Shown piece after piece: positions 1-64,000 of a stretch of 64,000 nt of DNA (position 1 is the first letter of the stretch; each line of letters opens with the position of its first letter). The notes under the pieces are model-generated. The model was not told the origin of the DNA and searched no databases. It worked only from the letters and a program-made list of their open reading frames with translations. Origin of the DNA: Planktomarina temperata RCA23 (GTDB lineage: Bacteria; Pseudomonadota; Alphaproteobacteria; Rhodobacterales; Rhodobacteraceae); NCBI RefSeq assembly GCF_000738435.1, contig NZ_CP003984.1:496001-560000 (forward strand). Direction: 5' to 3'. The position numbers and the translations under genes are program-made.

Positions 1-617
1 CGGACATTTCCAAAATTGTAAAGCGGCTCGCCCATGCCCATAAGGACGATGTTCGATAGAAGCCTTGCGGAGGTGGCCGGATTGCGCCCCGGAGCGGGCC
101 ATTCGCCCAGATCATCCCGAGCCAGCATCACCTGGCCAATAATTTCCCCTGCGGTGAGGTTGCGCACCAGTTTTTGCGTCCCCGTGTGGCAAAACGAACA
201 GGTGAGGGTACAGCCAACTTGACTGCTGATGCAGAGCGTGCCGCGATCAGATTCAGGAATGTAGACCGTTTCCACCTCATGCCCGCCCGCAATGCGCACC
301 AGATATTTGCGTGTGCCATCAGTTGACACTTGCTTTGAGACCACTTCGGGAATTGCGATCACAAAATGGTCCGCCAAAAGCGCGCGGTAGTCTTTGGACA
401 GATTTGTCATCTGCTCAAAATCGCGCACGCCTTTTTCGTAGATCCATTGCCAGAGCTGCCCCAGCCGCATTTTCACCTGCTTCGAAGGGGTGCCCGCTGT
501 GATCAAAGCCTCCTGCAGCGCATCCCGCGTCAGGCCAACCAGATTGATGGGCCCTTCTGGCAACTTGCGTGGCAGGGTCACGAGATCTTGGGTGATGGGA
601 GCGGAGGCAGAGGTCAT
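1..617 (-). CDS. rlmN: 23S rRNA (adenine-2503-C2)-methyltransferase RlmN, 3' end cut by window edge
   Basis: Radical-SAM enzyme that methylates C2 of A2503 in 23S rRNA, and of A37 in some tRNAs. About 205 N-terminal codons are visible, starting at the ATG whose complement is at 615-617. They read [15 protein letters not shown] and reach the radical-SAM cysteine cluster CTLTCSFC, preceded by ISSQVG and followed by [16 protein letters not shown], then [14 protein letters not shown] at the edge. These are hallmark RlmN segments. The C-terminal part with the second catalytic cysteine lies outside the window. The next gene upstream is the IalB-like gene on the same strand, with a hairpin between them, so rlmN probably has its own promoter. 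Identification is firm; only the end is missing. Confidence 0.95.
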
Positions 618-638
618 GGCTGTTATCCATATGAAGAA

Positions 639-658
639 GGCCCTGCTTTAGCAGGGCC
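639..658 (-). terminator. Hairpin between ialB-like gene and rlmN
   Basis: A perfect inverted repeat GGCCCTGC-TTTA-GCAGGGCC lies just downstream of the stop of the minus-strand IalB-like gene and before rlmN. On the minus strand it is followed by a short pyrimidine stretch (TTCTT), so it could be an intrinsic terminator for the IalB-like gene. The T-tract is weak. Confidence 0.55.
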
Positions 659-687
659 CGGGGTGTTTGCCAATCGTACGGAGCATT

Positions 688-1212
688 TTAGCCGGTGCAG
701 CGTTTTTCAGAATCGGTGACTGCGGCGGTGAAGCCTTTCAGGCTGAATGTGTCTTTTGTCACCGTGCCGCGCTCTGATTGCGCTGTAATCACGGCCTTTG
801 CGCCGCGTTTCATGGCTGCAACAATCTTAGCGTCATCGCTTGGGCTGGGCGGCCAGGCCCATTCGCCATCGATTGAGAGCTCAAAATCGGCGCCGTCGAT
901 GTTCAAAATGATCGGGCGATCCTTGGCGAAAGGATAACCACCGGTGAAGGCCACTTGGCCTTTCACATCATTCCCGGGGCGGTGAAATACAAACAGAAGG
1001 ATCTGGCCACGGCGCACCGAAACGACCTTGCCGCCCTTGGTGTTGACAGTTTCTTTGGGAGCCGTCACGGCCCAGCATTCTTTTGGGTCACTTTCTACGA
1101 AAACCGACCAATCGGTTTTGGCGGCCACCCGGTTTGAGGTTTCTTGCGCGGAAGCGGCCGAACAAAGAAGTGCCAAAACACATGCCACAGAAGAAATCAC
1201 TGTCTTTAACAT
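688..1212 (-). CDS. Invasion-associated locus B (IalB) family secreted protein
   Basis: Encodes 174 aa. I chose the ATG at 1212, which begins MLKTVISSVACVLALLC. It is preceded by AAAGGCG and gives a clean signal peptide of about 22 residues ending in ASA before QETSN. The mature part shows the IalB pattern: DWSVFVESDPKECWAV, a central RRGQILLFVFHRPG strand, a GGYPF turn, and a C-terminal FSLKGFTAAV stretch with a terminal Cys. The two cysteines (in KECWA and KRCTG) probably form a disulfide. IalB-family proteins are exported; their molecular role outside Bartonella invasion is not established, and free-living marine bacteria carry them. The gene stands alone between rlmN and a divergent asparaginase. 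Confidence 0.82.
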   Translation of the reverse strand: MLKTVISSVACVLALLCSAASAQETSNRVAAKTDWSVFVESDPKECWAVTAPKETVNTKGGKVVSVRRGQILLFVFHRPGNDVKGQVAFTGGYPFAKDRPIILNIDGADFELSIDGEWAWPPSPSDDAKIVAAMKRGAKAVITAQSERGTVTKDTFSLKGFTAAVTDSEKRCTG

Positions 1213-1374
1213 TAGATACGCCTTTATTAATTTCGCCGGTCGCCCCATGGGCGCAGAGGTTTCATCTGGCCGTAGAGGTCGTCCTTTGGTATGGGGAACC
1301 TAACGCACCAGAGACCTGTGGGGGAAGCCCTCAAAGGGTACTCTTGGCAAAAAAATGCTTATTTGGAGACCGAA

Positions 1375-2349
1375 ATGTTAAACGCAACTCCCTTGATCGA
1401 AGTTTGGCGGGGCGAATTTTTAGAAAGTCAGCATCGCGGTCATGCGGTGGTGTGCAATTTCGAAGGCGAAATTATAGAGGCTTGGGGTGATCCTGAGCAT
1501 GTGATCCTGCCCCGGTCATCGTGCAAAATATTGCAAGCCCTTCCCCTCGTGACCTCTGGCGCGGCCGCGGCCCAAGGCTTGACGGCGCGGCATCTGGCAT
1601 TGGCCTGCGCCTCACATCAGGGGGCTGATATCCATTCGCAGCTTGTGCTGGACTGGTTGGGGCAGCTCGGCAAGACCGATGCGGATTTTCGCTGTGGGAC
1701 CCAGTGGCCCCGGGATATACCGGCCAGTAATCACCTGGTGAAAACCGATCAATCCGCCTGCCGTTACCACAATAATTGCTCCGGAAAACACTGCGGATTT
1801 TTGACCTTGGCGCAACATTTGCGGGCCGGGCCCGAGTATCACGAGGTGGATCACCCGGTTCAAATTGCCGTGCGGGCGGCCTTTGAAGAGATGACGGGCG
1901 AGACCAGCCCTGGCTATGGCATTGACGGCTGCTCTGCGCCCAATTGGGCCTGCAGTATAGCCGGTTTGGCCCGGGCTATGGCGCGCTGTGCCGCCGGCGG
2001 CGCCGATCCGCTTGGAAAGGCCGCTTCACAGTTGCGCGATGCCATGATGGCGCATCCGGAATTGGTGGCGGGCGAGACCCGTGCCTGCACGGAATTGATG
2101 CGCGCGGCTCCTGGCGTTGCACTGAAGACGGGGGCAGAGGCTGTGTTTATCGCGATTATCCCAGGTCTGCGGGCGGGGATCGCGGTGAAGATTGAAGATG
2201 GGGCGACCCGCGCCAGTGAGGCGCTGATCGCGGCTTTGCTGATCCGTCTTGGGGTGCTGGAGGCGGATCATCCCGCCGCTCTCAAACGCTTGGGCCCGAT
2301 CCACAATTGGGATGGGCTGCAGACGGGACAGATTTCGGCGCTCCTCTAA
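1375..2349 (+). CDS. Type II L-asparaginase (Rhizobium etli ReAV / Asparaginase_II family)
   Basis: Hydrolyses L-asparagine to aspartate and ammonia. The 324-aa product starts at the ATG at 1375, which has GGAG 6-7 nt upstream; longer in-frame starts lack a ribosome site. Residues match the unusual Rhizobium-type asparaginase rather than the E. coli type: SSCK with Ser48 and Lys51 (the tandem Ser-Lys nucleophile pair), CSGKH with Cys135 and Lys138, and GCSAP with Cys186 (the metal-site residues). The positions agree closely with those described for ReAV. There is no signal peptide, so the enzyme is cytoplasmic. It is convergent with serB and has no obvious partner, and probably supplies ammonium and aspartate. 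Confidence 0.88.
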   Translation: MLNATPLIEVWRGEFLESQHRGHAVVCNFEGEIIEAWGDPEHVILPRSSCKILQALPLVTSGAAAAQGLTARHLALACASHQGADIHSQLVLDWLGQLGKTDADFRCGTQWPRDIPASNHLVKTDQSACRYHNNCSGKHCGFLTLAQHLRAGPEYHEVDHPVQIAVRAAFEEMTGETSPGYGIDGCSAPNWACSIAGLARAMARCAAGGADPLGKAASQLRDAMMAHPELVAGETRACTELMRAAPGVALKTGAEAVFIAIIPGLRAGIAVKIEDGATRASEALIAALLIRLGVLEADHPAALKRLGPIHNWDGLQTGQISALL

Positions 2350-2375
2350 GGTATTGAATTGGGATATGTTCAACC

Positions 2376-2400
2376 GGCCAAAGCGGCGTCCACTTTGGTC
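2376..2400. terminator. Hairpin between convergent ansA-type gene and serB
   Basis: The inverted repeat GGCCAAAG / CTTTGGTC with a 9-nt loop sits in the 60-nt gap between the convergent stops of the asparaginase gene and serB. It lacks a U-tract on either strand, so terminator function is only suggested by its position. Confidence 0.35.
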
Positions 2401-2409
2401 GATCAAGCG

Positions 2410-3288
2410 CTAGGGTGTGACAAATTGCGAAGATGAATAGCCTTGCAGGTAGAGCAGCGCGGTCAAATCTCCGTGATTGATGCGCACCGACACCTGCTCT
2501 TGCACCATGGGTTTGGCATGAAGCGCCACGCCGGTCCCGGCCAGCTGCAACATGCCTAAATCATTGGCGCCATCTCCAACGGCCAGGACATCTTGAGGCG
2601 TGAGGCCGCGCGCGGCTGTAAGCTCGTTGAGCGCTGTCACCTTTGCTTCACGGCCCAATATGGGCAGTCCCACCTCACCGGTCAAAGAGTGATCCGCCTG
2701 CAACAGCCGGTTGGCCCTGTGGCTATCAAACCCAAGCGTGCTGGCAACCTTGGCTGTGAAGTCCGTAAAGCCGCCGCTGACAAGATCCGCATAGGCGCCA
2801 TTCGCTTTCATCGTTGCCAAAAGCTGCGCGCCACCGGGCATATAGGTGATGCGTGTTTGATAGACTTTGTCGATGATCTCAACCGCCAGGCCTTTGAGCA
2901 GCCCGGTGCGCTCTTGCAGGGCTTGTTCGAAATCCAATTCGCCATTCATCGCTCTTGCGGTGATCTGTGAGACCTCATCGCCAACGCCGGCTTCCACGGC
3001 CAGTTCATCGATGCACTCTTGCTCAATCATGGTGCTGTCCATATCGGCCAGCAACATTTTCTTGCGTCGCCCGGCGCTGGGCTGCATCACCAGATCAATG
3101 TTCTGCGCCTGCATCTCTTGCCACACCTGCCAGAGGGTGTCGGGGCTTTGCAGGCATTCAAATTCCACGGCCTCGCGCGGTGCTAACCAAGTGAGGTCCC
3201 GCCCGCCCCAGGCATTGCAGAGCGATTGCGCCAGATTGGGGGTGATGGCCGTTTGGCCTGGCTGGCACAATAAAGTGGTTACAAACAT
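2410..3288 (-). CDS. serB: Phosphoserine phosphatase SerB
   Basis: Catalyses the last step of serine synthesis, O-phospho-L-serine to L-serine. The 292-aa product starts at MFVTTLLCQPG (ATG at 3288, AAGGA upstream). The HAD motif I LLADMDSTMIEQE contains nucleophile Asp82 and acid Asp84. Motif II lies in LVSGGFTDF and motif IV in AVGDGANDLGML. The region before the HAD core is an N-terminal ACT-like extension of about 75 residues, usual for long SerB proteins. The other two serine-pathway genes, serC and serA, start 0.8 kb away on the opposite strand, so all three steps lie within about 4.5 kb. Confidence 0.95.
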   Translation of the reverse strand: MFVTTLLCQPGQTAITPNLAQSLCNAWGGRDLTWLAPREAVEFECLQSPDTLWQVWQEMQAQNIDLVMQPSAGRRKKMLLADMDSTMIEQECIDELAVEAGVGDEVSQITARAMNGELDFEQALQERTGLLKGLAVEIIDKVYQTRITYMPGGAQLLATMKANGAYADLVSGGFTDFTAKVASTLGFDSHRANRLLQADHSLTGEVGLPILGREAKVTALNELTAARGLTPQDVLAVGDGANDLGMLQLAGTGVALHAKPMVQEQVSVRINHGDLTALLYLQGYSSSQFVTP

Positions 3289-3404
3289 CCGCGATATTCC
3301 TTCTTTGATGCCATGTGCCAAGAAGTTTGCACAGTTGCAAGTGATCCAAAGCCGCCTGCCGGGCGAAACAACCTTGAAAGACATTTGGGCAAAGGGATAG
3401 GACA

Positions 3405-3902
3405 ATGCGGATACTCGTGGCGTTGGTCGTGGTGTTTTGGGCGAATATGGCGATAGCGGAGTTACAGTTTCCTTCGCTGGATGCCGATGATTTGAACGGG
3501 CGCGCTGTCAGCCTGCCGCAAGATTTTCCGGGTGATCCCACGATTGTTTTCATTGCCTATAAACGGAACCAACAGCCGAGCATCAACGCCTGGGTGGCGC
3601 GTTTGGGGTTGCAAGAGCGTGGGGGACCGGCCTGGGTTGAGCTGCCCGTGGTCGGGCGCGGCGCGGCTCTGTTTCGAAGCTTCGTCGATAATGGCATGCG
3701 CTCCGGCATCACCTCAACGGCGATGCGCGGTCGGACGATTACGATTTATTCGAGCCAGCGTGCGTTCAATAAGGCATTGGGCATCGATGGGCGCAACGAG
3801 ATTTATACCGCTTTGGTGGGCCGAGACGGCCAAGTGCATGTGCTCATCGAGGGTGACGTCACCGATGAAAAAATAGCTCAACTGCGCGCTGCCTATCCTT
3901 AA
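3405..3902 (+). CDS. Secreted protein with thioredoxin-like strand pattern, function unknown
   Basis: A 165-aa product with a signal peptide (MRILVALVVVFWANMAIA before ELQFP). GGATAGGA precedes the ATG. The mature part reads LQFPSLDADDLNGRAVSLPQDF, then PTIVFIAYKR, then WVELPVVGRG, and ends with ALVGRDGQVHVLIEGDVTDE. That order of strands resembles the thioredoxin fold, and distantly ATP10-like proteins, but there is no CxxC motif and no cysteine at all, so a redox role is unlikely. I do not recognise a named family. It is divergent from serB, and its stop codon directly abuts a repeat element. It probably works in the periplasm or attached to the envelope. Confidence 0.65.
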   Translation: MRILVALVVVFWANMAIAELQFPSLDADDLNGRAVSLPQDFPGDPTIVFIAYKRNQQPSINAWVARLGLQERGGPAWVELPVVGRGAALFRSFVDNGMRSGITSTAMRGRTITIYSSQRAFNKALGIDGRNEIYTALVGRDGQVHVLIEGDVTDEKIAQLRAAYP

Positions 3903-3903
3903 A

Positions 3904-3949
3904 AAGACCTCTGCATACCCCAACCGCCAAGCCACAACACTTTGCCCGG
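3904..3949 (+). repeat. Truncated copy (left end) of the AAGACCTCTG inverted-repeat element
   Basis: Begins AAGACCTCTGCATACCCCA and continues through the CCGCCAAGCCACAACACT block to TTTGCCCGG. This matches the left 46 nt of the intact element at 51212-51431 with only a few mismatches. No right terminus is found downstream, so the copy is an end fragment. It begins 2 nt after the stop codon of the preceding gene. Confidence 0.75.
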
Positions 3950-4050
3950 ATGGCGAAGTTTCCGATCGGCTCAGAATGTGGCCCGGCTGCGATGCAATTT
4001 GTGTAAAATCCGACATTTCTGCTCTTGTGGCTGAATGGGCAATTGGGTAG

Positions 4051-4100
4051 CTCAGCAGATGGGACACCCTTCCCCAACGAAGGGCGCATATCTGAGAGGA
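4051..4100 (+). promoter_or_regulatory. Probable serC leader RNA (hairpin next to the serC ribosome site)
   Basis: The inner stem CCCTTC (4067-4072) pairs with GAAGGG (4079-4084). An outer stem CTCAG (4051-4055) pairs with CTGAG (4092-4096), and the outer strand runs straight into the serC ribosome site GAGAGGA (4094-4100). A structured serC leader motif has been described upstream of serC-serA in alphaproteobacteria. Position and shape fit that motif, but I matched it from memory of its location, not by alignment. Folding would occlude the ribosome site, so it may control serC translation in cis. Confidence 0.55.
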
Positions 4101-4108
4101 TAGCATTG

Positions 4109-5251
4109 ATGGCTATTGAACATCCGGCATCGCGGCCGGCTAATCCGCGTTTTTCTTCTGGCCCTTGCGCCAAACCCCCCACATGGACCCAGAGCGCTTT
4201 GAGTGATGCTTGGCTTGGCCGTTCGCATCGCGCAGCAGGCGGCAAGGCAAAATTGGCTGAGGCCATAGAGCAAACCCGCCGCGTTCTAAAAATCCCGGCA
4301 GATTATAAAATCGGCATCGTACCGGCCTCCGATACTGGCGCTTTTGAGATGGCCATGTGGTCTTTGCTGGGCGAACGCCCGGCGCAGATGGTGGCCTGGG
4401 AAAGCTTTGGCGCTGGCTGGGTCAGCGATGTTGTGAAACAGTTGAAGATCGAGGCCTCCGAACATATCGCGCCCTATGGCGAAATTTTCGACATGGCGGC
4501 GCTGAATTATGACAATGACGTTTGCTTCACTTGGAACGGCACGACCTCCGGCGTGTGTATGCCTGATGGCTCTGCTATTGCGGCCGATCGCGCGGGTTTG
4601 ACACTTTGCGACGCAACCTCTGCGGCCTTTGCCGTGGACCTGCCTTGGGACAAACTTGATGTGACAACCTTCAGCTGGCAAAAAGTGCTCGGCGGGGAAG
4701 CGGCGCATGGGGTGCTTATTCTCTCACCCCGTGCGGTGGAGCGGCTGGAAAGCTACACCCCGGCCTGGCCCATGCCGAAAATTTTTCGCCTCACCAAGGG
4801 CGGCAAGCTGATCGAAGGCATTTTCCGAGGCGAGACGATCAACACCCCGTCGATGCTCTGCGTTGAGGATTATTTGTTTGCGTTGGATTGGGCTGAAAGC
4901 CTTGGTGGTCTCGCAGGGTTGATCGCCCGCGCGCAGGCCAATGCCAAAGCGGTTGGGGATTTTTGCGACACCCGGGATTGGATTGACAATCTTGCTGTGG
5001 ATCCGGCGACGCGCTCGGTCACCTCAGTGTGTTTGAAATTCACCGATCCGCGCATTCAAGATCCGGCAGGTTTTGCCAAAGCGGTCGCCAAACGCCTAGA
5101 GGCGGAGGGCGCGGCCCTGGATATCGGTGCCTATCGCGACGCGCCAGCAGGCCTACGCATTTGGTGCGGGGCGACGGTTGAAACGGCAGATGTCCTGGCG
5201 ATGTTGCCCTGGCTGGAATGGGCTTACCGCTGCGAGCTTGACGCAGAATAA
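4109..5251 (+). CDS. serC: Phosphoserine aminotransferase SerC
   Basis: PLP enzyme converting 3-phosphohydroxypyruvate and glutamate to phosphoserine and 2-oxoglutarate; it also acts in pyridoxine synthesis. The 380-aa product starts at the ATG at 4109, with GAGAGGA 8 nt upstream. A longer in-frame extension to 4025 would read through the leader hairpin and is rejected. The PLP-binding lysine is Lys192 in [16 protein letters not shown]. Other marks are [13 protein letters not shown] at the N-terminus, the WNGTTSGV loop and [11 protein letters not shown]. It is of the alphaproteobacterial SerC type. serA follows after 54 nt, so the two form an operon with possible partial termination between them. 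Confidence 0.95.
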
Positions 5252-5258
5252 TTTTTAG

Positions 5259-5280
5259 GTGGGGCTAGCCCCACTTTCTT
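5259..5280 (+). terminator. Hairpin with short T-run between serC and serA
   Basis: The palindrome GTGGGGCTAGCCCCAC (5259-5274) is followed by TTTCTT. It lies 8 nt after the serC stop and 31 nt before serA. It could terminate part of the serC transcript or mark an intra-operon attenuator. Confidence 0.55.
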
Positions 5281-5305
5281 CCCTCATAAAATAAGGAGCG
5301 CCGAT

Positions 5306-6901
5306 ATGGCCCCGAAAGTACTCGTATCTGACAAACTCTCTGAAACTGCTGTTCAAATCTTCCGCGATCGTGGCATTGAGGTGGATTTTGATCCCAGCAT
5401 TGGCAAGGACAAAGACAAATTGCTCTCTGTCATTGATCAATATGATGGCTTGGCCATTCGTTCTGCGACCAAGGCCACAGAAAAAATTATCAATGCGGCC
5501 AGCAATCTAAAGGTGATTGGCCGGGCTGGCATCGGTGTGGATAATATCGACCGGGCCGCTGCCTCCAAAAAAGGTGTGATCGTGATGAACACGCCCTTTG
5601 GCAATATGATCACCACCGCAGAACACGCCATTGCGATGATGTTCGCTGTGGCGCGGCAAATTCCTGAGGCCAGCGCCTCTACCCACGCGGGGAAATGGGA
5701 AAAATCCAAATTCATGGGGGTAGAGCTTACGGGCAAGACCCTTGGCGTGATTGGCGCGGGTAATATTGGCGGCATCGTCTGTGAGCGTGCCTTGGGCCTC
5801 AAGATGAAGGTTGTGGCCTATGATCCCTTCCTCTCCCAAGAGCGGGCCGAAAAATTGGGCGTGCAAAAAGTGGACCTGGACGAGCTTTTGGCGCGGGCCG
5901 ATTTCATCACATTGCATGTGCCCAAAACCGAGCAGACCAGCAATATTTTGAATGCTGAGGCGATTGCCAAGATGAAACCCGGTGTGCGGGTCATCAACTG
6001 CGCCCGTGGTGGTTTGGTCGATGAGGTCGCTTTGGCCGAGGCGCTGAAATCGGGTCATGTGGCCGGGGCAGCCTTCGATGTGTTCGAAGTGGAGCCGGCA
6101 ACAGACAGCCCTTTGTTCAACTTGCCCAATGTGGTTTGCACCCCCCATTTGGGCGCTGCCACAACGGAAGCGCAGGAAAACGTGGCCGTGCAAGTGGCTG
6201 AACAAATGTCTGACTATCTGCTGACGGGCGCTGTGACCAATGCGCTGAATATGCCATCGGTGACAGCTGAAGAGGCTAAGACCATGGGGCCATGGTTGGC
6301 ATTGGCTGGGCATTTGGGGGCCTTTATCGGGCAAATGACCTCCGAGCCCATTAAGGCGATTAATATTTTATATGATGGCACGGTCGCTTCGATGAATCTC
6401 GCAGCGCTCAACTGCGGCGTTGTGGCCGGGATCATGAAAGCGGGTAATCCTGATGTGAATATGGTGAGCGCTCCAGTGATTGCAGAAGAGCGCGGCATTA
6501 AGATCAGCACGACCAATCAAAATAAATCTGGTGTCTTTGATGCCTACATTAAAGTCACAGTGGTTACCCAAACCCGGGAACGCTCTGTCGCGGGCACAGT
6601 GTTCAGCGATGGCAAGCCGCGCTTTATCCAGATCAAGGGCATCAATGTAGATGCGGAAATTGGGCGTCACATGCTCTATACCACCAATAATGACGTGCCG
6701 GGCATTATCGGTGTATTGGGCTCGACCATGGGGAAAAATGAAGTGAATATTGCGAATTTTACATTGGGGCGCGCAGCGGAAGGTGGGCAGGCGATTGCCT
6801 TGCTGTATGTGGATGCGCCGGTCTCTGATCTGGTATTGGCCGATTTGCAGGCGACTGGAAAATTCAACCAAGTCAGTCGTTTAGAGTTTGATGTCTCATG
6901 A
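5306..6901 (+). CDS. serA: D-3-phosphoglycerate dehydrogenase SerA
   Basis: First step of serine synthesis: 3-phosphoglycerate plus NAD+ to 3-phosphohydroxypyruvate. The 531-aa product starts at the ATG at 5306 with AAGGAG upstream. Domain order is substrate-binding (about 1-100), the NAD-binding Rossmann domain with GVIGAGNIGGIV near residue 150, the D-2-hydroxyacid dehydrogenase signature around VINCARGGLVDEVAL, the catalytic His in CTPHLGAAT, an intervening ASB domain (about 320-450) and a C-terminal ACT domain beginning near RHMLYTTNNDVPGIIG. This long form with an ACT domain is usually subject to serine control. The stop codon overlaps the next gene's ATG. Confidence 0.96.
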   Translation: MAPKVLVSDKLSETAVQIFRDRGIEVDFDPSIGKDKDKLLSVIDQYDGLAIRSATKATEKIINAASNLKVIGRAGIGVDNIDRAAASKKGVIVMNTPFGNMITTAEHAIAMMFAVARQIPEASASTHAGKWEKSKFMGVELTGKTLGVIGAGNIGGIVCERALGLKMKVVAYDPFLSQERAEKLGVQKVDLDELLARADFITLHVPKTEQTSNILNAEAIAKMKPGVRVINCARGGLVDEVALAEALKSGHVAGAAFDVFEVEPATDSPLFNLPNVVCTPHLGAATTEAQENVAVQVAEQMSDYLLTGAVTNALNMPSVTAEEAKTMGPWLALAGHLGAFIGQMTSEPIKAINILYDGTVASMNLAALNCGVVAGIMKAGNPDVNMVSAPVIAEERGIKISTTNQNKSGVFDAYIKVTVVTQTRERSVAGTVFSDGKPRFIQIKGINVDAEIGRHMLYTTNNDVPGIIGVLGSTMGKNEVNIANFTLGRAAEGGQAIALLYVDAPVSDLVLADLQATGKFNQVSRLEFDVS

Positions 6902-7629
6902 CGGCGCTCTATGCGATTGGTGACATCCATGGCCAATTGGCCGGGCTGACCCAAGCGATTGAATGGATTGAAAAAGATGGTGGGCCCGAGGCCCCCATCG
7001 TCTTTCTTGGCGATTATATCGATCGGGGGCCTGACAGTCGTGGCGTTTTGGATTTTTTGATCCAGGGCCGCGATGCGGGGCGCAATTGGACATTTTTAAA
7101 GGGCAATCATGACCGGATGTTTGAGTGGTTTTTGCAAACTCCAAGCCGGGCAGATCCGCATCTGTTTACCGATTTGAGTTGGCTGCATGAGCGATTGGGC
7201 GGGCAAGACACGCTGCGCTCTTACGGTCTGGATTTCAGCGCGCGCCGGCGGCTCTCCGCGGTGCATGACGAGGCGTTGCGCGCGGTGCCAAAGGCGCACC
7301 TTGATTTTCTTGAGGGGTGCCCTTTGACCTTTGAGACAGAGGATTTGTTCTTTTGTCACGCAGGTATCCGCCCCGGTGTCGCATTGTGCGATCAGAATGA
7401 AGAAGATCTTTTGTGGATTCGCGAAGAGTTCCTGGATTTTGACGGTCGGCATCCAAAGATTATCGTGCATGGCCATTCGCCGATCGAGCGGGCCTGCCAT
7501 TATGGCAACAGAGTCAATCTCGACAGCGGCGCCGGTTATGGCCATCCACTTACGGCTGCGGTCTTTGAAGAGCTGAGGTGCAGCATTTTGACCGCGCAGG
7601 GCCGGCGCAAAATATCTATGGCTGCATAG
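6898..7629 (+). CDS. PPP-family serine/threonine-type phosphoprotein phosphatase
   Basis: A 243-aa calcineurin-like phosphoesterase of the bacterial PphA/PrpE type. The metal-binding motifs are all present: GDIHGQ (residues 8-13), GDYIDRGPDS (near 40) and GNHDRM (near 65), followed by histidines in CHAGIRPG and VHGHSP. It starts at the ATG inside the serA stop (ATGA overlap), so it is translationally coupled to serine synthesis; why is unknown. It has no signal peptide or membrane segment. Substrates could be phosphoproteins or small phosphate esters; diadenosine tetraphosphate hydrolysis is an alternative, because ApaH shares these motifs. Confidence 0.85.
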   Translation: MTALYAIGDIHGQLAGLTQAIEWIEKDGGPEAPIVFLGDYIDRGPDSRGVLDFLIQGRDAGRNWTFLKGNHDRMFEWFLQTPSRADPHLFTDLSWLHERLGGQDTLRSYGLDFSARRRLSAVHDEALRAVPKAHLDFLEGCPLTFETEDLFFCHAGIRPGVALCDQNEEDLLWIREEFLDFDGRHPKIIVHGHSPIERACHYGNRVNLDSGAGYGHPLTAAVFEELRCSILTAQGRRKISMAA

Positions 7630-7640
7630 ATCCGCCGCCT

Positions 7641-8126
7641 TTACGGTAGATGCTCTTTAAATGCGGCGAGCACGGAGCGGTAGACATCGCGCTTGAAAGA
7701 CACAATCGCCTCGGGCAGATCGGCGGGGGCGATCCATTTCCAGGCGGAGAATTCAGGCTCATCTGTGTCAATATTCACATCTGAATCTTCGCCTAGAAAA
7801 CGCATCAAAAACCATTTTTGTTCCTGGCCGCGGTATTTGCCGCCCCAAAGCTGTGGGATCAAATCCGCGGGCAGCTCATAGGGAATCCAGCCCGGGGTTT
7901 CTGCAAGGATTTGCACTTTTTGCGCTGGAACGCCGGTTTCTTCTTCCAGTTCACGCAGGGCAGCCACCCGGGCATCCTCGCCCGGATCAATGCCCCCCTG
8001 GGGCATTTGCCAAGCCTCAGAATAATGCTCGAGCCTTTGGGCGACAAAGACCAGGCCCGCCCGATTGATGAGCATGACGCCAACATTGGGTCTATAGGGC
8101 AGCTGTTCAATATCAGAGTGGCGCAT
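7641..8126 (-). CDS. rppH: RNA pyrophosphohydrolase RppH (Nudix)
   Basis: Removes pyrophosphate from the 5' end of mRNA and so starts decay. The 161-aa product has the Nudix box [20 protein letters not shown] followed by TGV, and the RppH-type N-terminus [20 protein letters not shown]. The C-terminal stretch [22 protein letters not shown] is typical. It follows ctpA by 3 nt on the same strand, the gene order usual in Rhodobacterales. Confidence 0.93.
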
Positions 8127-8129
8127 CTG

Positions 8130-9467
8130 CTATTGTGCCGGTTGGATGGCCGATAGGCCTTTGAGCAGATCGATCGCATAGGACAGCTGGAAATCTTCAT
8201 CGCGCAGCTTCGCGGCCTCCTCGGCGCGGGCGCGCTCTTGCTCAATTTGATCGCGGTCCGCGTCTGACAGGCTGTCGTTGTCGAGTGACCCGCGCAAATC
8301 AGCTTCAGTGCGCGTGCTGCCTTCGTCCTCAGCGGCTTCATCCTCGGTGCTGTTGGGGTCTTTGCGGGGCTGCTGGACAATGATGTCGGGCGAGACTCCA
8401 AGCGCTTGGATGGACCGGCCTGATGGGGTGTAGTAGCGCGCAGTGGTCAAGCGCATCGCCCCATCGCCGGCCACGGGCATGATGGTCTGAACAGAGCCCT
8501 TTCCAAAGCTCTTGGTGCCCACAACAATCGCCCGGCGGTGATCTTGCAATGCGCCTGCGACAATTTCAGAGGCAGAGGCCGAGCCGCCATTGATCAAAAC
8601 CACAATCGGTTTTCCTTGGGCCAAATCGCCGGCCCGCGCATTCCAACGGTCGCCATCTTCGGGCGCGCGTCCACGGGTTGAAACGATCTCACCCTTTTCA
8701 AGAAACGCATCCGAGACTTTGATCGCTTGGTTCAGCAATCCGCCGGGATTATTGCGTAGATCAATGACAAAGCCGTTGATATTCTCAATACCGCCTGCCG
8801 CCTCAATTTGCTTGGCGATTCCGTCTTCAAGATTTGGGTAGGTTTGGTCATTAAATGTGCTGACCCGCATCACAATGGACTGGCCAATTGTCTTGTCACG
8901 CACGGCGGTCAGTTTGATGGTGTCGCGGATGATTTTGATGTCAAAAGGCTCAGATTCACTTTCGCGCACCACGGTGATCACGATTTCCGAACCGACCGGA
9001 CCGCGCATCAATTGCACCGCCTCATCCAATGTCAGGCCCAAAAGACTCTCCCCGTCCACATGGGTGATGAAATCGCCAGGTTCGACCCCAGCCTCGGCCG
9101 CGGGGGTGTCATCAATTGGGGTGATGACTTTTACAAACCCATCCTCTTGGGTCACCTCAATCCCCAGCCCACCAAAGGCGCCCCGGGTTTGAATGCGCAT
9201 ATCGCTGGCATCATCGGGCGAGAGGTAGCTTGAATGTGGATCCAAAGAGGTCAGCATGCCATTGATTGCCGCTTCAATCAGCTTCTTGTCATCCACTTCT
9301 TCCACATATTCCGCGCGGATGCGGTCAAAAATATCACCAAAAAGCTCAAGCTGTTTATAGGTTTCTGCTTGGTCGGTTTCCTTGGCCAAAAGCGGTCCAG
9401 CCAATTGCGGGGCGACCACCACCCCGAGGAGCCCGCCGAGCATCGCTGCAATCAAAAACTTTTTCAT
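8130..9467 (-). CDS. ctpA: Carboxy-terminal processing protease CtpA (S41 family)
   Basis: A periplasmic serine protease with a Ser-Lys dyad. The 445-aa product starts at MKKFLIAAMLGGLLG (ATG at 9467, AAGGA upstream), giving a signal peptide or N-terminal anchor. After a helical segment, a PDZ domain (FGGLGIEVTQEDGFVKVITP onward, about residues 85-165) precedes the protease core with the nucleophile Ser in GGSASASEIVAG and the lysine in GTKSFGKGSVQT. The C-terminus is rich in acidic residues and Arg. It sits upstream of rppH. In related genomes an envC gene often separates ctpA from gpmI, but here only 197 nt lie between. Confidence 0.94.
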   Translation of the reverse strand: MKKFLIAAMLGGLLGVVVAPQLAGPLLAKETDQAETYKQLELFGDIFDRIRAEYVEEVDDKKLIEAAINGMLTSLDPHSSYLSPDDASDMRIQTRGAFGGLGIEVTQEDGFVKVITPIDDTPAAEAGVEPGDFITHVDGESLLGLTLDEAVQLMRGPVGSEIVITVVRESESEPFDIKIIRDTIKLTAVRDKTIGQSIVMRVSTFNDQTYPNLEDGIAKQIEAAGGIENINGFVIDLRNNPGGLLNQAIKVSDAFLEKGEIVSTRGRAPEDGDRWNARAGDLAQGKPIVVLINGGSASASEIVAGALQDHRRAIVVGTKSFGKGSVQTIMPVAGDGAMRLTTARYYTPSGRSIQALGVSPDIIVQQPRKDPNSTEDEAAEDEGSTRTEADLRGSLDNDSLSDADRDQIEQERARAEEAAKLRDEDFQLSYAIDLLKGLSAIQPAQ

Positions 9468-9664
9468 GTTACAATCCTTTTTGCATAGGGGCACTGCACC
9501 CTGCGCCACCCGACTTGCGTCTTTGCCTATATAAAGCCTGTCTTGCCCCGGCTTTCCAGCCCCTACTGCGCCAATCGCGCGCCGAAACCCGTTATTCTCG
9601 GCCCAAGATGGCAGCTCGGCGCGTCTATGGGCAGATATAGGCGAGAATGGGCGAGATTTTGCCG

Positions 9665-11182
9665 TTAGGGGTGGGTGATCAAAGAGTGACCTGTCATTTC
9701 TTCAGGTTTGGGCAGATCCATCAGCTTAAGAACCGTGGGTGCGAGATCGGCCAATCGGCCGACGCGCAATCGGCAACCCTGCGGCAAGCCCACCCCGATG
9801 ACCGGCACCAGATTTGTCGTATGGGCCGTATGTGGCCCGCCGGTGATGGGATCAATCATCATCTCGCAATTGCCGTGATCGGCGGTGACAATCATCTTGC
9901 CACCGCAGCGCTCCAATGCCTCCACCACCTGGCCAAGTCCGTGATCCACCGCTTCGCAAGCGGCGATGGCCGCCGCTAAGTCGCCCGTATGCCCAACCAT
10001 ATCAGGATTGGCATAATTGGTGATGATCAGATCATAGCCTTGCTCAATGGCGGCAACAAAGCGCTTTGTGACCTCTGCGGCTGACATTTCAGGTTGCATA
10101 TCATAGGTGGCGACCTTGGGTGAGCTGGGCATGAAACGATCCTCGCCAGCGGCGGGCACTTCCAGACCGCCATTCATGAAAAATGTCACATGGGGATATT
10201 TTTCTGTCTCCGCGAGGCGAAATTGGCGCTTGCCATGGTGCGCCACCCAGGCGCCCAGCGTGTTGGGGATATCGCGCTTTGGGAAGGCGGCTGTGAGATA
10301 GGTGTCATGGTCATCGGAATAAGACACCATCCCCATTTGTGCGCTTAATGTGACCCGGGGCGCTGTGTCAAATGCGTCAAAATTGGGTTGGCAAAGGGCG
10401 GCTAGAATTTCACGCGCCCGGTCGGCGCGGAAATTTAGGCAAAATAGGCCATCTTGCGGCCGCAGTCCCGCGTAATCGCCAATCACGCTGGCGGGGATGA
10501 ACTCATCGGTCTGGCCCTCCGCATAGGCGCGGGCAATCATCTCTTGGGCGGTGGCAGCTTTGACGCCTGTGCCATGGGCGATGGCGTTATAGGCGGTTTG
10601 CACCCGCTCCCAACGGTTATCGCGGTCCAAAGCATAGTAGCGGCCAATGACTGTGCCAATCTGCGCGCCCTGTGGCAGCTGCTCTTGCAGGCTGGCGAAA
10701 TAGCCCGGAGCTGAGCTGGGGCCGACATCGCGCCCGTCGGCAATGGCATGGATGAGGACGGGAATGCCCATGTCACAAAGTAACCTGCTGGCGGCCAGAA
10801 GATGGTCAAGATGCCCATGCACCCCGCCGTCGGAAATCACCCCCATGAGATGCGCCGCGCCACCGCTGGCCTTGAGTTTGGCGGCAAAGTCCAAAATAGC
10901 AGGGTTTTGGAAGAAAGTTTTGTCCTCAATCGCCAGATCAATCTGCCCCAAATCCATAGCCACCACCCGGCCTGCTCCAATATTGGTATGGCCAACTTCG
11001 GAATTGCCCATCTGTCCGCTGGGCAGACCGGCATCAGGCCCATGGGTGATTAAACGCGCATTTGGGCAGCGCGCCATGAGGCGATCAAAATTTGGCGTAT
11101 GCGCCAGGGCAGGGGCATTGCCTTCCTTGGTGTCGCTCAAACCCCATCCATCCAAAATGCAAAGTACCACGGGTTTGGTCAT
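9665..11182 (-). CDS. gpmI: 2,3-bisphosphoglycerate-independent phosphoglycerate mutase
   Basis: Interconverts 3- and 2-phosphoglycerate through a phosphoserine intermediate, using Mn2+. The 505-aa product starts at MTKPVVLCILDGWG (ATG at 11182, AAGGAG upstream). The nucleophile Ser61 lies in PSGQMGNSEVGH. Metal ligands are in LDGWG (Asp11), near YANPDMVGHTGD and in TADHGNCE. Length is normal. It is divergent from imuB. A further 43 in-frame codons upstream lack a ribosome site and were excluded. Confidence 0.96.
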   Translation of the reverse strand: MTKPVVLCILDGWGLSDTKEGNAPALAHTPNFDRLMARCPNARLITHGPDAGLPSGQMGNSEVGHTNIGAGRVVAMDLGQIDLAIEDKTFFQNPAILDFAAKLKASGGAAHLMGVISDGGVHGHLDHLLAASRLLCDMGIPVLIHAIADGRDVGPSSAPGYFASLQEQLPQGAQIGTVIGRYYALDRDNRWERVQTAYNAIAHGTGVKAATAQEMIARAYAEGQTDEFIPASVIGDYAGLRPQDGLFCLNFRADRAREILAALCQPNFDAFDTAPRVTLSAQMGMVSYSDDHDTYLTAAFPKRDIPNTLGAWVAHHGKRQFRLAETEKYPHVTFFMNGGLEVPAAGEDRFMPSSPKVATYDMQPEMSAAEVTKRFVAAIEQGYDLIITNYANPDMVGHTGDLAAAIAACEAVDHGLGQVVEALERCGGKMIVTADHGNCEMMIDPITGGPHTAHTTNLVPVIGVGLPQGCRLRVGRLADLAPTVLKLMDLPKPEEMTGHSLITHP

Positions 11183-11294
11183 GACAATCTCCTTTTCGAC
11201 GCGCCTCTGTTTACCTGATCGCTGGCGGTATTCCACCGTTTTTGCACAGGCCCTTCTGGGCAGGACTCGACTCTGAGATAGGCTTTGGCATATA

Positions 11295-11309
11295 GAACAT
11301 ATAGTGAAC
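11295..11309. promoter_or_regulatory. LexA (SOS) box GAAC-N7-GAAC upstream of imuB
   Basis: GAAC at 11295-11298 and GAAC at 11306-11309 are separated by exactly 7 nt, the direct-repeat operator of LexA in alphaproteobacteria. The box ends 13 nt before the imuB start, so LexA bound there would block initiation. ImuB is a standard SOS-regulon member in this class, which supports the call. Confidence 0.88.
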
Positions 11310-11322
11310 AAAGTCTGCGGTT

Positions 11323-12978
11323 ATGTCACATCGACGTGTTTTATCATTATGGTTTCCTCGGATGGGTGCAGAGCGGCTGTTGCGACAGGCCCGTATGACG
11401 CAAGAGTTGCCTTTTGCCGTGGTGCAAGATCGTGGGCAGATGCAGGTGATCTCCTCCCTGTCACAAATGGCGGAGGAGCGGGGGCTGCGCTTGGATCAAC
11501 CCTTGCGCGACGCTATGGCCATGTGCCCCGATCTTATCACACGGCTTCGAAATCCTCAGAGTGAAGCGCGGTTTTTAAACAGTCTGCGCCGCTGGGCCTC
11601 TAAGTTTTCGCCCTGGGTGGCGGAAGAACCGCCTCATTCTTTGGTCATTGATTTGACGGGTTGTGCACATTTATTTGGGGGTGAGGAAGGGGTTATCGAG
11701 CAGGTGGAGCAAGATTGCCTGGATCTTGGCCTTTCTGTGCATATCGGCCTGGCGGATACAAAAGGCGCCGCATGGGCCTTGGCGCGCTATGCAGGTCAGC
11801 CCTTGGGGGTGAGCCGCACGGGCGATGCGATTGATCAGGAGGCCCCAGCCACCCGGTCGCGCGCTGTCAAACGCCGCAATTGGGAGCGTGGAGGCGCCGC
11901 GCCGCAGCTGCGCAGCAATCGAGGCGCATCGGGCCGTATTGCCCAGCCTGGCTTGACGCGCCAAGCCCTTGCGCCTTTGCCTGTGGCAGCTCTGCGATTG
12001 GAGGGGCATGTTGTTACAGCGCTCAGCAGGCTTGGGCTTCGGCGGGTGGAAGATTTGATGGCTCAGCCCCGCGCCGCCCTTGCACGGCGGTTTGGCAAGG
12101 GGACGGTCTATCGGATGGATCAAGCCTTGGGCGTGGCCCCCGAACCCATTAGCCCGGCGAAACAAGCGCCACATTTCGCCTGCCGTTTGAGCCTGCCGGA
12201 GCCAATTGGTCTGGCTGAAGATCTGTTGGCCGCTTTGGACAAGCTGCTGCCGCGCTTGGCGGTGCGTTTGAACGAGAAAGGTCAGGGTGTACGGCGATTG
12301 CGACTGGAAGCCTATCGCACAGATCAAACCATGCAATCGCTTGAGGTGGGATTGGCCCGACCTTCCGCCGATATTGCGCGAATGCGGCCACTTTTGGCAT
12401 CAAAATTAGGGGATATCAAAGCAGAATTTGGCATTGATGTGCTGCGCTTGGTCGCGGCGCAAACAGAGCCAATCCATGCCCATCAGCACAAAGGGCATAT
12501 TGATGCTGGTCAAGCGGTTGCGGCGCGCGTGTTGGAAAATACCAAGCTGGATGATTTGATTGGCACATTGGGTGCCCGCATCGGACTGGAGGCCCTGACC
12601 CGCTTACATCCCGGTGACAGCCATATACCGGAAAAAGCCGCGCAGGTGCAGGCCGCTGCCTGGTCAGTGCCACATTTGCACTGGCCGGCCCCGCCGCGCG
12701 CGCGACCTTTGGTGCATTTTTCACCAGAGGCCCTGCAGACCCATAGCGAGGCGGCATTGCCACTGACATTCAAATGGCGCGGTCAGCTTCATGAGGTGCA
12801 CAGCGCTCAGGGGCCAGAGCGGATTGCCCCGGAGTGGTGGCTGGCTGAAAGAGCCTGGCGCAGCGGGACGCGTGATTATTGGCAAGTGGTCACCAAAACC
12901 GGAGACCGGTTTTGGCTTTATTTCGCCCATGGTGGTGCCATCTCGGGCGGGTGGTTTTGCCAGGGCCGCTTTGCTTAG
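11323..12978 (+). CDS. imuB: ImuB, Y-family polymerase-like mutasome protein
   Basis: A catalytically dead Y-family polymerase relative that bridges ImuA, DnaE2 and the beta clamp in SOS mutagenesis. The 551-aa product begins MSHRRVLSLWFPRMGAERLL. It continues with the palm-like segment PPHSLVIDLTGCAHLFGGEE (near 110), the low-complexity linker DQEAPATRSRAVKRR, a fingers/little-finger part and a C-terminal domain with EPIHAHQHKGHID. It lies directly under a LexA box. No imuA precedes it and no dnaE2 follows it, although the usual alphaproteobacterial order is imuA-imuB-dnaE2. A small hairpin, GCTTTG / CAAAGC at 12968-12986, covers the stop codon. Confidence 0.9.
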   Translation: MSHRRVLSLWFPRMGAERLLRQARMTQELPFAVVQDRGQMQVISSLSQMAEERGLRLDQPLRDAMAMCPDLITRLRNPQSEARFLNSLRRWASKFSPWVAEEPPHSLVIDLTGCAHLFGGEEGVIEQVEQDCLDLGLSVHIGLADTKGAAWALARYAGQPLGVSRTGDAIDQEAPATRSRAVKRRNWERGGAAPQLRSNRGASGRIAQPGLTRQALAPLPVAALRLEGHVVTALSRLGLRRVEDLMAQPRAALARRFGKGTVYRMDQALGVAPEPISPAKQAPHFACRLSLPEPIGLAEDLLAALDKLLPRLAVRLNEKGQGVRRLRLEAYRTDQTMQSLEVGLARPSADIARMRPLLASKLGDIKAEFGIDVLRLVAAQTEPIHAHQHKGHIDAGQAVAARVLENTKLDDLIGTLGARIGLEALTRLHPGDSHIPEKAAQVQAAAWSVPHLHWPAPPRARPLVHFSPEALQTHSEAALPLTFKWRGQLHEVHSAQGPERIAPEWWLAERAWRSGTRDYWQVVTKTGDRFWLYFAHGGAISGGWFCQGRFA

Positions 12979-13200
12979 GACAAAGCAGCCCTGACGTTGG
13001 AAGCAAGCAAACGAAAGATCAGCATCGCGTATCCGAGTGGGGGCAGGAATGACACTTAAAGCCAATCTCCCGTTTGCTTGACGCCCATATTGCAAGTTAC
13101 AAAGGCCATGTGATGACCTGAAACGGAAAGTTGCGGGACCATTTCAGGGCAGGAATACGACAGGGTTGATTATTGGTGAATTCGGCGCAACTCTACGCTC
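12979..13200. other. 222-nt intergenic region between imuB and DUF2794 gene
   Basis: No plausible coding sequence. It holds a 9-nt inverted repeat AAGCAAACG (13005-13013) / CGTTTGCTT (13071-13079) spaced by 57 nt, of unknown meaning, and presumably the promoter of the DUF2794 gene. Confidence 0.4.
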
Positions 13201-13545
13201 ATGAATGTTGTAAATATTAGATCTGAGTCTCTGCGGAAAATTCCCGAAAAAATTGCCTTTCATCGGTTGGAATTGGCTCCCATCCTTACGCTATATGGGC
13301 GTATGGTCGCTGCGGGCGAATGGCGTGACTATGGTATTTCTTGCCTGCGCGATGTGGCTGTCTTTTCGATTTTCAAGCGTACAGCGGAAAACCCGCTCTA
13401 CCGCATCGAAAAACGCCCCAAGCTGCGCACCAAACAGGGCATGTATGCTTTGATCGGGGCGCAGGGGCAAATTCTCAAACGCGGCCATGATCTCGGATCT
13501 GTTTTGGGGGTCTTGGAGCGGCGGTTGATCCGGGCGGTTGATTAG
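13201..13545 (+). CDS. DUF2794 family conserved alphaproteobacterial protein
   Basis: A 114-aa protein with the DUF2794 layout: FHRLELAPILTLYGRMVAAGEWRDYGIS, then VAVFSIFKRTAENPLYRIEK, then RTKQGMYALIGAQGQILKRG and a helical tail VLGVLERRLIRAVD. The family is nearly restricted to Alphaproteobacteria and has no known function. It has no signal peptide or membrane segment. Its last 4 nt overlap the convergent C40 peptidase gene. The start has no clear ribosome site, but it is the only Met before the conserved region. Confidence 0.8.
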   Translation: MNVVNIRSESLRKIPEKIAFHRLELAPILTLYGRMVAAGEWRDYGISCLRDVAVFSIFKRTAENPLYRIEKRPKLRTKQGMYALIGAQGQILKRGHDLGSVLGVLERRLIRAVD

Positions 13546-14291
13546 GGGCTTGCACTTTGGGTCAGTTGCGAGCGTTGAAGCATGGGCCCATCCCCGGCCG
13601 CCTCTATGCGGGCCATTGCAACGTCAATCGCTTCAATGCCAACGGCCATTGCATGCGCATTGGCGTGGATCAGATGGGTGGCGCTGAGGGTCAAAGCCAC
13701 ATGGCCGGGCCAGAAAATCAATTGCCCAGGCGCCCAATCCCCCTCGGTTGCAGGAAAAAATTTCTGTTGTGGGCCTGAATCTCCTGGACAAGCGCGCCCC
13801 GTGGCATGGCAGGCGGCCTGTATCAGACCCGAACAATCAATGCCTGCCGCTGAATTGCCTCCCCATAAATAGGGGCAGCCAAGGAACATCTTGGCCACCT
13901 CTCGCGGATCGGTCAGAAAATCGCCCGTTGCGCGCAAATGTTGGCGGGGGATGAAGCCGGCGGGGGTTTGATAAAAATTGCCGTGCTCTGCGCTCACTGT
14001 CACCCGCGCGCCGAAGGGCAGGGGGATCTGATCGTGTGATTTAAGATTGGGTGCCGCATAGGCATGGGTGGATAAGGCACTCACCCAATGTGTTGCGGGT
14101 GTGTAGGGGGCTAAATCTGCGGTTTTTATATAGCCTTGATAGCCGTCTTTCGTCGCCTTGCCAAAACACCAGTCGCCCGCGCGCTCTAAGATCGTAAAGC
14201 CATCGCCAAACAGCAATTGACGGTCGCGTGGTCCTTGCGGCTTGCGGCACAGATCGCTGAGGCTTTGGATGATTTGAGACTGCGCGCTCAT
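13542..14291 (-). CDS. NlpC/P60 (C40) cysteine peptidase with SH3-like domains
   Basis: Predicted gamma-D-glutamyl-diamino-acid endopeptidase acting on murein peptides. The 249-aa product starts at the ATG at 14291, which overlaps the pepA stop (ATGA). Two SH3b-like stretches (about residues 25-60 and 85-120) precede the NlpC domain. The catalytic Cys153 is in GIDCSGL and His197 in WPGHVAL, with a polar third residue in LIHANA. There is no signal peptide, so a cytoplasmic role in recycling murein peptides together with PepA is the likeliest reading. The pairing of this peptidase with a leucyl aminopeptidase is common in Rhodobacterales. Confidence 0.88.
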   Translation of the reverse strand: MSAQSQIIQSLSDLCRKPQGPRDRQLLFGDGFTILERAGDWCFGKATKDGYQGYIKTADLAPYTPATHWVSALSTHAYAAPNLKSHDQIPLPFGARVTVSAEHGNFYQTPAGFIPRQHLRATGDFLTDPREVAKMFLGCPYLWGGNSAAGIDCSGLIQAACHATGRACPGDSGPQQKFFPATEGDWAPGQLIFWPGHVALTLSATHLIHANAHAMAVGIEAIDVAMARIEAAGDGPMLQRSQLTQSASP

Positions 14292-15667
14292 AGATTCAAA
14301 ATGCGCGGCAAGGCGTGAAACAAGGCGCGCGTGCCCTGACCCACGCCGCCTTTGGGGCGGGCTGGGGCGGCGCTGGGCTGCCAACCATAGCAATCAAAAT
14401 GCACAAACTTTTGGGTTTGGGTGACAAAGCGCTGTAGAAAAAGCGCAGCAGTAATGGCACCGGCAAAACCACCGGCAGGGGCATTGTCCAAATCTGCAAT
14501 GCCGGGCTCAATCATGGCCTCATAGGGCGCATGCAAGGGCAATTGCCATACTGGATCGTTAACCTCAGCGGCGGCGGTTGCGATCTCATGGCTCAAGCCA
14601 TTATCCTGCGTGAAATAGGGTGCAATGTCAGGCCCCACCGCGACCCGCGCAGCACCGGTCAGTGTTGCCATGCAAATCATCACGTCACAGGGGCTTTCAT
14701 CGGCTAAGGTGAGGGCATCGGCGAGCACCAACCGGCCCTCGGCATCGGTATTGTTGATCTCGACCGTCAGACCCTTACGGCTCTTCAGAATGTCTTGCGG
14801 ACGGAAGGCCGAACCACCGATTGCATTTTCAACGGCGGGCACCAGAACCCTTAGCCTCACTGGCATATTGCTGGCCATAATCATTTTGGCCAGCCCCAGA
14901 ACATGCGCTGCCCCGCCCATATCTTTTTTCATCAACCCCATAGAGGCGCCGGGTTTGAGGTTCAGGCCACCTGTGTCGAAACACACGCCCTTGCCCACCA
15001 AAGTGAGCCGCGGACCTGCCGTGCCCCAGCACAGATCAATGAGACGTGGCGCCCGCGGCGAGGCGCGGCCCACCGTGTGAATCAGGGGGAAGTTTTGCGC
15101 GAGCAGCTCTGCACCCGTCACGACTGATATATCTGCCGCATAAGTTTTGGCCAAGTCGCGGGCCGCCGCTTCAAGCTCTGCCGGGCCCATGTCGTTGGAC
15201 GGTGTGTTGACCAAATCTCGGGTGAGAAATTCACCGGAAACAATCGCCTCAATTTTTTCAGCATCTACTCCTTCTGGGCAGATCAACTCGGCTTTTGGGG
15301 CGGCATTGGCGGCATAGCGATCGTATCGATATTTGCCCAAAGCAAAGGCCAAAGCGAAGTCCCTGGTTCGGTCTTGATCGCTCTCGACCAGGTCAAACAC
15401 CTGTGCCGGCATTGTGGACAATCCGGCAACCACACCGAAGCGTTTGCGTTTGCGCTCTGTGGTATCGCCATAGCCAATGGCCAGCCGCACCGGCAGACCC
15501 TGCTCATTGAGGCACAAGATCTGGCCCAATTTACCCGACCAATTTTGGGTTTTGGCGGCGTTTTGCGCCGCGACGCCCCTTGCGGCCAGCCAGTTCTCCG
15601 CCTCCGCGCGGGCAATGAGGTGCAAGGGTACGGCGTTGGGTGTGGGTGCGGCAAAACTCGCTGACAT
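14288..15667 (-). CDS. Leucyl aminopeptidase family protein (M17)
   Basis: A dizinc/Mn aminopeptidase that removes N-terminal residues from peptides. The 459-aa product starts at MSASFAAPTPNAVPL (ATG at 15667) with GAGGGA about 8 nt upstream; an earlier ATG nine codons before has no ribosome site. The M17 signature NTDAEGRL, the lysine and aspartate of GKGVCFDTGGLNLKPG, and the conserved VPAVENAIGGSAFRPQD are all present. The first 150 residues form the more variable N-terminal domain. Cytoplasmic. It is co-transcribed with the C40 peptidase downstream. Confidence 0.92.
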   Translation of the reverse strand: MSASFAAPTPNAVPLHLIARAEAENWLAARGVAAQNAAKTQNWSGKLGQILCLNEQGLPVRLAIGYGDTTERKRKRFGVVAGLSTMPAQVFDLVESDQDRTRDFALAFALGKYRYDRYAANAAPKAELICPEGVDAEKIEAIVSGEFLTRDLVNTPSNDMGPAELEAAARDLAKTYAADISVVTGAELLAQNFPLIHTVGRASPRAPRLIDLCWGTAGPRLTLVGKGVCFDTGGLNLKPGASMGLMKKDMGGAAHVLGLAKMIMASNMPVRLRVLVPAVENAIGGSAFRPQDILKSRKGLTVEINNTDAEGRLVLADALTLADESPCDVMICMATLTGAARVAVGPDIAPYFTQDNGLSHEIATAAAEVNDPVWQLPLHAPYEAMIEPGIADLDNAPAGGFAGAITAALFLQRFVTQTQKFVHFDCYGWQPSAAPARPKGGVGQGTRALFHALPRILNL

Positions 15668-15781
15668 GGCAGATCCCTCGAATGGCTTTATCATAGGTAA
15701 ACATTGCCCTGTGGCGAATGCAATGCGGCGCGGTCTTTGGCGGGCAAAAACCTGCGTGGATCCGTGAATGCGGGGGGCTGA

Positions 15782-16171
15782 CTAAAGCTGTCTGTTCTTT
15801 TGGTCCTGTATCGCCCAAAGCGATGCCAGGCACATGTCGCCCAGCCGCACCAACCGCGCCACCGCGGCGGCCAGAGCGGGATCATCGGATGCTGCGGTTA
15901 ACGCACGCACATTATGGGCGGCATTGGTCAACCCGCCCAGTCCAATTTGATGTCCGATGCTCATCAAAGCATCAACGGCCTTGCGTACGGCAGAGCGATT
16001 GTTTTGCTTGCCGGCGCATTCCAGAACGGAAAGGCGGATGGCGAATTCATCTAAGGCGCCGTTAATAATTGCTTTCGCCCGTTGGGGCTCAAACTCACAA
16101 TAGATCTCGTCAATTTTGCTGCTGCAAAAGGGAAGATGTTCGTCATGTAAAAGCATGCTAATTTGAGCCAT
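15782..16171 (-). CDS. Small helical protein resembling a degenerate Hpt domain
   Basis: A 129-aa protein (AGGTGA before the ATG) that is predicted almost all alpha-helix. Its second half, RKAVDALMSIGHQIGLGGLT followed by NAAHNVRAL, resembles a histidine phosphotransfer (Hpt) four-helix bundle. However, the Hpt consensus HxLKG is replaced by HQIGLGG, so phosphotransfer capacity is doubtful. Its start faces that of the carbonic anhydrase gene across 148 nt. I do not recognise a named family; the Hpt-like reading is an inference from pattern. Confidence 0.6.
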   Translation of the reverse strand: MAQISMLLHDEHLPFCSSKIDEIYCEFEPQRAKAIINGALDEFAIRLSVLECAGKQNNRSAVRKAVDALMSIGHQIGLGGLTNAAHNVRALTAASDDPALAAAVARLVRLGDMCLASLWAIQDQKNRQL

Positions 16172-16222
16172 GAACTCACCTATTTACTACGCCCCCACAG
16201 CTGGCTGCTTTTTGCCCAAAAA

Positions 16223-16285
16223 AGTTTACCAAACTCTAAGCCAAAATGAGGATTACCTCTCGAGTTTTTTGTAACTATTTGGTAA
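16223..16285. promoter_or_regulatory. Palindromes in the Hpt-like / carbonic anhydrase divergent promoter region
   Basis: AGTTT-ACC-AAACT (16223-16235) is a perfect hyphenated palindrome. The part TTACCAAA (16226-16233) recurs inverted as TTTGGTAA at 16278-16285. Both lie in the AT-rich divergent promoter region, so they may be operator half-sites. No regulator is identified. Confidence 0.35.
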
Positions 16286-16319
16286 GTTCAATTCAATATT
16301 TATGTATAAGGGGGTGCCG

Positions 16320-16970
16320 ATGGTCTACGTGAAACCGCTGCCAAACTATTTAATTCAACGTTATCATGGCTGGAAAGCGACGACGTTTGAAGACAATCAT
16401 GCTTGGTATCGCCGATTGGCCAGTGAAGGGCAGCGCCCGCGCGCCATGGTCATTTCATGCTGTGACAGTCGCGTTCATGTGACGGCGATTTTTGGTGCAG
16501 AGCAGGGGGAGTTTTTCATTCATCGCAATATCGCCAATCTGGTGCCGGCCTATCTTCCGGATGGCGAGCCGCATGGCACCTCTGCTGCGGTTGAATATGC
16601 GGTCACCGCGTTAAAAGTATCTCATATTATCGTCTTGGGTCATTCCAGCTGTGGCGGGGTGCGGGGCTGTCACGATATGTGCACCGGACATGCGCCAGAT
16701 TTGGAAAAAAGCAGCAGCTTTGTTGGCCGCTGGATGGATATTTTGCGCCCAGGCTATGAACGGGTCAAAGATATCAAGGATGAGGCGGCGCGTGTGGCGC
16801 GATTGGAACGTGAGGCTGTTTTGGTTTCCGTTGAAAACCTCATGACCTTCCCATTTGTGAAAGCCGCAGTCGAAAAGAACGAGCTGACCCTGCATGGCCT
16901 GTGGACGGACATCGCCGAGGGTTCTTTGGAGCAGTTTGATTCAAACTTGAAGGATTTTGTGCGGATTTAG
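16320..16970 (+). CDS. can: Beta-class carbonic anhydrase
   Basis: Zinc enzyme interconverting CO2 and bicarbonate in the cytoplasm, feeding carboxylases. The 216-aa product starts at MVYVKPLPNYL (ATG at 16320) with AAGGGGGTG upstream; an ATG six codons earlier lacks a ribosome site. Zinc ligands are Cys47 in the CCDSRVH motif (Asp49 and Arg51 form the dyad), His108 and Cys111 in GHSSCGG. The C-terminal GLWTDIAEGSLEQFD is typical. It is monocistronic, followed by a strong bidirectional hairpin. Confidence 0.95.
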   Translation: MVYVKPLPNYLIQRYHGWKATTFEDNHAWYRRLASEGQRPRAMVISCCDSRVHVTAIFGAEQGEFFIHRNIANLVPAYLPDGEPHGTSAAVEYAVTALKVSHIIVLGHSSCGGVRGCHDMCTGHAPDLEKSSSFVGRWMDILRPGYERVKDIKDEAARVARLEREAVLVSVENLMTFPFVKAAVEKNELTLHGLWTDIAEGSLEQFDSNLKDFVRI

Positions 16971-17000
16971 AGCCGGTTCAACCGGCAATACCAAGAGCCA

Positions 17001-17036
17001 ATGAAAAGGCCCCGCATTTTAGCGAGGCCTTTTCAT
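17001..17036. terminator. Bidirectional terminator between can and asd
   Basis: ATGAAAAGGCC (17001-17011) pairs with GGCCTTTTCAT (17026-17036), with additional CGC/GCG pairing near the loop. The stem is flanked by A-rich and T-rich strands, so it can end both the can (+) and asd (-) transcripts. Confidence 0.85.
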
Positions 17037-17051
17037 TCCATATTCAGGATT

Positions 17052-18074
17052 TTAGCCCTTTTTCAGGACTTTATTGCCCAGGACTTCCGCGATTTGAACG
17101 GCATTCAACGCCGCCCCCTTGCGCAGATTGTCGGACACGCACCACAGGTTGATGCCATTGTCGACCGTGACATCTTGCCGAATGCGGCTGATGAATGTGG
17201 CGTAATCGCCGACGCATTCCACTGGGCTGACATAGCCGCCATCTTCGCGCTTATCGATCACCATAATGCCAGGTGACTCGCGCAGGATATCGCGGGCTTC
17301 ATCCTCATCGAGGAAGTCTTCAAACTCGATATTGATCGATTCGGAATGGCCCACGAAAACTGGCACGCGCACACAGGTGGCGGTAACCTTGATCGCGGGG
17401 TCGAGAATCTTTTTGGTCTCTGCGACCATTTTCCATTCCTCTTTCGTGTCGCCGCTGTCGAGGAAAACATCAATATGCGGGATCACGTTAAAGGCGATTT
17501 GCTTGGTAAACTTGGTGGGTGGTTTGTTGTCTACCGGGTTGTAAATCGATTTGGTTTGATCCCAAAGTTCATCAATCCCTTCTTTGCCTGCGCCCGAAAC
17601 GGATTGATAGGTGCTGACCACCACCCGTTTGATCTTCGCGCGATCATGCAAGGGTTTGAGCGCCACAACCATCTGCGCGGTTGAACAATTGGGATTGGCG
17701 ATGATGTTCTTTTTGTGGCATTCGAAAATTGCATCGGCATTCACCTCTGGCACGATCAAAGGCACATCCGGATCGTAGCGGTAAAGGCTCGAATTATCGA
17801 TCACAATACAGCCCGCCGCCGCCGCTTTCGGGGCATATTCTTTGGTGGCTTCAGAGCCCACCGCAAAGAGCGCCATATCCCAACCGGCGAAATCAAAACT
17901 CGCCAGATCGGTGGTTTTCAAAGTTTTGTCGCCAAAGCTCACTTCCGTGCCGAGGGATTTACGGCTGGCCAGAACAGCAATTTCCGCGATTGGAAATTCA
18001 CGTTCGTCCAAAATGTTCAGCATTTCACGGCCCACATTTCCAGTAGCGCCGACAACAACAACTTTATAAGACAT
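17052..18074 (-). CDS. asd: Aspartate-semialdehyde dehydrogenase
   Basis: NADPH-dependent reduction of aspartyl phosphate to aspartate semialdehyde, feeding lysine/DAP, threonine and methionine synthesis. The 340-aa product starts at MSYKVVVVGATGNVG (nucleotide-binding loop). The catalytic Cys130 lies in NPNCSTAQ and the substrate-binding arginine/histidine region in RVPVFVGHSESI. AAGGAAGAG precedes the start. It is monocistronic, bounded by terminator-like sequence at the 3' side. Confidence 0.96.
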   Translation of the reverse strand: MSYKVVVVGATGNVGREMLNILDEREFPIAEIAVLASRKSLGTEVSFGDKTLKTTDLASFDFAGWDMALFAVGSEATKEYAPKAAAAGCIVIDNSSLYRYDPDVPLIVPEVNADAIFECHKKNIIANPNCSTAQMVVALKPLHDRAKIKRVVVSTYQSVSGAGKEGIDELWDQTKSIYNPVDNKPPTKFTKQIAFNVIPHIDVFLDSGDTKEEWKMVAETKKILDPAIKVTATCVRVPVFVGHSESINIEFEDFLDEDEARDILRESPGIMVIDKREDGGYVSPVECVGDYATFISRIRQDVTVDNGINLWCVSDNLRKGAALNAVQIAEVLGNKVLKKG

Positions 18075-18139
18075 AGGTCTCTTCCTTGTTTCAAAGACGG
18101 GCTTGTGTATCGCGCCAGGTCTCCAATGGAAAGAGGCAG

Positions 18140-19318
18140 CTAGTCAGTTCTATCCTGTGAGAAGATATAAATTATCAATCCCAGCAGTAATGTCACACAA
18201 AATACCAAAATGACCGCGTTATATGAGACAATCGGCGCCTGACTTTGTGTTATCTTGGCATCAAAAACCCGCGCAGTGACATTTTGCATGATGCCAACGC
18301 CTCCGATTCCAAACAGGTTGATCAAAGTCACGCCGCGCCCCATCAGATGATCTGGGAAAAAACTGCGGCCATGGGCGACCAAAATCGGGAATGAAGCACC
18401 GAAAAAACCAATTCCGGCCATCAGGGCGGCGGTGCTCCAGAACCCCGCGTCGCCATAGAGATAAAGGGCAAAGCACAACAGGCCGCCGATGAGATTGCCT
18501 GTGAAAATCACCCATTTACGCGTTCCCAATAAGCGGTCAAGCGGACCATAGCAAAAAGTGCCGGCAATCATCGCCAGAGCCATCAGCGTGGTCACTGTGC
18601 CAACCTGGGCTGTGGAGGCGCCGAATACATCGGTGAAATAGGGACCCACCCAAAGGCCGCGCAACCCGGCAGAGGGGGCATAGCTGACAAGCACCAGCGG
18701 CAAGATGAGCCAGATGGCGCGCATCCGGAGCAGGTCGAGCAAGCTGCCCTTTTCATCGGTTACAACCTTTGGTGGATCCTTGACGATCACGTAGCATAGG
18801 GCGGCAATTGCAAGGGTGATGAGCGCGATGATGACGATCGACAAGCGCCAACCTAGGACGTCAACAAGCAGCGTGAGCGGGAAGGCTGCGCCGATATTGC
18901 CGACCGAGCCGATACCCAAGATGAAGGCGGCCATCGTGGCGAAGGCCGCGGCAAGAAAACTGCGGGCGATCACATAGTATGCGGCCATTAAAACCGATGA
19001 GCAACCGATGCCGATCATCGTCATCGCGGCGGAAATATGCCACGGTTCGGTTGCGGCTGCGAAAACCAAAGCGCCGCCACCGGCTCCCAGAGCGAGAAGC
19101 GCGGCATTGGTCCGCCGTGGACCCAAAGTGTCCAAGGCCCAGCCGACGGGTAATTGCATCAGAGCGAAGGTTAAAAACCAATAGCCAGAGGCCGCCGAGA
19201 GCTGCGCAGCGGTGGCGCCAATATCTGCCTGCAAGGGGGCTGCCAAAACGGCCAGAAATGCCCGATAAAATTGGGACAAGACATAGGCAAAAGTCAAAAT
19301 TATCAATGTCGCGCGCAT
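18140..19318 (-). CDS. Major facilitator superfamily transporter
   Basis: A 392-aa membrane protein with about 12 transmembrane segments. It starts at MRATLIILTFAYVLSQFYRA (ATG at 19318; GGAG seven nt upstream). The loop between segments 2 and 3 has the MFS motif A form GWALDTLGPRRT. A central hydrophilic loop KDPPKVVTDEKGSLLDLL separates the two six-helix halves. Relatives in Rhodobacterales are annotated as nitrate/nitrite-type or general MFS carriers; the substrate cannot be told from sequence. It is divergent from an SDR gene. Confidence 0.85.
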   Translation of the reverse strand: MRATLIILTFAYVLSQFYRAFLAVLAAPLQADIGATAAQLSAASGYWFLTFALMQLPVGWALDTLGPRRTNAALLALGAGGGALVFAAATEPWHISAAMTMIGIGCSSVLMAAYYVIARSFLAAAFATMAAFILGIGSVGNIGAAFPLTLLVDVLGWRLSIVIIALITLAIAALCYVIVKDPPKVVTDEKGSLLDLLRMRAIWLILPLVLVSYAPSAGLRGLWVGPYFTDVFGASTAQVGTVTTLMALAMIAGTFCYGPLDRLLGTRKWVIFTGNLIGGLLCFALYLYGDAGFWSTAALMAGIGFFGASFPILVAHGRSFFPDHLMGRGVTLINLFGIGGVGIMQNVTARVFDAKITQSQAPIVSYNAVILVFCVTLLLGLIIYIFSQDRTD

Positions 19319-19443
19319 GGCAATCTCCAATCTGAAGCTGTGGTGCCATGGCTTGCCGGCTGGGTAAAGCCAGAAGTGATGACTTGTGTAGATTGGCCGG
19401 CAGAGCTAGCCTTTGGTCAGACACAGCAAAAGGCGTAACAAGA

Positions 19444-20199
19444 ATGGATTTTTCAGGGCAAACAGTGTTGATAACCGGCGCTAGCCGCGGCATTGGAGCG
19501 GCGGCGGCTGAACATTTTGCAACCCTTGGGGCGCAGGTGGTTTTGACGGCTCGTTCTGAGGCTGAACTGGCGAAATTGGCAGAGAAAATTGGGTCAAAAG
19601 CGCTGGCGATCGCCTGCGATATTGCCGATTTTGCACAGGTGCAGGCGGCTGTTGATCAGACCGTGGCGCGCTTCGGTCGTCTTGATATTGTCGTCAACAA
19701 CGCAGGAATGCTCTTGCCTGTGCATCGAATGGCGGATTTCGAAGCCGCCGATTGGGACCGGGTGATTGATGTGAATGTTAAAGGTGTCTTTTACATGATG
19801 AAGGCGGCCCTGCCGATCATGACGGCACAGGGGGGCGGGACGATCCTCAATATTTCGTCCGGTGCGGCCTATGGGGTGCTGGAAGGCTGGAGCCATTACT
19901 GCGCCTCTAAGGCTGCGGTGCTGCAATTGACCCGCTCTGGCCATGCTGAATATGGCGATCAAGGCATTCGCTGTTTGGGGTTGAGCCCTGGCACTGTGGC
20001 GACGCAGATGCAGGTTGAGATCAAAGCCACCGGGGTTAATCCGGTCAGCCAATTGGAGCTGTCTGACCACATTGCGGCCTCCGATGTGGCGCAGGCGATT
20101 GCCTATCTCTGCGGGCCCGGCGGCGCGGACTATGCGGGGGAAGATTTCCATCTGCGTGAACCCGCCTCGCGCGCTTTGGTTGGACTGCCACCCAGATAG
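19444..20199 (+). CDS. Short-chain dehydrogenase/reductase
   Basis: A 251-aa NAD(P)-dependent oxidoreductase. The cofactor loop TGASRGIG (residues 11-18) and NNAG motif are present. The active site is SSGAAYGVLEGWSHYCASKA, with the catalytic Ser, Tyr and Lys. I chose the ATG at 19444 (MDFSGQTVLITG) because the upstream in-frame extension is not family-like. The glutamate/arginine after the second strand (TARSEAEL) suggests NADP(H) preference. It lies between an MFS gene and the convergent amine-oxidase gene. The substrate is unknown. Confidence 0.88.
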   Translation: MDFSGQTVLITGASRGIGAAAAEHFATLGAQVVLTARSEAELAKLAEKIGSKALAIACDIADFAQVQAAVDQTVARFGRLDIVVNNAGMLLPVHRMADFEAADWDRVIDVNVKGVFYMMKAALPIMTAQGGGTILNISSGAAYGVLEGWSHYCASKAAVLQLTRSGHAEYGDQGIRCLGLSPGTVATQMQVEIKATGVNPVSQLELSDHIAASDVAQAIAYLCGPGGADYAGEDFHLREPASRALVGLPPR

Positions 20200-20225
20200 G
20201 TCGCTTATGAGGTAGGGGCGCAGGT

Positions 20226-21557
20226 TTAGAGCTCCGCTCCGGCGGTCCACTCGCCCCATTTCATCAGCGCATTGGCCCCAAGCCAGGCCAAAGGCGGCGG
20301 GGGCAGGCGGCGCGGGGCGGCTTGCTCTTGGACCTGTTGCAACAGTGGGCTGTCATGCCCACTGGCCAGGTCCGCGGCCAGCATGCCATGCAATGTGCCC
20401 TTGGCCGTTCCCAAACCGTTTTGGCAGCAGGCCGAATAGAGCCCCGGCATGACCTCACCAAACGCGGCGACATTATTGCGCGAAAGACACAGGCGCCCGC
20501 CCCAGCGATATTGCATGGATACATGGCGCAGCGCGGGAAAACGGGCGGAAAAACTTGCGTCATGACTGCGCGACACAGCGCGAATGCGCCGCTCAGAGAC
20601 CTGCATGGACGGATCGAAAGTGGCGCGATTTCGGATGATGATGCGGTCGCCGCCCATCCCAGATATGCGCCGCACGGTTGTTCCTAAAGGGTCGGCGGGT
20701 GTGGCGCCCCAATTGCGCGCCCCGCCCAAGGTTTTCACCTCTTGAGCGGTCAAGGCGCGGGTCATGCTGGCATAGGTGAACACATGAATAAGTTGTTGCG
20801 GGTAAAGCCCGAAGGAATTGGCGTGGCCATTGACGGCCAGAATAACCCGCGGCGCTGTTACCTGGCCCGATGGGGTGGTGGCTGACCAGTCACCATTGTG
20901 GTCAAGCGCTGTCACGGGCGAATTTTCGAGAATCAGAGCATGATGTGATGCCAAGCCGCGGGCAATGCCGCGGATATACATGGCCGGTTGCAGCATGACC
21001 GTGCCGGGGGTGAAGAGGCCAGATTGATAATAGCCGGTTCCGGTCAATTCCGCCATTTGCGCCGCATCATACATCTCCCAAGGCTCGCCCATCCGGGTCA
21101 AATGGCGGGCATAGTCTTGATTGTGGCGATGACCCTTTGCGCTGGCAGCCGCATTGAACTTGCCGCAAGGGTTAAACGCTTCGTAGGGCAGCTCAAATTC
21201 CTCGGCCATCTGGCGGGCGAAAGCAATTGCGGCGCGATTGGCTGCGATCTGGCGCCGGTCTTCGTTAAGCGCGCCGCCGTAATCCTCTGACGCCAGATCA
21301 TGGGGCAGATCAATCATAAACCCCGAATTGCGCCCGGCAGGGCCATCGGCAATCCGGCTGGCCTCAAGCAGAATGATTTTATCTGCCGGGTGCAGCTGCT
21401 TGAGCCGCGCCAGTGCCGCCAGGCCAGCAAAGCCGCCGCCAATCACCAACCAATCGGCGGTGTGCCTGCCTTCCAGCCTTTGGGCCGCTGCGGCGGGCGG
21501 CAGAAGATCCGCCCAAGCGGCCGGGCCGGGATCTATGGGCAGGCGCGAGACTTTCAT
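20226..21557 (-). CDS. FAD-dependent amine oxidase of the DAO superfamily (PuuB-like)
   Basis: A 443-aa flavoprotein with an N-terminal ADP-binding fold (DWLVIGGGFAGLAALARL, then the acidic residue in LLEASRIADGPAGRNSG). The GRNSG motif and overall layout resemble gamma-glutamylputrescine oxidase and related secondary-amine oxidases, which yield an aldehyde, an amine and H2O2 or a reduced acceptor. It starts at the ATG at 21557, 2 nt after the stop of the MttB-family gene, so it is the last gene of the catabolic operon. The likely role is to oxidise an N-methylated or N-substituted amino acid produced by its neighbours; the actual substrate is not known. Confidence 0.82.
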   Translation of the reverse strand: MKVSRLPIDPGPAAWADLLPPAAAAQRLEGRHTADWLVIGGGFAGLAALARLKQLHPADKIILLEASRIADGPAGRNSGFMIDLPHDLASEDYGGALNEDRRQIAANRAAIAFARQMAEEFELPYEAFNPCGKFNAAASAKGHRHNQDYARHLTRMGEPWEMYDAAQMAELTGTGYYQSGLFTPGTVMLQPAMYIRGIARGLASHHALILENSPVTALDHNGDWSATTPSGQVTAPRVILAVNGHANSFGLYPQQLIHVFTYASMTRALTAQEVKTLGGARNWGATPADPLGTTVRRISGMGGDRIIIRNRATFDPSMQVSERRIRAVSRSHDASFSARFPALRHVSMQYRWGGRLCLSRNNVAAFGEVMPGLYSACCQNGLGTAKGTLHGMLAADLASGHDSPLLQQVQEQAAPRRLPPPPLAWLGANALMKWGEWTAGAEL

Positions 21558-21559
21558 GG

Positions 21560-23110
21560 TCAATACTCTTGGTTCAGCGCGTCGGCAGCCGGGATCTCCC
21601 GCTCACGCCGCGCGATATAGTCGCCTAGGGCTTCATCAATGCCAGGATCCAATTTTGGTTCCTCATATTCGTCGAGCATCTGACGCGCGCGTATCAACCC
21701 GCGGGTGTTTGTGTCCAGAGCGCCATCCGCCTGCCATTGTTCAATCGAATTATTGTCAAACATCTCTGGCATGAAAAAGGCGCGTTGGAAATTTTCAAGC
21801 GTATGGGAATGGCCAAGGTAATGCCCGCCCGGCCCAATGTCGCGCACCGCCTGCATGGCTGCATCAAAATCATCCCAGCGTATGCCCTCGGCCATACGAT
21901 AGCCCATGGCGCAAAGCTCCGCGTCCACCACGAATTTTGACATCGAGCAATGCATACCGGCTTCGTTCCATCCGGCGCTGTGCCAGATGTAATTCGCCCC
22001 GGCCATGAGCACGGCATTCAAGGTCATGGCACTTTCATATCCCGCCTGCGCGTCAAGGGTTTTCGCCCCGCCCAAAGTATTTGAAGTCCGCCAGGGTACG
22101 TTATAGTGGCGCGCCATTTGGCCAATCATGAAATTCATCAAACTGATTTCTGGCGTGCCGGCCATAGGGGCGCCGGATCGCATACTGACGGTGGCCAAAT
22201 AATGGCCATAGATCGCAGGCATGCCTTTGCGGACAACCTGCGTATAGGCCAGACAGCTGAGGGCTTCGGCATTGAGCTGCGCCACGGTTGGGGCGACGGA
22301 TGCGGGTGTATTGGCGCCGCCCAGAACAAAGGGGCTGCATAGGATGGGTTGGTTGTATTTGGCAAAGGCCCGCAGCGCGCCCAGCATTGTTTCATCCCAA
22401 ACCAGCGGGCTGTTTCCATTGCAATTTCCTGTGACGACCGGATGGCTTTGCATATAATCCGCACCAAAGAGCAGGACACACATCTCCATGACATCCTCGG
22501 CATTTTTGGGACTGGTGGTCATGCCCATGAAGGTCTTGTCGGAATGTTTCATCGACGAATAGGTAATGCGCAAATGCCTTTGGCTGATCGGGTGATCATA
22601 GGGTTCTACAATGTGGTGAGCGGAAGAGTGCATCGCGGGCAGCATATGAGATAACTTGTGAAAATTTGCCAAGTCTTCCAGGGTTGGATTGCGCCTGGTA
22701 TCTTCGAGGTCTCGCAGATAGGGCGCGCCGGTCATCGGCACAAAGATGGAGTGATCGTGACCGAACGGCAGGTTATTGGCGGGGTTTCGCGCGTGGTAGG
22801 TGAAGCTTGAGGGGATGGAGGAGATCAGCTCACGCACAAGACCGCGGTCCAAATGCACCCGGTCGCCATCGCGAATATCGGCCCCCGCGGCACGCCAATC
22901 TGCAATGGCGATGGGGTCGCGAAACACCACTCCGACATCCTCAAGCACGCTCATTGAGGCCGCATCGATCTTCTCGATCTGGTCTTGATCCATGGGTTCG
23001 GTCAAGGGCAGGCGGCGTTTCAGCGCGGGCAACATCGTAACATCGCGGGTTTGTCTTATGGTTTTTCGCGCGCCGCGGCCGCGCCGCGTGGTGCCAACGG
23101 CATCAGCCAT
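21560..23110 (-). CDS. Trimethylamine methyltransferase (MttB) family protein, non-pyrrolysine
   Basis: A 516-aa TIM-barrel methyltransferase of the MttB superfamily. The frame is uninterrupted, with no internal amber codon, so it belongs to the non-Pyl group that includes glycine betaine methyltransferase MtgB, which transfers a methyl group from a quaternary amine to a corrinoid protein. Supporting segments are HARNPANNLPFGHD, VPMTGAPYLRDLEDTRR and the C-terminal DIGPGGHYLGHSHTLENFQR, characteristic of the family. GAGGAGG precedes the ATG. No corrinoid-binding protein or reactivase lies nearby. The ALDH gene precedes it by 41 nt and the amine oxidase follows at 2 nt. Confidence 0.88.
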   Translation of the reverse strand: MADAVGTTRRGRGARKTIRQTRDVTMLPALKRRLPLTEPMDQDQIEKIDAASMSVLEDVGVVFRDPIAIADWRAAGADIRDGDRVHLDRGLVRELISSIPSSFTYHARNPANNLPFGHDHSIFVPMTGAPYLRDLEDTRRNPTLEDLANFHKLSHMLPAMHSSAHHIVEPYDHPISQRHLRITYSSMKHSDKTFMGMTTSPKNAEDVMEMCVLLFGADYMQSHPVVTGNCNGNSPLVWDETMLGALRAFAKYNQPILCSPFVLGGANTPASVAPTVAQLNAEALSCLAYTQVVRKGMPAIYGHYLATVSMRSGAPMAGTPEISLMNFMIGQMARHYNVPWRTSNTLGGAKTLDAQAGYESAMTLNAVLMAGANYIWHSAGWNEAGMHCSMSKFVVDAELCAMGYRMAEGIRWDDFDAAMQAVRDIGPGGHYLGHSHTLENFQRAFFMPEMFDNNSIEQWQADGALDTNTRGLIRARQMLDEYEEPKLDPGIDEALGDYIARREREIPAADALNQEY

Positions 23111-23151
23111 GAGTGTTCCTCCTCTTTGGCAAGACTTGCGGCCCGTTCCCG

Positions 23152-24642
23152 TTACCCGACATTGTCGCCATCGGCTGGATCGGTGAGATCAATCCAAATG
23201 GTTTTGATTTCGGTGAATTGGTCATGGGCATGAATACCATTTTCGCGCCCGCCGAAGCCCGATTGTTTATAACCGCCAAAGGGCGTGGCGATGGACCCTT
23301 CGCCATAGGTGTTGACGGTCACGGTTCCGGCCTTGATGTCGCGGGCAGCGCGAATGGCGTTGCGGGTATTGGCGGTGAAGACGGAGGCGGCCAAGCCGTA
23401 GTTGGTGTCATTGGCCAGCGCAATGGCCTCATCATTGCTGGCCACGGTGAGCACGCTCAAGATTGGTCCAAAAATTTCATCAATGGCTTTGGCATCTTTT
23501 GGGCTGATCTCGTAAATTGTTGGCTGCACAAAGGGCCCCTCTGCCGTGCCACCAGCCAATGCGGTCCCTGTCAGATAGCTGGCCACTTTGGCGCAATGCT
23601 CTGCATCAATAAGCGCGCCCAGGTGATGAGCGGGGTTGAGCGGATCGCCTGTTTTCCAATCTCGCAACCGCGCCAAGATCCGCTCCAAGAGGGGCTCTTT
23701 CACGGCGTGATGGACAATCAGACGCGAGGCGGCGGAACAATTCTCTCCCATGTTCCAAAAGGCAGCATTGACCACATGACTGGCCACTGCATCGAGATTT
23801 TCAGCATCATCAAACACCACGCAGGGGTTTTTGCCGCCACATTCCAGCACAACTTTCTTTAAATTGCTGTCAGCGGCGTAGCGCAGGAAATGCCGCCCGG
23901 TCTCGGTCGAGCCTGTGAAACTGACCATATCCACATCCATGTGAAGCCCAAGCGGCGCGCCGACAGTCGGCCCATCACCGGGCAAGACCTGCAAGACCCC
24001 GCGGGGCAGGCCGGCCTCTGCGGCCAATTCGGCCAAGCGCAAGGCGGTGAGGCTGGTTTGCTCCGCGGGCTTTACGATGACAGAATTGCCCGCAGCCAAA
24101 GCGGGCCCGATTTTCCACGCCATCATGAGCAGTGGGAAGTTCCAGGGCAAAATAGCGGCGACGACACCAATGGGTTCGCGCAGGATCATGGCGATGGCAT
24201 CCTCTTGCGCCGGGGCCATTTGGTCATAAATTTTATCGATCAACTCCGCGTGCCATTTCAAGGTTTCGATGGTCTCGGGAATGTCGATGGTTTCGCAATC
24301 TAAGATCGGCTTGCCGCTGTCGAGACTTTCCATCACCGCCAATTCCCGGCGGTTGCGTGTGATCAACTTGCACAGGCGGACCAGCACCTCTTTGCGTTGC
24401 GATGGTGCGCGTTTGGCCCAATGGCCTTGATCGAAGGCCTCGCGGGCTCTGGACACTGCCAGATCCACATCGGTCGCATCACAGCCGGAAATTTCGGCCA
24501 GCGGCAGCCCGGTGGCAGGGTTGAAAGTGGTAAAAGCGGCGCCATGGCCGGCGCGGTATTTGCCGTCAATAAAAGCGGTGCGCGGGAGGTCGAGATCTGC
24601 GGCCAGCGCCTTATACTCTGCGGTTGTTAGTAAGTCGCTCAT
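23152..24642 (-). CDS. NAD(P)-dependent aldehyde dehydrogenase (PuuC/betaine-aldehyde type)
   Basis: A 496-aa aldehyde dehydrogenase. Catalytic residues are the Glu in LECGGKNP and the Cys in NMGENCSAASR; the nucleotide-binding GSTETGR and the oxyanion Asn in ILPWNFPL are also present. The sequence most resembles gamma-glutamyl-gamma-aminobutyraldehyde and betaine-aldehyde dehydrogenases. Its ATG overlaps the stop of the DapA-family gene (ATGA), so the two are translationally coupled. It probably oxidises a semialdehyde formed by the DapA-family lyase or the downstream amine oxidase. Confidence 0.88.
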   Translation of the reverse strand: MSDLLTTAEYKALAADLDLPRTAFIDGKYRAGHGAAFTTFNPATGLPLAEISGCDATDVDLAVSRAREAFDQGHWAKRAPSQRKEVLVRLCKLITRNRRELAVMESLDSGKPILDCETIDIPETIETLKWHAELIDKIYDQMAPAQEDAIAMILREPIGVVAAILPWNFPLLMMAWKIGPALAAGNSVIVKPAEQTSLTALRLAELAAEAGLPRGVLQVLPGDGPTVGAPLGLHMDVDMVSFTGSTETGRHFLRYAADSNLKKVVLECGGKNPCVVFDDAENLDAVASHVVNAAFWNMGENCSAASRLIVHHAVKEPLLERILARLRDWKTGDPLNPAHHLGALIDAEHCAKVASYLTGTALAGGTAEGPFVQPTIYEISPKDAKAIDEIFGPILSVLTVASNDEAIALANDTNYGLAASVFTANTRNAIRAARDIKAGTVTVNTYGEGSIATPFGGYKQSGFGGRENGIHAHDQFTEIKTIWIDLTDPADGDNVG

Positions 24643-25547
24643 GCGCCTTCTCCCATGATATGTGCAATGGCGATGTCCATCGTTGCGATGACCTCAGCCA
24701 GTTGGCGTTTGTCGTCTTTGTTGAGCGGTTGCAGCGGCTTGCGGGGCGGGCCTGCGTCAATGCCGCGTAGGGTCAGGCCGTATTTGATACATTGAACAAA
24801 TTTCCCACCCTGCTCGAGCACCCGCATCAAGGGCAGCATGGCCGACATGATCGCGCGCCCTTTGGTGAAATTTCCCTCCACAGCGCAGCTTTGGTACAGA
24901 GCAATATGCGCCTCGGGGGCAAAATTGGACCCGGCGCAGACCCAGCTGCGCGCGCCCCAGGCGAAGAATTCCAACGCCTGATCATCCATGCCGCAAGACA
25001 GGGCAATATGCGGATAATCGCGGGCCAGCATATGCAGCCGATTGGGATCGCCCGAGCTTTCCTTAATGGCGCAGAAATTTGGGCTGCGGCCCAGACGGTC
25101 GAGGGTCTCCTCATCCATATTGACGCACATACGGCCGGGATAATTGTAGAGCATGGCCGGCAGATCTGCCGCGCGGTCGATCGCCAAAGCATGCAGGGCA
25201 ATCTCGCGACCTGTCGGATAGGCATAGGGCGGGGTGGCAATCAAAAGCGCATCTGCACCCGCTTTTTTGGCCGCCTTGGCATAGAGAATTGAATCCTCCG
25301 TACGAATAGCGCCCGTGCCCACAATCATCGGCCGCCTTCCGGCAATGATTTCATGCGCAACAGACATCATTTCAACCCGCTCATCGGTGCTCTGAGCGTA
25401 ATACTCGCCGGTTGTGCCCGCGATAATCAAACCATGAACTCCAGCCTCGATCAGACGGTTGATCGTGGCCTCCAATGCATCCTGATTTAACGAAAAATCA
25501 TTGTGATAAGGGGTGATCACGGGGGTATAGATGCCTTCAAATTGCAT
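24639..25547 (-). CDS. DapA/N-acetylneuraminate lyase family aldolase or deaminase
   Basis: A 302-aa class I aldolase-type TIM barrel. The Schiff-base lysine Lys162 is in CAIKESSGD, the catalytic Tyr136 in YNYPG, and the carboxylate-binding loop is GTTGE (residues 44-48). The start at 25547 is preceded by AAGGAG and overlaps the last 11 nt of the GntR gene. Because true lysine biosynthesis genes are not nearby and the neighbours are catabolic, it is more likely a lyase or a deaminase, as in hydroxyproline catabolism where a DapA homologue makes 2-oxoglutarate semialdehyde, than dihydrodipicolinate synthase. The substrate is not determined. Confidence 0.85.
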   Translation of the reverse strand: MQFEGIYTPVITPYHNDFSLNQDALEATINRLIEAGVHGLIIAGTTGEYYAQSTDERVEMMSVAHEIIAGRRPMIVGTGAIRTEDSILYAKAAKKAGADALLIATPPYAYPTGREIALHALAIDRAADLPAMLYNYPGRMCVNMDEETLDRLGRSPNFCAIKESSGDPNRLHMLARDYPHIALSCGMDDQALEFFAWGARSWVCAGSNFAPEAHIALYQSCAVEGNFTKGRAIMSAMLPLMRVLEQGGKFVQCIKYGLTLRGIDAGPPRKPLQPLNKDDKRQLAEVIATMDIAIAHIMGEGA

Positions 25548-26241
25548 TGGCTGTCTCCTTCGGGCTGGCCAGTTCAACGGGCAATGGATCAGGGCGCACG
25601 AAACGCTCCATGCGGTCTTGCGACAGGGCCCAATGCTGCAAAGTCAGATCAACTGCGCCCTCTGCATGCCGGTTTTCAATGACGGCGATCATCTGGTCAT
25701 GTTGTTCGCAGGCCTGTCTGACCAGCGCGCTTTCAGCCGGTGACGCGGGTCGATAGAAGGTTTGGCTCAGGCGCGTATGATCAATGAGCATGCGCTGGAG
25801 GCTTGGGATCAAGTAGCAATTTTGCGACATATCCCCAATGATGTGATGAAATTGATGATTGTACATCGCCGCTTGTGCAGGCTCATTGTTGAGGGTGGCC
25901 TTTTTAAAGTGTTGCTGGCTGACTTTAAGCGCCTTCAGCTGTGGCAGGCTACGATTTTCACAGGCAAGACGCGCGATATTGGCATAGATCAGTGGCGCCG
26001 TTTGAAAAAAACTGCGCATCACGGCCATGTCCATCGAGACGACCTTTGCCCCCTTATTTTGGGTGATATCGACAAAGCCTTCTCCCGCGAGTTTTTGCAA
26101 AACTTCGCGCAGTGGGGTGCGTGACATGCCAAATTCTGCACCGAGTTTGGCCTCGTCCAAATCACTGCCCGGTGGCAGCGCGAGCGAAAGGATTTGGTGA
26201 CGGATCGCGCCCAGACATTGAGATTTGCGGCTAGTCGTCAT
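25537..26241 (-). CDS. GntR family (FCD-type) transcriptional regulator
   Basis: A 234-aa regulator starting at MTTSRKSQCLGAIRHQIL (ATG at 26241, AAGGAG upstream). The N-terminal winged helix-turn-helix has LPPGSDLDEAKLGAEFGMSR then TPLREVLQKL. The C-terminal all-helical FCD domain contains the metal-binding His/Asp pattern (in YNHQFHHIIG and EQHDQMIAV). It is the first gene of the amine-catabolic operon, and its 3' end overlaps the dapA-like start. It presumably represses the operon through the palindrome at 26260-26282 and responds to the pathway substrate or an intermediate. Confidence 0.9.
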   Translation of the reverse strand: MTTSRKSQCLGAIRHQILSLALPPGSDLDEAKLGAEFGMSRTPLREVLQKLAGEGFVDITQNKGAKVVSMDMAVMRSFFQTAPLIYANIARLACENRSLPQLKALKVSQQHFKKATLNNEPAQAAMYNHQFHHIIGDMSQNCYLIPSLQRMLIDHTRLSQTFYRPASPAESALVRQACEQHDQMIAVIENRHAEGAVDLTLQHWALSQDRMERFVRPDPLPVELASPKETANAI

Positions 26242-26259
26242 AGGGTCTCCTTGCCTTAT

Positions 26260-26282
26260 ATTGTATACATATTGCATACAAT
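26260..26282. promoter_or_regulatory. Probable GntR operator upstream of the amine-catabolic operon
   Basis: ATTGTATAC (26260-26268) and GCATACAAT (26274-26282) form an inverted repeat with 8 of 9 matches around a 5-nt centre. This is the usual form of operators bound by FCD-type GntR regulators (TTGTAT...ATACAA). It lies 19 nt upstream of the gntR start, so autoregulation is likely. Confidence 0.7.
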
Positions 26283-26332
26283 AATTTTACAAAGACGACC
26301 CTAGAGAGGTCTATCTGCGACAGAATGGGCCG

Positions 26333-27118
26333 TTAGGCCAATGTTCTGCCATAAAATCCGAGATGCTCTTGCTCTGAGAATCGCCGGCCGGGGGTTTCGT
26401 AATAGGTTAAAACCGCATTGATTCTCGGCCGGTCTCCCTCCACCGGCGTGACCCGGTGCGCGGTATTCACGCCGCGAAACACGTTCAAGGTTCCGGCGTC
26501 TTGCGGGCAAATCTGCGTCTGGCGCTTGCCCATCAAAAGCTCTGCCACCCCGGCATAGTTGGGATCCTCTGCGGTGCGCAGATCGCGCAGATACTCGAAC
26601 TCTCCGCCGGCCTTTGGGGCTTGTAGAAGCAGCGTTGTGGTAAATTCTGAGCGGTCAAAATGCCAATTCAGCGCCTCGCCATGGTAATAGGTCATGACAT
26701 TGGCCCCGGCGATTCGATCATCCATTGTGTAAAGCGCGGGCTTATTCATGACATGGGCCAAAAAACTGGCAAAAGCAGGCCAGTCATAAAGCCGGGTTAT
26801 GGGGCTGCCCTCAATTTGATCGGCACAAATTGTATGATTGATCGTTTGCAGCTCTTGCAAGGCTGGATGACCGGGCGCGAGGCCGGGAATCTCTTTTTTG
26901 AAATAGATGTTATGGGCCCGCTTATGCACAAAAGCATCTCGCGCGATGACTGGTTTGACCCAATCGAGCGTGCGTTCTATGGCCTCGGGGCGTAGGAAGC
27001 CAGGCAAGTTGAAAAGTCCTTGAGTGTCAAGATCGGCCTGGCATCGCGCACAAAGCGCGCGGAACTCGGCACTGTCAGGTTGGTCAATCGGGTAGCGGTC
27101 GGTGTCAATAATATCCAT
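26333..27118 (-). CDS. 2-Oxoglutarate/Fe(II)-dependent dioxygenase, probable hydroxylase
   Basis: A 261-aa non-haem iron dioxygenase. The facial triad is His153 and Asp155 in NWHFDRSEF and His221 in NTAHRVTP; Arg232 in RPRINAVLTYY would bind 2-oxoglutarate. The general layout, including ANVMTYYHGEALNWHFD, resembles the HalD/BesD-type amino-acid-modifying enzymes, but the HxD motif (not HxG) predicts hydroxylation rather than halogenation. It lies upstream of gntR on the same strand, with the operator between them, so it may be part of the same regulon. The substrate is unknown; a free or N-methylated amino acid is plausible from context. Confidence 0.8.
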   Translation of the reverse strand: MDIIDTDRYPIDQPDSAEFRALCARCQADLDTQGLFNLPGFLRPEAIERTLDWVKPVIARDAFVHKRAHNIYFKKEIPGLAPGHPALQELQTINHTICADQIEGSPITRLYDWPAFASFLAHVMNKPALYTMDDRIAGANVMTYYHGEALNWHFDRSEFTTTLLLQAPKAGGEFEYLRDLRTAEDPNYAGVAELLMGKRQTQICPQDAGTLNVFRGVNTAHRVTPVEGDRPRINAVLTYYETPGRRFSEQEHLGFYGRTLA

Positions 27119-27151
27119 ATCCGCAGTGCACCGGTTTTCACTGGCTTTGTC

Positions 27152-27188
27152 AAAAAAAAACGCCAGGCGGACCCAGCGTTTTTTGTTT
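27152..27188. terminator. Terminator-like hairpin between leuB and the dioxygenase gene
   Basis: AAAAAACGC and GCGTTTTTT flank a 12-nt loop, with long A- and T-runs on both sides. It lies just upstream of the dioxygenase start, where it would insulate that gene and could also end transcripts entering from either side. Confidence 0.6.
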
Positions 27189-27201
27189 TTTGAGGACCTT
27201 T

Positions 27202-28308
27202 TTACAGGCTCGCGGTCAAAGCGGCCACGATGGCATCACCCATCTGTGTTGTGGAAACAGCGGTATCGCCTTCGGCCTGCAACAGATCGGCCGTGCGGAC
27301 CCCATCGGCGAGGACTTTTTCGACCGCAGTTTCAATCCGTGTCGCTTCCGCGCCCAGATCAAAAGAATAGCGCAGCGCCATGGCGAAAGACAAAACGCAG
27401 GCCGTTGGATTGGCTTTGCCCTGTCCGGCAATATCTGGTGCGGAGCCATGCACCGGCTCATAGAGTGCTTTCGGACGGCCATTTTCCATTGGCGCGCCAA
27501 GGCTGGCAGAGGGCAACATGCCCAGCGAGCCTGTCAACATCGCGGCGCAATCGGAGAGGATATCGCCGAATAAATTGTCGGTGAGGATCACGTCAAATTG
27601 CTTCGGTGCACGCACCAGCTGCATCGCGCCATTATCCGCGTACATATGCGACAGTTCGACATCGGCGTAGTCGGCCTGATGCACTTCTGTCACCACATCG
27701 CGCCACAAAACGCCTGCTTCCATCACATTGGCTTTTTCCATTGAGCAAACCCGATTGCTGCGGCGGCGGGCCAGCTCAAAGGCCGCGCGCGCGGCGCGTT
27801 CAATTTCGGATTCAGTATAGCGGTGGGTGTTGATGCCGACGCGCTCGTTGCCTTCTTTGAAGATGCCGCGTGGCTCGCCAAAATAGCTGCCGGAGGTCAA
27901 TTCGCGCACGATAACGATATCGAGGCCCGCAACCACATCGCGTTTGAGCGAGGAGAAATCGGCCAGCGCGTCAAAACATTGCGCAGGACGTAGGTTTGCG
28001 AAGAGATCCATCTCCTTGCGCAGGCGCAGCAGGCCGCGTTCTGGTTTCAAGGAAAAATCAAGAGTGTCATATTTTGGTCCGCCAACAGCGCCAAGCAATA
28101 CCGCATCCGCGGCCTGTGCTTTTGCCATTGTGTCATCATGCAAAGGCACGCCGTGCACATCATAGGCCGCGCCGCCAACCAGATCTTCGGACACGTCGAA
28201 ATGGACGTCCCGATGTTCGGCCAGCCAGGCAATGACTTTGCGCACTTCGGTCATGACTTCAGGTCCAATCCCGTCGCCGGGCAAAATTAGGAGGGAGTGA
28301 GTGCTCAT
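27202..28308 (-). CDS. leuB: 3-Isopropylmalate dehydrogenase
   Basis: NAD+-dependent oxidative decarboxylation of 3-isopropylmalate in leucine synthesis. The 368-aa product starts at [19 protein letters not shown] (ATG at 28308, AAAGGGC upstream). It shows the substrate-binding arginines in [21 protein letters not shown], the catalytic Lys/Asp region, and the signature [20 protein letters not shown] then MLPSA. It is the third leu gene here, separated from leuCD by the endonuclease/exonuclease/phosphatase-like gene. Confidence 0.96.
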
Positions 28309-28362
28309 GGATAGCCCTTTCGTTTGTGTCAACTTGCTGACTAGCCCCATGGGCCTATGGGG

Positions 28363-29496
28363 TCAAGGAAGTGAGACATCCTGCCAGACCAATCTGTGCG
28401 AATTTCCATGGGGGTCAGGAAAATCCTTGGTTGGCCAATGAACCCTGCCGTCGTGCAAGGCAAAGTCCCGAGAGGGTAGGATATAATTGACCCGCAGATT
28501 TCCGGGCCGCGGATCGGGCCAATCCACCGTGTCGAGCTGCGCCGGACCGCGATGCCGCGGGTTGGCAGATGCTTGCCCGCCTGGGCTGGCAGGCGTCGGG
28601 TCTTGCAGCTTGGGATGGGCCAGAAGCTGCCGCATCACCTCATTGTGCCCCTCGCCATCAAAAGGATCAAGATTGGTATTGGCCAGCAGCACGAAGGGTG
28701 TGGGGAGTTGATCTATCAGGGCGGCGGCATAGGCAATCTCACATGCATTGCGGCGGCCGTTGCGGTCCTCTGGCCCGTCAAAGACTGGTGGGCTGGCGTG
28801 AAATGTGAGGAGGGAAATGGGGTGCTGCCGCCAGGTGATCGAGGTCTGCAGCATCGCCACATAGGCCAGCCTTTGCACCTTGGCAATTTCAGGCGGGTCT
28901 GTACTTTGCGTTTGCGGCACCTCCGCCCAAAGAACTTGGCTGTGATCTTGGCTATTTTGCACGTCGAATGGCAGGCGCGATAGAAGCAAAAGCCCTCTTT
29001 GCCCGGCGAAAATGCCATAGCTTTGCGCATCCCCGGGCCCACCGATCTGCCCATTTCCATCAATATCGACGCCGGTTGCCACCCCGGTGTTGGGCCGTGG
29101 TGCCAAAAGATTTTGCATCTCCCAACCCTGCGCTTTGAGCGCCGATTGAAAGGCGCGCGCCGCGCGCAGCTCTGCATCCCAATCAAAGCGTTGCAGCGCC
29201 AAAACATCCGGTTTGATTGTGGCTATAAGCCGGAGCGCTGCGCGAATTTGGGATGATTTTCCGTATAGGATGTCGCGGTATAAGAGCCCCGGCGCATTAC
29301 GCTCAAGCGCGGCGGTGTAGCTGGCCAATCGCAGTGTTTCACTGACGGCTGGCGCAGGGTAGATCAGACATAAAAGGATCAAAAGAGCGAGCGCGCGCAT
29401 CCAGGCCCGAAACCTGCGCAGATATCGTCGCCGGCGCATCGATGGATGCGACGGGTGGATGAACAAAATGGCATTTGGGTCGAATGTCTGGCTCAT
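28363..29496 (-). CDS. Endonuclease/exonuclease/phosphatase family protein, exported
   Basis: A 377-aa protein. A hydrophobic stretch MRALALLILLCLIYPAPAVS (starting at residue 33) looks like a signal peptide or anchor. The start is uncertain, because ATGs at 29496, 29439 and 29400 are all in frame and none has a strong ribosome site. After it comes the EEP fold: RLASYTAALERNAPG, IKPDVLALQRFDWD, an Asp-rich GVDIDGNGQIGGPGD insert, VLLANTNLDPFDGEG and the final catalytic His region NSHRLVWQDV. It probably hydrolyses a phosphodiester or phosphomonoester outside the cytoplasm. The gene sits inside the leu cluster on the same strand but is unrelated to leucine synthesis. Confidence 0.75.
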   Translation of the reverse strand: MSQTFDPNAILFIHPSHPSMRRRRYLRRFRAWMRALALLILLCLIYPAPAVSETLRLASYTAALERNAPGLLYRDILYGKSSQIRAALRLIATIKPDVLALQRFDWDAELRAARAFQSALKAQGWEMQNLLAPRPNTGVATGVDIDGNGQIGGPGDAQSYGIFAGQRGLLLLSRLPFDVQNSQDHSQVLWAEVPQTQSTDPPEIAKVQRLAYVAMLQTSITWRQHPISLLTFHASPPVFDGPEDRNGRRNACEIAYAAALIDQLPTPFVLLANTNLDPFDGEGHNEVMRQLLAHPKLQDPTPASPGGQASANPRHRGPAQLDTVDWPDPRPGNLRVNYILPSRDFALHDGRVHWPTKDFPDPHGNSHRLVWQDVSLP

Positions 29497-29591
29497 GGCG
29501 AGCCTGAGTGGAGATCAAAACTCTTAATATTCGATCAATTATTAAGTGAATTACGCGACGTTTTTCAAATCCCCTGTCGCGCGGGGGGGTG

Positions 29592-29622
29592 TTTTGGCCA
29601 GCCGATCTTTGGCTGGCCAAAG
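29592..29622. terminator. Strong 10-bp hairpin between leuD and the EEP gene
   Basis: TTGGCCAGCC (29594-29603) pairs perfectly with GGCTGGCCAA (29611-29620) around a 7-nt loop. On the minus strand it follows leuD but is trailed by AAAACACC rather than a T-tract, so it may be a processing or stability hairpin instead of a classic terminator. Confidence 0.5.
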
Positions 29623-29625
29623 CGA

Positions 29626-30231
29626 TCAGACCCAAGGAGCGCTCTGCGCCATTTGCGCTTCAAAGGCGTCGACAGAAGCAATTTTTTCCATCGATAGGCC
29701 GATGTCGTCGAGTCCATTAATCAAGCAATGCTTGCGGTGTTGATCCAAATCGAAGGCGATGACCTCGCCATCAGAGGTCTCAATCTGCTGGTTTTCCAGA
29801 TCAACCACCATGCGCGCATTGCTGCCTTTTTCGGCATCTTTCATCAGAAGTTGCAGCTGGTCTTCAGTGACAACCACAGGCAAAATACCATTCTTGAAGC
29901 AGTTGTTGTAGAAGATATCCGCAAAGCTGGTTGAGATCACGCAGCGGATGCCAAAATCGAGCAAAGCCCAAGGCGCATGTTCGCGTGAGGAGCCACAACC
30001 GAAATTGTCACCGGCAACCAAAATATTGGCGCCTCTATAGGCGTCTTTGTTGAGCACGAAATCGGGGTTGTCGCTGCCATCGAGATTATAGCGCATCTCA
30101 TGAAAGGCGCTGACGCCAAGCCCGGAGCGTTTGATGGTTTTCAAAAACTGCTTTGGAATGATCATATCGGTGTCGATATTGATCAACGGCATGGGGGCCG
30201 CAATGGCGGTGAGTTTTTCGAATTTTTCCAT
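29626..30231 (-). CDS. leuD: 3-Isopropylmalate dehydratase small subunit
   Basis: Swivel-domain subunit of isopropylmalate isomerase. It is 201 aa, beginning [29 protein letters not shown], with the active-site [17 protein letters not shown] segment. Its ATG overlaps the leuC stop by 1 nt (TAATG), so the two subunits are translationally coupled. Confidence 0.96.
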
Positions 30232-31634
30232 TAGAGCATCTCCCGCACATCAGTCAGTTTTCCGGTAAGGGCCGCAGCGGCAGCCATGGCAGGGCTCATC
30301 AAATGCGTACGCCCGCCGCGGCCTTGGCGGCCTTCAAAGTTGCGGTTTGACGTGGCCGCGCAGCGTTCGCCCGGTTGCAATTGGTCGGGGTTCATCGCCA
30401 GACACATTGAGCATCCCGCCAGGCGCCATTCGAAGCCGGCCTCCTTGAAGATGTCCGCCAGCCCTTCTTCTTCGGCCTGCGCACGCACCAAACCCGAGCC
30501 TGGCACGATCATCGCGCGCATACCCTCTTTGATCTTACGACCCTTCAAAATTTTCGCCGCCGCGCGCAGATCCTCGATCCGCCCGTTGGTGCAAGAGCCG
30601 ATGAAGACTGTATCAATCTCAATGTCACACAGGGGTGTGCCCGCTGTGAGGCCCATATAGTCTAGGCTGCGCTGGGCCGCCTCGACTTTGCCGCCAGAGA
30701 AATCCTGCGCCGAAGGCACGCTTGCGGTGATCGGCAAGACATCCTCTGGGCTGGTGCCCCAAGTGACCACAGGGGCGATATCCTCACCCTTCAAGGTTAA
30801 GACCTTGTCGAAATGCGCATCATCGTCGGTGTAGAGCGTTTTCCAATAGGCCAGCGCGGCCTCCCATGTGTCGCCGCTGGGCGCATTGGGGCGGCCTTTG
30901 CAATATTCGAATGTGGTCTCATCCGGCGCGATGAGACCTGCGCGTGCGCCGCCTTCGATGGCCATGTTGCACACAGTCATGCGCCCTTCCATAGAGAGGC
31001 TGCGAATGGCCTCGCCGCAATACTCAATCACATAGCCTGTGCCACCGGCCGTGCCGGTCTCACCGATCACTGCCAAGGTGATGTCTTTCGCCGTCACGCC
31101 CGGGCTCAATTTGCCGGTAATTTCGACCTTCATGTTTTTTGATTTTTTCTGGATCAAAGTTTGCGTGGCCAGAACATGCTCCACCTCAGAGGTGCCAATG
31201 CCATGGGCCAGCGCGCCAAAGGCGCCATGGGTGGCAGTGTGGCTGTCGCCGCAGACAATTGTCATGCCGGGCAGGGTCCAACCCTGCTCAGGGCCGATGA
31301 TGTGCACAATACCCTGGCGCACGTCATCCACCGGGTAATAGACAAGCCCGAATTCGCGCGCGTTGGTGTCCAGAGCTTCCACTTGGATGCGGCTTTCTTC
31401 GTTTTCAATGCCCTTCAGACGGTCCAGGGTTGTGGGCACGTTGTGATCGGGCACAGCGATGGTTTTTTCTGGCGCGCGCACCGTCCGGCCATTCATCCGC
31501 AAGCCTTCAAAGGCTTGGGGGCTGGTCACTTCGTGGACCAAATGGCGGTCGATATAGAGCAGGCAGGTGCCATCTTCGGCTTCATGGGCGACATGCGCGT
31601 CCCAGATTTTATCATAGAGTGTTTTAGGGGCCAT
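30231..31634 (-). CDS. leuC: 3-Isopropylmalate dehydratase large subunit
   Basis: [4Fe-4S] aconitase-family subunit that isomerises 2- to 3-isopropylmalate. The 467-aa product starts at [19 protein letters not shown] (ATG at 31634, AAGGAA upstream); the 45 in-frame codons before it have no ribosome site. Cluster cysteines are in [13 protein letters not shown] and [12 protein letters not shown]. Other marks are [20 protein letters not shown] and [20 protein letters not shown]. It is co-transcribed with leuD. Confidence 0.96.
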
Positions 31635-31686
31635 GTGAGGCGTTCCTTTTGTTGTTCGTCGAATGTGTCGTGTCTTACAGAGGGGA

Positions 31687-31788
31687 TTAGCCGTGAAGAC
31701 GCGGCCGTAGGTTGGATTTTGCCACACCAAAGAAGCGCCAAGGCAGGCGCGCTCTATCGGCGATATCAAAGACCATACTCATGCTCAT
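31687..31788 (-). CDS. Possible 33-residue small protein upstream of leuC
   Basis: A short frame reading [20 protein letters not shown] and ending in LRPRLHG precedes leuC by 52 nt on the same strand. It is rich in Arg and aromatic residues and lacks leucine runs, so it is not a classic leucine attenuator peptide. No good ribosome site is seen. It is a weak candidate, kept because the 213-nt gap is otherwise empty. Confidence 0.25.
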
Positions 31789-31847
31789 GCCGCTGAATAC
31801 CCCGGCCCAAGGCCCGGCACAAGCCTCCAGATGTTGCAGGTTTACGC

Positions 31848-32075
31848 CTATTTCCCTGCCGAAGTGGGCGCTTCTGCGAATTCCAGCAAATCGCCAGGCT
31901 GGCAGTCCAATGCGCGGCAAATTTTCCCCAAAGTGTCGAATCGCACCCCTTTGGCTTTGCCAGATTTAAGCAGGCTGAGATTGGCCTCTGTTAAGCCAAT
32001 TTCAGCGGCGAGATCTTTTGAGCGCATTTTGCGCAGTGCCAACATGACATCTAACCGAATGATAATCGCCATCAC
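31848..32075 (-). CDS. Xre-family (YozG-like) helix-turn-helix regulator
   Basis: A 75-aa protein consisting of a single Cro/CI-type DNA-binding domain: IIRLDVMLALRKMRSKDLAA, then EIGLTEANLSLLKSGKAKGV then RFDTLGKICRALDCQPGDLL. The start overlaps the stop of the DUF2975 gene by 4 nt. Small HTH proteins of this type are very often paired with DUF2975 membrane proteins. It probably autoregulates the pair; the signal is unknown. Confidence 0.85.
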   Translation of the reverse strand: MMAIIIRLDVMLALRKMRSKDLAAEIGLTEANLSLLKSGKAKGVRFDTLGKICRALDCQPGDLLEFAEAPTSAGK

Positions 32076-32605
32076 ACAATACTCTCATGTTCGGCCTTGA
32101 GCACAAGCGCCTGGGTCAGAACCCATCCGATGATCCAGATCATCACCCCAGCTAGAAGGAAACCGGCGTCGGTGGGTTCAAACATAAACCGGATGGGCAC
32201 GTCAGCCATAGGATCGTAGCGAAAAACATAGGGGATCATGATGTTGAGGGAAAGAAACTTCAATGATGCGAGGGCAATAAGGCTCAACCCGCCGCGGGAC
32301 ATTGAGCGGGTTACAGTGACAGTGAAATAGCGCCCGGATCGAAAATCGGCCATCACGCGCGCTCCAAAATAGAGTGCACATAGGCTAGGCACGAGAGGAA
32401 GCATGTCCAGAATGGCAATAAAGATCCGTGAGCTGCGCGGGATTTCGATCGGGGGATCTGAAAACTGCAAGAGCTGGGCGAGTGCGGCTGGATCGCGCCA
32501 GTTATGAACCCAATGAAAATGCCCATAATGCGCAACCAAGAACACTGCCAAGAGGGTTGAGAAGAGAATATACCCCGAAGATATAATTCTAATTTTGCGA
32601 GACAT
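32072..32605 (-). CDS. DUF2975 family membrane protein
   Basis: A 177-aa protein with four predicted transmembrane segments: near residues 8-28, 60-82, 105-125 and 148-170. The loop ADFRSGRYFTVTVTRSMSRGG after the second segment is characteristic of DUF2975. Function is unknown. It is co-transcribed with the following Xre regulator and preceded by a good promoter at 32652-32680; CAGGAGTC provides the ribosome site. Confidence 0.82.
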   Translation of the reverse strand: MSRKIRIISSGYILFSTLLAVFLVAHYGHFHWVHNWRDPAALAQLLQFSDPPIEIPRSSRIFIAILDMLPLVPSLCALYFGARVMADFRSGRYFTVTVTRSMSRGGLSLIALASLKFLSLNIMIPYVFRYDPMADVPIRFMFEPTDAGFLLAGVMIWIIGWVLTQALVLKAEHESIV

Positions 32606-32651
32606 GATGAGACTCCTGAGAAATGCCTTGTGAAGGAAATTAATTATCGTT

Positions 32652-32680
32652 TATTAATAATTAATTTTCTAATTTGTCAA
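32652..32680 (-). promoter_or_regulatory. Sigma-70-type promoter of the DUF2975-Xre operon
   Basis: On the minus strand TTGACA (32675-32680) is followed after 17 nt by TTAATA (32652-32657), about 50 nt upstream of the DUF2975 start. The -10 region lies in AT-rich palindromic sequence (TTATTAATAA), which could serve as the Xre operator. Confidence 0.6.
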
Positions 32681-32843
32681 TATTGAGGCGACATCAACGG
32701 CACGAAATGCGGTATTTTTCCGTTTTGGGGCCGGATGGCCACAGTTTTACGGCCGATCAAAGCAGGTGATTGAGGAATCTAAATGAGGCTGCTAAGGGTG
32801 AACCACCCGGCGCCGGGATGTTGCGGCGATTTTTTTGGAGGAC

Positions 32844-33257
32844 ATGGTCCTGTCTTTGACGTCTGACGCGGAAGGATCCGCGCGCAAATTGGCCAAAGGC
32901 CAATCGAGTGTTACGAGCGATGCTATCTTGGCCGCCGTGTTAAAATCCCTAGACGATGATAAAGCCGAAGATGTCGTGCAAATAGATTTGCGGGGCATCT
33001 CTGAGATTGGCGATCATATGGTGATCTGTTCAGGGCGCTCTACGCGCCAAGTTGCGGCCATCTCCGAAAAGTTGAAGAGCCGCTTGAAAGATGATCTTGG
33101 TATTCTGTCAAAGGTCGAAGGCAAGGGCACGGGCGATTGGGTGCTTGTGGATACGGGCGATGTGATTGTGCATGTGTTCCGCCCGGAAGTGCGCGAATTT
33201 TATCAGTTGGACCAAATGTGGCTCGAGCCTGGAGCGCCAAGCCCGACTGAGGCTTAA
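32844..33257 (+). CDS. rsfS: Ribosome silencing factor RsfS
   Basis: Binds ribosomal protein uL14 and blocks subunit joining when nutrients fall. The product is about 137 aa: TSDAILAAVLKSLDDDKAED then VVQIDLRG, then the signature DHMVICSGRSTRQVAAISEK, and then GTGDWVLVDTGDVIVHVFRP followed by EVREFYQLDQMW. The ATG at 32844 lies only 2 nt after a GGAGG, so the true start is uncertain; an in-frame TTG at 32835 and a TTG at 32856 are alternatives. Its stop overlaps the rlmH start (TAATG). Confidence 0.92.
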   Translation: MVLSLTSDAEGSARKLAKGQSSVTSDAILAAVLKSLDDDKAEDVVQIDLRGISEIGDHMVICSGRSTRQVAAISEKLKSRLKDDLGILSKVEGKGTGDWVLVDTGDVIVHVFRPEVREFYQLDQMWLEPGAPSPTEA

Positions 33258-33727
33258 TGCGCCTGCGTATTCTCGCCATTGGACGCCTGCGCAACGGGCC
33301 TGAAAAAGATCTCATTGAAGATTACATCTCTCGGTTCAACCGCAGCGGTCGCCCGTTGGGGCTTGGACCTGTTGAGCTGACCGAATTGGAAGATAAAAAA
33401 GGTGGTGGCAAGGCGGCGGAAGCGGCTTTGTTGCTCAAGGCCCTTGGGCCAAGCGCGACGGTGATTGCATTGGATGAGCGGGGCAAGCTGCAGAGCTCTC
33501 CAGATTTTGCGGCGCATCTTGCCCAAATTCGCGATACCGCACCCAGCGAGTTGGTCTTTGTCATCGGGGGTGCAGATGGTCTGGACCCCGCAGTTCTGCA
33601 ACGCGCAGATTTTGCGCTGAGTTTTGGGGCGATGGTTTGGCCGCATATGCTGGTGCGCGTTATGCTGACCGAACAGCTCTACCGCGCGGCCTCCATCCTC
33701 GCAGGCGGCCCCTATCACCGGGTATAA
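33257..33727 (+). CDS. rlmH: 23S rRNA (pseudouridine-1915-N3)-methyltransferase RlmH
   Basis: SPOUT-class methyltransferase acting on the 70S ribosome. It is 156 aa, with the knot signatures [29 protein letters not shown] and [20 protein letters not shown] then LYRAASI, ending in GGPYHRV. It is coupled to rsfS. The normal Rhodobacterales follower, an envC/ctpA block, is absent here; ctpA is 24 kb away. Confidence 0.95.
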
Positions 33728-33798
33728 ACAGGTGTAAAAGTGGTTGTCAGACGGTGCTCGACTGCCCTAGTGTCAAAGAAAATACGAGGAGTTACAGG

Positions 33799-34911
33799 AT
33801 GCGAACACGCGCTGCGGTGGCCATGGAAGCCGGCAAACCACTTGAAATCATGGAGGTCAATCTCGAGGGCCCAAAGGCCGGCGAGGTTTTGGTGGAAATC
33901 AAAGCCACCGGTATTTGCCACACGGATGAGTTCACCCTTTCTGGCGCTGATCCCGAGGGGTTGTTCCCTGCGATTTTGGGCCATGAGGGCGCAGGGGTCG
34001 TGGTGGAATGCGGCCCGGGTGTGACCAGCTTGAAGCCCGGCGATCATGTCATTCCGCTTTACACGCCAGAGTGCCGCAGCTGTGACTATTGCCTCAATCC
34101 AAAAACCAACCTGTGCCAAGCCATCCGCAGCACCCAGGGGCAAGGCCTGATGCCAGATGGCACCAGTCGGTTTTCCATGCTCGATGGTACGCCAATTTTG
34201 CACTACATGGGCTGTTCCACCTTCGCCAATCACACGGTTTTGCCAGAGATTGCTTTGGCCAAAGTGCGCCCCGATGCGCCCTTTGACAAGATTTGCTATA
34301 TCGGCTGCGGTGTGACCACGGGCATTGGCGCGGTGATCAATACGGCCAAGGTCGAGATTGGCAGTACGGCGATTGTCTTTGGTTTGGGCGGTATTGGCTT
34401 GAATGTGATCCAAGGTTTGCGATTGGCTGGGGCCGATCAGATTGTTGGTGTGGATCTAAATCCCGGCAAGATTGAGATGGCCCGCCGCTTTGGGATGACT
34501 GATTTTGTCAATCCGGCCGAGGTGAGCGGTGATTTGGTCGCCCATTTGGTCGCGCTGACCGGCGGCGGGGCGGATTACACATTTGATGCAACAGGCAATG
34601 TTGATGTGATGCGCAGCGCTTTGGAATCGGCCCATAAGGGGTGGGGGGAAAGCGTGATTATTGGGGTGGCGCCTGCTGGAGCTGAAATCAGCACCCGTCC
34701 GTTCCAGCTGGTTACGGGCCGCGTTTGGCGCGGCACGGCTTTTGGCGGCGCCCGTGGGCGCACGGATGTGCCAAAGATTGTCGATTGGTACATGGACGGC
34801 AAAATTGAGATTGACCCCATGATTACCCACACCATGCCTTTGGAGGATATCAACAAAGGCTTTGATCTGATGCATGCGGGCAAATCCATCCGCGCAGTGG
34901 TTGAATTTTAA
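33799..34911 (+). CDS. adhC: S-(hydroxymethyl)glutathione dehydrogenase / class III alcohol dehydrogenase
   Basis: Oxidises S-hydroxymethylglutathione (formaldehyde plus GSH) with NAD+; it also reduces S-nitrosoglutathione. The 370-aa product starts at [20 protein letters not shown] (ATG at 33799, GAGGAG upstream). The catalytic-zinc region is [10 protein letters not shown] and GHEGAGVV. The structural-zinc cysteines are in [18 protein letters not shown]. The Rossmann motif is FGLGGIGLN. FghA, which performs the next step, lies 1.2 kb downstream on the same strand. Confidence 0.96.
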
Positions 34912-34981
34912 CGCCAGAGCTCGCCGCGCGCCAGGATATGCGCTTTTCGGGCTTTCGCCCGGTGAAATTAGAGCTAATGTG

Positions 34982-35006
34982 AGGGCGCGCGCTATGCGCC
35001 CTTTTC
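34982..35006 (+). terminator. Terminator after adhC
   Basis: AGGGCGC (34982-34988) pairs with GCGCCCT (34996-35002), followed by TTTT. A smaller CGGGC-TTTC-GCCCG hairpin lies about 30 nt upstream. Together they probably end the adhC transcript before the AEC gene. Confidence 0.75.
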
Positions 35007-35025
35007 GCATGAAGTGTATCCCTCG

Positions 35026-35961
35026 ATGATTGACGTTCTTCTCAAAACATTGCCCTTTTTCGCCATTGTGGGTCTTGGCTATGGCGCGGCGCGGATGGCG
35101 TTCTTTCCTGAAGTGGCTACGGCCTATCTGACGAAATTCGTGTTTTATTTTGCTTTGCCGGCGATGATTATCCGGTTTTCTGCCAATCTATCCTTTGCGG
35201 ATTTGATCAATATTCCCTTTATATCTGCCTATCTATCCGCCTCACTGCTGATCTATTTGCTGGCCACGGGGGTTGCGATGCTGCGACGACGCAATGTGGC
35301 TGAGGCGGCGGTGGAGGCGCAATGTGCCACGATTGGCAATGTGGGTTTTTTGGGCATTCCGATGTTGGCCATGCTGATGGGACCGGAGGCTGTGCTGTGG
35401 GTCATGTTGGTGCTGGCCATTGATCAACTGGTGTTTGGCAGTTTGATTGTGATCTTAATTGTCGGCTCGCGCGATGGGCGCATGAGCTTTGGGGTGCTGC
35501 GCACGGTCGGACTTGGGTTGATCAAAAATCCGATGATCATGGCGATGATTGTGGGTTTGCTCTGTTCCTCATCGGGGGTCGTCCTGCCCGCCCCCGCGAC
35601 AGAATTCTTCGACATTTTGGGCGCGGCCGCAACGCCCGGTGCGCTTTTTGCCATCGGCGCCTCTTTGGCCAGCAAATCGGCTGAGCGGCTCTCTGTGGCC
35701 AGTTGGCTGGCCTTTTGTAAGTTGATCTTACATCCGGCGGCTGTGGCGATTGCCGCGCTTTTTATCTTTCCGGTTGCCGCCTATCCCGCTGCGGTTTTGA
35801 TTGCGGCGACGGCTTTGCCTGTGGCGGGCAATATCTTTATTTTGGCGACGCATTATGAGGTGGCGCCGCAGCGGGTCTCGGCGTCAATTTTCCTCTCGAC
35901 CGTCGCCTCTGTGGTTACGGTGTCTTTGATCATCGCATGGGTCAGCGCCCTGTACAGCTAA
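35026..35961 (+). CDS. AEC (auxin efflux carrier) family transporter
   Basis: A 311-aa membrane protein with about ten hydrophobic segments. N-terminal MIDVLLKTLPFFAIVGLGYG and the glycine-rich IGNVGFLGIPMLAMLMG are typical of AEC carriers, as is the C-terminal half starting VGLGLIKNPMIMAMIVGLLC. I use the ATG at 35026; a GTG four codons earlier is possible, and neither has a clear ribosome site. AEC members export or import small organic acids or similar anions; the substrate is unknown. It sits between adhC and fghA. Confidence 0.85.
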   Translation: MIDVLLKTLPFFAIVGLGYGAARMAFFPEVATAYLTKFVFYFALPAMIIRFSANLSFADLINIPFISAYLSASLLIYLLATGVAMLRRRNVAEAAVEAQCATIGNVGFLGIPMLAMLMGPEAVLWVMLVLAIDQLVFGSLIVILIVGSRDGRMSFGVLRTVGLGLIKNPMIMAMIVGLLCSSSGVVLPAPATEFFDILGAAATPGALFAIGASLASKSAERLSVASWLAFCKLILHPAAVAIAALFIFPVAAYPAAVLIAATALPVAGNIFILATHYEVAPQRVSASIFLSTVASVVTVSLIIAWVSALYS

Positions 35962-36062
35962 TCGCCCCTTTTGGCTGTGCTACGGTGTGATCTGGGGGCT
36001 TGGCCCTTGCAAACCGGAGCGAATTGAGTTTTCACCAAGTGACATTTGCAAAGGGGTTTTCC

Positions 36063-36896
36063 ATGGAAATCAAATCTGAGAACGCGTGTTTCGGTGGAGC
36101 GCAGGGGGTTTATGCCCATGCGTCGGAGGCCTGTGGGGGCGAGATGACCTTCGGTTTGTTTTTGCCCGAAGAGGCCAAGCTCGGCCCGGTGCCTGTGCTG
36201 TGGTATCTGTCAGGACTGACCTGCACCCATGAAAATGCCATGACCAAAGCGGGTGCGCAGGCTTGGGCGGCGCAAGAGGGGATTGCCTTGGTTTTTCCAG
36301 ACACATCCCCGCGCGGCGCCGATGTTGTCGATGATGCGGCCTATGACCTGGGGCAAGGCGCTGGGTTTTATGTCAACGCCATACAGCCGCCATGGGACAG
36401 GCATTTTCGCATGTGGGATTACATTGCCGAAGAGCTTCCGGCGCTGCTCGGGCGCGCATTTGCCGTTGATTTGGAACGCCAATCCATCACAGGCCATTCC
36501 ATGGGCGGGCATGGGGCCTTGACCCTCGCCATGGGCCGGCCGGGGCAATACCGCAGCGTTTCGGCCTTTTCTCCCATTTGCAATCCAATGGGGTCAGATT
36601 GGGGGCAAAAGCAGTTCACCAGCTATCTGGGGGATGATCAAAGCCTCTGGAAGCCGCATGACGCCAGCCATCAAATGCAAGAGGTTGGCTTTGATGGGCC
36701 GGTGCTGATCGACACAGGCACGCAAGATCAATTTTTGGATCTCCTCAAACCCGAAACCCTGGCCTTTGCCATAGCCAAGCGGCGCCAAGACGGGCATCTG
36801 CGGATGCAAAAGGGCTATGATCATTCCTATTTTTTCGTTTCGAGTTTTATGGAAGATCACATCGCTTTCCATGCCGAAGCCCTCTATGCGGAGTGA
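36063..36896 (+). CDS. fghA: S-formylglutathione hydrolase
   Basis: Hydrolyses S-formylglutathione to formate and glutathione, completing formaldehyde detoxification begun by AdhC. The 277-aa alpha/beta hydrolase has the nucleophile Ser146 in TGHSMGGHGA and the esterase-D landmarks LWYLSGLTCTHENAMTKAG and FPDTSPRGADV; the catalytic His is in KGYDHSYFF. The start at 36063 (MEIKSENACFGG) follows AAAGGGG. sthA starts 3 nt after its stop. Confidence 0.95.
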   Translation: MEIKSENACFGGAQGVYAHASEACGGEMTFGLFLPEEAKLGPVPVLWYLSGLTCTHENAMTKAGAQAWAAQEGIALVFPDTSPRGADVVDDAAYDLGQGAGFYVNAIQPPWDRHFRMWDYIAEELPALLGRAFAVDLERQSITGHSMGGHGALTLAMGRPGQYRSVSAFSPICNPMGSDWGQKQFTSYLGDDQSLWKPHDASHQMQEVGFDGPVLIDTGTQDQFLDLLKPETLAFAIAKRRQDGHLRMQKGYDHSYFFVSSFMEDHIAFHAEALYAE

Positions 36897-36899
36897 GCT

Positions 36900-38324
36900 A
36901 TGACGCAATATGATTTGGTGATTATTGGCTCGGGCCCCGGAGGGCGCGCGGCGGCGATACAGGCGGGCAAGCTCAAGCGGCGGGTTTTGGTGATCGATCG
37001 CAAGGATCGCTTTGGTGGCGTTTCGGTCCACACGGGCACAATCCCCTCCAAAACTCTGCGTGAGACCGTGCTCAACCTCTCGGGATGGCGGGAGAGGAGT
37101 TTTTATGGCCGGTCGTATCGCGTGAAAGATGAGATTGGCGCCGATGATCTCAAGATGCGCCTGCACAAGACACTCGATTATGAGGTGGATGTGCTGGAGC
37201 ATCAATTCAACCGCAATCATGTGGAAACCATGAGCGGTTTGGCCCGGTTCATCAGCCCGAATGAGGTGGAGGTCACCGCCGAAAATGGCGAAGTGACCAC
37301 GGTTGCCGGTGCGCATTTTCTGATTGCCACCGGCACCTATACCTATCGGCCTGACAACGTGCCATTCAATGGCACCACCATTCTGGACAGCGATGAGTTC
37401 TTGGAAATGGCGCAAATTCCGCGATCTTTGATTGTGATCGGTGCCGGGGTGATCGGTGTGGAGTACGCCACGATGTTTTCTGCTCTCGATGTGAAAGTGA
37501 CTTTGATTGAGCCTCGGGAAACTTTCCTGGACTTTATTGATAAGACGTTGATCCAGGAATTTACGCATGAGATCCGCGAAAACGGTGTTGATCTGAGGCT
37601 GGGCTCGGCGGTGGTTAAGATCGAAGATTGCGACAGCCATGTGGAAGTTGCGCTTGAAAATGGCCGTCATGTGCGCGCAGAAATGCTGCTCTTTGCAGCC
37701 GGACGCATGGGGGCGACGCAGCGCTTGGGGCTGGACGCCGCTGGGCTCAAGACCGATCACCGCGGACGGTTGAATGTGGATCGTAAGAGCTATCAAACAG
37801 ATGTGCCGCATATCTATGCGGTGGGGGACGTGATTGGGCACCCGTCGCTGGCCTCAACCAGCTTGCAGCAGGGACGCGTGGCGGCCTGTCATGCGCTGGA
37901 CACCCCAAGCCTGCCGGAAAGCCCATGGTTTCCTTATGGGATCTATTCCGTGCCGGAAATCTCGACTTGCGGCATGAGCGAAGAGGAGACTCAATCGCGC
38001 GGCATTCCCTATGAAGTCGGCATTGCGCGGTTTCGTGAAACCTCGCGCGGGCATATCATGGGGCTGGAGCATGGGATGTTAAAGATGCTGTTTTCGCTCA
38101 AAACCCGCCGGGTTTTGGGGGTGCAAATCGTTGGCGAAGGGGCAACCGAGCTGATCCATATCGCGCAAGCGGTGCTGAACCTGAAGGGCACGGTTGATTA
38201 CTTTGTGCAAAATACCTTCAATTATCCGACATTGGCGGAGGCTTACAAAATCGCTGGGCTGGACGCGTTTAACCGGATGCCCATTCCTGAAGAGTTGAAA
38301 GTCAGCAAAGGGCAGAGCTTGTGA
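36900..38324 (+). CDS. sthA: Soluble (Si-specific) NAD(P)+ transhydrogenase
   Basis: FAD enzyme that equilibrates NADPH and NADH. The 474-aa product belongs to the pyridine nucleotide-disulfide oxidoreductase fold: FAD loop [18 protein letters not shown](P) loop [15 protein letters not shown] near residue 180, and the C-terminal dimerisation domain with the [13 protein letters not shown] helix. The redox-disulfide site of the family reads [13 protein letters not shown], with no cysteine; that loss is expected for SthA-type enzymes (E. coli keeps one). It follows fghA by 3 nt and overlaps yaiI. Confidence 0.92.
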
Positions 38325-38755
38325 TTTATGTGGATGCGGATGCCTGCCCGGTCAAGGCTGAGGTGGAGCAGGTGGCCACGCGTCACAAGGTCTCTGTGAA
38401 GCTTGTTTGCAATGGTGGTATTCGCCCCTCTGCCAACCCGCTTGTTGAATTGGTGGTTGTGGATGCCGGGCCAGATGTGGCTGATATGTGGATCGCAGAG
38501 CGGGCAGGGCCCGGTGATGTTGTGATCACCACAGATATTCCCTTGGCCGCCAAAGTTGTTGAGGCCGGAGCGCAGGTGCTCAAGCCCAATGGTGAGCCAT
38601 TGACCCAGGCCAATATTGGCAACGCACTGGCCACGCGCGACCTCATGTATGATCTACGCGCCGCTGATCCTTTTCGCCAGGGAGGCGGGAAAGGATTTGC
38701 AAAATCTGATCGCTCGCGGTTTCTCAATGCGTTGGACCAGGCCTTGCGGCGCTGA
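38321..38755 (+). CDS. yaiI: YaiI/YqxD family protein (UPF0178, DUF188)
   Basis: A 144-aa protein beginning with GTG inside the sthA stop (GTGA). It opens with the family signature [20 protein letters not shown] and continues with [20 protein letters not shown] and the C-terminal [24 protein letters not shown]-like nuclease fold has been proposed for the family; biochemical function is not established. Confidence 0.9.
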
Positions 38756-38843
38756 GCGCTTTGGATTTCGACAGGCCTTTCGCGTCATCGGCCGGGTCGT
38801 ATTTGGATCAGACCTGTAACCAAACCCGGCGTAGCGGTGAGGC

Positions 38844-39797
38844 ATGGGACAGACAAAAACGCCAATCGGTGCGCTTTGGGCGCTTCTCGCTTCTTTGACA
38901 TTTTCGGTCAATGATATGTTGATCAAATTTCTATCCGACGGTTATGCATTGCATCAAATCGTGTTCACCCGCTCTTTGACGGGCGTCTTGCTGTTGATGA
39001 TCGTCATTGTTCCCTTAACCGGCGGCTACGGCGCGCTGCGCACTCAAAAGCTTGGGCTGCATCTGATCCGAGCACTTTTTGTGGTGGCGGCCAATCTGTT
39101 TTTCTATATGGCGCTGGCGGATTTGCCCCTGGCGATTGTCGTGGCGATCTTTTTTATTGCCCCGTTTCTAATCACGATTTTTTCGGTTATTTTCCTTGGG
39201 GAGACCGTGGGTAAATGGCGCTGGTTGGCGGTTGTGGTGGGGCTCATCGGCGTCTTGCTCATCGTGCGGCCGGGCACGGAAGCCTTTACCCTGACAACGA
39301 TACTGCCCGCCCTGGCGGCGCTGTGCTATGCGGCCTTTCATATTTTAACCCGCAAAATCGGTCAGACCGAGACTTTGATTTCACTGACTTTCTATGTCCC
39401 GCTGGTGTTTTTGGCCGTGACCACGGTGATCGGCTTGACCCTTGGGCAGGGTGGTTTTGCAGGTGGTGGGCATCCTTCGGTCGAATTTTTGCTGCGCGCG
39501 TGGCAATGGCCCAGTTGGGCGGATTTATCCATCATGGTATTTATCGGCGTCGGGGTCACCGTTGGCGGCGCGGCGATTAGCCAAGCCTATCGGGTGGCAG
39601 AGGCGGCGCTTGTGGCGCCTTTTGAATATACAGGCCTAATCTATGCCACGGCATTTGGCTATCTGCTCTTTGCGGAATGGCCGGATTCTTATGAATGGGC
39701 CGGGATGAGCCTTGTCTTGATCTCGGGCTTGGTCACAGTCTGGCGCGAGCGGGTGAATGCCCGCCCAAGGGTTGCGCCGCCCAATTCTCCACGTTAG
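38844..39797 (+). CDS. DMT superfamily (EamA) transporter
   Basis: A 317-aa membrane protein with ten predicted helices in two EamA repeats. The first repeat ends near VVVGLIGVLLIVRPG (residue 140), and the second near GMSLVLISGLVTVWRE (residue 295). The substrate is unknown; relatives transport amino acids, metabolites or act as exporters. It follows yaiI by 88 nt and is followed after 25 nt by the HAD gene. Confidence 0.88.
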   Translation: MGQTKTPIGALWALLASLTFSVNDMLIKFLSDGYALHQIVFTRSLTGVLLLMIVIVPLTGGYGALRTQKLGLHLIRALFVVAANLFFYMALADLPLAIVVAIFFIAPFLITIFSVIFLGETVGKWRWLAVVVGLIGVLLIVRPGTEAFTLTTILPALAALCYAAFHILTRKIGQTETLISLTFYVPLVFLAVTTVIGLTLGQGGFAGGGHPSVEFLLRAWQWPSWADLSIMVFIGVGVTVGGAAISQAYRVAEAALVAPFEYTGLIYATAFGYLLFAEWPDSYEWAGMSLVLISGLVTVWRERVNARPRVAPPNSPR

Positions 39798-39822
39798 CAC
39801 TTGTGCAAAGTGAGGAGATCTT

Positions 39823-40443
39823 ATGACCGTAGAGGCCGTTGTTTTTGATATTGGAAATGTGCTGCTGGAATGGCATCCGGAGCGCTATTTTGACCGCACC
39901 ATCGGCCCTGAACGCCGCAAAGCGATGTTTGCCGATGTAGATCTGCATGCAATGAACGATCGCATTGATTTGGGCGAAGGGTTCAAAGATGTGATCTATG
40001 CCACGGCAGAAGCCTACCCCGCTTGGCGCGCGGAAATCCGCGATTGGTACGACAATTGGATAGAGCTGGCAGCACCGCCGATTGATCATTCTGTGCGTTT
40101 GCTGCGGGCGCTGAAAATTGCGGGCGTGCCGGTTTTTACTCTGACCAATTTCGGAGTGGAGAGCTTTGCCTATGCGCAAAGCCACTATGATTTTTTGACC
40201 GAATTTGATCGTGAATATGTCTCGGGCCGTATGCGGGTCATCAAACCCGATCCGATGATTTATCAGATGTTGGAGCAAGATTGCGGCGTGCCGCCCGAGC
40301 GGTTGCTCTTTGCTGATGATCGCGCGGACAATATCGCCATGGCGGCGAGCCGCGGTTGGCAAACCCATCACTTTATCACGCCTCAGGGTTGGGCGGACTG
40401 TTTGGTGGCCGCTGGGCTGTTGGCGCCGGAGCAGGCCCAGTGA
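39823..40443 (+). CDS. HAD-family hydrolase (haloacid dehalogenase-like)
   Basis: A 206-aa HAD phosphatase-like enzyme. Motif I is VVFDIGNVLLEW with nucleophile Asp; the residue two positions after it is Gly-Asn rather than a second Asp, as in epoxide-hydrolase-N and YihX-type members. Motif II is TLTNFG, motif III the lysine in VIKPDPMIY and motif IV FADDRADNIAMA. AGGAGATCTT precedes the ATG. The ornithine cyclodeaminase homologue overlaps its stop. The substrate is probably a sugar phosphate. Confidence 0.85.
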   Translation: MTVEAVVFDIGNVLLEWHPERYFDRTIGPERRKAMFADVDLHAMNDRIDLGEGFKDVIYATAEAYPAWRAEIRDWYDNWIELAAPPIDHSVRLLRALKIAGVPVFTLTNFGVESFAYAQSHYDFLTEFDREYVSGRMRVIKPDPMIYQMLEQDCGVPPERLLFADDRADNIAMAASRGWQTHHFITPQGWADCLVAAGLLAPEQAQ

Positions 40444-41399
40444 CCCCCGCGATGATTCCGTTTGACGCCGGCCAAGAGCGTCTGGACTGGCTGGATTTGG
40501 TCGCCGCTTTGAAGAGGGGGCATCAGGCACCAAAGGCAGAAATTGAGGATCTGTTTTTATATCGCGGATCCGACACGCTCTTGAGCCGCTCCGCTTGGAT
40601 TGATGGGATGGGTCTTTTGACCAAAACCGCCACGGTTTTCCCGAACAACCCCAAGAGCGGCCAGCCGATGATCGGCGGCGGTGTGATGTTGTTTGATGAT
40701 GCCACAGGGGCGCTTGCGGCGGTGATTGATTTTCACCTGATCACCAAATGGAAAACCGCCGGCGACAGTTTGATGGCGGCGCTGGCGCTGGCCCCGGCGG
40801 GGGCGCGGGAGATATTGATTGTCGGTGCCGGCACGGTTGGGCGCTCTTTGGTGGAGGCCTTTGGCGCCGGATTTCCTGAAGCCCGGTTCAGCATCTGGAA
40901 CCGGAGCCCCAAGGCGGCGGAGGTTTTTGCGCAAGAGACAGGTGCGCAGGTGGTGCGCGATCTGCAAAGCGCCGTTGCAGCTGCCGATATTATCTTAACC
41001 TGCACCATGACCACGGCTCCGATCATTCAGGGGGACTGGCTGCGTCCGGGGCAACATCTTAATATGATTGGTGCTTATAGGCCGGATATGCGTGAAGCGG
41101 ATGATGCGGCTTTGCAAAAATCTAAGCTCTTCGTTGACAGCTATGACACCACATTGGGGCATATTGGCGAGCTGAAAATTCCCTTAGAGAGCGGCGCAAT
41201 TGACCGCAGTCATCTGCGGGCAGATTACTATGATCTGGAGGCCTTTGAGGCCGGTCCGGATGACATCACCGTATTCAAAAACGGCGGTGGCGCGCATTTA
41301 GACCTGATGACCGCGCGCTATGTTTTGGACCAATGGCCCGCGCCGGCCGGAGCCGCCGCGCTAGACAAGCCCGGCAATGCGCGCGCGGGCCGAGTTTGA
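40440..41399 (+). CDS. Ornithine cyclodeaminase / mu-crystallin family protein
   Basis: A 319-aa NAD(P)-binding protein. It starts with GTG at 40440, overlapping the HAD stop (GTGA) with GGAG 8 nt upstream; ATG 40452 is the alternative. It has the family's central Rossmann loop ILIVGAGTVGRSLVEAF (near residue 125), the substrate-site LITKWKTAGDSLMAA segment and the C-terminal DDITVFKNGGGAHLDLMTA. Members include ornithine cyclodeaminase, alanine dehydrogenase and ketimine reductases; exact activity cannot be assigned. Its last 39 nt overlap the convergent 3' end of cobN. Confidence 0.87.
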   Translation: MTPAMIPFDAGQERLDWLDLVAALKRGHQAPKAEIEDLFLYRGSDTLLSRSAWIDGMGLLTKTATVFPNNPKSGQPMIGGGVMLFDDATGALAAVIDFHLITKWKTAGDSLMAALALAPAGAREILIVGAGTVGRSLVEAFGAGFPEARFSIWNRSPKAAEVFAQETGAQVVRDLQSAVAAADIILTCTMTTAPIIQGDWLRPGQHLNMIGAYRPDMREADDAALQKSKLFVDSYDTTLGHIGELKIPLESGAIDRSHLRADYYDLEAFEAGPDDITVFKNGGGAHLDLMTARYVLDQWPAPAGAAALDKPGNARAGRV

Positions 41400-44300
41400 C
41401 CGGGGCTGCCACAGGTCACGATCAATCGCCTCTTGAAGGCGCTGGGCAATCTCACGCAGGGCGGGCGCATTGGCCTCAGCGATGAAGTCTCGGGTGTCGT
41501 CATCCTCTAAAAAGGCCGCTTCAACGGCGTCAAAATGGTGGGATTTGACAGCACCGGTGGTTGCGGCGAAGGCAAACATGTAGTCGACGGTTGCGGCAAT
41601 CTCAAAGGCGCCTTTATAGCCGTGGCGCTTCACCCCATCGATCCATTTGGGATTGAGAACGCGCGACCGGATCACGCGCGCCATCTCATCGTCTAAGCTG
41701 CGGATGAGGGGCCGTTCCGGGCGAGAGTGGTCATTGTGGTAAATCGGTCGGGCTTGCCCTTGCAGGCTTTGCACCGCAGCGGCCGCCCCGCCTTCGAATT
41801 GGTAGTAATCATCGCTGTCGAGCAGATCATGCTCGCGATTGTCTTGGTTTTGCACAATCGCCTCCACCTGACCTAGCCGCGTTTCGAAACCGCTGCGGTC
41901 GCGCGCGCCTTGGCGGCCTTTGCCATAGGCATAGCTTCCCCATTGTAAATAGGCCTCGCCAAAGTCCGCTTGGCTGTCCCAAATGCGCTCATCAATCAAT
42001 GCCTGTAGTCCCGCGCCGTAGGCACCGGGTTTTGAGCCATAGACCCTGGCGCCAGCCCCATTGGCTTTGGCCGGATTGACCTCCTCAGATTCATCAAGGG
42101 CCAAAACCGCCCGCGCGGCGCTGTCCACAAGATCTATCAAACCGGGAAAGGCATCGCGGAAAAATCCAGAAATGCGCAATGTGACATCGACCCTTGGCCG
42201 TCCGAGGGTGCTGGCCGGGATCACCTCAAAGCCGGTGACCCTCCGATTGGCGCTGTCCCATTTCGGTTTGACACCCATAAGGGCCAGACATTGCGCAATA
42301 TCATCACCGCCCGTGCGCATATTGGCCGTGCCCCAAGCCGTGAGCAACAGGGCGCGTGGCCAATCGCCATGGTCTTGTAGGTGTTTGTCAATCAGCAGAT
42401 TGGCCGATTTCCATCCCAAGGCCCAGGCCGTGGGCGTGGGCACGGCACGGCTGTCCACGGAGTAGAAATTTCGCCCTGTGGGCAACACATCGAGCCGCCC
42501 GCGTGTTGGCGCGCCTGAGGGGGCGGGGGGGACGAATTTCCCATCCAGCGCCGTGAGCAATCCCTGCGCCTCCATCGGACCGCAAGCCGCCACGGTGGGA
42601 GAGATCGTCTGGCGGATATGATCCATAACCTGCGCCGATTGGGTGCCGGGCGCGTCGCGCGTGCCGTCCATGAGCGCCTGCGCCAAGAGCTCCAGCCGCT
42701 CAACCGTATCGCCGGTGGTGCGCCAAATGTCCGCGCTGATATCAGACAGAGGGCCAAGCTTGTCGCCCTGCCAAGCTGCGGCGAGATCACAATCCAACGG
42801 GTCGAAACCCAAAGCAAGGTCGCCTGCCATGGCCCGCAGCAAGGAGGCATCCGCGCCCAGCCCAGAGCCGCGGGGAATGCGCGCCAGGGCGATGGTCAGA
42901 TCACGCAGCTGCACCCCTTCGGGGGTTTGGCCAAAAATATGCAACCCGTCGCGAATTTGCGCCTCTTTCAGCTCGCAGAGATAGGCATCGAGTTTGGCCA
43001 GATCTCCGGCTTCATGACCCTCAAAACCGATATCTTTGTCCAAGCCGCTGGTGGCGGTGAGGGTGAGAATCTCGCGTCTGAGGTGTTCAATGCGCCGCGG
43101 ATCTATTCCGGCAGCTTCATAGTATTCATCCACCAAAGCTTCGAGGTCTCGCAGCGGGCCATAGGTTTCCGCGCGGGTCAGGGGTGGGGTGAGGTGATCG
43201 ATGATCACCGCCTGCGCGCGCCGCTTGGCCTGGGTGCCTTCGCCGGGATCGTTGACGATGAAAGGGTAGATATGCGGCATGGGTCCCAAAATTGCCTCGG
43301 GCAGGCAGCTGGCACTTAGAGCCAAAGCCTTGCCCGGCAGCCATTCAAGATTGCCATGTTTGCCCATATGCACAATCGCTTGGGCTTTTTGGTGATGCCT
43401 GATCCAGAAATAGAAGGCCAAATAGTTGTGCGGCGGGATAAGATCGGGGGAATGATAGGTTTCCACCGGATCAATATTGTAACCGCGCGCCGGCTGCAGG
43501 CCCAAGGTGATCTTTCCGAAACGCAAAATTGAAAGCTTAAATCCGCCCTCCTTTGGGTCGAAAAACGGATCATTTTCAGCTGCGCCCCAACGCTCTTCAA
43601 GCCGCGCGCGCAGCTCATAAGGCAGGGTCTGATAGTGATCCATGTAATCGGCGATTGGCAAGAGCACGCCACCTGTGCGCGTGGCCCGATCGGTCAGCCA
43701 ATTGGTTGGACCGGCCATGATTTGCGCCATCAATTCGGCGCTTGTCTCGGGCGCATTGCCCACGCCATACCCAGCCTCTTGCAAAAGGGCGAGTGTATGA
43801 ACCACGGAGGCGGGGGTATCGAGCCCCACCCCATTGGCCAGGCGGCCATCTTTATTGGGGTAATTGGCGAGAATCAGCGCGACTTGGCGTTGCGCCGGTG
43901 CGCATCTGCGCAGCTGGGCCCAATTGGCCGCGAGGGCTGCGACAAAGGTGACGCGATCTCCGCGGGCTTTATAGGTCGCAATCGGGCATTCGGTGGCCTC
44001 ATCGAAAAAGGCCTCGCCCTTAAAGCTGATTGCGCGCGACAGAATGCGGCCATCCACCTCAGGCAGAGCCACATTCATCGCGATGTCACGGGCAGAGAGG
44101 CCGTTGGCGCCTTCCTCCCAACTGGCCTCAGTGCTGGCTGCCAGCACGACTTGCAGCACAGGCGCTTGGCGGGCTGAGGCGGCGGTGAGCGGGTTATTGG
44201 GGCTGCTGTCCCCATGCGGGTTACCAACGGCAAATGAGGTGCAGTTCAAGATCACCTCGGGTGGGGCCGCTTGGAAGAGTTGATCCAAAGTGGCCACAGA

Positions 44301-45032
44301 AATCGGATCTTTGAGGGAAGCGACGAAGATCGGCAAGGGGTTCAGCCCGGCCTGCAGCAAGGCTTTGACCATCCGGTTGATTGGGTTGAGCCCAGCCCCC
44401 TGCACCAAGGCGCGATAGAAAATCACGGGAACAACGGGTGCATCCTTTGTCCAATGGACGCGCGCGGCAGATAGATCCGAAATGCCAGCCCCCGGCCAAT
44501 AGACCCCGGCGCGCAGCAGTGGTTCGGCCGCCTGTGGCATGGGGGTTTGCGCAATCATATGCTGGCAATAGCCAAGGAAGTTGACCGCGTTTTTCGGCCC
44601 GCCTTCCACCAAATAGGCCCAAAGCGCGTCATAGTCTTCATCGGAGACAGTCGAAAACAAGCGCAGATCAGGGTCAGGTTTGTCATCTCCGGGAAGGGCG
44701 GCAAAGGCCACGCCCGCATCGGCCAGTCGCGCGGCATATTGTTCGAAGCCATATTTCCAATAACTCGCCCCGCCAAGCACCCGGGCCACCACCAATTTTG
44801 CCCGTGAGGCGCAGGCGTCAATATGCAAATCAACCGACATCGGATGTTGCAAGTGCATCATGCTGGCCAGGCGCAACCCTGGGGGATCTGTCATGTCCGC
44901 GCGGGCCGATGATAGGGCGGCCAGCTCCGTATCGGCCGCAGAGATGAACACGACATCCGCGGGGCTTTGACCAAGGTCAACGGGCTCTTGACCTTCATCT
45001 ACAGATCCGGGGGTGGCGGCCAAAAGATGCAT
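41361..45032 (-). CDS. cobN: Cobaltochelatase subunit CobN
   Basis: Large catalytic subunit (1223 aa) of the aerobic ATP-dependent cobaltochelatase, which inserts cobalt into hydrogenobyrinic acid a,c-diamide together with CobS and CobT. Landmark segments are RARLEERWGAAENDPFFDPK, HMGKHGNLEWLPGKALALS, IYPFIVNDPGEGTQAKRRAQ, and GWKSANLLIDKHLQDHGDWP, and the C-terminal WIDGVKRHGYKGAFEIAAT. Length is normal. The cobS and cobT genes are not in this window. The gene is downstream of cobW, a GNAT gene and a small opposite-strand gene, and overlaps the convergent OCD gene by 39 nt. Confidence 0.96.
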   Translation of the reverse strand: MHLLAATPGSVDEGQEPVDLGQSPADVVFISAADTELAALSSARADMTDPPGLRLASMMHLQHPMSVDLHIDACASRAKLVVARVLGGASYWKYGFEQYAARLADAGVAFAALPGDDKPDPDLRLFSTVSDEDYDALWAYLVEGGPKNAVNFLGYCQHMIAQTPMPQAAEPLLRAGVYWPGAGISDLSAARVHWTKDAPVVPVIFYRALVQGAGLNPINRMVKALLQAGLNPLPIFVASLKDPISVATLDQLFQAAPPEVILNCTSFAVGNPHGDSSPNNPLTAASARQAPVLQVVLAASTEASWEEGANGLSARDIAMNVALPEVDGRILSRAISFKGEAFFDEATECPIATYKARGDRVTFVAALAANWAQLRRCAPAQRQVALILANYPNKDGRLANGVGLDTPASVVHTLALLQEAGYGVGNAPETSAELMAQIMAGPTNWLTDRATRTGGVLLPIADYMDHYQTLPYELRARLEERWGAAENDPFFDPKEGGFKLSILRFGKITLGLQPARGYNIDPVETYHSPDLIPPHNYLAFYFWIRHHQKAQAIVHMGKHGNLEWLPGKALALSASCLPEAILGPMPHIYPFIVNDPGEGTQAKRRAQAVIIDHLTPPLTRAETYGPLRDLEALVDEYYEAAGIDPRRIEHLRREILTLTATSGLDKDIGFEGHEAGDLAKLDAYLCELKEAQIRDGLHIFGQTPEGVQLRDLTIALARIPRGSGLGADASLLRAMAGDLALGFDPLDCDLAAAWQGDKLGPLSDISADIWRTTGDTVERLELLAQALMDGTRDAPGTQSAQVMDHIRQTISPTVAACGPMEAQGLLTALDGKFVPPAPSGAPTRGRLDVLPTGRNFYSVDSRAVPTPTAWALGWKSANLLIDKHLQDHGDWPRALLLTAWGTANMRTGGDDIAQCLALMGVKPKWDSANRRVTGFEVIPASTLGRPRVDVTLRISGFFRDAFPGLIDLVDSAARAVLALDESEEVNPAKANGAGARVYGSKPGAYGAGLQALIDERIWDSQADFGEAYLQWGSYAYGKGRQGARDRSGFETRLGQVEAIVQNQDNREHDLLDSDDYYQFEGGAAAAVQSLQGQARPIYHNDHSRPERPLIRSLDDEMARVIRSRVLNPKWIDGVKRHGYKGAFEIAATVDYMFAFAATTGAVKSHHFDAVEAAFLEDDDTRDFIAEANAPALREIAQRLQEAIDRDLWQPRSNSARARIAGLV

Positions 45033-45112
45033 TATGCGGTTCCGTCTTGCTCAAGGCCTGCGAATGGGGCATCAGCAGCGCTGAGGCCTGGGGCCGATGT
45101 AAAGGATAGACT

Positions 45113-45280
45113 ATGGATTATAAAGACGCCGGCGCCATTAAGAAAGGCAGCAACAAGCCGCGGCATAGCGAGCATAATGCGAAAGGCAGTCGTAAAAACC
45201 CCTTTGGCAAAAGCGAAGGGAAGGCCGAGCTTTTGGCGCGGATGAAAGCGGCTGCGAAAGCCCGTCAAGACGCCTCTTAA
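45113..45280 (+). CDS. 55-residue basic small protein in the cobalamin locus
   Basis: ATG at 45113 preceded by AAAGGA, 55 codons, stop at 45278-45280. The product begins MDYKDAGAIKKGSNKPRHSE and continues with KNPFGKSEGKAELLARMKAA, ending in RQDAS. It is Lys/Arg rich with no hydrophobic segment; the last 20 residues look helical. Good ribosome site and protein-like composition argue that it is real, and I have the impression that similar short proteins occur in relatives next to cobN. It is on the opposite strand to cobN and GNAT, fitting exactly between their ends. Function unknown. Confidence 0.7.
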   Translation: MDYKDAGAIKKGSNKPRHSEHNAKGSRKNPFGKSEGKAELLARMKAAAKARQDAS

Positions 45281-45282
45281 AC

Positions 45283-45732
45283 TCATAGGGTTTTGGTCAT
45301 GAAGATGCTGCTGTCATTGGCGGTGTAATCGCCAAATGGACCGCAGGTTGTAAAACCGTGCCGCGCATAGAGGCGCAGGGCGGCCTGCAGCGAATTTCCG
45401 GTTTCAAGCTTTAACGCGCTGAGCCCTTGCTCGAAGGCCAGATCCTGCAGCGCGCGTAAAAGGGCATCGGCCACCCCTTGGCCCCTTGCGCTTGGATCTA
45501 CGAACATAGATTTGATCTCCCCATAGCCAGGTTTGACGGCCAAGGCGCCGGTGCCAAGCACCTTGTCACCCCGGCGTGCGGTGTGAAAATAGATGTTGGG
45601 CGCACAGAGGTCTTCAATGGACAGAAAGCTGTTGTCCTCTGGCGGAAAGAGCGATTGCATAAGCGCGTGACTGGCCTGCAACAATGCGGTGGCCTGCGGT
45701 TCTTTGGGATCACTGCGCTCGATCACGATCAT
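45283..45732 (-). CDS. GNAT family N-acetyltransferase
   Basis: A 149-aa acetyltransferase. The acetyl-CoA-binding motif is SMFVDPSARGQGVADALLRA (near residue 75), preceded by VLGTGALAVKPGYGEIK and followed by LKLETGNSLQAALRLYARHG then FTTCGPFG, a pattern common in GNATs acting on small metabolites or antibiotics. It begins 3 nt after the cobW stop, so the two are co-transcribed. Substrate unknown. Confidence 0.88.
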   Translation of the reverse strand: MIVIERSDPKEPQATALLQASHALMQSLFPPEDNSFLSIEDLCAPNIYFHTARRGDKVLGTGALAVKPGYGEIKSMFVDPSARGQGVADALLRALQDLAFEQGLSALKLETGNSLQAALRLYARHGFTTCGPFGDYTANDSSIFMTKTL

Positions 45733-45735
45733 GGT

Positions 45736-46827
45736 TTAGTGCAGCGCAGCGCAGGATCGCAATGCCGCTTCAATTGCAGCATGATCCAAACCTGCCTGGC
45801 CGATCACGACCAGGCGCGTGGCGCGCGCGCCATCACCGAAGGGTTGATCAAAATAGGTCTCCACCCGTGGCCCGACCGCTTGCAAAGTCAGACGCATAGG
45901 TTTGCCTGAGACAGCCGCGAAGCCTTTGAGCCGCAATATATCATGGGCGCCTATGATCGCGCTGACCTGGTCTGAAAAGGCCTTGGGATCTGTGATCTCG
46001 CCCAGGGTCACGACAAAGCTTTCAAAGGCATCGTGGTCATGATCGTGGTGGTGATCATGGTCATGGTCATGGTCATCGTGGTCATCGTCGTGCTCATGAT
46101 GGTGATGGTGCAGCTCATGGCGGGCCTCAAGATCGCCCTCCGCGCCAATACCCTGTCCCAGCAGCACATCAACCGGCAATTTACCCATGGAGGTTGTCAC
46201 CACTTGCACGCCGGCGCGCGAGGAGCCGTTGAGAGTATTGACCAAAGCTTGGGCCTCGGCCTCCTCGAGCAGGTCGGTTTTGTTCACCACAATCATATCG
46301 GCGCAGGCGATTTGATCTTCGAAAAGCTCCGATAGGGGCGTTTCATGGTCCAGATTTTCATCCAATTGGCGTTGCGCATCAACCGCGGCGACCGAATGGG
46401 CAAATCGCCCCTCAGTGACGGCTTTGCCATCGACCACAGTCACAACCCCGTCGACCGTCACCTTTGTCGAAATGCCCGGCCAGTTGAAGGCCCGCACAAG
46501 AGGTTGCGGCAGGGCCAGACCGCTGGTCTCTATCACGATATGGTCGGGCTTATCTTCCCGGGCCAATAGCTTTTCCATTGTTGGGATGAAGTCATCGGCG
46601 ACCGTGCAACAGATGCAGCCATTGGACAGCTCCATCACGTCTTCTTCGCGGCAGGTTTCATCACCGCAGCCCTTCAATATATCGCCATCCACGCCAAGAT
46701 CGCCAAACTCATTGATGATCAGGGCGATCCTGCGGCCTTGTGCATTTTGCAACATATGGCGGATGAGGGTGGTTTTACCCGCGCCAAGAAAGCCGGTAAT
46801 GATTGTTGCGGGGATTTTCGAAACCAT
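45736..46827 (-). CDS. cobW: CobW family GTPase (cobalamin biosynthesis metallochaperone)
   Basis: A 363-aa G3E-family GTPase that loads a metal, by experiment in the family Co2+ for B12 synthesis. Walker A is GFLGAGKTT (residues 12-20), the metal-binding CxCC is Cys71-Ile-Cys73-Cys74, and the guanine-specificity NKTD is near 182. A His/Asp-rich loop occupies about residues 237-266 before the C-terminal CobW_C domain. AAGGAATA precedes the start. It is divergent from the DUF1636 gene; downstream genes are GNAT and, further on, cobN. Confidence 0.94.
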   Translation of the reverse strand: MVSKIPATIITGFLGAGKTTLIRHMLQNAQGRRIALIINEFGDLGVDGDILKGCGDETCREEDVMELSNGCICCTVADDFIPTMEKLLAREDKPDHIVIETSGLALPQPLVRAFNWPGISTKVTVDGVVTVVDGKAVTEGRFAHSVAAVDAQRQLDENLDHETPLSELFEDQIACADMIVVNKTDLLEEAEAQALVNTLNGSSRAGVQVVTTSMGKLPVDVLLGQGIGAEGDLEARHELHHHHHEHDDDHDDHDHDHDHHHDHDHDAFESFVVTLGEITDPKAFSDQVSAIIGAHDILRLKGFAAVSGKPMRLTLQAVGPRVETYFDQPFGDGARATRLVVIGQAGLDHAAIEAALRSCAALH

Positions 46828-46895
46828 GTCAGTATTCCTTGTGATCGGGCTTGGAGTGCTTTACGCCGAATAGATGTCAGCCAAAAGGGGCGATT

Positions 46896-47240
46896 TTGAA
46901 AGCTCGTGTGACCATATGTGATACCTGTGCGGAGCCCGGCGGGACGGCGCCCGGCGCCAAATGGGCGATAGCGCTTCGCAAAGCGGCACAGGACTGCGGT
47001 TTGGAGGTCGAGATTGTGACCTGCTCTTGTCTCAACATGTGTCAGTCTCCCGTGGCTTTTGCGCTGCAAGGGGCGCAGAAGGCAACCTACCTCTTTTCTG
47101 GTGCAGATCCTGCGCAGGATACGCAAGATATGCTGGGCCTGCTCAAGCTATACGCAGATGCGCCGGAGGGCTGGATCACCGAAGCGGAGGCCGCAGGGCG
47201 TTTGCGGCTTTGCCTGCAGGGCCGGGTTCCAAGGCTCTAG
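46896..47240 (+). CDS. DUF1636 family metal-binding protein
   Basis: A 114-aa protein. I start it at the TTG at 46896, which has AAGGGGCG upstream and begins KARVTICDTCAEPGG; an in-frame TTG at 46851 is the alternative. Cysteine pairs are in CDTC and TCSCLNMCQSPVAFAL. This is the thioredoxin-like [2Fe-2S]-type layout of DUF1636, a family repeatedly found beside cobalamin genes. Here it is divergent from cobW and convergent with cbtA, a context that suggests a role in cobalt handling; that role is unproven. Confidence 0.85.
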   Translation: MKARVTICDTCAEPGGTAPGAKWAIALRKAAQDCGLEVEIVTCSCLNMCQSPVAFALQGAQKATYLFSGADPAQDTQDMLGLLKLYADAPEGWITEAEAAGRLRLCLQGRVPRL

Positions 47241-47247
47241 CCGCCCT

Positions 47248-47928
47248 CTAAGTTTCCAAACGCGTCAGAGTGGCTGCCACCACATAGCCCAGCATGACCC
47301 ATCCCGCCGCGGCGGCTCCCAAACTCAGCGTTGCAAATTCGGCAGCCAGCTCAGGAGGTGCCACACCGAAAAACATATCGAGATGTGGCGCGCCCAAAAG
47401 CTGCGGGATCGCTATCAAGATCACGCCCGCGAGCGGCAGATAGCTGCGGCCGAAGGCGATCAAACCAAGCCCCGTGGCGCTCGCCAAAATCGTGCTGATC
47501 CACCACAGTTGCCGCTGTCCCACTTCAGCCGCGATAGTGCCCGGCAACTCAGGAGGCAGGCCAATCGCCGGCGCCAGTTGCACTGCGATAAAGCCACAGA
47601 GCCCCCAGATCAAACCCTGTCGGGCAGAGGTCGTGATACCTTTGAGAGCCGCGAAGCTGATCAGCGCGGCCAGCAACAGCCCGTAGCCTGTGTAGGTCAC
47701 GATGTTAAAGGCCACTGTCATGGAATGGCGGGTCCAATCACTGCCCAAAGAGGGCGCACCCCGGTCGCTCTGAGGGGATCCGTCCGTGCTAAAATGTACG
47801 CGCGCTCCGGTCTCATAGAGCTCACCTTCCAAAAGCACCGGAATCACGAATGTGAACTGAAGCACTGAGGCCAATAGCCCAGCGGCGATGCCGGCGCAGA
47901 TCGCGCTGACAAACAGGTTTTTCACCAT
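47248..47928 (-). CDS. cbtA: CbtA family predicted cobalt transporter subunit
   Basis: A 226-aa membrane protein with about six predicted helices. The N-terminal MVKNLFVSAICAGIAAGLLA, the WGLCGFIAVQLAPAIGLPPE then LPG stretch and the GAPHLDMFFG histidine segment are characteristic of CbtA. CbtA and CbtB are predicted, from their conserved association with cobalamin riboswitches, to import cobalt. It follows cbtB by 9 nt. Confidence 0.92.
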   Translation of the reverse strand: MVKNLFVSAICAGIAAGLLASVLQFTFVIPVLLEGELYETGARVHFSTDGSPQSDRGAPSLGSDWTRHSMTVAFNIVTYTGYGLLLAALISFAALKGITTSARQGLIWGLCGFIAVQLAPAIGLPPELPGTIAAEVGQRQLWWISTILASATGLGLIAFGRSYLPLAGVILIAIPQLLGAPHLDMFFGVAPPELAAEFATLSLGAAAAGWVMLGYVVAATLTRLET

Positions 47929-47937
47929 GAGATCAGC

Positions 47938-48108
47938 TTAATGGCAGGGAAACGCCATGGCATGGCGTCCGTCATGGGCCGCATCATGCAGGGCATTGGC
48001 CTGAGCATAGCCGGAGGCCATCAGCAGGGCGAGCCCTGTGATAAAGACCAAAGTGATGCCCGCAGTGGCCGGCATGGAAGCTGCAATTGCTTTGCTTTGA
48101 GTTGTCAT
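47938..48108 (-). CDS. cbtB: CbtB family predicted cobalt transporter subunit
   Basis: A 56-aa membrane protein, too short for many gene callers. It starts at the ATG at 48108, with AGGAGA 7 nt upstream. One transmembrane segment (about residues 15-37) is followed by the family's C-terminal motif ANALHDAAHDGRHAMAFPCH, whose histidines and cysteine probably bind the metal. It is the first gene downstream of the cobalamin riboswitch. Confidence 0.93.
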   Translation of the reverse strand: MTTQSKAIAASMPATAGITLVFITGLALLMASGYAQANALHDAAHDGRHAMAFPCH

Positions 48109-48123
48109 TTCGTCTCTCCTAAT

Positions 48124-48141
48124 CCTGTCACACCCGACAGG
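48124..48141 (-). promoter_or_regulatory. Hairpin between riboswitch and cbtB ribosome site
   Basis: CCTGTC (48124-48129) and GACAGG (48136-48141) form a 6-bp stem beside the cbtB ribosome site at 48115-48120. There is no T-tract, so it is more likely part of a translational expression platform of the riboswitch than a terminator. Confidence 0.45.
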
Positions 48142-48155
48142 GGGTTATTGGTCTT

Positions 48156-48309
48156 GCAGGCCGGTCTCCTGGCTGGCGGCATGATGATCTGTCTCCTTCC
48201 CGGTTTCCCAGTGGTATATGACAGACCCAAACCGCTTACAGTCGCGGGGGCGGCTTTGGTTTTGGGTCCCGATATGGGTCACCCGCACCAAATTCCCGTT
48301 TCAGTTCCG
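48156..48309 (-). ncRNA. Cobalamin riboswitch upstream of cbtB-cbtA
   Basis: Read on the minus strand it contains, in order, AACGGGAATTTGGTGCGG, GCCCCCGCGACTGTAAGCGG, CCACTGGGAAACCGGGAAGG, and the B12 box AGCCAGGAGACCGGCC. These are the conserved core elements of the adenosylcobalamin-type riboswitch in the expected order and spacing. It lies about 48 nt upstream of the cbtB start, so cobalamin should lower expression of the cobalt transporter. Confidence 0.96.
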
Positions 48310-48495
48310 AATGCTTTGCATCCAATGAACACCTTACAGGAACATCTGTGGCTTGCTTGATGGGAGTCGTCAAGATCGTTTGCGACCTCACAGCGCAGAG
48401 TATCGGCATTTGTGATTTTGGCCGGGGTTTCATCAGGTGGGTTTTCATTTTGGTTGGACTGTTCCATTGTCGGCGGAAGATTGGAAGAGGTGGGA
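48310..48495. promoter_or_regulatory. Divergent promoter region, cbtB riboswitch / MauG-like gene
   Basis: 186 nt between the riboswitch aptamer and the divergent dihaem gene. It must carry both promoters. I could not identify confident -35/-10 pairs, and I see no coding sequence. Confidence 0.4.
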
Positions 48496-49827
48496 ATGCG
48501 TGTAGTCCTTTTGAGTTTTGCGATTGGCATGGGCATTGCTGTGGCGCCTGGAGTTGGGGCAGTGGATTTGCCGCCGCCCCTCAAGGAGGCTGATTTTCGG
48601 CCCCTGCGCTTTGAAGAAGCGCAGTTGGGGCAGCTGCTGTTCTATGACCCCTTGCTCTCTGGCAATAAAGAGGTGGCCTGCGCAACCTGTCACCATCCCG
48701 CCTTTGGGACGGGAGATGGCCTGTCTTTGTCTTTAGGAGATGGCGGCATGGGGTTGGGCGTGAACCGTGTGGTGGATCCGCAAAACCTGCCTGAGCAACG
48801 AGTGCCGCGCAATGCGCAGCCCTTGTTCAACCTCGGCGCCAAGCAAATGACCGTATTGTTTCATGATGGGCGGGTGGAGGTTGACGCAACCCGGCCGTCC
48901 GGTCTGCGCACGCCTCTTGAAGAGGAAATGGTCGGCGGCTTTGCTTCGATCATTTCGGCGCAAACCATGTTCCCGGTGCTTTCAGGTGATGAAATGGCGG
49001 GGCATTATTCGGAAAATGAAGTTTCCCAAGCCGTGCGGCGCGGCACGCTTACGGGCAAGGATGGGGCCTGGGATTTGATTGCCCAACGGGTGGCCGCCGT
49101 GCCGGACTATGCGGCGCGTTTTGGGGCGGTCTATCCTGATTTGGCCGGGCCGCAGGATATTGGTTTTACCGATATATCCAATGCCATTGCCGCTTTTATG
49201 GAATTTGAATGGCGCTCAGATACGGCTCCTTTTGATGCGCTATTGGCCGGTGAAGCCAGCTTTTCGGGCGCGCAAGAGCGCGGGCTTGAGCTGTTTTATG
49301 GCGCGGCGGGATGTGCGGCCTGTCACAGCGGGCCACTTTTGACCGATTTTGAGTTTCATGCCATGGGTCAACCGCAGCTTGGACCGGGCAAGGCGGCGCG
49401 GTTTGAGCGCCATGCGCGGGATGAAGGGCGGTTTCGCGTGACCGGGCGGGAAGCCGATAGATTTGCCTTTCGCACGCCCTCCCTGCGCAATGTCGCGCTG
49501 ACTGGCCCTTGGGGGCATTCCGGAGCCTATGGGGATCTCGCCAGCTTTGTTGCGGCCCATGCCGATCCGCGCACGGCCCTTGAGAGCTATGACCGCAGCG
49601 GGGTCGTCTTGCCAGAGTTTGAAGCGGCCGATTGGCGGATCATGGATGACCCCGCAGAGGTGGCAGCGATCTCAGCCGCGGTTGCCGTGGCGCCCGTGGC
49701 GCTTGGGGCGCAAGACGTTGCCGATATCATCGCCTTTTTGAACAGCCTAACCGACCCCGCGATGACCGCTGGCCGGCTCGGAGTGCCCAAAGCCGTGCCA
49801 AGCGGCTTGCCAGTGCCGAACCCCTAG
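48496..49827 (+). CDS. Dihaem cytochrome c peroxidase / MauG-like protein
   Basis: A 443-aa exported c-type cytochrome. It starts at MRVVLLSFAIGMGIAVAPG (ATG at 48496, GAGGTGGGA upstream), with a signal peptide of about 23 residues. Two CxxCH haem sites are visible: CATCH at residues 62-66 and CAACH at 273-277, the domain spacing of the CcpA/MauG family. It has TPSLRNVALTGPWGHSGAYG, a conserved C-terminal segment. Whether it reduces peroxide or oxidises a protein or small substrate, as MauG does, cannot be told. It is divergent from the riboswitch-cbtBA unit and is followed by a repeat element. Confidence 0.88.
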   Translation: MRVVLLSFAIGMGIAVAPGVGAVDLPPPLKEADFRPLRFEEAQLGQLLFYDPLLSGNKEVACATCHHPAFGTGDGLSLSLGDGGMGLGVNRVVDPQNLPEQRVPRNAQPLFNLGAKQMTVLFHDGRVEVDATRPSGLRTPLEEEMVGGFASIISAQTMFPVLSGDEMAGHYSENEVSQAVRRGTLTGKDGAWDLIAQRVAAVPDYAARFGAVYPDLAGPQDIGFTDISNAIAAFMEFEWRSDTAPFDALLAGEASFSGAQERGLELFYGAAGCAACHSGPLLTDFEFHAMGQPQLGPGKAARFERHARDEGRFRVTGREADRFAFRTPSLRNVALTGPWGHSGAYGDLASFVAAHADPRTALESYDRSGVVLPEFEAADWRIMDDPAEVAAISAAVAVAPVALGAQDVADIIAFLNSLTDPAMTAGRLGVPKAVPSGLPVPNP

Positions 49828-49829
49828 AG

Positions 49830-49941
49830 AAGACCTCTGACAGCGCCATTTCAACACGAAATGAGGGCAGCGCCTGCCGGGGGCAGGCAGGTGCTGCCCG
49901 GTGTTGCCGCCGGGCAAAGTGTTTTGGCTTCGCGGTTGGGT
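49830..49941 (-). repeat. Inverted-repeat element, second copy (112 nt, one terminus degraded)
   Basis: Starts AAGACCTCTG (terminal repeat), then CGCCATTTCAACACGAAATG, GAGGGCAGCGCCTGCC, and ends in GGCAAAGTGTTTTGGCTTC and GCGGTTGGG. The reverse complement matches the element at 51212-51431 except that the latter carries about 85 extra nt in the middle. The distal terminal repeat is missing (replaced after 49941), so this copy is orientation-reversed and truncated. It contains a GC-rich internal palindrome. Confidence 0.78.
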
Positions 49942-49974
49942 TGTCGCGACTGCAATTATCCGGGCCAAACCACG

Positions 49975-50982
49975 TTACTTGCGAATGAGATTTTCGCGGA
50001 AGAAATCGACGATTTCATCGTTGATTTCATCAAGAAACAAACTCCTGTCAAATCCGCTTGGATCTTGCGCTGGCTCACCAACTTCGGCGGCAATGCTGTC
50101 GGGGAAGGGTGACAGGAATGCATAGTGATGCAAGTTGCCAATCACCTCGTAGCGGTGAGCATCAGGGAGAAGTTTGTGAACATTTTCGGCGTGGTACGGG
50201 GCGCGAAGGGCATGATCGGAACCAGCTCTATACAACAGTACGGGCATTTGAACGCGGGACATATCGTTGAACGGCAAGCCAACCGGCGCGGCGGCAACGA
50301 CAGCATCAATCCGCGGATCAAGCACATCCTCGGTCAAATCTACTTGGGGGATTGAATAAATCAAGCGGCGCGCTCGCAACCACATTGGCAACGGCTCACC
50401 GCCCTCTTCGCCAATACAATATTCGGGATCTTTCTCAGCGTTCGAACAATGCCGGGCAATTTTTTCGTACTCGATGCGCCCGCCAGCAACGACAAGAACT
50501 GTGAACCCGCCCAAAGAGAACCCGAATGCACCTATTCTCTCGGCATCGACTATTGGGCCAAAGCGACTGTCTGTCAGCACAGCATCTATTGCAGCTGTCA
50601 ATTCACGAGGTCTGAGAACTGTGATCTCTGGTTGCCCAACCCGCAGAAGATCATCAGGGTGTCGAACCGCTGCAACAACAAAGCCAGCTTTCACCAGGCG
50701 ACTTGCCAACAGGTGATGGTTCCAATCGTTTCCGCTAAGGCCATGCGAGATCGCAATTAATGGAAAGTGGCCTGACGCAGGCGCGGAATTTCTGGCAACC
50801 GAGAGTTCCCATGGTCCGAACCTTGTTTCAGCTTCGCTCTCATGCGTCGGGTAGAAAACCCGAACCGGTGCCTCGATACCTGCAACTTCTGTGGTGATGC
50901 GGCGCACGCCGATATTGTATTCTTCTGCCTGAGCAGTGCCACAGGTCAGCACCATCAGGACTGCAACAAGCAAAAACCTCAT
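49975..50982 (-). CDS. Secreted alpha/beta hydrolase (dienelactone hydrolase / PAF-acetylhydrolase-like)
   Basis: A 335-aa protein with signal peptide MRFLLVAVLMVLTCGTAQA (19 residues). The mature part has APVRVFYPT, the oxyanion region IAISHGLSGN, the nucleophile Ser156 in GFSLGG, a late Asp in RAGSDHAL and His in NLHHYAFL. A Cys pair (ARHCSN and EYCIGE) in an insert may form a disulfide. The layout resembles lipase-like hydrolases of the PAF-acetylhydrolase/dienelactone group; the substrate is unknown. Inverted-repeat elements lie on both sides, so acquisition or rearrangement is possible. Confidence 0.82.
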   Translation of the reverse strand: MRFLLVAVLMVLTCGTAQAEEYNIGVRRITTEVAGIEAPVRVFYPTHESEAETRFGPWELSVARNSAPASGHFPLIAISHGLSGNDWNHHLLASRLVKAGFVVAAVRHPDDLLRVGQPEITVLRPRELTAAIDAVLTDSRFGPIVDAERIGAFGFSLGGFTVLVVAGGRIEYEKIARHCSNAEKDPEYCIGEEGGEPLPMWLRARRLIYSIPQVDLTEDVLDPRIDAVVAAAPVGLPFNDMSRVQMPVLLYRAGSDHALRAPYHAENVHKLLPDAHRYEVIGNLHHYAFLSPFPDSIAAEVGEPAQDPSGFDRSLFLDEINDEIVDFFRENLIRK

Positions 50983-51206
50983 ATCGGCAGCCCCGCCCTG
51001 CGCAATGCATCATGCTGCACAGCCAAGCTCTGATCTTCGGTCGATACGCGTGCAAAGCCAATGAGCATGGAAAACCGTCTGAGTATTCAATCTAATGGCC
51101 AAAATGTATAGGTTGATTTCCAGATACCGTAAACAGACAAAATTGCCGTGTGAATTCAGTGCCGCCGCCGTATGACAAACCAGCGTTTCTTGAACTGCCC
51201 ATTCAC

Positions 51207-51436
51207 AAATAAAGACCTCTGCATACCCCAGCCGCCAAGCCAAAACACTGTGCCCGGTGGCAACACCGGGCTGCGCCTGCCTGCCCCCCGGCAGGCGCAT
51301 TCACCATCTGGGCATGCTGGTACCTATGGTGACTGCTCAAATTCTGCAGGGATTTCACCACCGCTCACAGGCGCCCGCCCAGGCCGGCGCTGCCCTCATT
51401 TCATGTTGAAATGGCGTTATGCAGAGGTCTTAAATA
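51207..51436. repeat. 5-bp direct repeats (AAATA) flanking the MITE-like element
   Basis: AAATA at 51207-51211 and AAATA at 51432-51436 abut the element's two 14-bp terminal repeats exactly. This is what a target-site duplication from transposition looks like. A chance match is possible at 5 bp in AT-rich DNA. Confidence 0.65.
51212..51431 (+). mobile_element. MITE-like element with 14-bp perfect terminal inverted repeats
   Basis: The left end AAGACCTCTGCATA (51212-51225) and the right end TATGCAGAGGTCTT (51418-51431) are perfect inverted copies. The 220-nt interior has a GC-rich palindrome (CGCCTGCC / GGCAGGCG) and no coding potential. Related copies lie at 49830-49941 (reversed, truncated) and 3904-3949 (left end only). 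No transposase is nearby, so it would be mobilised in trans. Confidence 0.8.
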
Positions 51437-51547
51437 ATGTCGATTTGACCCCAACGATAGAGAGAAATAGCGAAAAGTTGGTGATGGCCCCTTAGGGGCG
51501 GCATCTCATGGCGGTGTTTTGGTTTGGAGCCTTTCAGTTACAGGAAG

Positions 51548-53014
51548 TTAAGGGGTCAGAGTGACGCTTTGATTGGCCGCTGCATTGTGATGTGTGATGC
51601 GCCCGCTGGGCCATGCGACGGTGATCTCGGCCTGGGTCGCAGCGCCAAGGCCGAAATGCAGCGGCCCGGCTTGTCCGCCGGCATGTCCGCCACCGATTAT
51701 CGTGCGCTGCATATCGCCGTTGACGGTTATACTCGCGCCGATCGCATGGCGATTGCCGCCCGGTTGTAGGAGTGAAACCGCCAGCCAGTGACCGGCATCT
51801 GGGGTTTCGTTGCGGTAAATTTCCAATGGCGCGCGGCGGTTCAGCACCACGACATCCAGCCGGCCATCACCATCGAAATCTGCCAGCGCAGCTCCGCGCC
51901 CGCGTTCCGTGCTGGCCAAGCCGGCACTTTGGCCCATTTCTCTAAAGGTCCCATCCGCTTGCTGCATCAACAGATTATTGGGATCTTTGATCGCATTGGA
52001 CGGCATTTGATCCACATTGCCTTTGGAGATGAACAGATCAACCCGCCCGTCATTGTCCATATCCCCAAATTGCGCATGCCAGCCGGTTGAAGGGCGCCCA
52101 TCATCGCCAAAATAGGGGCGATGCGCATAGGTTCCGATGGAAAACGGAGCACTGGCATAGGTGCCGTCGGGCTGGGCTATTTGCATCAGCTGATCGCCCA
52201 TGGAGGTGAGCATGACCTCTTCGCGCTGGTCGCCAGTGATATCGCGGCTGGCAATGCCCATGCCCCAGATAGAGATTTTTTCCCAGCCGTCTGGAGCCCC
52301 CAGAAACCGGCCTTCTTTGAGATCCCACATTTGCTCATATCCGCCGCGCACATAGTATTGCCGGTCATTTGAGATACGCAGGCGCTGCGCACCGCTGGCA
52401 TCCTTTGTGGCCAACATGGATAGGCTGCAAAATCCCGGTTCCAGCGGGGTGGAGTGATACCCATCCGCAAGCGGCGTGAGTATTTCATGGCTGTCACAGG
52501 CGAAAAACGGACCCTCGGGGTTCTTTAAATCCACATAATTTCCCACGGCCATATGTGGGCGTCCGTCATCCAGCCACCAAGCGCTAAAGGCTGTCGACCA
52601 TTGATCGGCGGGCAGGAGGGGGAAATCGGGGGTGGCCTGGGCAAAGCTGCAGTCCGGGCCACCCATAAGGATCATGTTTTGCCCAATGCGCAGCACGAAG
52701 AGATCCATGAAGCCATCGGCATTGATGTCGATGGGATAGGCACCTGTGGTGGCGCGGATGTCGGGCAAGGGGTGGGCGGTGAAGGTGAAATTGCCTTGAT
52801 TGACAAATAGGCCGGCCGGCCCGGTGCCGCCAGCGGCGAAAATATCGGGCAGCGCGTCGCCATTGCAGTCCAGGACCGCGACACCGCCGCCGACAAAATG
52901 GTTCCACCCCCCCAAATAGCGGTGCTCAGGCAGGCGATGTGAGAGGTCGCGAAACAGCGGCTCGGCCTGTCCAACCCCGGCGAGAAGACACAAGATTACC
53001 CAAAGAGATTTCAC
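51548..53014 (-). CDS. Exported FG-GAP/VCBS repeat protein, CRTAC1-like with ASPIC/UnbV end
   Basis: A 488-aa protein. The start is the GTG at 53014, which overlaps the ROK regulator stop (GTGA) and gives a clean signal peptide, KSLWVILCLLAGVGQA, before EPLFRD. It has calcium-binding DxDGDG-type repeats: DCNGDALPDIF, DINADGFMDLF, DMDNDGRVDLF, DFDGDGRLDVV. The C-terminal ASPIC/UnbV part contains HWLAVSLLQPGGNRHAIGAS and HFGLGAATQAEITVAWPSG. It should fold as a beta-propeller with Ca2+ sites. Translation is coupled to the xylose-type regulator, an odd pairing. Function unknown; perhaps extracellular binding. Confidence 0.83.
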   Translation of the reverse strand: MKSLWVILCLLAGVGQAEPLFRDLSHRLPEHRYLGGWNHFVGGGVAVLDCNGDALPDIFAAGGTGPAGLFVNQGNFTFTAHPLPDIRATTGAYPIDINADGFMDLFVLRIGQNMILMGGPDCSFAQATPDFPLLPADQWSTAFSAWWLDDGRPHMAVGNYVDLKNPEGPFFACDSHEILTPLADGYHSTPLEPGFCSLSMLATKDASGAQRLRISNDRQYYVRGGYEQMWDLKEGRFLGAPDGWEKISIWGMGIASRDITGDQREEVMLTSMGDQLMQIAQPDGTYASAPFSIGTYAHRPYFGDDGRPSTGWHAQFGDMDNDGRVDLFISKGNVDQMPSNAIKDPNNLLMQQADGTFREMGQSAGLASTERGRGAALADFDGDGRLDVVVLNRRAPLEIYRNETPDAGHWLAVSLLQPGGNRHAIGASITVNGDMQRTIIGGGHAGGQAGPLHFGLGAATQAEITVAWPSGRITHHNAAANQSVTLTP

Positions 53015-54285
53015 AGTTTTTGACGCCCTTCGACAATGACAGTGCGGGTCAATTCGGTCAAAGCAAGGGCCGTTGCGCCGCGGGCCCAAACCATATCCCC
53101 CCAAGTTTGCACCTCAACCCGCGTCTCATGGCGGCTGTGATAGAGTGCAAGCGCGCGCATTTCGGCCTGCATCTCTTTGGCATTGAGGAAATCATAGCGC
53201 ATCAATTGGCCTGATAGAATAATCAATTCAGGATCTAAGAGATGGATAATATTTGATAAAGCCACCGCGAGGTAGCGGCCTGCGCGCTTGAAAATGGTGC
53301 GAATATGCGGATCACTGCTGGCGGCCTTTTCGTAGAGCGATTTGAGCGCATCGGGCAGGTTATGGGGCTTTTCTGGCGACAATCCAAATACCGTGGAAGC
53401 CTCGCGGGCGAGGGCGTAATCGGCCAAATAGGCCTCCAAACATCCGCGCTGACCGCATCGGCACAGCGCGCCATCAAGCTGCACTTTCGTGTGGCCAAGT
53501 TCCAACCCCATACCATGGGCACCGCGGAACAATTGGTTGTCGCTGACAAAGCCCATGCCGACGCCATTTTCAACCGTCACCACAACGAAGTTGCTCAAAG
53601 CGCGCCCCGCGCCGAACCATAATTCGGCAAGGGTCAAAACATTGGCGTCATTGTCGATGCGCACCGGGGTTTCGAAGTGATCGGCAAAGATCTGGCCCAG
53701 CGGTACATCGGCGTTTTGCAGCAGCGGTGACCAGGCGACCATGCCGGATTCGAAATCCACGATCCCAGCAATCCCGACGCCAATGGCGGAAATCGTATCC
53801 ATGGGGATCTCGGCTGCGGTACAAAGCTGGGTCACTAGATTTTCTGTGTCTTTCAGCAGGTCTTCTGCCGTCTTCTTGTCTGTGTTGCTTCCTAGGGCGG
53901 CACTGGCCAGTAGATTTCCGGCCAGATCGGTCAAGACCGCTGTGTGTGTTTCGTCAGAGAGTTTCACGCCGACCACGCGCAGCGCTTCGGGCACCACCTC
54001 CAGAGCGACCGGAGGGCGGCCCCGGCTGGTTTCGCGTGCGGCGCCCTCGACCTCACGCAAAAATCCATCTGCGATCAATTCAGCGGTGAGTGCGGTGACC
54101 GAGCCCGGGCTGACATCAAGGCTTCGGGCTATGGTTGCACGGGCGACACGGCCACTGGCGCGGACCTGCTCAAAGATCTGCTGGCGCAGCGAGAAAGATT
54201 CGCGCGCCGAGGTGCGTAGAATAGGCCCATAGCCGGTGGCCAGCGCAGCTGATTCGATTTCCTCATGAAACCCATCCTCAAACAT
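53011..54285 (-). CDS. ROK family transcriptional regulator (XylR/NagC type)
   Basis: A 424-aa regulator divergent from the xylose operon. It starts at the ATG at 54285, with AAAGGGTG upstream. The N-terminal winged HTH is SLRQQIFEQVRASGRVARAT then IARSLDVSPGSVTALTAELI. The ROK domain follows with IGVGIAGIVDFESGMVAWSP then LLQNADVP, the DNDANVLTLAELWFG catalytic-type loop and a zinc-site Cys cluster CRCGQRGCLEAYLADYA. Because it is next to xylFHGBA with an inverted repeat between, it probably represses xylose genes and is relieved by xylose or xylulose. I avoid the symbol xylR because several unrelated proteins use it. Confidence 0.88.
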   Translation of the reverse strand: MFEDGFHEEIESAALATGYGPILRTSARESFSLRQQIFEQVRASGRVARATIARSLDVSPGSVTALTAELIADGFLREVEGAARETSRGRPPVALEVVPEALRVVGVKLSDETHTAVLTDLAGNLLASAALGSNTDKKTAEDLLKDTENLVTQLCTAAEIPMDTISAIGVGIAGIVDFESGMVAWSPLLQNADVPLGQIFADHFETPVRIDNDANVLTLAELWFGAGRALSNFVVVTVENGVGMGFVSDNQLFRGAHGMGLELGHTKVQLDGALCRCGQRGCLEAYLADYALAREASTVFGLSPEKPHNLPDALKSLYEKAASSDPHIRTIFKRAGRYLAVALSNIIHLLDPELIILSGQLMRYDFLNAKEMQAEMRALALYHSRHETRVEVQTWGDMVWARGATALALTELTRTVIVEGRQKL

Positions 54286-54410
54286 AAATTCACCCTTTGA
54301 ACTATAAGCTACCGAATTTCTCCAGCTATGCCGCAAAACCTGTATTTATTTGCGATTGGCACCGCTGATATTTGCCATTTTACACATTTTGTCGGCTAAA
54401 AATAGTAAAT

Positions 54411-54444
54411 TTTAATTTGACAACTGAATTAAATCGCGCAGTAT
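54411..54444 (+). promoter_or_regulatory. Probable xyl promoter with overlapping ROK-type operator
   Basis: TTTAATT (54411-54417) and AATTAAA (54427-54433) form a perfect 7-bp inverted repeat with a 9-nt centre. The -35 hexamer TTGACA (54417-54422) overlaps its left arm, and CAGTAT (54439-54444) lies 16 nt further as a weak -10. The xylF start is 60 nt downstream. A repressor bound here would block the -35. The ROK regulator encoded divergently is the natural candidate. Confidence 0.65.
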
Positions 54445-54503
54445 GTCCAAGTGGCTCAGATCTGGCGTCTGCTCGATCGGGCTAAATTTTTGGGAGGACT
54501 ACA

Positions 54504-55532
54504 ATGAATAAGCTAATCATCGCAGCCGCAGTCGCGGCAGCTGGTTTTACAGGGTCCGCTGCTTTGGCAGAGGGCATGTCCATCGGTGTGTCTTGGGCAA
54601 GTTTCCAAGAGGAGCGTTGGAAAATCGACGAAGCGGCAATGGTTGCTGCCATTGAAGCGGCTGGCAACACCTATGTTTCCGCAGATGCGGAATCATCTTC
54701 CGCCAAACAGTTGACCGACATTGAAGCGCTGATCACACAGGGCGTGGACGCTTTGGTTATCAACGCTTGGGATAAAGACGCAATTGCACCTGCTATTGAA
54801 GCTGCTGCAAACGAAGGCATCCCTGTGATCGGCTATGACCGCCTGATTGAAGATGACCGTACATTCTACCTGACATTCGACAATATCGGCGTTGGCCGCA
54901 TCATTGCGAAATCTGTGCAGGCGGTTCAGCCAAGTGGCAACTATGCGATCATCAAGGGCGATCCGGGCGATCCAAACGCGATGTTCCTGCTGCAAGGTAT
55001 GATGGAAGTCATCGGCGCCGATGTTGACGCGGGCAAAATCAAAATCGTTGGTGAATCTTTCTCCGATGGATGGAAGCCAGAAAATGCTCAGAAAAACATG
55101 GAGCAAATCCTGACAGCCAATGACAACAACGTGGATGCGGTTCTGTCAGAAAATGACGGCATGGCTGGCGGTGTTGTTGCCGCGCTTTCCGCGCAGGGTC
55201 TTGTGATCCCAGTGGGCGGTCAAGATGGCGACTTGGCAGCGATCAACCGCGTTGCACGTGGCACGCAGACTGTGTCCGTTTGGAAAGATGCTCGCGATCT
55301 GGGCAAAGCGGCCGGTGAGATTGCCTCTGCTCTGGCAGCTGGCACATCCATGGATGCCATCGAGGGCGCGACCAAGTTTACGGGTGGCGAAAAAGGCATT
55401 GCAATCAATGCAATCCTTCTCGAACCAACACCTTTGACACGCGACAATCTGAGCGTTGCAATCAATGGTGGTCACATCACCAAAGAGCAGGCCTGCGCCG
55501 GTGCTTTGCCTGGTGTTGACGGCTGTAACTAA
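54504..55532 (+). CDS. xylF: Xylose ABC transporter periplasmic binding protein
   Basis: A 342-aa type I sugar-binding protein. GGGAGGA precedes the ATG; signal peptide of 22 residues ends in ALA before EGMSIGV. The mature domain has GVSWASFQEERWKIDEAAMV, the SQxxDIEALITQGVDALVINAW-type hinge and SENDGMAGGVVAALSAQGLV then IPVGGQDGD. It resembles D-xylose binding protein XylF. It is the first gene of the xyl operon; a strong 3' hairpin may stabilise its mRNA, as is usual for binding-protein genes. Confidence 0.93.
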   Translation: MNKLIIAAAVAAAGFTGSAALAEGMSIGVSWASFQEERWKIDEAAMVAAIEAAGNTYVSADAESSSAKQLTDIEALITQGVDALVINAWDKDAIAPAIEAAANEGIPVIGYDRLIEDDRTFYLTFDNIGVGRIIAKSVQAVQPSGNYAIIKGDPGDPNAMFLLQGMMEVIGADVDAGKIKIVGESFSDGWKPENAQKNMEQILTANDNNVDAVLSENDGMAGGVVAALSAQGLVIPVGGQDGDLAAINRVARGTQTVSVWKDARDLGKAAGEIASALAAGTSMDAIEGATKFTGGEKGIAINAILLEPTPLTRDNLSVAINGGHITKEQACAGALPGVDGCN

Positions 55533-55546
55533 GCCCTAAGACCTGC

Positions 55547-55580
55547 GGCGCCGATCCATTGATGGGTCGGCGCCCCTCTT
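55547..55580 (+). terminator. Strong hairpin between xylF and xylH
   Basis: GGCGCCGATCCA (55547-55558) pairs with TGGGTCGGCGCC (55563-55574) in a 12-bp stem with one G-T pair and a 4-nt loop, followed by CCTCTTCTTATT. It probably causes partial termination or protects xylF mRNA, giving more binding protein than permease. Confidence 0.7.
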
Positions 55581-55692
55581 CTTATTCTTTGGCCATTTGA
55601 TTTGGACATGTTCGAGTAGCTCTGTCAGACTTCGGTCTGCGCGCCCGCTCCTTGTTGATCAGAGTTGAGCCTATAGCCATTTTGGATTCCCC

Positions 55693-57006
55693 ATGACTGA
55701 TACTTCGACATCAAAGGCCGCAACCAAAAGCCCACAGGGTTTGATTGCGCGCTTTTTGAGCGACACTGAGATAGATACCCGCCTGCTGGGCATGCTGGGC
55801 GCGTTGGCACTGATTTGGGGAGGATTTCACCTTTATGGTGTGATCTTCAATAATTTCGGAGCTTTTTTGACGCCGCGCAACCTTTGGAATCTATCGGTTC
55901 AAACCTCTTCCATTGGGATCATGGCAACCGGCATGGTGCTGGTGATTGTCACGCGTAACATTGACCTCTCGGTGGGATCGATGATTGGGGTGATTGCAAT
56001 GTCCATGGGGCTGTTGCAGGTGGAGGTGCTGCCGCATTTTGTCGGGCTTGGTCATTGGTCAATCTGGGTTCTCGCCGTGATTTGTGGCCTGATCGTTGGC
56101 ACATTGATTGGGGCTCTGCATGGGTGGCTGATCGCCTATCGCGAAATTCCTGCTTTTATTGTGACCCTGGGCGGTTTGATGGTCTGGCGCGGCATGGCGT
56201 TTTTATCGGCCGGTGGCCGGACGATCTCGCCCGTGGACAGCAAGTTTGCGCTTCTGGGCGGTGGTCCCTATGGCGCTGTTGGTGCGATGGGCAGTTGGAT
56301 TGTTGGGATATTGGCCTGTATCGGCGTGGCCTATATCATTTACTCGGGCCGCAAGGCGCGCGTGCTGCACAATTTCCGCCTGCGCCCCCTCTGGGCCGAA
56401 GCCTTCTTAGCCCTTGTTGGATGGGCGACCATCATCGGTGCTGTAATGCTGGTTAATTCATACCCCTGGCCCAAGGGCATCGTACGCCAATATGGTGCCA
56501 AGATTGGGCAAGACCTAGAGGGCACCTTCATCTCTCACGGCTTTGCCATTCCAGTTTTGATCTTGGTTGCAGTCGGCATTGCCATGACTATTTTGGTCAC
56601 ACGCACGCGGTTTGGTCGCTATGTTTTTGCCATCGGGGGCAACCCGGAGGCCGCCGCTTTGGCGGGGATCGATACCCGTTGGGTGACGCTCAAGGTGTTC
56701 TCCTTGATGGGCACATTGACCGCCATTGCAGCAATCATCGCTTCGGCCCGTCTCAATTCCGCAACCAATGCATTGGGCACGCTTGACGAGCTTTATGTGA
56801 TTGCCGCCGCAGTGATTGGCGGCACCTCACTGGCTGGCGGGGTAGGTAAAATTTACGGTGCGATTTTGGGGGCTTTGGTGATGCAAAGCTTGCAATCGGG
56901 CATGGTGCTCATCGGATTTGACAGCGCCATTCAACGGATCGTCGTGGGTGTGGTTCTCGTGCTCGCTGTCTATCTCGATATTCTCTACAATAAACGCGTG
57001 AAGTGA
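55693..57006 (+). CDS. xylH: Xylose ABC transporter permease
   Basis: A 437-aa membrane protein of the branched-chain/ribose permease family (BPD_transp_2). The signature LVIVTRNIDLSVGSMIGVIA (near residue 95) is present. Later motifs include FGRYVFAIGGNPEAAALAGI and VIGGTSLAGGVGKIYGAILG. It has about ten transmembrane helices and a long cytoplasmic N-terminus. It follows xylF after the hairpin and is followed by the ATPase gene 11 nt downstream. Confidence 0.92.
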   Translation: MTDTSTSKAATKSPQGLIARFLSDTEIDTRLLGMLGALALIWGGFHLYGVIFNNFGAFLTPRNLWNLSVQTSSIGIMATGMVLVIVTRNIDLSVGSMIGVIAMSMGLLQVEVLPHFVGLGHWSIWVLAVICGLIVGTLIGALHGWLIAYREIPAFIVTLGGLMVWRGMAFLSAGGRTISPVDSKFALLGGGPYGAVGAMGSWIVGILACIGVAYIIYSGRKARVLHNFRLRPLWAEAFLALVGWATIIGAVMLVNSYPWPKGIVRQYGAKIGQDLEGTFISHGFAIPVLILVAVGIAMTILVTRTRFGRYVFAIGGNPEAAALAGIDTRWVTLKVFSLMGTLTAIAAIIASARLNSATNALGTLDELYVIAAAVIGGTSLAGGVGKIYGAILGALVMQSLQSGMVLIGFDSAIQRIVVGVVLVLAVYLDILYNKRVK

Positions 57007-57017
57007 GGAGACAGATC

Positions 57018-57776
57018 ATGAGCAATTCAGGCACTCCTTTGGTCGAGTTGAAGGATATCTCGATCGCATTCGGCGGCATCAAAGCGGTGGACCGGGTCAG
57101 TGTTGATCTCTATCCGGGTGAAGTCGTGGGGCTTTTGGGCCACAATGGCGCCGGCAAATCAACTTTGATCAAATGCCTCTCTGGCGCCTATAAGGCCGAC
57201 TCTGGCGATGTCTATATCAATGGCGAGAAAGTGGTGATCAATAACCCCCGTGATGCGCGTGGGCACAATATTGAAACCATCTATCAAACACTGGCCTTGG
57301 CCGATAACCTTGATGCGGCGTCCAATCTGTTTTTGGGGCGTGAAATTGTCGGTCCGGGCGGGTTTTTGGACGACAGCAAGATGGAAGCTGAGACGCGCAA
57401 AATCATGGGCCGTCTTAATCCGAATTTCACCAAATTCGCCGAGCCCGTGTCCGCCCTGTCTGGCGGTCAGCGTCAATCTGTTGCCATTGCGAGAGCGGTT
57501 TATTTTGATGCCAAAATCCTGATTATGGACGAGCCCACGGCGGCGCTTGGCCCGCAAGAAAGTGAAATGGTGGCGGAGCTTATTCAAGAACTGAAAAAGC
57601 AAGGCTTGGGAATCTTTCTAATCGAGCATGACATTCACAACGTCATGAAGCTCTGTGACAGGGCCAGCGTGATGAAGAATGGGCAGCTGGTTGGCACGGA
57701 GCGTGTTGCGGATGTGACCGAAGATGATATTCTGTCGATGATCATTCTTGGTAAAAATCCGAAAGAGTCCGGTTAG
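57018..57776 (+). CDS. xylG: Xylose ABC transporter ATP-binding protein (single-domain XylG)
   Basis: A 252-aa ABC ATPase starting at MSNSGTPLVELKDISIAFGG (ATG at 57018, AGGAG upstream). Walker A is GHNGAGKST, the signature LSGGQRQSVAIARAV and Walker B ILIMDEPTAAL. E. coli XylG fuses two such domains in about 513 residues; this one has a single domain and must act as a homodimer, a form common in alphaproteobacteria. Confidence 0.92.
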   Translation: MSNSGTPLVELKDISIAFGGIKAVDRVSVDLYPGEVVGLLGHNGAGKSTLIKCLSGAYKADSGDVYINGEKVVINNPRDARGHNIETIYQTLALADNLDAASNLFLGREIVGPGGFLDDSKMEAETRKIMGRLNPNFTKFAEPVSALSGGQRQSVAIARAVYFDAKILIMDEPTAALGPQESEMVAELIQELKKQGLGIFLIEHDIHNVMKLCDRASVMKNGQLVGTERVADVTEDDILSMIILGKNPKESG

Positions 57777-57779
57777 CGA

Positions 57780-59234
57780 ATGTATATTGGTTTAGATCTT
57801 GGGACTTCAGGTTTAAAGGGCATCGTCATTGACGATGCCCAAACTATTTGTGCCGAAGCCACGGCGCCCTTACAGGTCACCCGGCCCAAGGCGGGCTGGT
57901 CAGAGCAAGCGCCGCAAGACTGGCTTGAGGCCGCAGAGGCGGTTCTGTCGTCCTTGGCCGCGCAGGCCGATTTGAGCGCCGTGCGCGCCATTGGTCTTTC
58001 CGCTCACATGCATGGGGCGACGCTGCTGGATGACCAAGATCGGGTGGTGCGCCCCTGTATTTTGTGGAACGACACCCGCGCTGCGGCTGAGGCTGACGTG
58101 ATGGATCGCAATCCAATCTTTCGCAAGCTGACCGGCAATATCGTCTTCCCGGGCTTTACCGCCCCAAAGCTGGCCTGGGTGCGGCGGTGGGAACCTGAGG
58201 TTTTTGCCAAAGTGGCCAAGGTTCTTTTGCCGAAAGATTATCTGCGGCTTTGGTTGTCCGCTGCGCATGTGGCAGAGATGTCTGATGCGGCTGGCACCTC
58301 TTGGCTGGATGTGGGCGCGCGGGCTTGGTCCGATGAGCTGCTTGAGGCGACAGGGTTGCAGCGGGCACATATGCCGGATCTTGTAGAGGGCTCCGAGCCC
58401 TCCGGCATGCTGCGCCGGGATCTCGCGGCGCGCTGGGGCATGCGGGCCGATGTGGTCATTGCTGGCGGCGGTGGGGACAATGCGGCCAGCGCAATCGGTG
58501 TGGGCGTGGTGCGCAGTGGTGAGGCCTTTGTCAGCCTGGGCACCTCGGGCGTCTTATTCGCGGCCAGCGACGCCTATCAACCCGATCCGGCCAGTGCGGT
58601 GCATAGTTTTTGCCATGCTGTGCCGCAGACCTGGCACCAAATGGGGGTAATTTTGGCGGCCTCTGATGCTTTGAGTTGGTTTGGCCGCGTGCTGGGCGCG
58701 GCGCCAGAGGATATGACCTCCGGGCTTGGACCGCTGCAAGCGCCCTCCGCAACGCTGTTTCTGCCCTATCTGGGCGGGGAGCGCACGCCGCATAATGATG
58801 CGGTGATCCGCGCCAGTTTCCTAAACCTTGATCACAGCACGGATCATGTCGCCATGACGCGGGCGGTGATGGAAGGGGTGACTTATGCGGTGCGCGACAG
58901 CTTTGATGCGCTGACCTCGACTGGAACAAAGATTGAGCGCTTGCTCGCCGTGGGTGGCGGCTCGAAATCTGACTATTGGGTGCAGGCGATTGCGACCATC
59001 TTGGGGCTGCCCATCGAGTTGCCGGTCTCAGGAGATTTTGGCGGTGCCTTTGGCGCGGCGCGGCTGGCTATGATGGCCGCAGGTGCCAAAGTGAGCGATG
59101 TGGCCTATGCGCCAAAAATCGCGCGGGTGATTGATCCCGCCCCAGGGCTCACCGATGAGTTCATGGCAGGTCTGAGCGCCTATCGCGCGGCCTATCAGGC
59201 CCTGAAAGGGCTTGGCGGATCTGCGGCTGGCTAA
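57780..59234 (+). CDS. xylB: Xylulokinase
   Basis: FGGY kinase that phosphorylates D-xylulose to xylulose 5-phosphate. The 484-aa product begins MYIGLDLGTSGLKGIVIDD (phosphate-binding loop) and contains the substrate region MHGATLLDDQDRVVRPCILW then NDTRA and the C-terminal GGGSKSDYWVQAIATILGLP ATP site with GDFGGAFGAARLA. It begins 3 nt after the xylG stop, so the two are coupled. Confidence 0.94.
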   Translation: MYIGLDLGTSGLKGIVIDDAQTICAEATAPLQVTRPKAGWSEQAPQDWLEAAEAVLSSLAAQADLSAVRAIGLSAHMHGATLLDDQDRVVRPCILWNDTRAAAEADVMDRNPIFRKLTGNIVFPGFTAPKLAWVRRWEPEVFAKVAKVLLPKDYLRLWLSAAHVAEMSDAAGTSWLDVGARAWSDELLEATGLQRAHMPDLVEGSEPSGMLRRDLAARWGMRADVVIAGGGGDNAASAIGVGVVRSGEAFVSLGTSGVLFAASDAYQPDPASAVHSFCHAVPQTWHQMGVILAASDALSWFGRVLGAAPEDMTSGLGPLQAPSATLFLPYLGGERTPHNDAVIRASFLNLDHSTDHVAMTRAVMEGVTYAVRDSFDALTSTGTKIERLLAVGGGSKSDYWVQAIATILGLPIELPVSGDFGGAFGAARLAMMAAGAKVSDVAYAPKIARVIDPAPGLTDEFMAGLSAYRAAYQALKGLGGSAAG

Positions 59235-59315
59235 GCATTGGGGCCTTTGCGCCCATCTCAAGATGTGCCACTCTTGCCCTATCATGGGTATTAACCTGTC
59301 TAAAAAAGGTGTTCG

Positions 59316-60617
59316 ATGACTGATTTCTTCCAAGGAATTCCCCAAATTCAATATGAAGGGCCGCAAACGGACAATGAGTTCGCCTTTCGTCATTACAATC
59401 CAGATGAAAGGGTGATGGGCAAAAGCCTCAAAGAGCATTTGCGCTTCGCCGTGGCCTATTGGCATTCCTTCGCTTGGGAGGGCGGCGATCCTTTTGGAGG
59501 ACGCACCTTTGAGCGCCCTTGGTTCGGCTCACAGATGGCTTTGGCCAAGCTCAAGGCCGATGTGGCCTTTGAGATGTTTGATATTCTTGGCGTACCCTAT
59601 TTTTGCTTTCATGATGCCGATATGCGCCCAGAGGGGCAGAATTTTGCTGAAAATACCCGCAATCTCGAAGAGATGGTGGATTATTTTGCCCTAAAAATGG
59701 AGGCCTCACAAACCCGCTTGCTTTGGGGCACTGCAAATTTGTTTTCTCATCGGCGCTTTATGTCGGGGGCGGCGACAAACCCGGATCCTGATGTTTTTGC
59801 CTTTAGCGCTGCCACAATTAAGAGCTGCATGGATGCGACCGCAAAGCTCGGCGGTGAAAACTATGTACTTTGGGGGGGGCGCGAGGGCTATGAGACCTTG
59901 CTGAACACGGATTTGGCACGGGAGCGCGCACAGGCTGGGCGTATGCTTCAGATGGCGGTCGAGTATAAACATAAAATCGGCTTTAAAGGCGCTATTTTGA
60001 TCGAGCCCAAGCCTCAAGAGCCGACAAAGCACCAATATGATTATGATGTCGCCACGGTCTATGGTTTCCTTAAGGACTTCGGTCTGGAGGAGGAAGTTAA
60101 AGTCAATATTGAGCAGGGACATGCGATCTTAGCGGGTCATTCCTTTGAGCACGAGCTGGCTCTGGCGCGCGCTTTGGGAATTTTTGGCTCCATTGATATG
60201 AACCGAAATGACTATCAATCGGGTTGGGATACGGATCAATTTCCAAACAATGTGCCGGAAACGGCTTTGGCTTACTATGAGGTGCTAAAGGCCGGCGGGT
60301 TCACCACCGGTGGCACCAATTTTGATGCGAAGCTGCGGCGGCAATCTCTTGATCCACAGGATTTAATTCTCGCCCATGTGGGGGCGATGGACATTTGCGC
60401 GGCGGGGTTAAAGGCGGCTGCGGCCATGCTCGAGGACGGCCGGCTTGAGACAGCGCGCACAGAGCGCTATGCCGGCTGGGACAGTGCGGAGGGTCAAGCG
60501 CTTTTGCACAGTGATTTGGAGCAAATTTCTGCGCGGGTGGTGGCCGAAGATATCAATCCAGAGCCAAAATCTGGCCGCCAAGAGCGTTTGGAAAATCTGA
60601 TGAACCGCTTTTTGTAG
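59316..60617 (+). CDS. xylA: Xylose isomerase
   Basis: Isomerises D-xylose to D-xylulose with Mg2+/Mn2+. The 433-aa product starts at [16 protein letters not shown] with AAAGGTG upstream. The catalytic His is in [11 protein letters not shown]; metal ligands are in [37 protein letters not shown] and [20 protein letters not shown]. The N-terminal [14 protein letters not shown] is typical of class II xylose isomerase. It completes the xylF-xylA operon, in which the isomerase is last. Confidence 0.95.
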
Positions 60618-60624
60618 GCGCGGG

Positions 60625-62142
60625 TTAGGATTTGGTGAATAAATCGCGGAACTGATCGCGCAGGGCATTTTTTTGCACCTTGCCCATCGTATTGCGCGGC
60701 AGCTGAGGCAAGAGGATTAGTTTTTTGGGAAGTTTGAAACGAGCCAGCTTCTCGGAGATATGGCTTTGTATCGCGTCCAGATCGGGCGTGACGCCTTTTG
60801 CGGGCACGAGGAGCGCCAGCACGGTTTCGCCAAAATCCGGGTGGGGAACACCGATCACGGCACTTTCCAGCACGCCCTCTTGCGCATCCAGCACCGTCTC
60901 AATTTCTTTGGGGTAGATGTTAAATCCGCCCGAAATAATCAGGTCCTTATTGCGTCCGACAATCTGGACGTAGCCATCGGCATCAATCATGCCCAGATCT
61001 CCAGTGATGAAAAACCCATCCTTGCGCAGCTCTTCGGCAGTTTTTTCAGGCATATTCCAATAGCCTTTGAACACATTCGGGCCGCGCACTTCGATCTCGC
61101 CGATGTCGCCCTGTGCCACTGTCTCGCCGGTGGTGCTGTCGGTGATTTTCAGCTCTATTCCTGGGAGCGGAAATCCGACCGTGCCCGCGCGGCGCTCGCC
61201 CTCATAGGGGTTCGAGGTGCTCATATTGGTTTCTGTCATGCCGTATCGCTCAAGGATGCGATGACCGCTGCGCTCTTCAAACAGCTTATGGGTCTCCGCC
61301 AGAAGCGGCGCGCTGCCAGAGATGAAAAGCCGCATATGCTGGGACAGCGCCCTGTCGAAGCGCGGATCATCAAGCAATCTGGTGTAAAAGGTCGGCACGC
61401 CCATCATGCAGGTTGCTTGCGGCATCAAAGCGAGGATCGCCTCGAGGTCAAATTTTGGAACAAAGAGGATTTTGCAGCCAGACAATAGGGCAATATTGGT
61501 CGCCACAAAGAGCCCATGGGTGTGAAAAATCGGCAGAGCATGCAAGAGCGCATCCGTGGCGCTGAAGGCCCAATGGCGGGTTAGGACCTCGGCATTGGAC
61601 AGAAGGTTGTTCTGCGTCAGCATTGCGCCTTTTGATCGACCTGTCGTGCCGGACGTGTAGAGGAAGGCGGCCAAATCCTCTGCCTCACGCGGAACGGTTG
61701 CAAACTCCATAGGCTGCGCCGCCGCCTTTTGCGCAAAACTGCCTTCTCCCGCGGCATCCATAGTTTCCAGCTGCGCCCCAGTGGCCTGGGCAATCGGGGC
61801 TAGGGTTTCTTGAGATTTGGGATCACAAATGACCACCCGCGCGCCGCTGTCCTCCAGGAAATAGGACAGCTCACTGGCGGTATAGGCTGTGTTCAGCGGC
61901 AAAAATATCAGGCCGGCTTGTACGCAGGCGGCATAGATGGCCAGGGATTGAGGAGATTTTTCAATCTGTACGGCCACCCGGTCACCAGGGTGCAGGCCAA
62001 AACTGTTTAAAACATGGGCATATTGCGCCGCTTGCTGCAAAAATTGGCCATGGGTGAGCGCCGTGCCATCTTGCATCTGCAAAAAGACAGTCGCCTGTCC
62101 CGAATGTCGACCGAATAAGGCGTCATAAAGTGGATTGGCCAT
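60625..62142 (-). CDS. matB: Malonyl-CoA synthetase (MatB-type acyl-CoA ligase)
   Basis: Activates malonate to malonyl-CoA with ATP and CoA. The 505-aa AMP-binding enzyme has the P-loop FLYTSGTTGRSKGAMLTQNN, the RYGMTETNMSTSNPYEGERR segment typical of MatB, GDLGMIDADGYVQIVGRNKD, and a C-terminal catalytic Lys near PRNTMGKVQKNALRD. It starts 1 nt after the malonyl-CoA decarboxylase stop. Together they convert malonate to acetyl-CoA and CO2. A malonate transporter is not seen nearby. A general medium-chain ligase is the alternative, but the context favours malonate. Confidence 0.9.
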   Translation of the reverse strand: MANPLYDALFGRHSGQATVFLQMQDGTALTHGQFLQQAAQYAHVLNSFGLHPGDRVAVQIEKSPQSLAIYAACVQAGLIFLPLNTAYTASELSYFLEDSGARVVICDPKSQETLAPIAQATGAQLETMDAAGEGSFAQKAAAQPMEFATVPREAEDLAAFLYTSGTTGRSKGAMLTQNNLLSNAEVLTRHWAFSATDALLHALPIFHTHGLFVATNIALLSGCKILFVPKFDLEAILALMPQATCMMGVPTFYTRLLDDPRFDRALSQHMRLFISGSAPLLAETHKLFEERSGHRILERYGMTETNMSTSNPYEGERRAGTVGFPLPGIELKITDSTTGETVAQGDIGEIEVRGPNVFKGYWNMPEKTAEELRKDGFFITGDLGMIDADGYVQIVGRNKDLIISGGFNIYPKEIETVLDAQEGVLESAVIGVPHPDFGETVLALLVPAKGVTPDLDAIQSHISEKLARFKLPKKLILLPQLPRNTMGKVQKNALRDQFRDLFTKS

Positions 62143-62143
62143 G

Positions 62144-63391
62144 TCACTTCCCTGTTATTTTGGTCCTCACTGAGGCGCAAAGCGTGCGCACGGGGGCCGA
62201 GGCCACCACTGTTTTATCTTTAACAAATTGTTCGTGATTGTGGGAAATTTTTGCAAGATCGTAAAGGTAATTGACCATGGTTCCATTGGATTGTGCCAAG
62301 CGATTGGCCGAGGTGTCCGCACCGGTGTGCACCGCGTGAATGCGCGCACCATTGCCCAGATGAAACCGTGCTACGGGATCATAGGGGCTGCCATCGGCGG
62401 TCTTGGCTTCCAGCAAATAATAGGCTGCGAGCGAGGCGCTTTGATTTTCGATGCCCTTGGCCAAATCCGCTTGTTTCAACCAGCGGTTTAGGCTTGGGAT
62501 CGGCGATAGGGTGACAAATGTGGACAGCCCCGGCAAATCCTGCGCCAAGTCGGCGGCCACTTGTTTGATCAAGGAATTGCCAAAAGAAATGCCGGCCAAC
62601 CCCGCTTGGCAATTGGAGATGGAATAGAAAACGGCCGTATCTGCATCGCCGGCGCTGATGGCTTCGCGCTCATCTGTCAGCAGGTCTTGGATAGAATTGG
62701 GAATGCCTTTGGTCAGCGCAACCTCCACAAAGATCAGCGGTTCATTCGGCATGGATGGGTGGAAAAATCCAAAGCAGCGCCGATCTTCAGGCTTAAGTCT
62801 GCGGCGCAAATCATCCCAACTGTCGATGGCATGCACGGCCTCATAGGCAATGATTTTTTCCAAAATATCGGCGGGGCTGCTCCAATTTATTGGGCGTAGC
62901 ACCAAGAAACCACGGTTAAACCAGGAGGCGAAAAGGTGCTTGAGATCCACATCTAAGGGCCCCAAATCGGGCCGGTCTTTGATGACCTGTAGGAGGTCTT
63001 TGCGCAGTTGCACCAATTGCCCCGTTGCACCAGGCACCTGATTGAGCCGCCGGGCCAGCTCTTGGCGTTTTGGCTCGCTGGCGATGGCAAAGCTGCGATA
63101 GCTGTCTTTGTTGGGATCGGCTTTATAGGCTTTCAGGGTTTCGATCACCTCTTCGGGATCAATTTCAAGCTCATGGGTCATGAACTCGAAAAAGGCCAAT
63201 TTTTCATTTGCATTCATCGTCTCATAACGATCGAGAACAGTATGGGCCATGGCCACGCCAGAGACCTCGCCAATACTGCCCAAAAGCGCACGGGCCAGAT
63301 CGGTGGTGCTGCGCCCCTCAGCCTCTTTGGACAGGAATTTTTGATAGCGGCGTTCAAAAAGCGTCGAGACCAACTCGCTGAAGAAACTCAT
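62144..63391 (-). CDS. Malonyl-CoA decarboxylase
   Basis: Decarboxylates malonyl-CoA to acetyl-CoA. The 415-aa protein has a helical N-terminal domain (residues 1-100) and the catalytic GNAT-like C-terminal domain, with FHPSMPNEPLIFVEVALTKG, FYSISNCQAGLAGISFGNSL, STFVTLSPIPSLNRWL and the His-containing HLGNGARIHAVHTGADTSAN segment. It is followed by matB after 1 nt. The start at 63391 has a weak ribosome site. Confidence 0.92.
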   Translation of the reverse strand: MSFFSELVSTLFERRYQKFLSKEAEGRSTTDLARALLGSIGEVSGVAMAHTVLDRYETMNANEKLAFFEFMTHELEIDPEEVIETLKAYKADPNKDSYRSFAIASEPKRQELARRLNQVPGATGQLVQLRKDLLQVIKDRPDLGPLDVDLKHLFASWFNRGFLVLRPINWSSPADILEKIIAYEAVHAIDSWDDLRRRLKPEDRRCFGFFHPSMPNEPLIFVEVALTKGIPNSIQDLLTDEREAISAGDADTAVFYSISNCQAGLAGISFGNSLIKQVAADLAQDLPGLSTFVTLSPIPSLNRWLKQADLAKGIENQSASLAAYYLLEAKTADGSPYDPVARFHLGNGARIHAVHTGADTSANRLAQSNGTMVNYLYDLAKISHNHEQFVKDKTVVASAPVRTLCASVRTKITGK

Positions 63392-63613
63392 CGTGCGGGC
63401 CCGCGCAGAGGGTTGCGATGCCCGGAAACATCACCACCGCGTTTTGGCAAGCTTTGGGCTGCGCGCGCGGCGGGCAGTGTCAGAACATTTAAGATCATAG
63501 CTTTTCCAGACGTATCTTGCCACGCAGAACTCTGGCAGCCTCAAAAACTAGTCCCACGCATCGCGCCCTTGGTCAATAATCTTTCTACAAGATCTCCTGT
63601 GTTGGAGGCTTGC
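63392..63613. promoter_or_regulatory. 222-nt intergenic region upstream of malonyl-CoA decarboxylase
   Basis: No gene is visible on either strand. It should hold the promoter of the mcd-matB unit and the terminator of the acyl-CoA dehydrogenase; neither could be assigned with confidence. Confidence 0.4.
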
Positions 63614-64000
63614 TTAGCCTAAGAGCCGCCGCGCGATGACCTGCGCTTGAATTTCCCCTGCGCCTTCGAAGATGTTTAAGATGCGCGCATCACACAGAAC
63701 ACGGCTGATCTTATATTCCAATGCGAACCCGTTGCCGCCATGGATTTGCAGCGCGTTATCTGCGGCCGCCCAGGCGACACGCGCCCCCAGAAGTTTGGCC
63801 ATGCCCGCCTCTATGTCGCAGCGCCGACCCTCATCTTTTTCGAAGGCACTGAAATAGGTCAATTGCCGCGCCACCGTCAGCTCCACCGCCATCATTGCCA
63901 ATTTATTGGCCACGCGGGGAAAGGCGATTAGAGATTTGCCAAATTGTTTGCGATCCATGGCGTAACGATAGGCCAGATCAAGCGCCGATTGGGCCACCCC
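63614..64000 (-). CDS. Acyl-CoA dehydrogenase, C-terminal part (5' end beyond window)
   Basis: 128 C-terminal residues of an FAD acyl-CoA dehydrogenase, ending at the TAA at 63614-63616. They carry the C-terminal domain features YAMDRKQFGKSLIAFPRVAN, the ADNALQIHGGNGFALEYKIS helix and a final RDAR-like segment CDARILNIFEGAGEIQAQVI. The family oxidises acyl-CoA at the alpha-beta bond during fatty-acid or branched-chain amino-acid breakdown. Chain-length preference cannot be judged from this part. It is upstream of, and on the same strand as, malonyl-CoA decarboxylase. Confidence 0.9.
   Translation of the reverse strand, partial: GVAQSALDLAYRYAMDRKQFGKSLIAFPRVANKLAMMAVELTVARQLTYFSAFEKDEGRRCDIEAGMAKLLGARVAWAAADNALQIHGGNGFALEYKISRVLCDARILNIFEGAGEIQAQVIARRLLG

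Follow-up and report, generated by a model that had tools for sequence, protein, structure and literature searches.

The five-gene operon described here, which is common to many ocean bacteria, probably demethylates a proline-type betaine in a B12-dependent manner and feeds the remainder of the molecule into central metabolism. Judging from gene content and neighbourhoods, we consider it fairly probable that the operon serves to break down a cyclic proline-type betaine, 4-hydroxyproline betaine being the likeliest one, and the best reading of a small number of loci is that a B12-dependent MttB protein would take the place of the Rieske demethylase used by other bacteria. The gene set, its order, its linkage and its co-occurrence across genomes are directly observed, and each of the chemical steps is an inference. 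The operon is located in a 64,000-bp stretch of the Planktomarina temperata RCA23 genome, hereafter the window (Table 1).

Table 1. Features of the operon and its upstream region (positions in the window)
Feature	Position	Strand	Remarks
FAD-dependent amine/amino acid oxidase (DAO family)	20226..21563	-	PF01266 132 bits; likely start ATG 21557
Non-pyrrolysine MttB-superfamily methyltransferase	21560..23110	-	PF06253 704.6 bits
Aldehyde dehydrogenase (ALDH)	23152..24642	-	PF00171 514 bits
DapA/DHDPS-family lyase	24639..25577	-	PF00701 206.7 bits; likely start ATG 25547
GntR/FCD regulator	25537..26277	-	PF00392 and PF07729; likely start ATG 26241 behind AAGGAG
2OG/Fe(II) oxygenase, HxD...H triad	26333..27118	-	PF23169 (HalD) 37.6 bits, above cut-off; PF13640 below cut-off
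Two operator-like palindromes	26261..26281		one mismatch each to TTGTATACAA; between 2OG gene and GntR

All six genes named in the preliminary description are present as open frames with Pfam matches. The tight packing of the five from GntR to DAO on one strand agrees with the single overlapping operon proposed there, except that the ALDH and MttB genes are separated by 41 bp and do not overlap; in some relatives this gap holds a P5CR-like gene. The starts given for the GntR and DapA genes are suggested by ribosome-binding-site-like sequence and from the starts of relatives. Among the eight window proteins scanned, the only transporter is encoded by an MFS gene, and no ProVWX component was found. 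Matches to TTGTATACAA with at most two mismatches occur in 71 of 90 GntR upstream regions (near-duplicates included), about 7 being expected from mononucleotide shuffles, while in the window alone two such sites are not unusual (0.62 expected; at least two in 12 of 100 shuffles). These conserved palindromes are candidate binding sites through which GntR may control the operon.

The MttB orthologues form a clade with 73–85% identity, the next homologues following only at 47%, and are found in at least 75 of the 295 family genomes. Relatives scattered with no conserved linkage, which would have refuted the earlier proposal, were not seen: the DapA, ALDH and DAO genes lie within 9 kb of MttB in 55 of the 63 deduplicated well-flanked loci, which is far above chance, with part of the module missing in the other eight. 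DapA was present at none of 21 MttB-paralogue control loci and at none of six paralogues in the P. temperata genome itself. Two paralogue loci (L265 and L266) have the order MttB-SDR-SDR-DAO-ALDH without DapA, so parts of the gene set also serve another function.

The MttB protein consists of 516 aa encoded in a single uninterrupted frame with no in-frame amber codon, matches PF06253 over its full length (profile 2-500 of 500, cut-off 25 bits) and scores 285 bits against a cut-off of 525 with the pyrrolysine-MttB model TIGR02369, which bears out its earlier description as a non-pyrrolysine homologue. It is proposed to be a (hydroxy)proline-betaine:corrinoid methyltransferase. The P. temperata genome encodes seven MttB-type proteins and contains two B12-binding_2 matches, one of which is MtgC-like, although below NCBIfam cut-offs (190/370 bits), and is encoded next to a homocysteine methyltransferase gene. 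The only RACo match is a RamA-like protein, a candidate reductive activase. On the Aminobacter plasmid pAA02, genes for another MttB (52%), a B12-binding protein and HpbD are all adjacent.

The DapA-like protein, a proposed pyrroline-4-hydroxy-2-carboxylate deaminase, has the motifs TGExYA, YNYPxR and KESSG, which are unvarying in 14 homologues, four of them encoded beside an annotated 4-hydroxyproline epimerase. The ALDH, for which the role of 2-oxoglutarate semialdehyde dehydrogenase is proposed, misses the cut-off in all 25 NCBIfam matches listed; its orthologues (58–78%) adjoin DapA in 17 plasmid loci. The AF2 model of the DAO protein (mean pLDDT 87.4) has as its best folds, at 13–18% identity, glycine oxidase, the beta subunit of heterotetrameric sarcosine oxidase, L-proline dehydrogenase 1y56, D-arginine dehydrogenase and DMGDH, and the protein is proposed to oxidise (N-methyl-)cis-4-hydroxy-D-proline. 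Neither DAO nor DapA reaches any NCBIfam equivalog cut-off.

One substrate-informative neighbour is an HpbD-like (hydroxyproline betaine epimerase) gene, which is found in 11 of the 94 deduplicated MttB loci, downstream of MttB in some relatives. The order is MttB-HpbD-SDR-SDR / DAO-ALDH-DapA-GntR / ProV-ProW-ProX-GlxA on a C. sphaeroides plasmid and DapA-ALDH-DAO-LysR-MttB-HpbD-GlxA in Mesorhizobium. The copy at locus L182 matches the structures 4e8g/4izg/4j1o best and then 2pmq/4h2h (502 and 412 bits), with 4mgg at 226 bits. The P. temperata copy, located at 2,863,032, which by contig coordinates is some 2.3 Mb away from the operon, is 63% identical to that of C. sphaeroides and scores 549 bits with 4e8g versus 236 with 4mgg, which places it with the HpbD-type 2-epimerases. 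The HpbD structures all retain the tryptophan of the GVW(L/V)A motif, the cation-pi residue, and 4mgg lacks it. HpbD was detected in 16 of the 295 genomes, 15 of which also have the MttB orthologue (Fisher p 5e-9, kinship ignored), but is below the threshold in 60 of the 75 MttB-positive genomes, so it is not a fixed partner, and lineages may differ in stereochemistry or in substrate.

MttB-less loci with the GntR-DapA-ALDH-DAO set are also found in rhizobia, Agrobacterium and Paracoccus, where the neighbour is often an annotated 4-hydroxyproline epimerase, as in R. leguminosarum, A. tumefaciens, A. vitis and P. methylovorus, or ProV/W/X. The R. leguminosarum WSM1325 cluster has GntR, DapA, ALDH and DAO in the same order as P. 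temperata (41, 61, 63 and 53% identity, respectively), whereas the rhizobial stretch GntR-DapA-ALDH-DAO-ProXVWW-4-hydroxyproline epimerase lacks MttB and carries the transporter and epimerase after the module. In Rhizobium Kim5 the MttB-less module has as neighbours the genes for a Rieske oxygenase and the reductase of that enzyme, together with formaldehyde genes. No Rieske oxygenase (two queries, at least 45% identity) was found within 9 kb in the 94 deduplicated MttB loci; in two Leisingera plasmid loci outside this set (L233 and L234) an annotated ring-hydroxylating dioxygenase lies about 9 kb from the MttB operon, so the presence of MttB does not preclude that of a Rieske-type gene. The MttB orthologue and a close 4HypE rarely occur in the same genome, only one of the 21 genomes (out of 295) with a close 4HypE having the orthologue (p 0.02, kinship ignored), and the P. 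temperata genome has no match to the proline racemase family (4HypE, PF05544).

The hydroxyproline-betaine pathway was reportedly worked out by Zhao in 2013 and Kumar in 2014. In the available part of a published account, its last three steps are assigned to the DAAO, DHDPS and ALDH families (PMC4113996), and the same families are co-operonic here, with orthologues beside 4-hydroxyproline epimerase genes. P. temperata shares with this pathway an HpbD-like gene, which is linked in some relatives, and ProVWX is present in some relatives too; unlike it, the operon contains an MttB corrinoid methyltransferase instead of a Rieske enzyme, a proline-racemase-type 4HypE is absent, and the best match in the genome to the OYE-type flavoenzyme that some loci encode, L182 among them, has only 31% identity. 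That no characterised pathway has exactly this combination, as stated earlier, agrees with the literature searched, the logic being a variant of the known pathway.

The following route is suggested. HpbD, encoded far from the operon, would invert C2 to give cis-4-hydroxy-D-proline betaine, and MttB would move one N-methyl to the cob(I)alamin of a shared MtgC-like protein, which the RamA-like protein would keep active; as the family and the R. pomeroyi MtgBCD system suggest, the methyl group may then pass to tetrahydrofolate or homocysteine. The DAO flavoenzyme would oxidise the N-methyl amino acid at a ring carbon or at the methyl. By analogy with orthologues beside 4-hydroxyproline epimerase, the DapA-like lyase would open and deaminate 4-hydroxy-pyrroline carboxylate to 2-oxoglutarate semialdehyde, and ALDH would convert the latter to 2-oxoglutarate. 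The sequence of betaine demethylation, amine oxidation and DapA/ALDH reactions put forward in the preliminary description, which named proline- or hydroxyproline-betaine as an example, finds good support in the neighbourhoods (HpbD beside MttB, once with ProVWX, and the module beside 4-hydroxyproline epimerase). It is qualified by the lack of HpbD in most genomes with the operon, and one MttB turn would leave a tertiary amine and not the secondary one assumed there. Conceivably, though this is unlikely, MttB takes one of the two N-methyls, the oxidase attacks N-methyl-cis-4-hydroxy-D-proline at its ring, and the DapA lyase frees methylamine, not ammonia, together with 2-oxoglutarate semialdehyde. 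This version is suggested because of the missing 4HypE, the lack of a close OYE-type flavoenzyme and the behaviour of MtyB, an MttB-family enzyme which, in the available text of PMC8604678, had undetectable activity with its tertiary-amine product and less than 1% with a secondary amine. If it is true, hydroxyproline betaine would yield a B12-bound methyl, methylamine and a central-carbon skeleton, with no second demethylase and no formaldehyde.

A different quaternary or N-methylated amine, such as another cyclic betaine (a pipecolate betaine, for instance) or a carnitine-type compound, with DapA and ALDH handling a homologous hydroxy-imino acid, is a possible but rather doubtful substrate. 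It would accord with the lack of HpbD in most MttB-positive genomes, with the accessory genes varying near MttB (an SDR pair, P5CR-like, P450, GNAT, VOC), with L-pipecolate oxidase as the nearest NCBIfam model of DAO, far under its cut-off (115/600 bits), and with the breadth of the MttB family, which includes glycine betaine, proline betaine, carnitine and gamma-butyrobetaine enzymes in the portion of PMC8604678 available. However, neighbours that bear on the substrate, where present, point mostly to hydroxyproline (4-hydroxyproline epimerase, HpbD, ProVWX), and the DapA motifs are identical in the MttB-linked and 4-hydroxyproline-epimerase-linked groups.

The 2OG/Fe(II) enzyme might belong to the pathway by hydroxylating proline betaine for entry into the hydroxyproline branch, which we regard as unlikely. 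Its facial triad (H153, D155, H221) is unvarying in six aligned sequences, in line with the hydroxylase described earlier. The protein matches HalB (7u6i) at E 2e-4; 2OG halogenases are marked by HxG or HxA instead of HxD, and a HalD/BesD-type halogenase was rejected, both variants being absent and H153-F-D155 being the hydroxylase pattern. In L122, L123, L124, L126 and the same-genus genome L285 the gene precedes the operon on the same strand, with an EamA gene in between in L285 and another gene in L126; in L124, where GntR was not found, it directly precedes DapA. Of 19 loci elsewhere with a homologue, four have another MttB-family gene close by; in L300 the homologue adjoins a Rieske oxygenase gene, and a P450 occupies a comparable place in some relatives. 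On the other hand, the conserved GntR operator separates the gene from the operon in the window, the operon of L125 lacks it, the module's GntR/DapA are absent from 19 of the 20 fetched 2OG loci (the remaining one is from the same genus), and the gene closely follows leuB, beside which it also lies in related records; its AF2 model is unusable (mean pLDDT 53.6). The enzyme, noted earlier as lying just upstream of the operon, is probably accessory and not part of the core operon.

It is improbable that the module serves free hydroxyproline, D-configured or otherwise supplied, with MttB as an unrelated passenger for another betaine. The MttB-less sets beside 4-hydroxyproline epimerase would fit this, as would the one group of loci with MttB on the opposite strand and the two genomes in which it is unlinked from the module, G055 (L241, L107) and G210 (L242, L074); but 67 of the 94 deduplicated loci encode DapA, ALDH and DAO all within 6 kb of MttB and on its strand, and both the avoidance of close 4HypE and the lack of a proline racemase family member in P. 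temperata argue against it. Glycine betaine demethylation by the operon MttB as a further MtgB is highly improbable, since the PDB match to glycine betaine methyltransferase 9yce (E 8e-108) is surpassed by that to a different protein, 4yyc (E 2e-147), there is no obvious task for a DapA-type lyase in glycine betaine breakdown, and a P. temperata paralogue (39% identical, L116) adjoins, by eye, the DMGDH/sarcosine-oxidase-like and glycine cleavage genes expected in a glycine betaine context.

For the favoured proline-type betaine, a precedent is MtpB, reportedly described by Picking in 2019 as the proline betaine methyltransferase of the gut acetogen Eubacterium limosum, and cited in PMC8604678 and PMC12478193. 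It likewise combines a non-pyrrolysine MttB protein with a corrinoid protein, but its host is an anaerobic gut acetogen, and we know of no DapA/ALDH module in the MtpB system. A second comparable system is MtgBCD/E of Ruegeria pomeroyi, a glycine betaine demethylase with a split methionine synthase (PMC12478193, available part), which has in common with P. temperata an MttB-type protein, a stand-alone MtgC-like corrinoid protein and a RamA-like protein in an aerobic roseobacter with several MttB paralogues. The substrate shown there is glycine betaine, and this 2025 study of an aerobic B12 system, in the same part, leaves open the substrates of other pfam06253 (non-glycine-betaine MttB) proteins.

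Marine carriers have up to seven MttB-type proteins, to one of which the operon would assign a specific class of substrates together with a full route downstream. In aerobic seawater, B12-dependent demethylation would then reach beyond glycine betaine to a cyclic betaine, and a non-homologous demethylase would stand in a pathway whose other parts are conserved, the methyl being retained as methyl-corrinoid and not released as formaldehyde.

The six genes noted in the preliminary description do lie in a row on the minus strand (see the table), and the overlapping operon it proposed holds for the regulator, lyase and aldehyde dehydrogenase (ALDH), with the GntR and DapA genes overlapping by 11 bp, assuming the likely ATGs at 26241 and 25547, respectively, and DapA and ALDH by 4 bp, but not for the remainder, where a 41-bp gap separates ALDH from MttB and MttB directly abuts the gene coding for the FAD amine oxidase (DAO). 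The genome is a single contig of 3.29 Mb. Its MttB matches Planktomarina records at up to 99% identity, and the nearest named relatives among the best 80 contigs are mostly Planktomarina. No tRNA was found in the window with ARAGORN.

Features of the window, in nucleotide positions of the window
Feature	Position	Strand	Score
Gene row, in order: 2OG/Fe(II) oxygenase, GntR/FCD regulator, DapA-family lyase, ALDH, MttB, FAD amine oxidase	27118 to 20226	-	
Two TTGTATACAA-like palindromes between the 2OG gene and GntR	26261-26281		
Cobalamin riboswitch	48143-48351	-	98.4 bits
serC leader	4057-4108	+	65.3 bits

MttB orthologues with 73-85% identity were found in at least 75 genomes, the one under study included, in a search of 295 family genomes, where the identity scale drops from this group straight to 47%. 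A total of 94 distinct MttB loci was used, obtained from two samples, 73 stretches from the 295 genomes and the best 80 contigs of a second collection; an initial set of 133 loci still contained duplicates between the two collections. The relatives of these genes are not scattered: DapA, ALDH and DAO all occur within 9 kb of MttB at 55 of the 63 loci having at least 7 kb on either side, the other 31 of the 94 falling short of that flank length. L102, L104, L105, L107, L108, L178, L184 and L199 make up the eight well-flanked loci without the full set; in one genome (G055) MttB is at L107 and the GntR-DapA-ALDH-DAO module elsewhere (L241), and in another (G210) MttB is at L074 and the module at L242. 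No DapA orthologue was found at 21 control loci with MttB paralogues (42-47% identity, some with short flanks) or near the six MttB paralogues of the window's own genome. The class-wide DapA search gave matches in 19 of 385 genomes, too few for statistics; 20 regions were examined, 19 with DapA and one with an MttB paralogue (L254), and five of the 19 also contain an MttB orthologue (L235, L236, L244, L246, L247).

A second cluster type, with MttB (45-47%), two SDRs, a distantly similar DAO (38-39%) and ALDH (52-53%) in a row and without a DapA orthologue, is present at two of the control loci, L265 and L266. Four MttB paralogues of 42-44% identity (G125:C6, G265:C5, G103:C7, G026:C33), each from a different genome, have one in-frame TGA each, which may reflect a pseudogene, an error or recoding.

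The TGExYA, YNYPxR and KESSG motifs of the DapA-like lyase are invariant across 14 homologues from both contexts, four of them adjoining genes annotated as 4-hydroxyproline epimerase. The oxidase is, judging from its model (pLDDT 87.4), an amine or amino acid oxidase, the fold matches at 13-18% identity being glycine oxidase, sarcosine oxidase, L-proline dehydrogenase, D-arginine dehydrogenase and DMGDH.

Additional neighbors at the 94 MttB loci include SDRs (34-35 loci), a P5CR-like gene (15), an enolase-superfamily gene (11), a P450 (10), a GlxA-type regulator (5) and an OYE-type flavoenzyme (4). The enolase-superfamily gene resembles hydroxyproline betaine epimerase (HpbD), the L182 copy scoring 502 bits against 4e8g/4izg/4j1o and 412 against 2pmq/4h2h, entries for this enzyme from Paracoccus denitrificans and Pelagibaca bermudensis, with the next PDB match, 4mgg, at 226 bits. 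The C. sphaeroides copy shares 77-78% identity with annotated hpbD genes of P. pantotrophus, and against the NCBIfam cis-3-hydroxy-L-proline dehydratase model the HpbD-like protein reaches 263 of the required 500 bits. At E ≤ 1e-100, HpbD was detected in 16 of the 295 genomes, 15 of which, all except G117, possess the MttB orthologue (Fisher p 5e-9, kinship ignored). A close 4-hydroxyproline epimerase (at least 53% identity) is found in 21 of the 295 genomes, one of them with MttB (p 0.02, kinship ignored), and 25 more gave remote matches only.

Gene context suggests that the substrate of the operon would be hydroxyproline betaine, with B12-dependent MttB replacing the Rieske demethylase used elsewhere. 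The earlier interpretation, breakdown of a betaine-type compound such as proline- or hydroxyproline-betaine, was largely right and its support is now stronger, although HpbD is missing at the same threshold in most genomes with the operon (60 of 75), which limits this reading. In the window's genome HpbD is 2.3 Mb from the operon by contig coordinates, no PF05544 protein was found, and the best match to the OYE-type enzyme in a genome search has just 31% identity. The HpbD-like gene there (in the region L205:4084-15957, G000:C1:2854000-2873900) adjoins zinc-type dehydrogenase and TRAP-transporter genes, with fatty-acid-desaturase-like and ketopantoate-hydroxymethyltransferase-like genes (Pfam) and a Rieske-ferredoxin-like gene (by eye) nearby.

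Twenty-one regions were inspected: six with an MttB orthologue, 11 with DapA but without MttB, and four others. All six MttB regions (L202, L203, L204, L232, L233, L234) contain DapA-ALDH-DAO, and three contain HpbD (L202, L232, L233). The 11 DapA-only loci are on plasmids (L227, L228, L230, L231, L255-L261, of which L260 ends at the record edge); four carry genes annotated as 4-hydroxyproline epimerase (L255, L256, L257, L259), L230 two proline-racemase-family genes, and L228 an HpbD-like gene. Glycine betaine/proline ABC transporter genes are present at eight of the 11. ProV-ProW-ProX adjoins the module on C. sphaeroides plasmid pB and in Phaeobacter inhibens M633. Of the other four regions, L229, L263 and L264 have HpbD but lack the module, and L262 is a record without annotation. 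In one of these, L264 (Aminobacter aminovorans pAA02, 5803-13993), MttB (52%), an ABC binding protein, a B12-binding corrinoid protein, HpbD, an FAD oxidoreductase and a P5CR-like protein are encoded in one row, possibly a self-contained proline-betaine demethylase set.

Among the DapA-only loci, a Rieske oxygenase match was found in L231 only and a reductase match in L230 and L231; in L231, from Rhizobium Kim5, the module stands next to both of these genes and to ETF and formaldehyde genes. In L262 (DapA match 44%) BLAST revealed DAO, ALDH, ProV/W and, near DAO and ALDH, a 57% Rieske match. Two Leisingera loci (L233, L234) possess MttB and, some 9 kb from it, a gene annotated as ring-hydroxylating dioxygenase that does not match the Rieske queries at threshold; they count against a clean exchange of demethylases. 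Since few DapA-only loci bear Rieske genes and Leisingera has both MttB and the dioxygenase, the exchange rests on few loci, and strict mutual exclusion is not borne out.

The 2OG/Fe(II) enzyme has an HxD...H triad, a weak relation to HalB and a poor AF2 model (mean pLDDT 53.6). In L122, L123, L124, L126 and the same-genus genome L285 its gene has leuB on one side and the operon on the other; it is absent from L125. In L124, a Planktomarina MAG (6585-8478), the operon's GntR was not found and the 2OG gene lies directly 5' of DapA, which speaks for a link with the operon at that locus. Homologues (E ≤ 1e-15) occur in 83 of the 295 genomes; of 20 loci examined, L285 has the module, and no DapA lies near the other 19, four of which are close to further MttB-family genes. 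Those four are L300, also with a Rieske oxygenase and an OYE-type flavoenzyme, L286, with an M24 peptidase and a desaturase-like gene, L293 and L301. Core membership of the 2OG enzyme is weakened by the operator position, the absence from L125 and the differing neighbors elsewhere, with L124 as a counter-example, and the enzyme is treated as accessory.

With up to two mismatches, TTGTATACAA is present in 71 of 90 GntR upstream regions, near-duplicates included, versus about 7 expected from mononucleotide shuffles. In the window's genome WTGTATRCAW has 20 strand-wise matches versus 9 for the reversed control pattern; the distant HpbD locus has no exact site and 2 weak matches versus 5.06 expected, i.e. 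below chance. Three TTGTATACAA-like palindromes (G000:C1:894070-895119, L310-L312) surround another GntR gene adjoining a GcvT-like-looking gene, and we therefore do not extend the regulon past the operon.

Homarine is another marine betaine; none of the papers listed for it has a comparable gene set. Among the titles and abstract starts listed, from a searched set with few subscription papers, none describes the operon, and no paper treating hydroxyproline betaine together with MttB was found. Hydroxyproline betaine is named in the available text of a marine plankton metabolomics paper (PMC11965087).

The window's genome encodes seven MttB-family proteins versus two B12-binding_2 matches, one of which is an MtgC-like corrinoid protein with MtgC as best NCBIfam match, under its cut-off. 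It adjoins a protein passing the 'betaine--homocysteine S-methyltransferase' model, which the methyltransferase MtgE passes likewise by homology, and there is one RACo activase. One MttB paralogue (39%; L116, G000:C1:2159300-2179200) adjoins DMGDH/sarcosine oxidase-like, gcvT, gcvH and gcvP genes (by eye) and is probably this genome's enzyme for glycine betaine. Many MttB-family genes with one MtgC-like protein and one RACo resemble the shared-corrinoid system of Ruegeria pomeroyi, for which the available text of PMC12478193 reports often up to seven pfam06253 genes and suggests the use of diverse methylated compounds. The parts present are consistent with such a system, in which the MttB of the operon and this MtgC-like protein would be a candidate pair.
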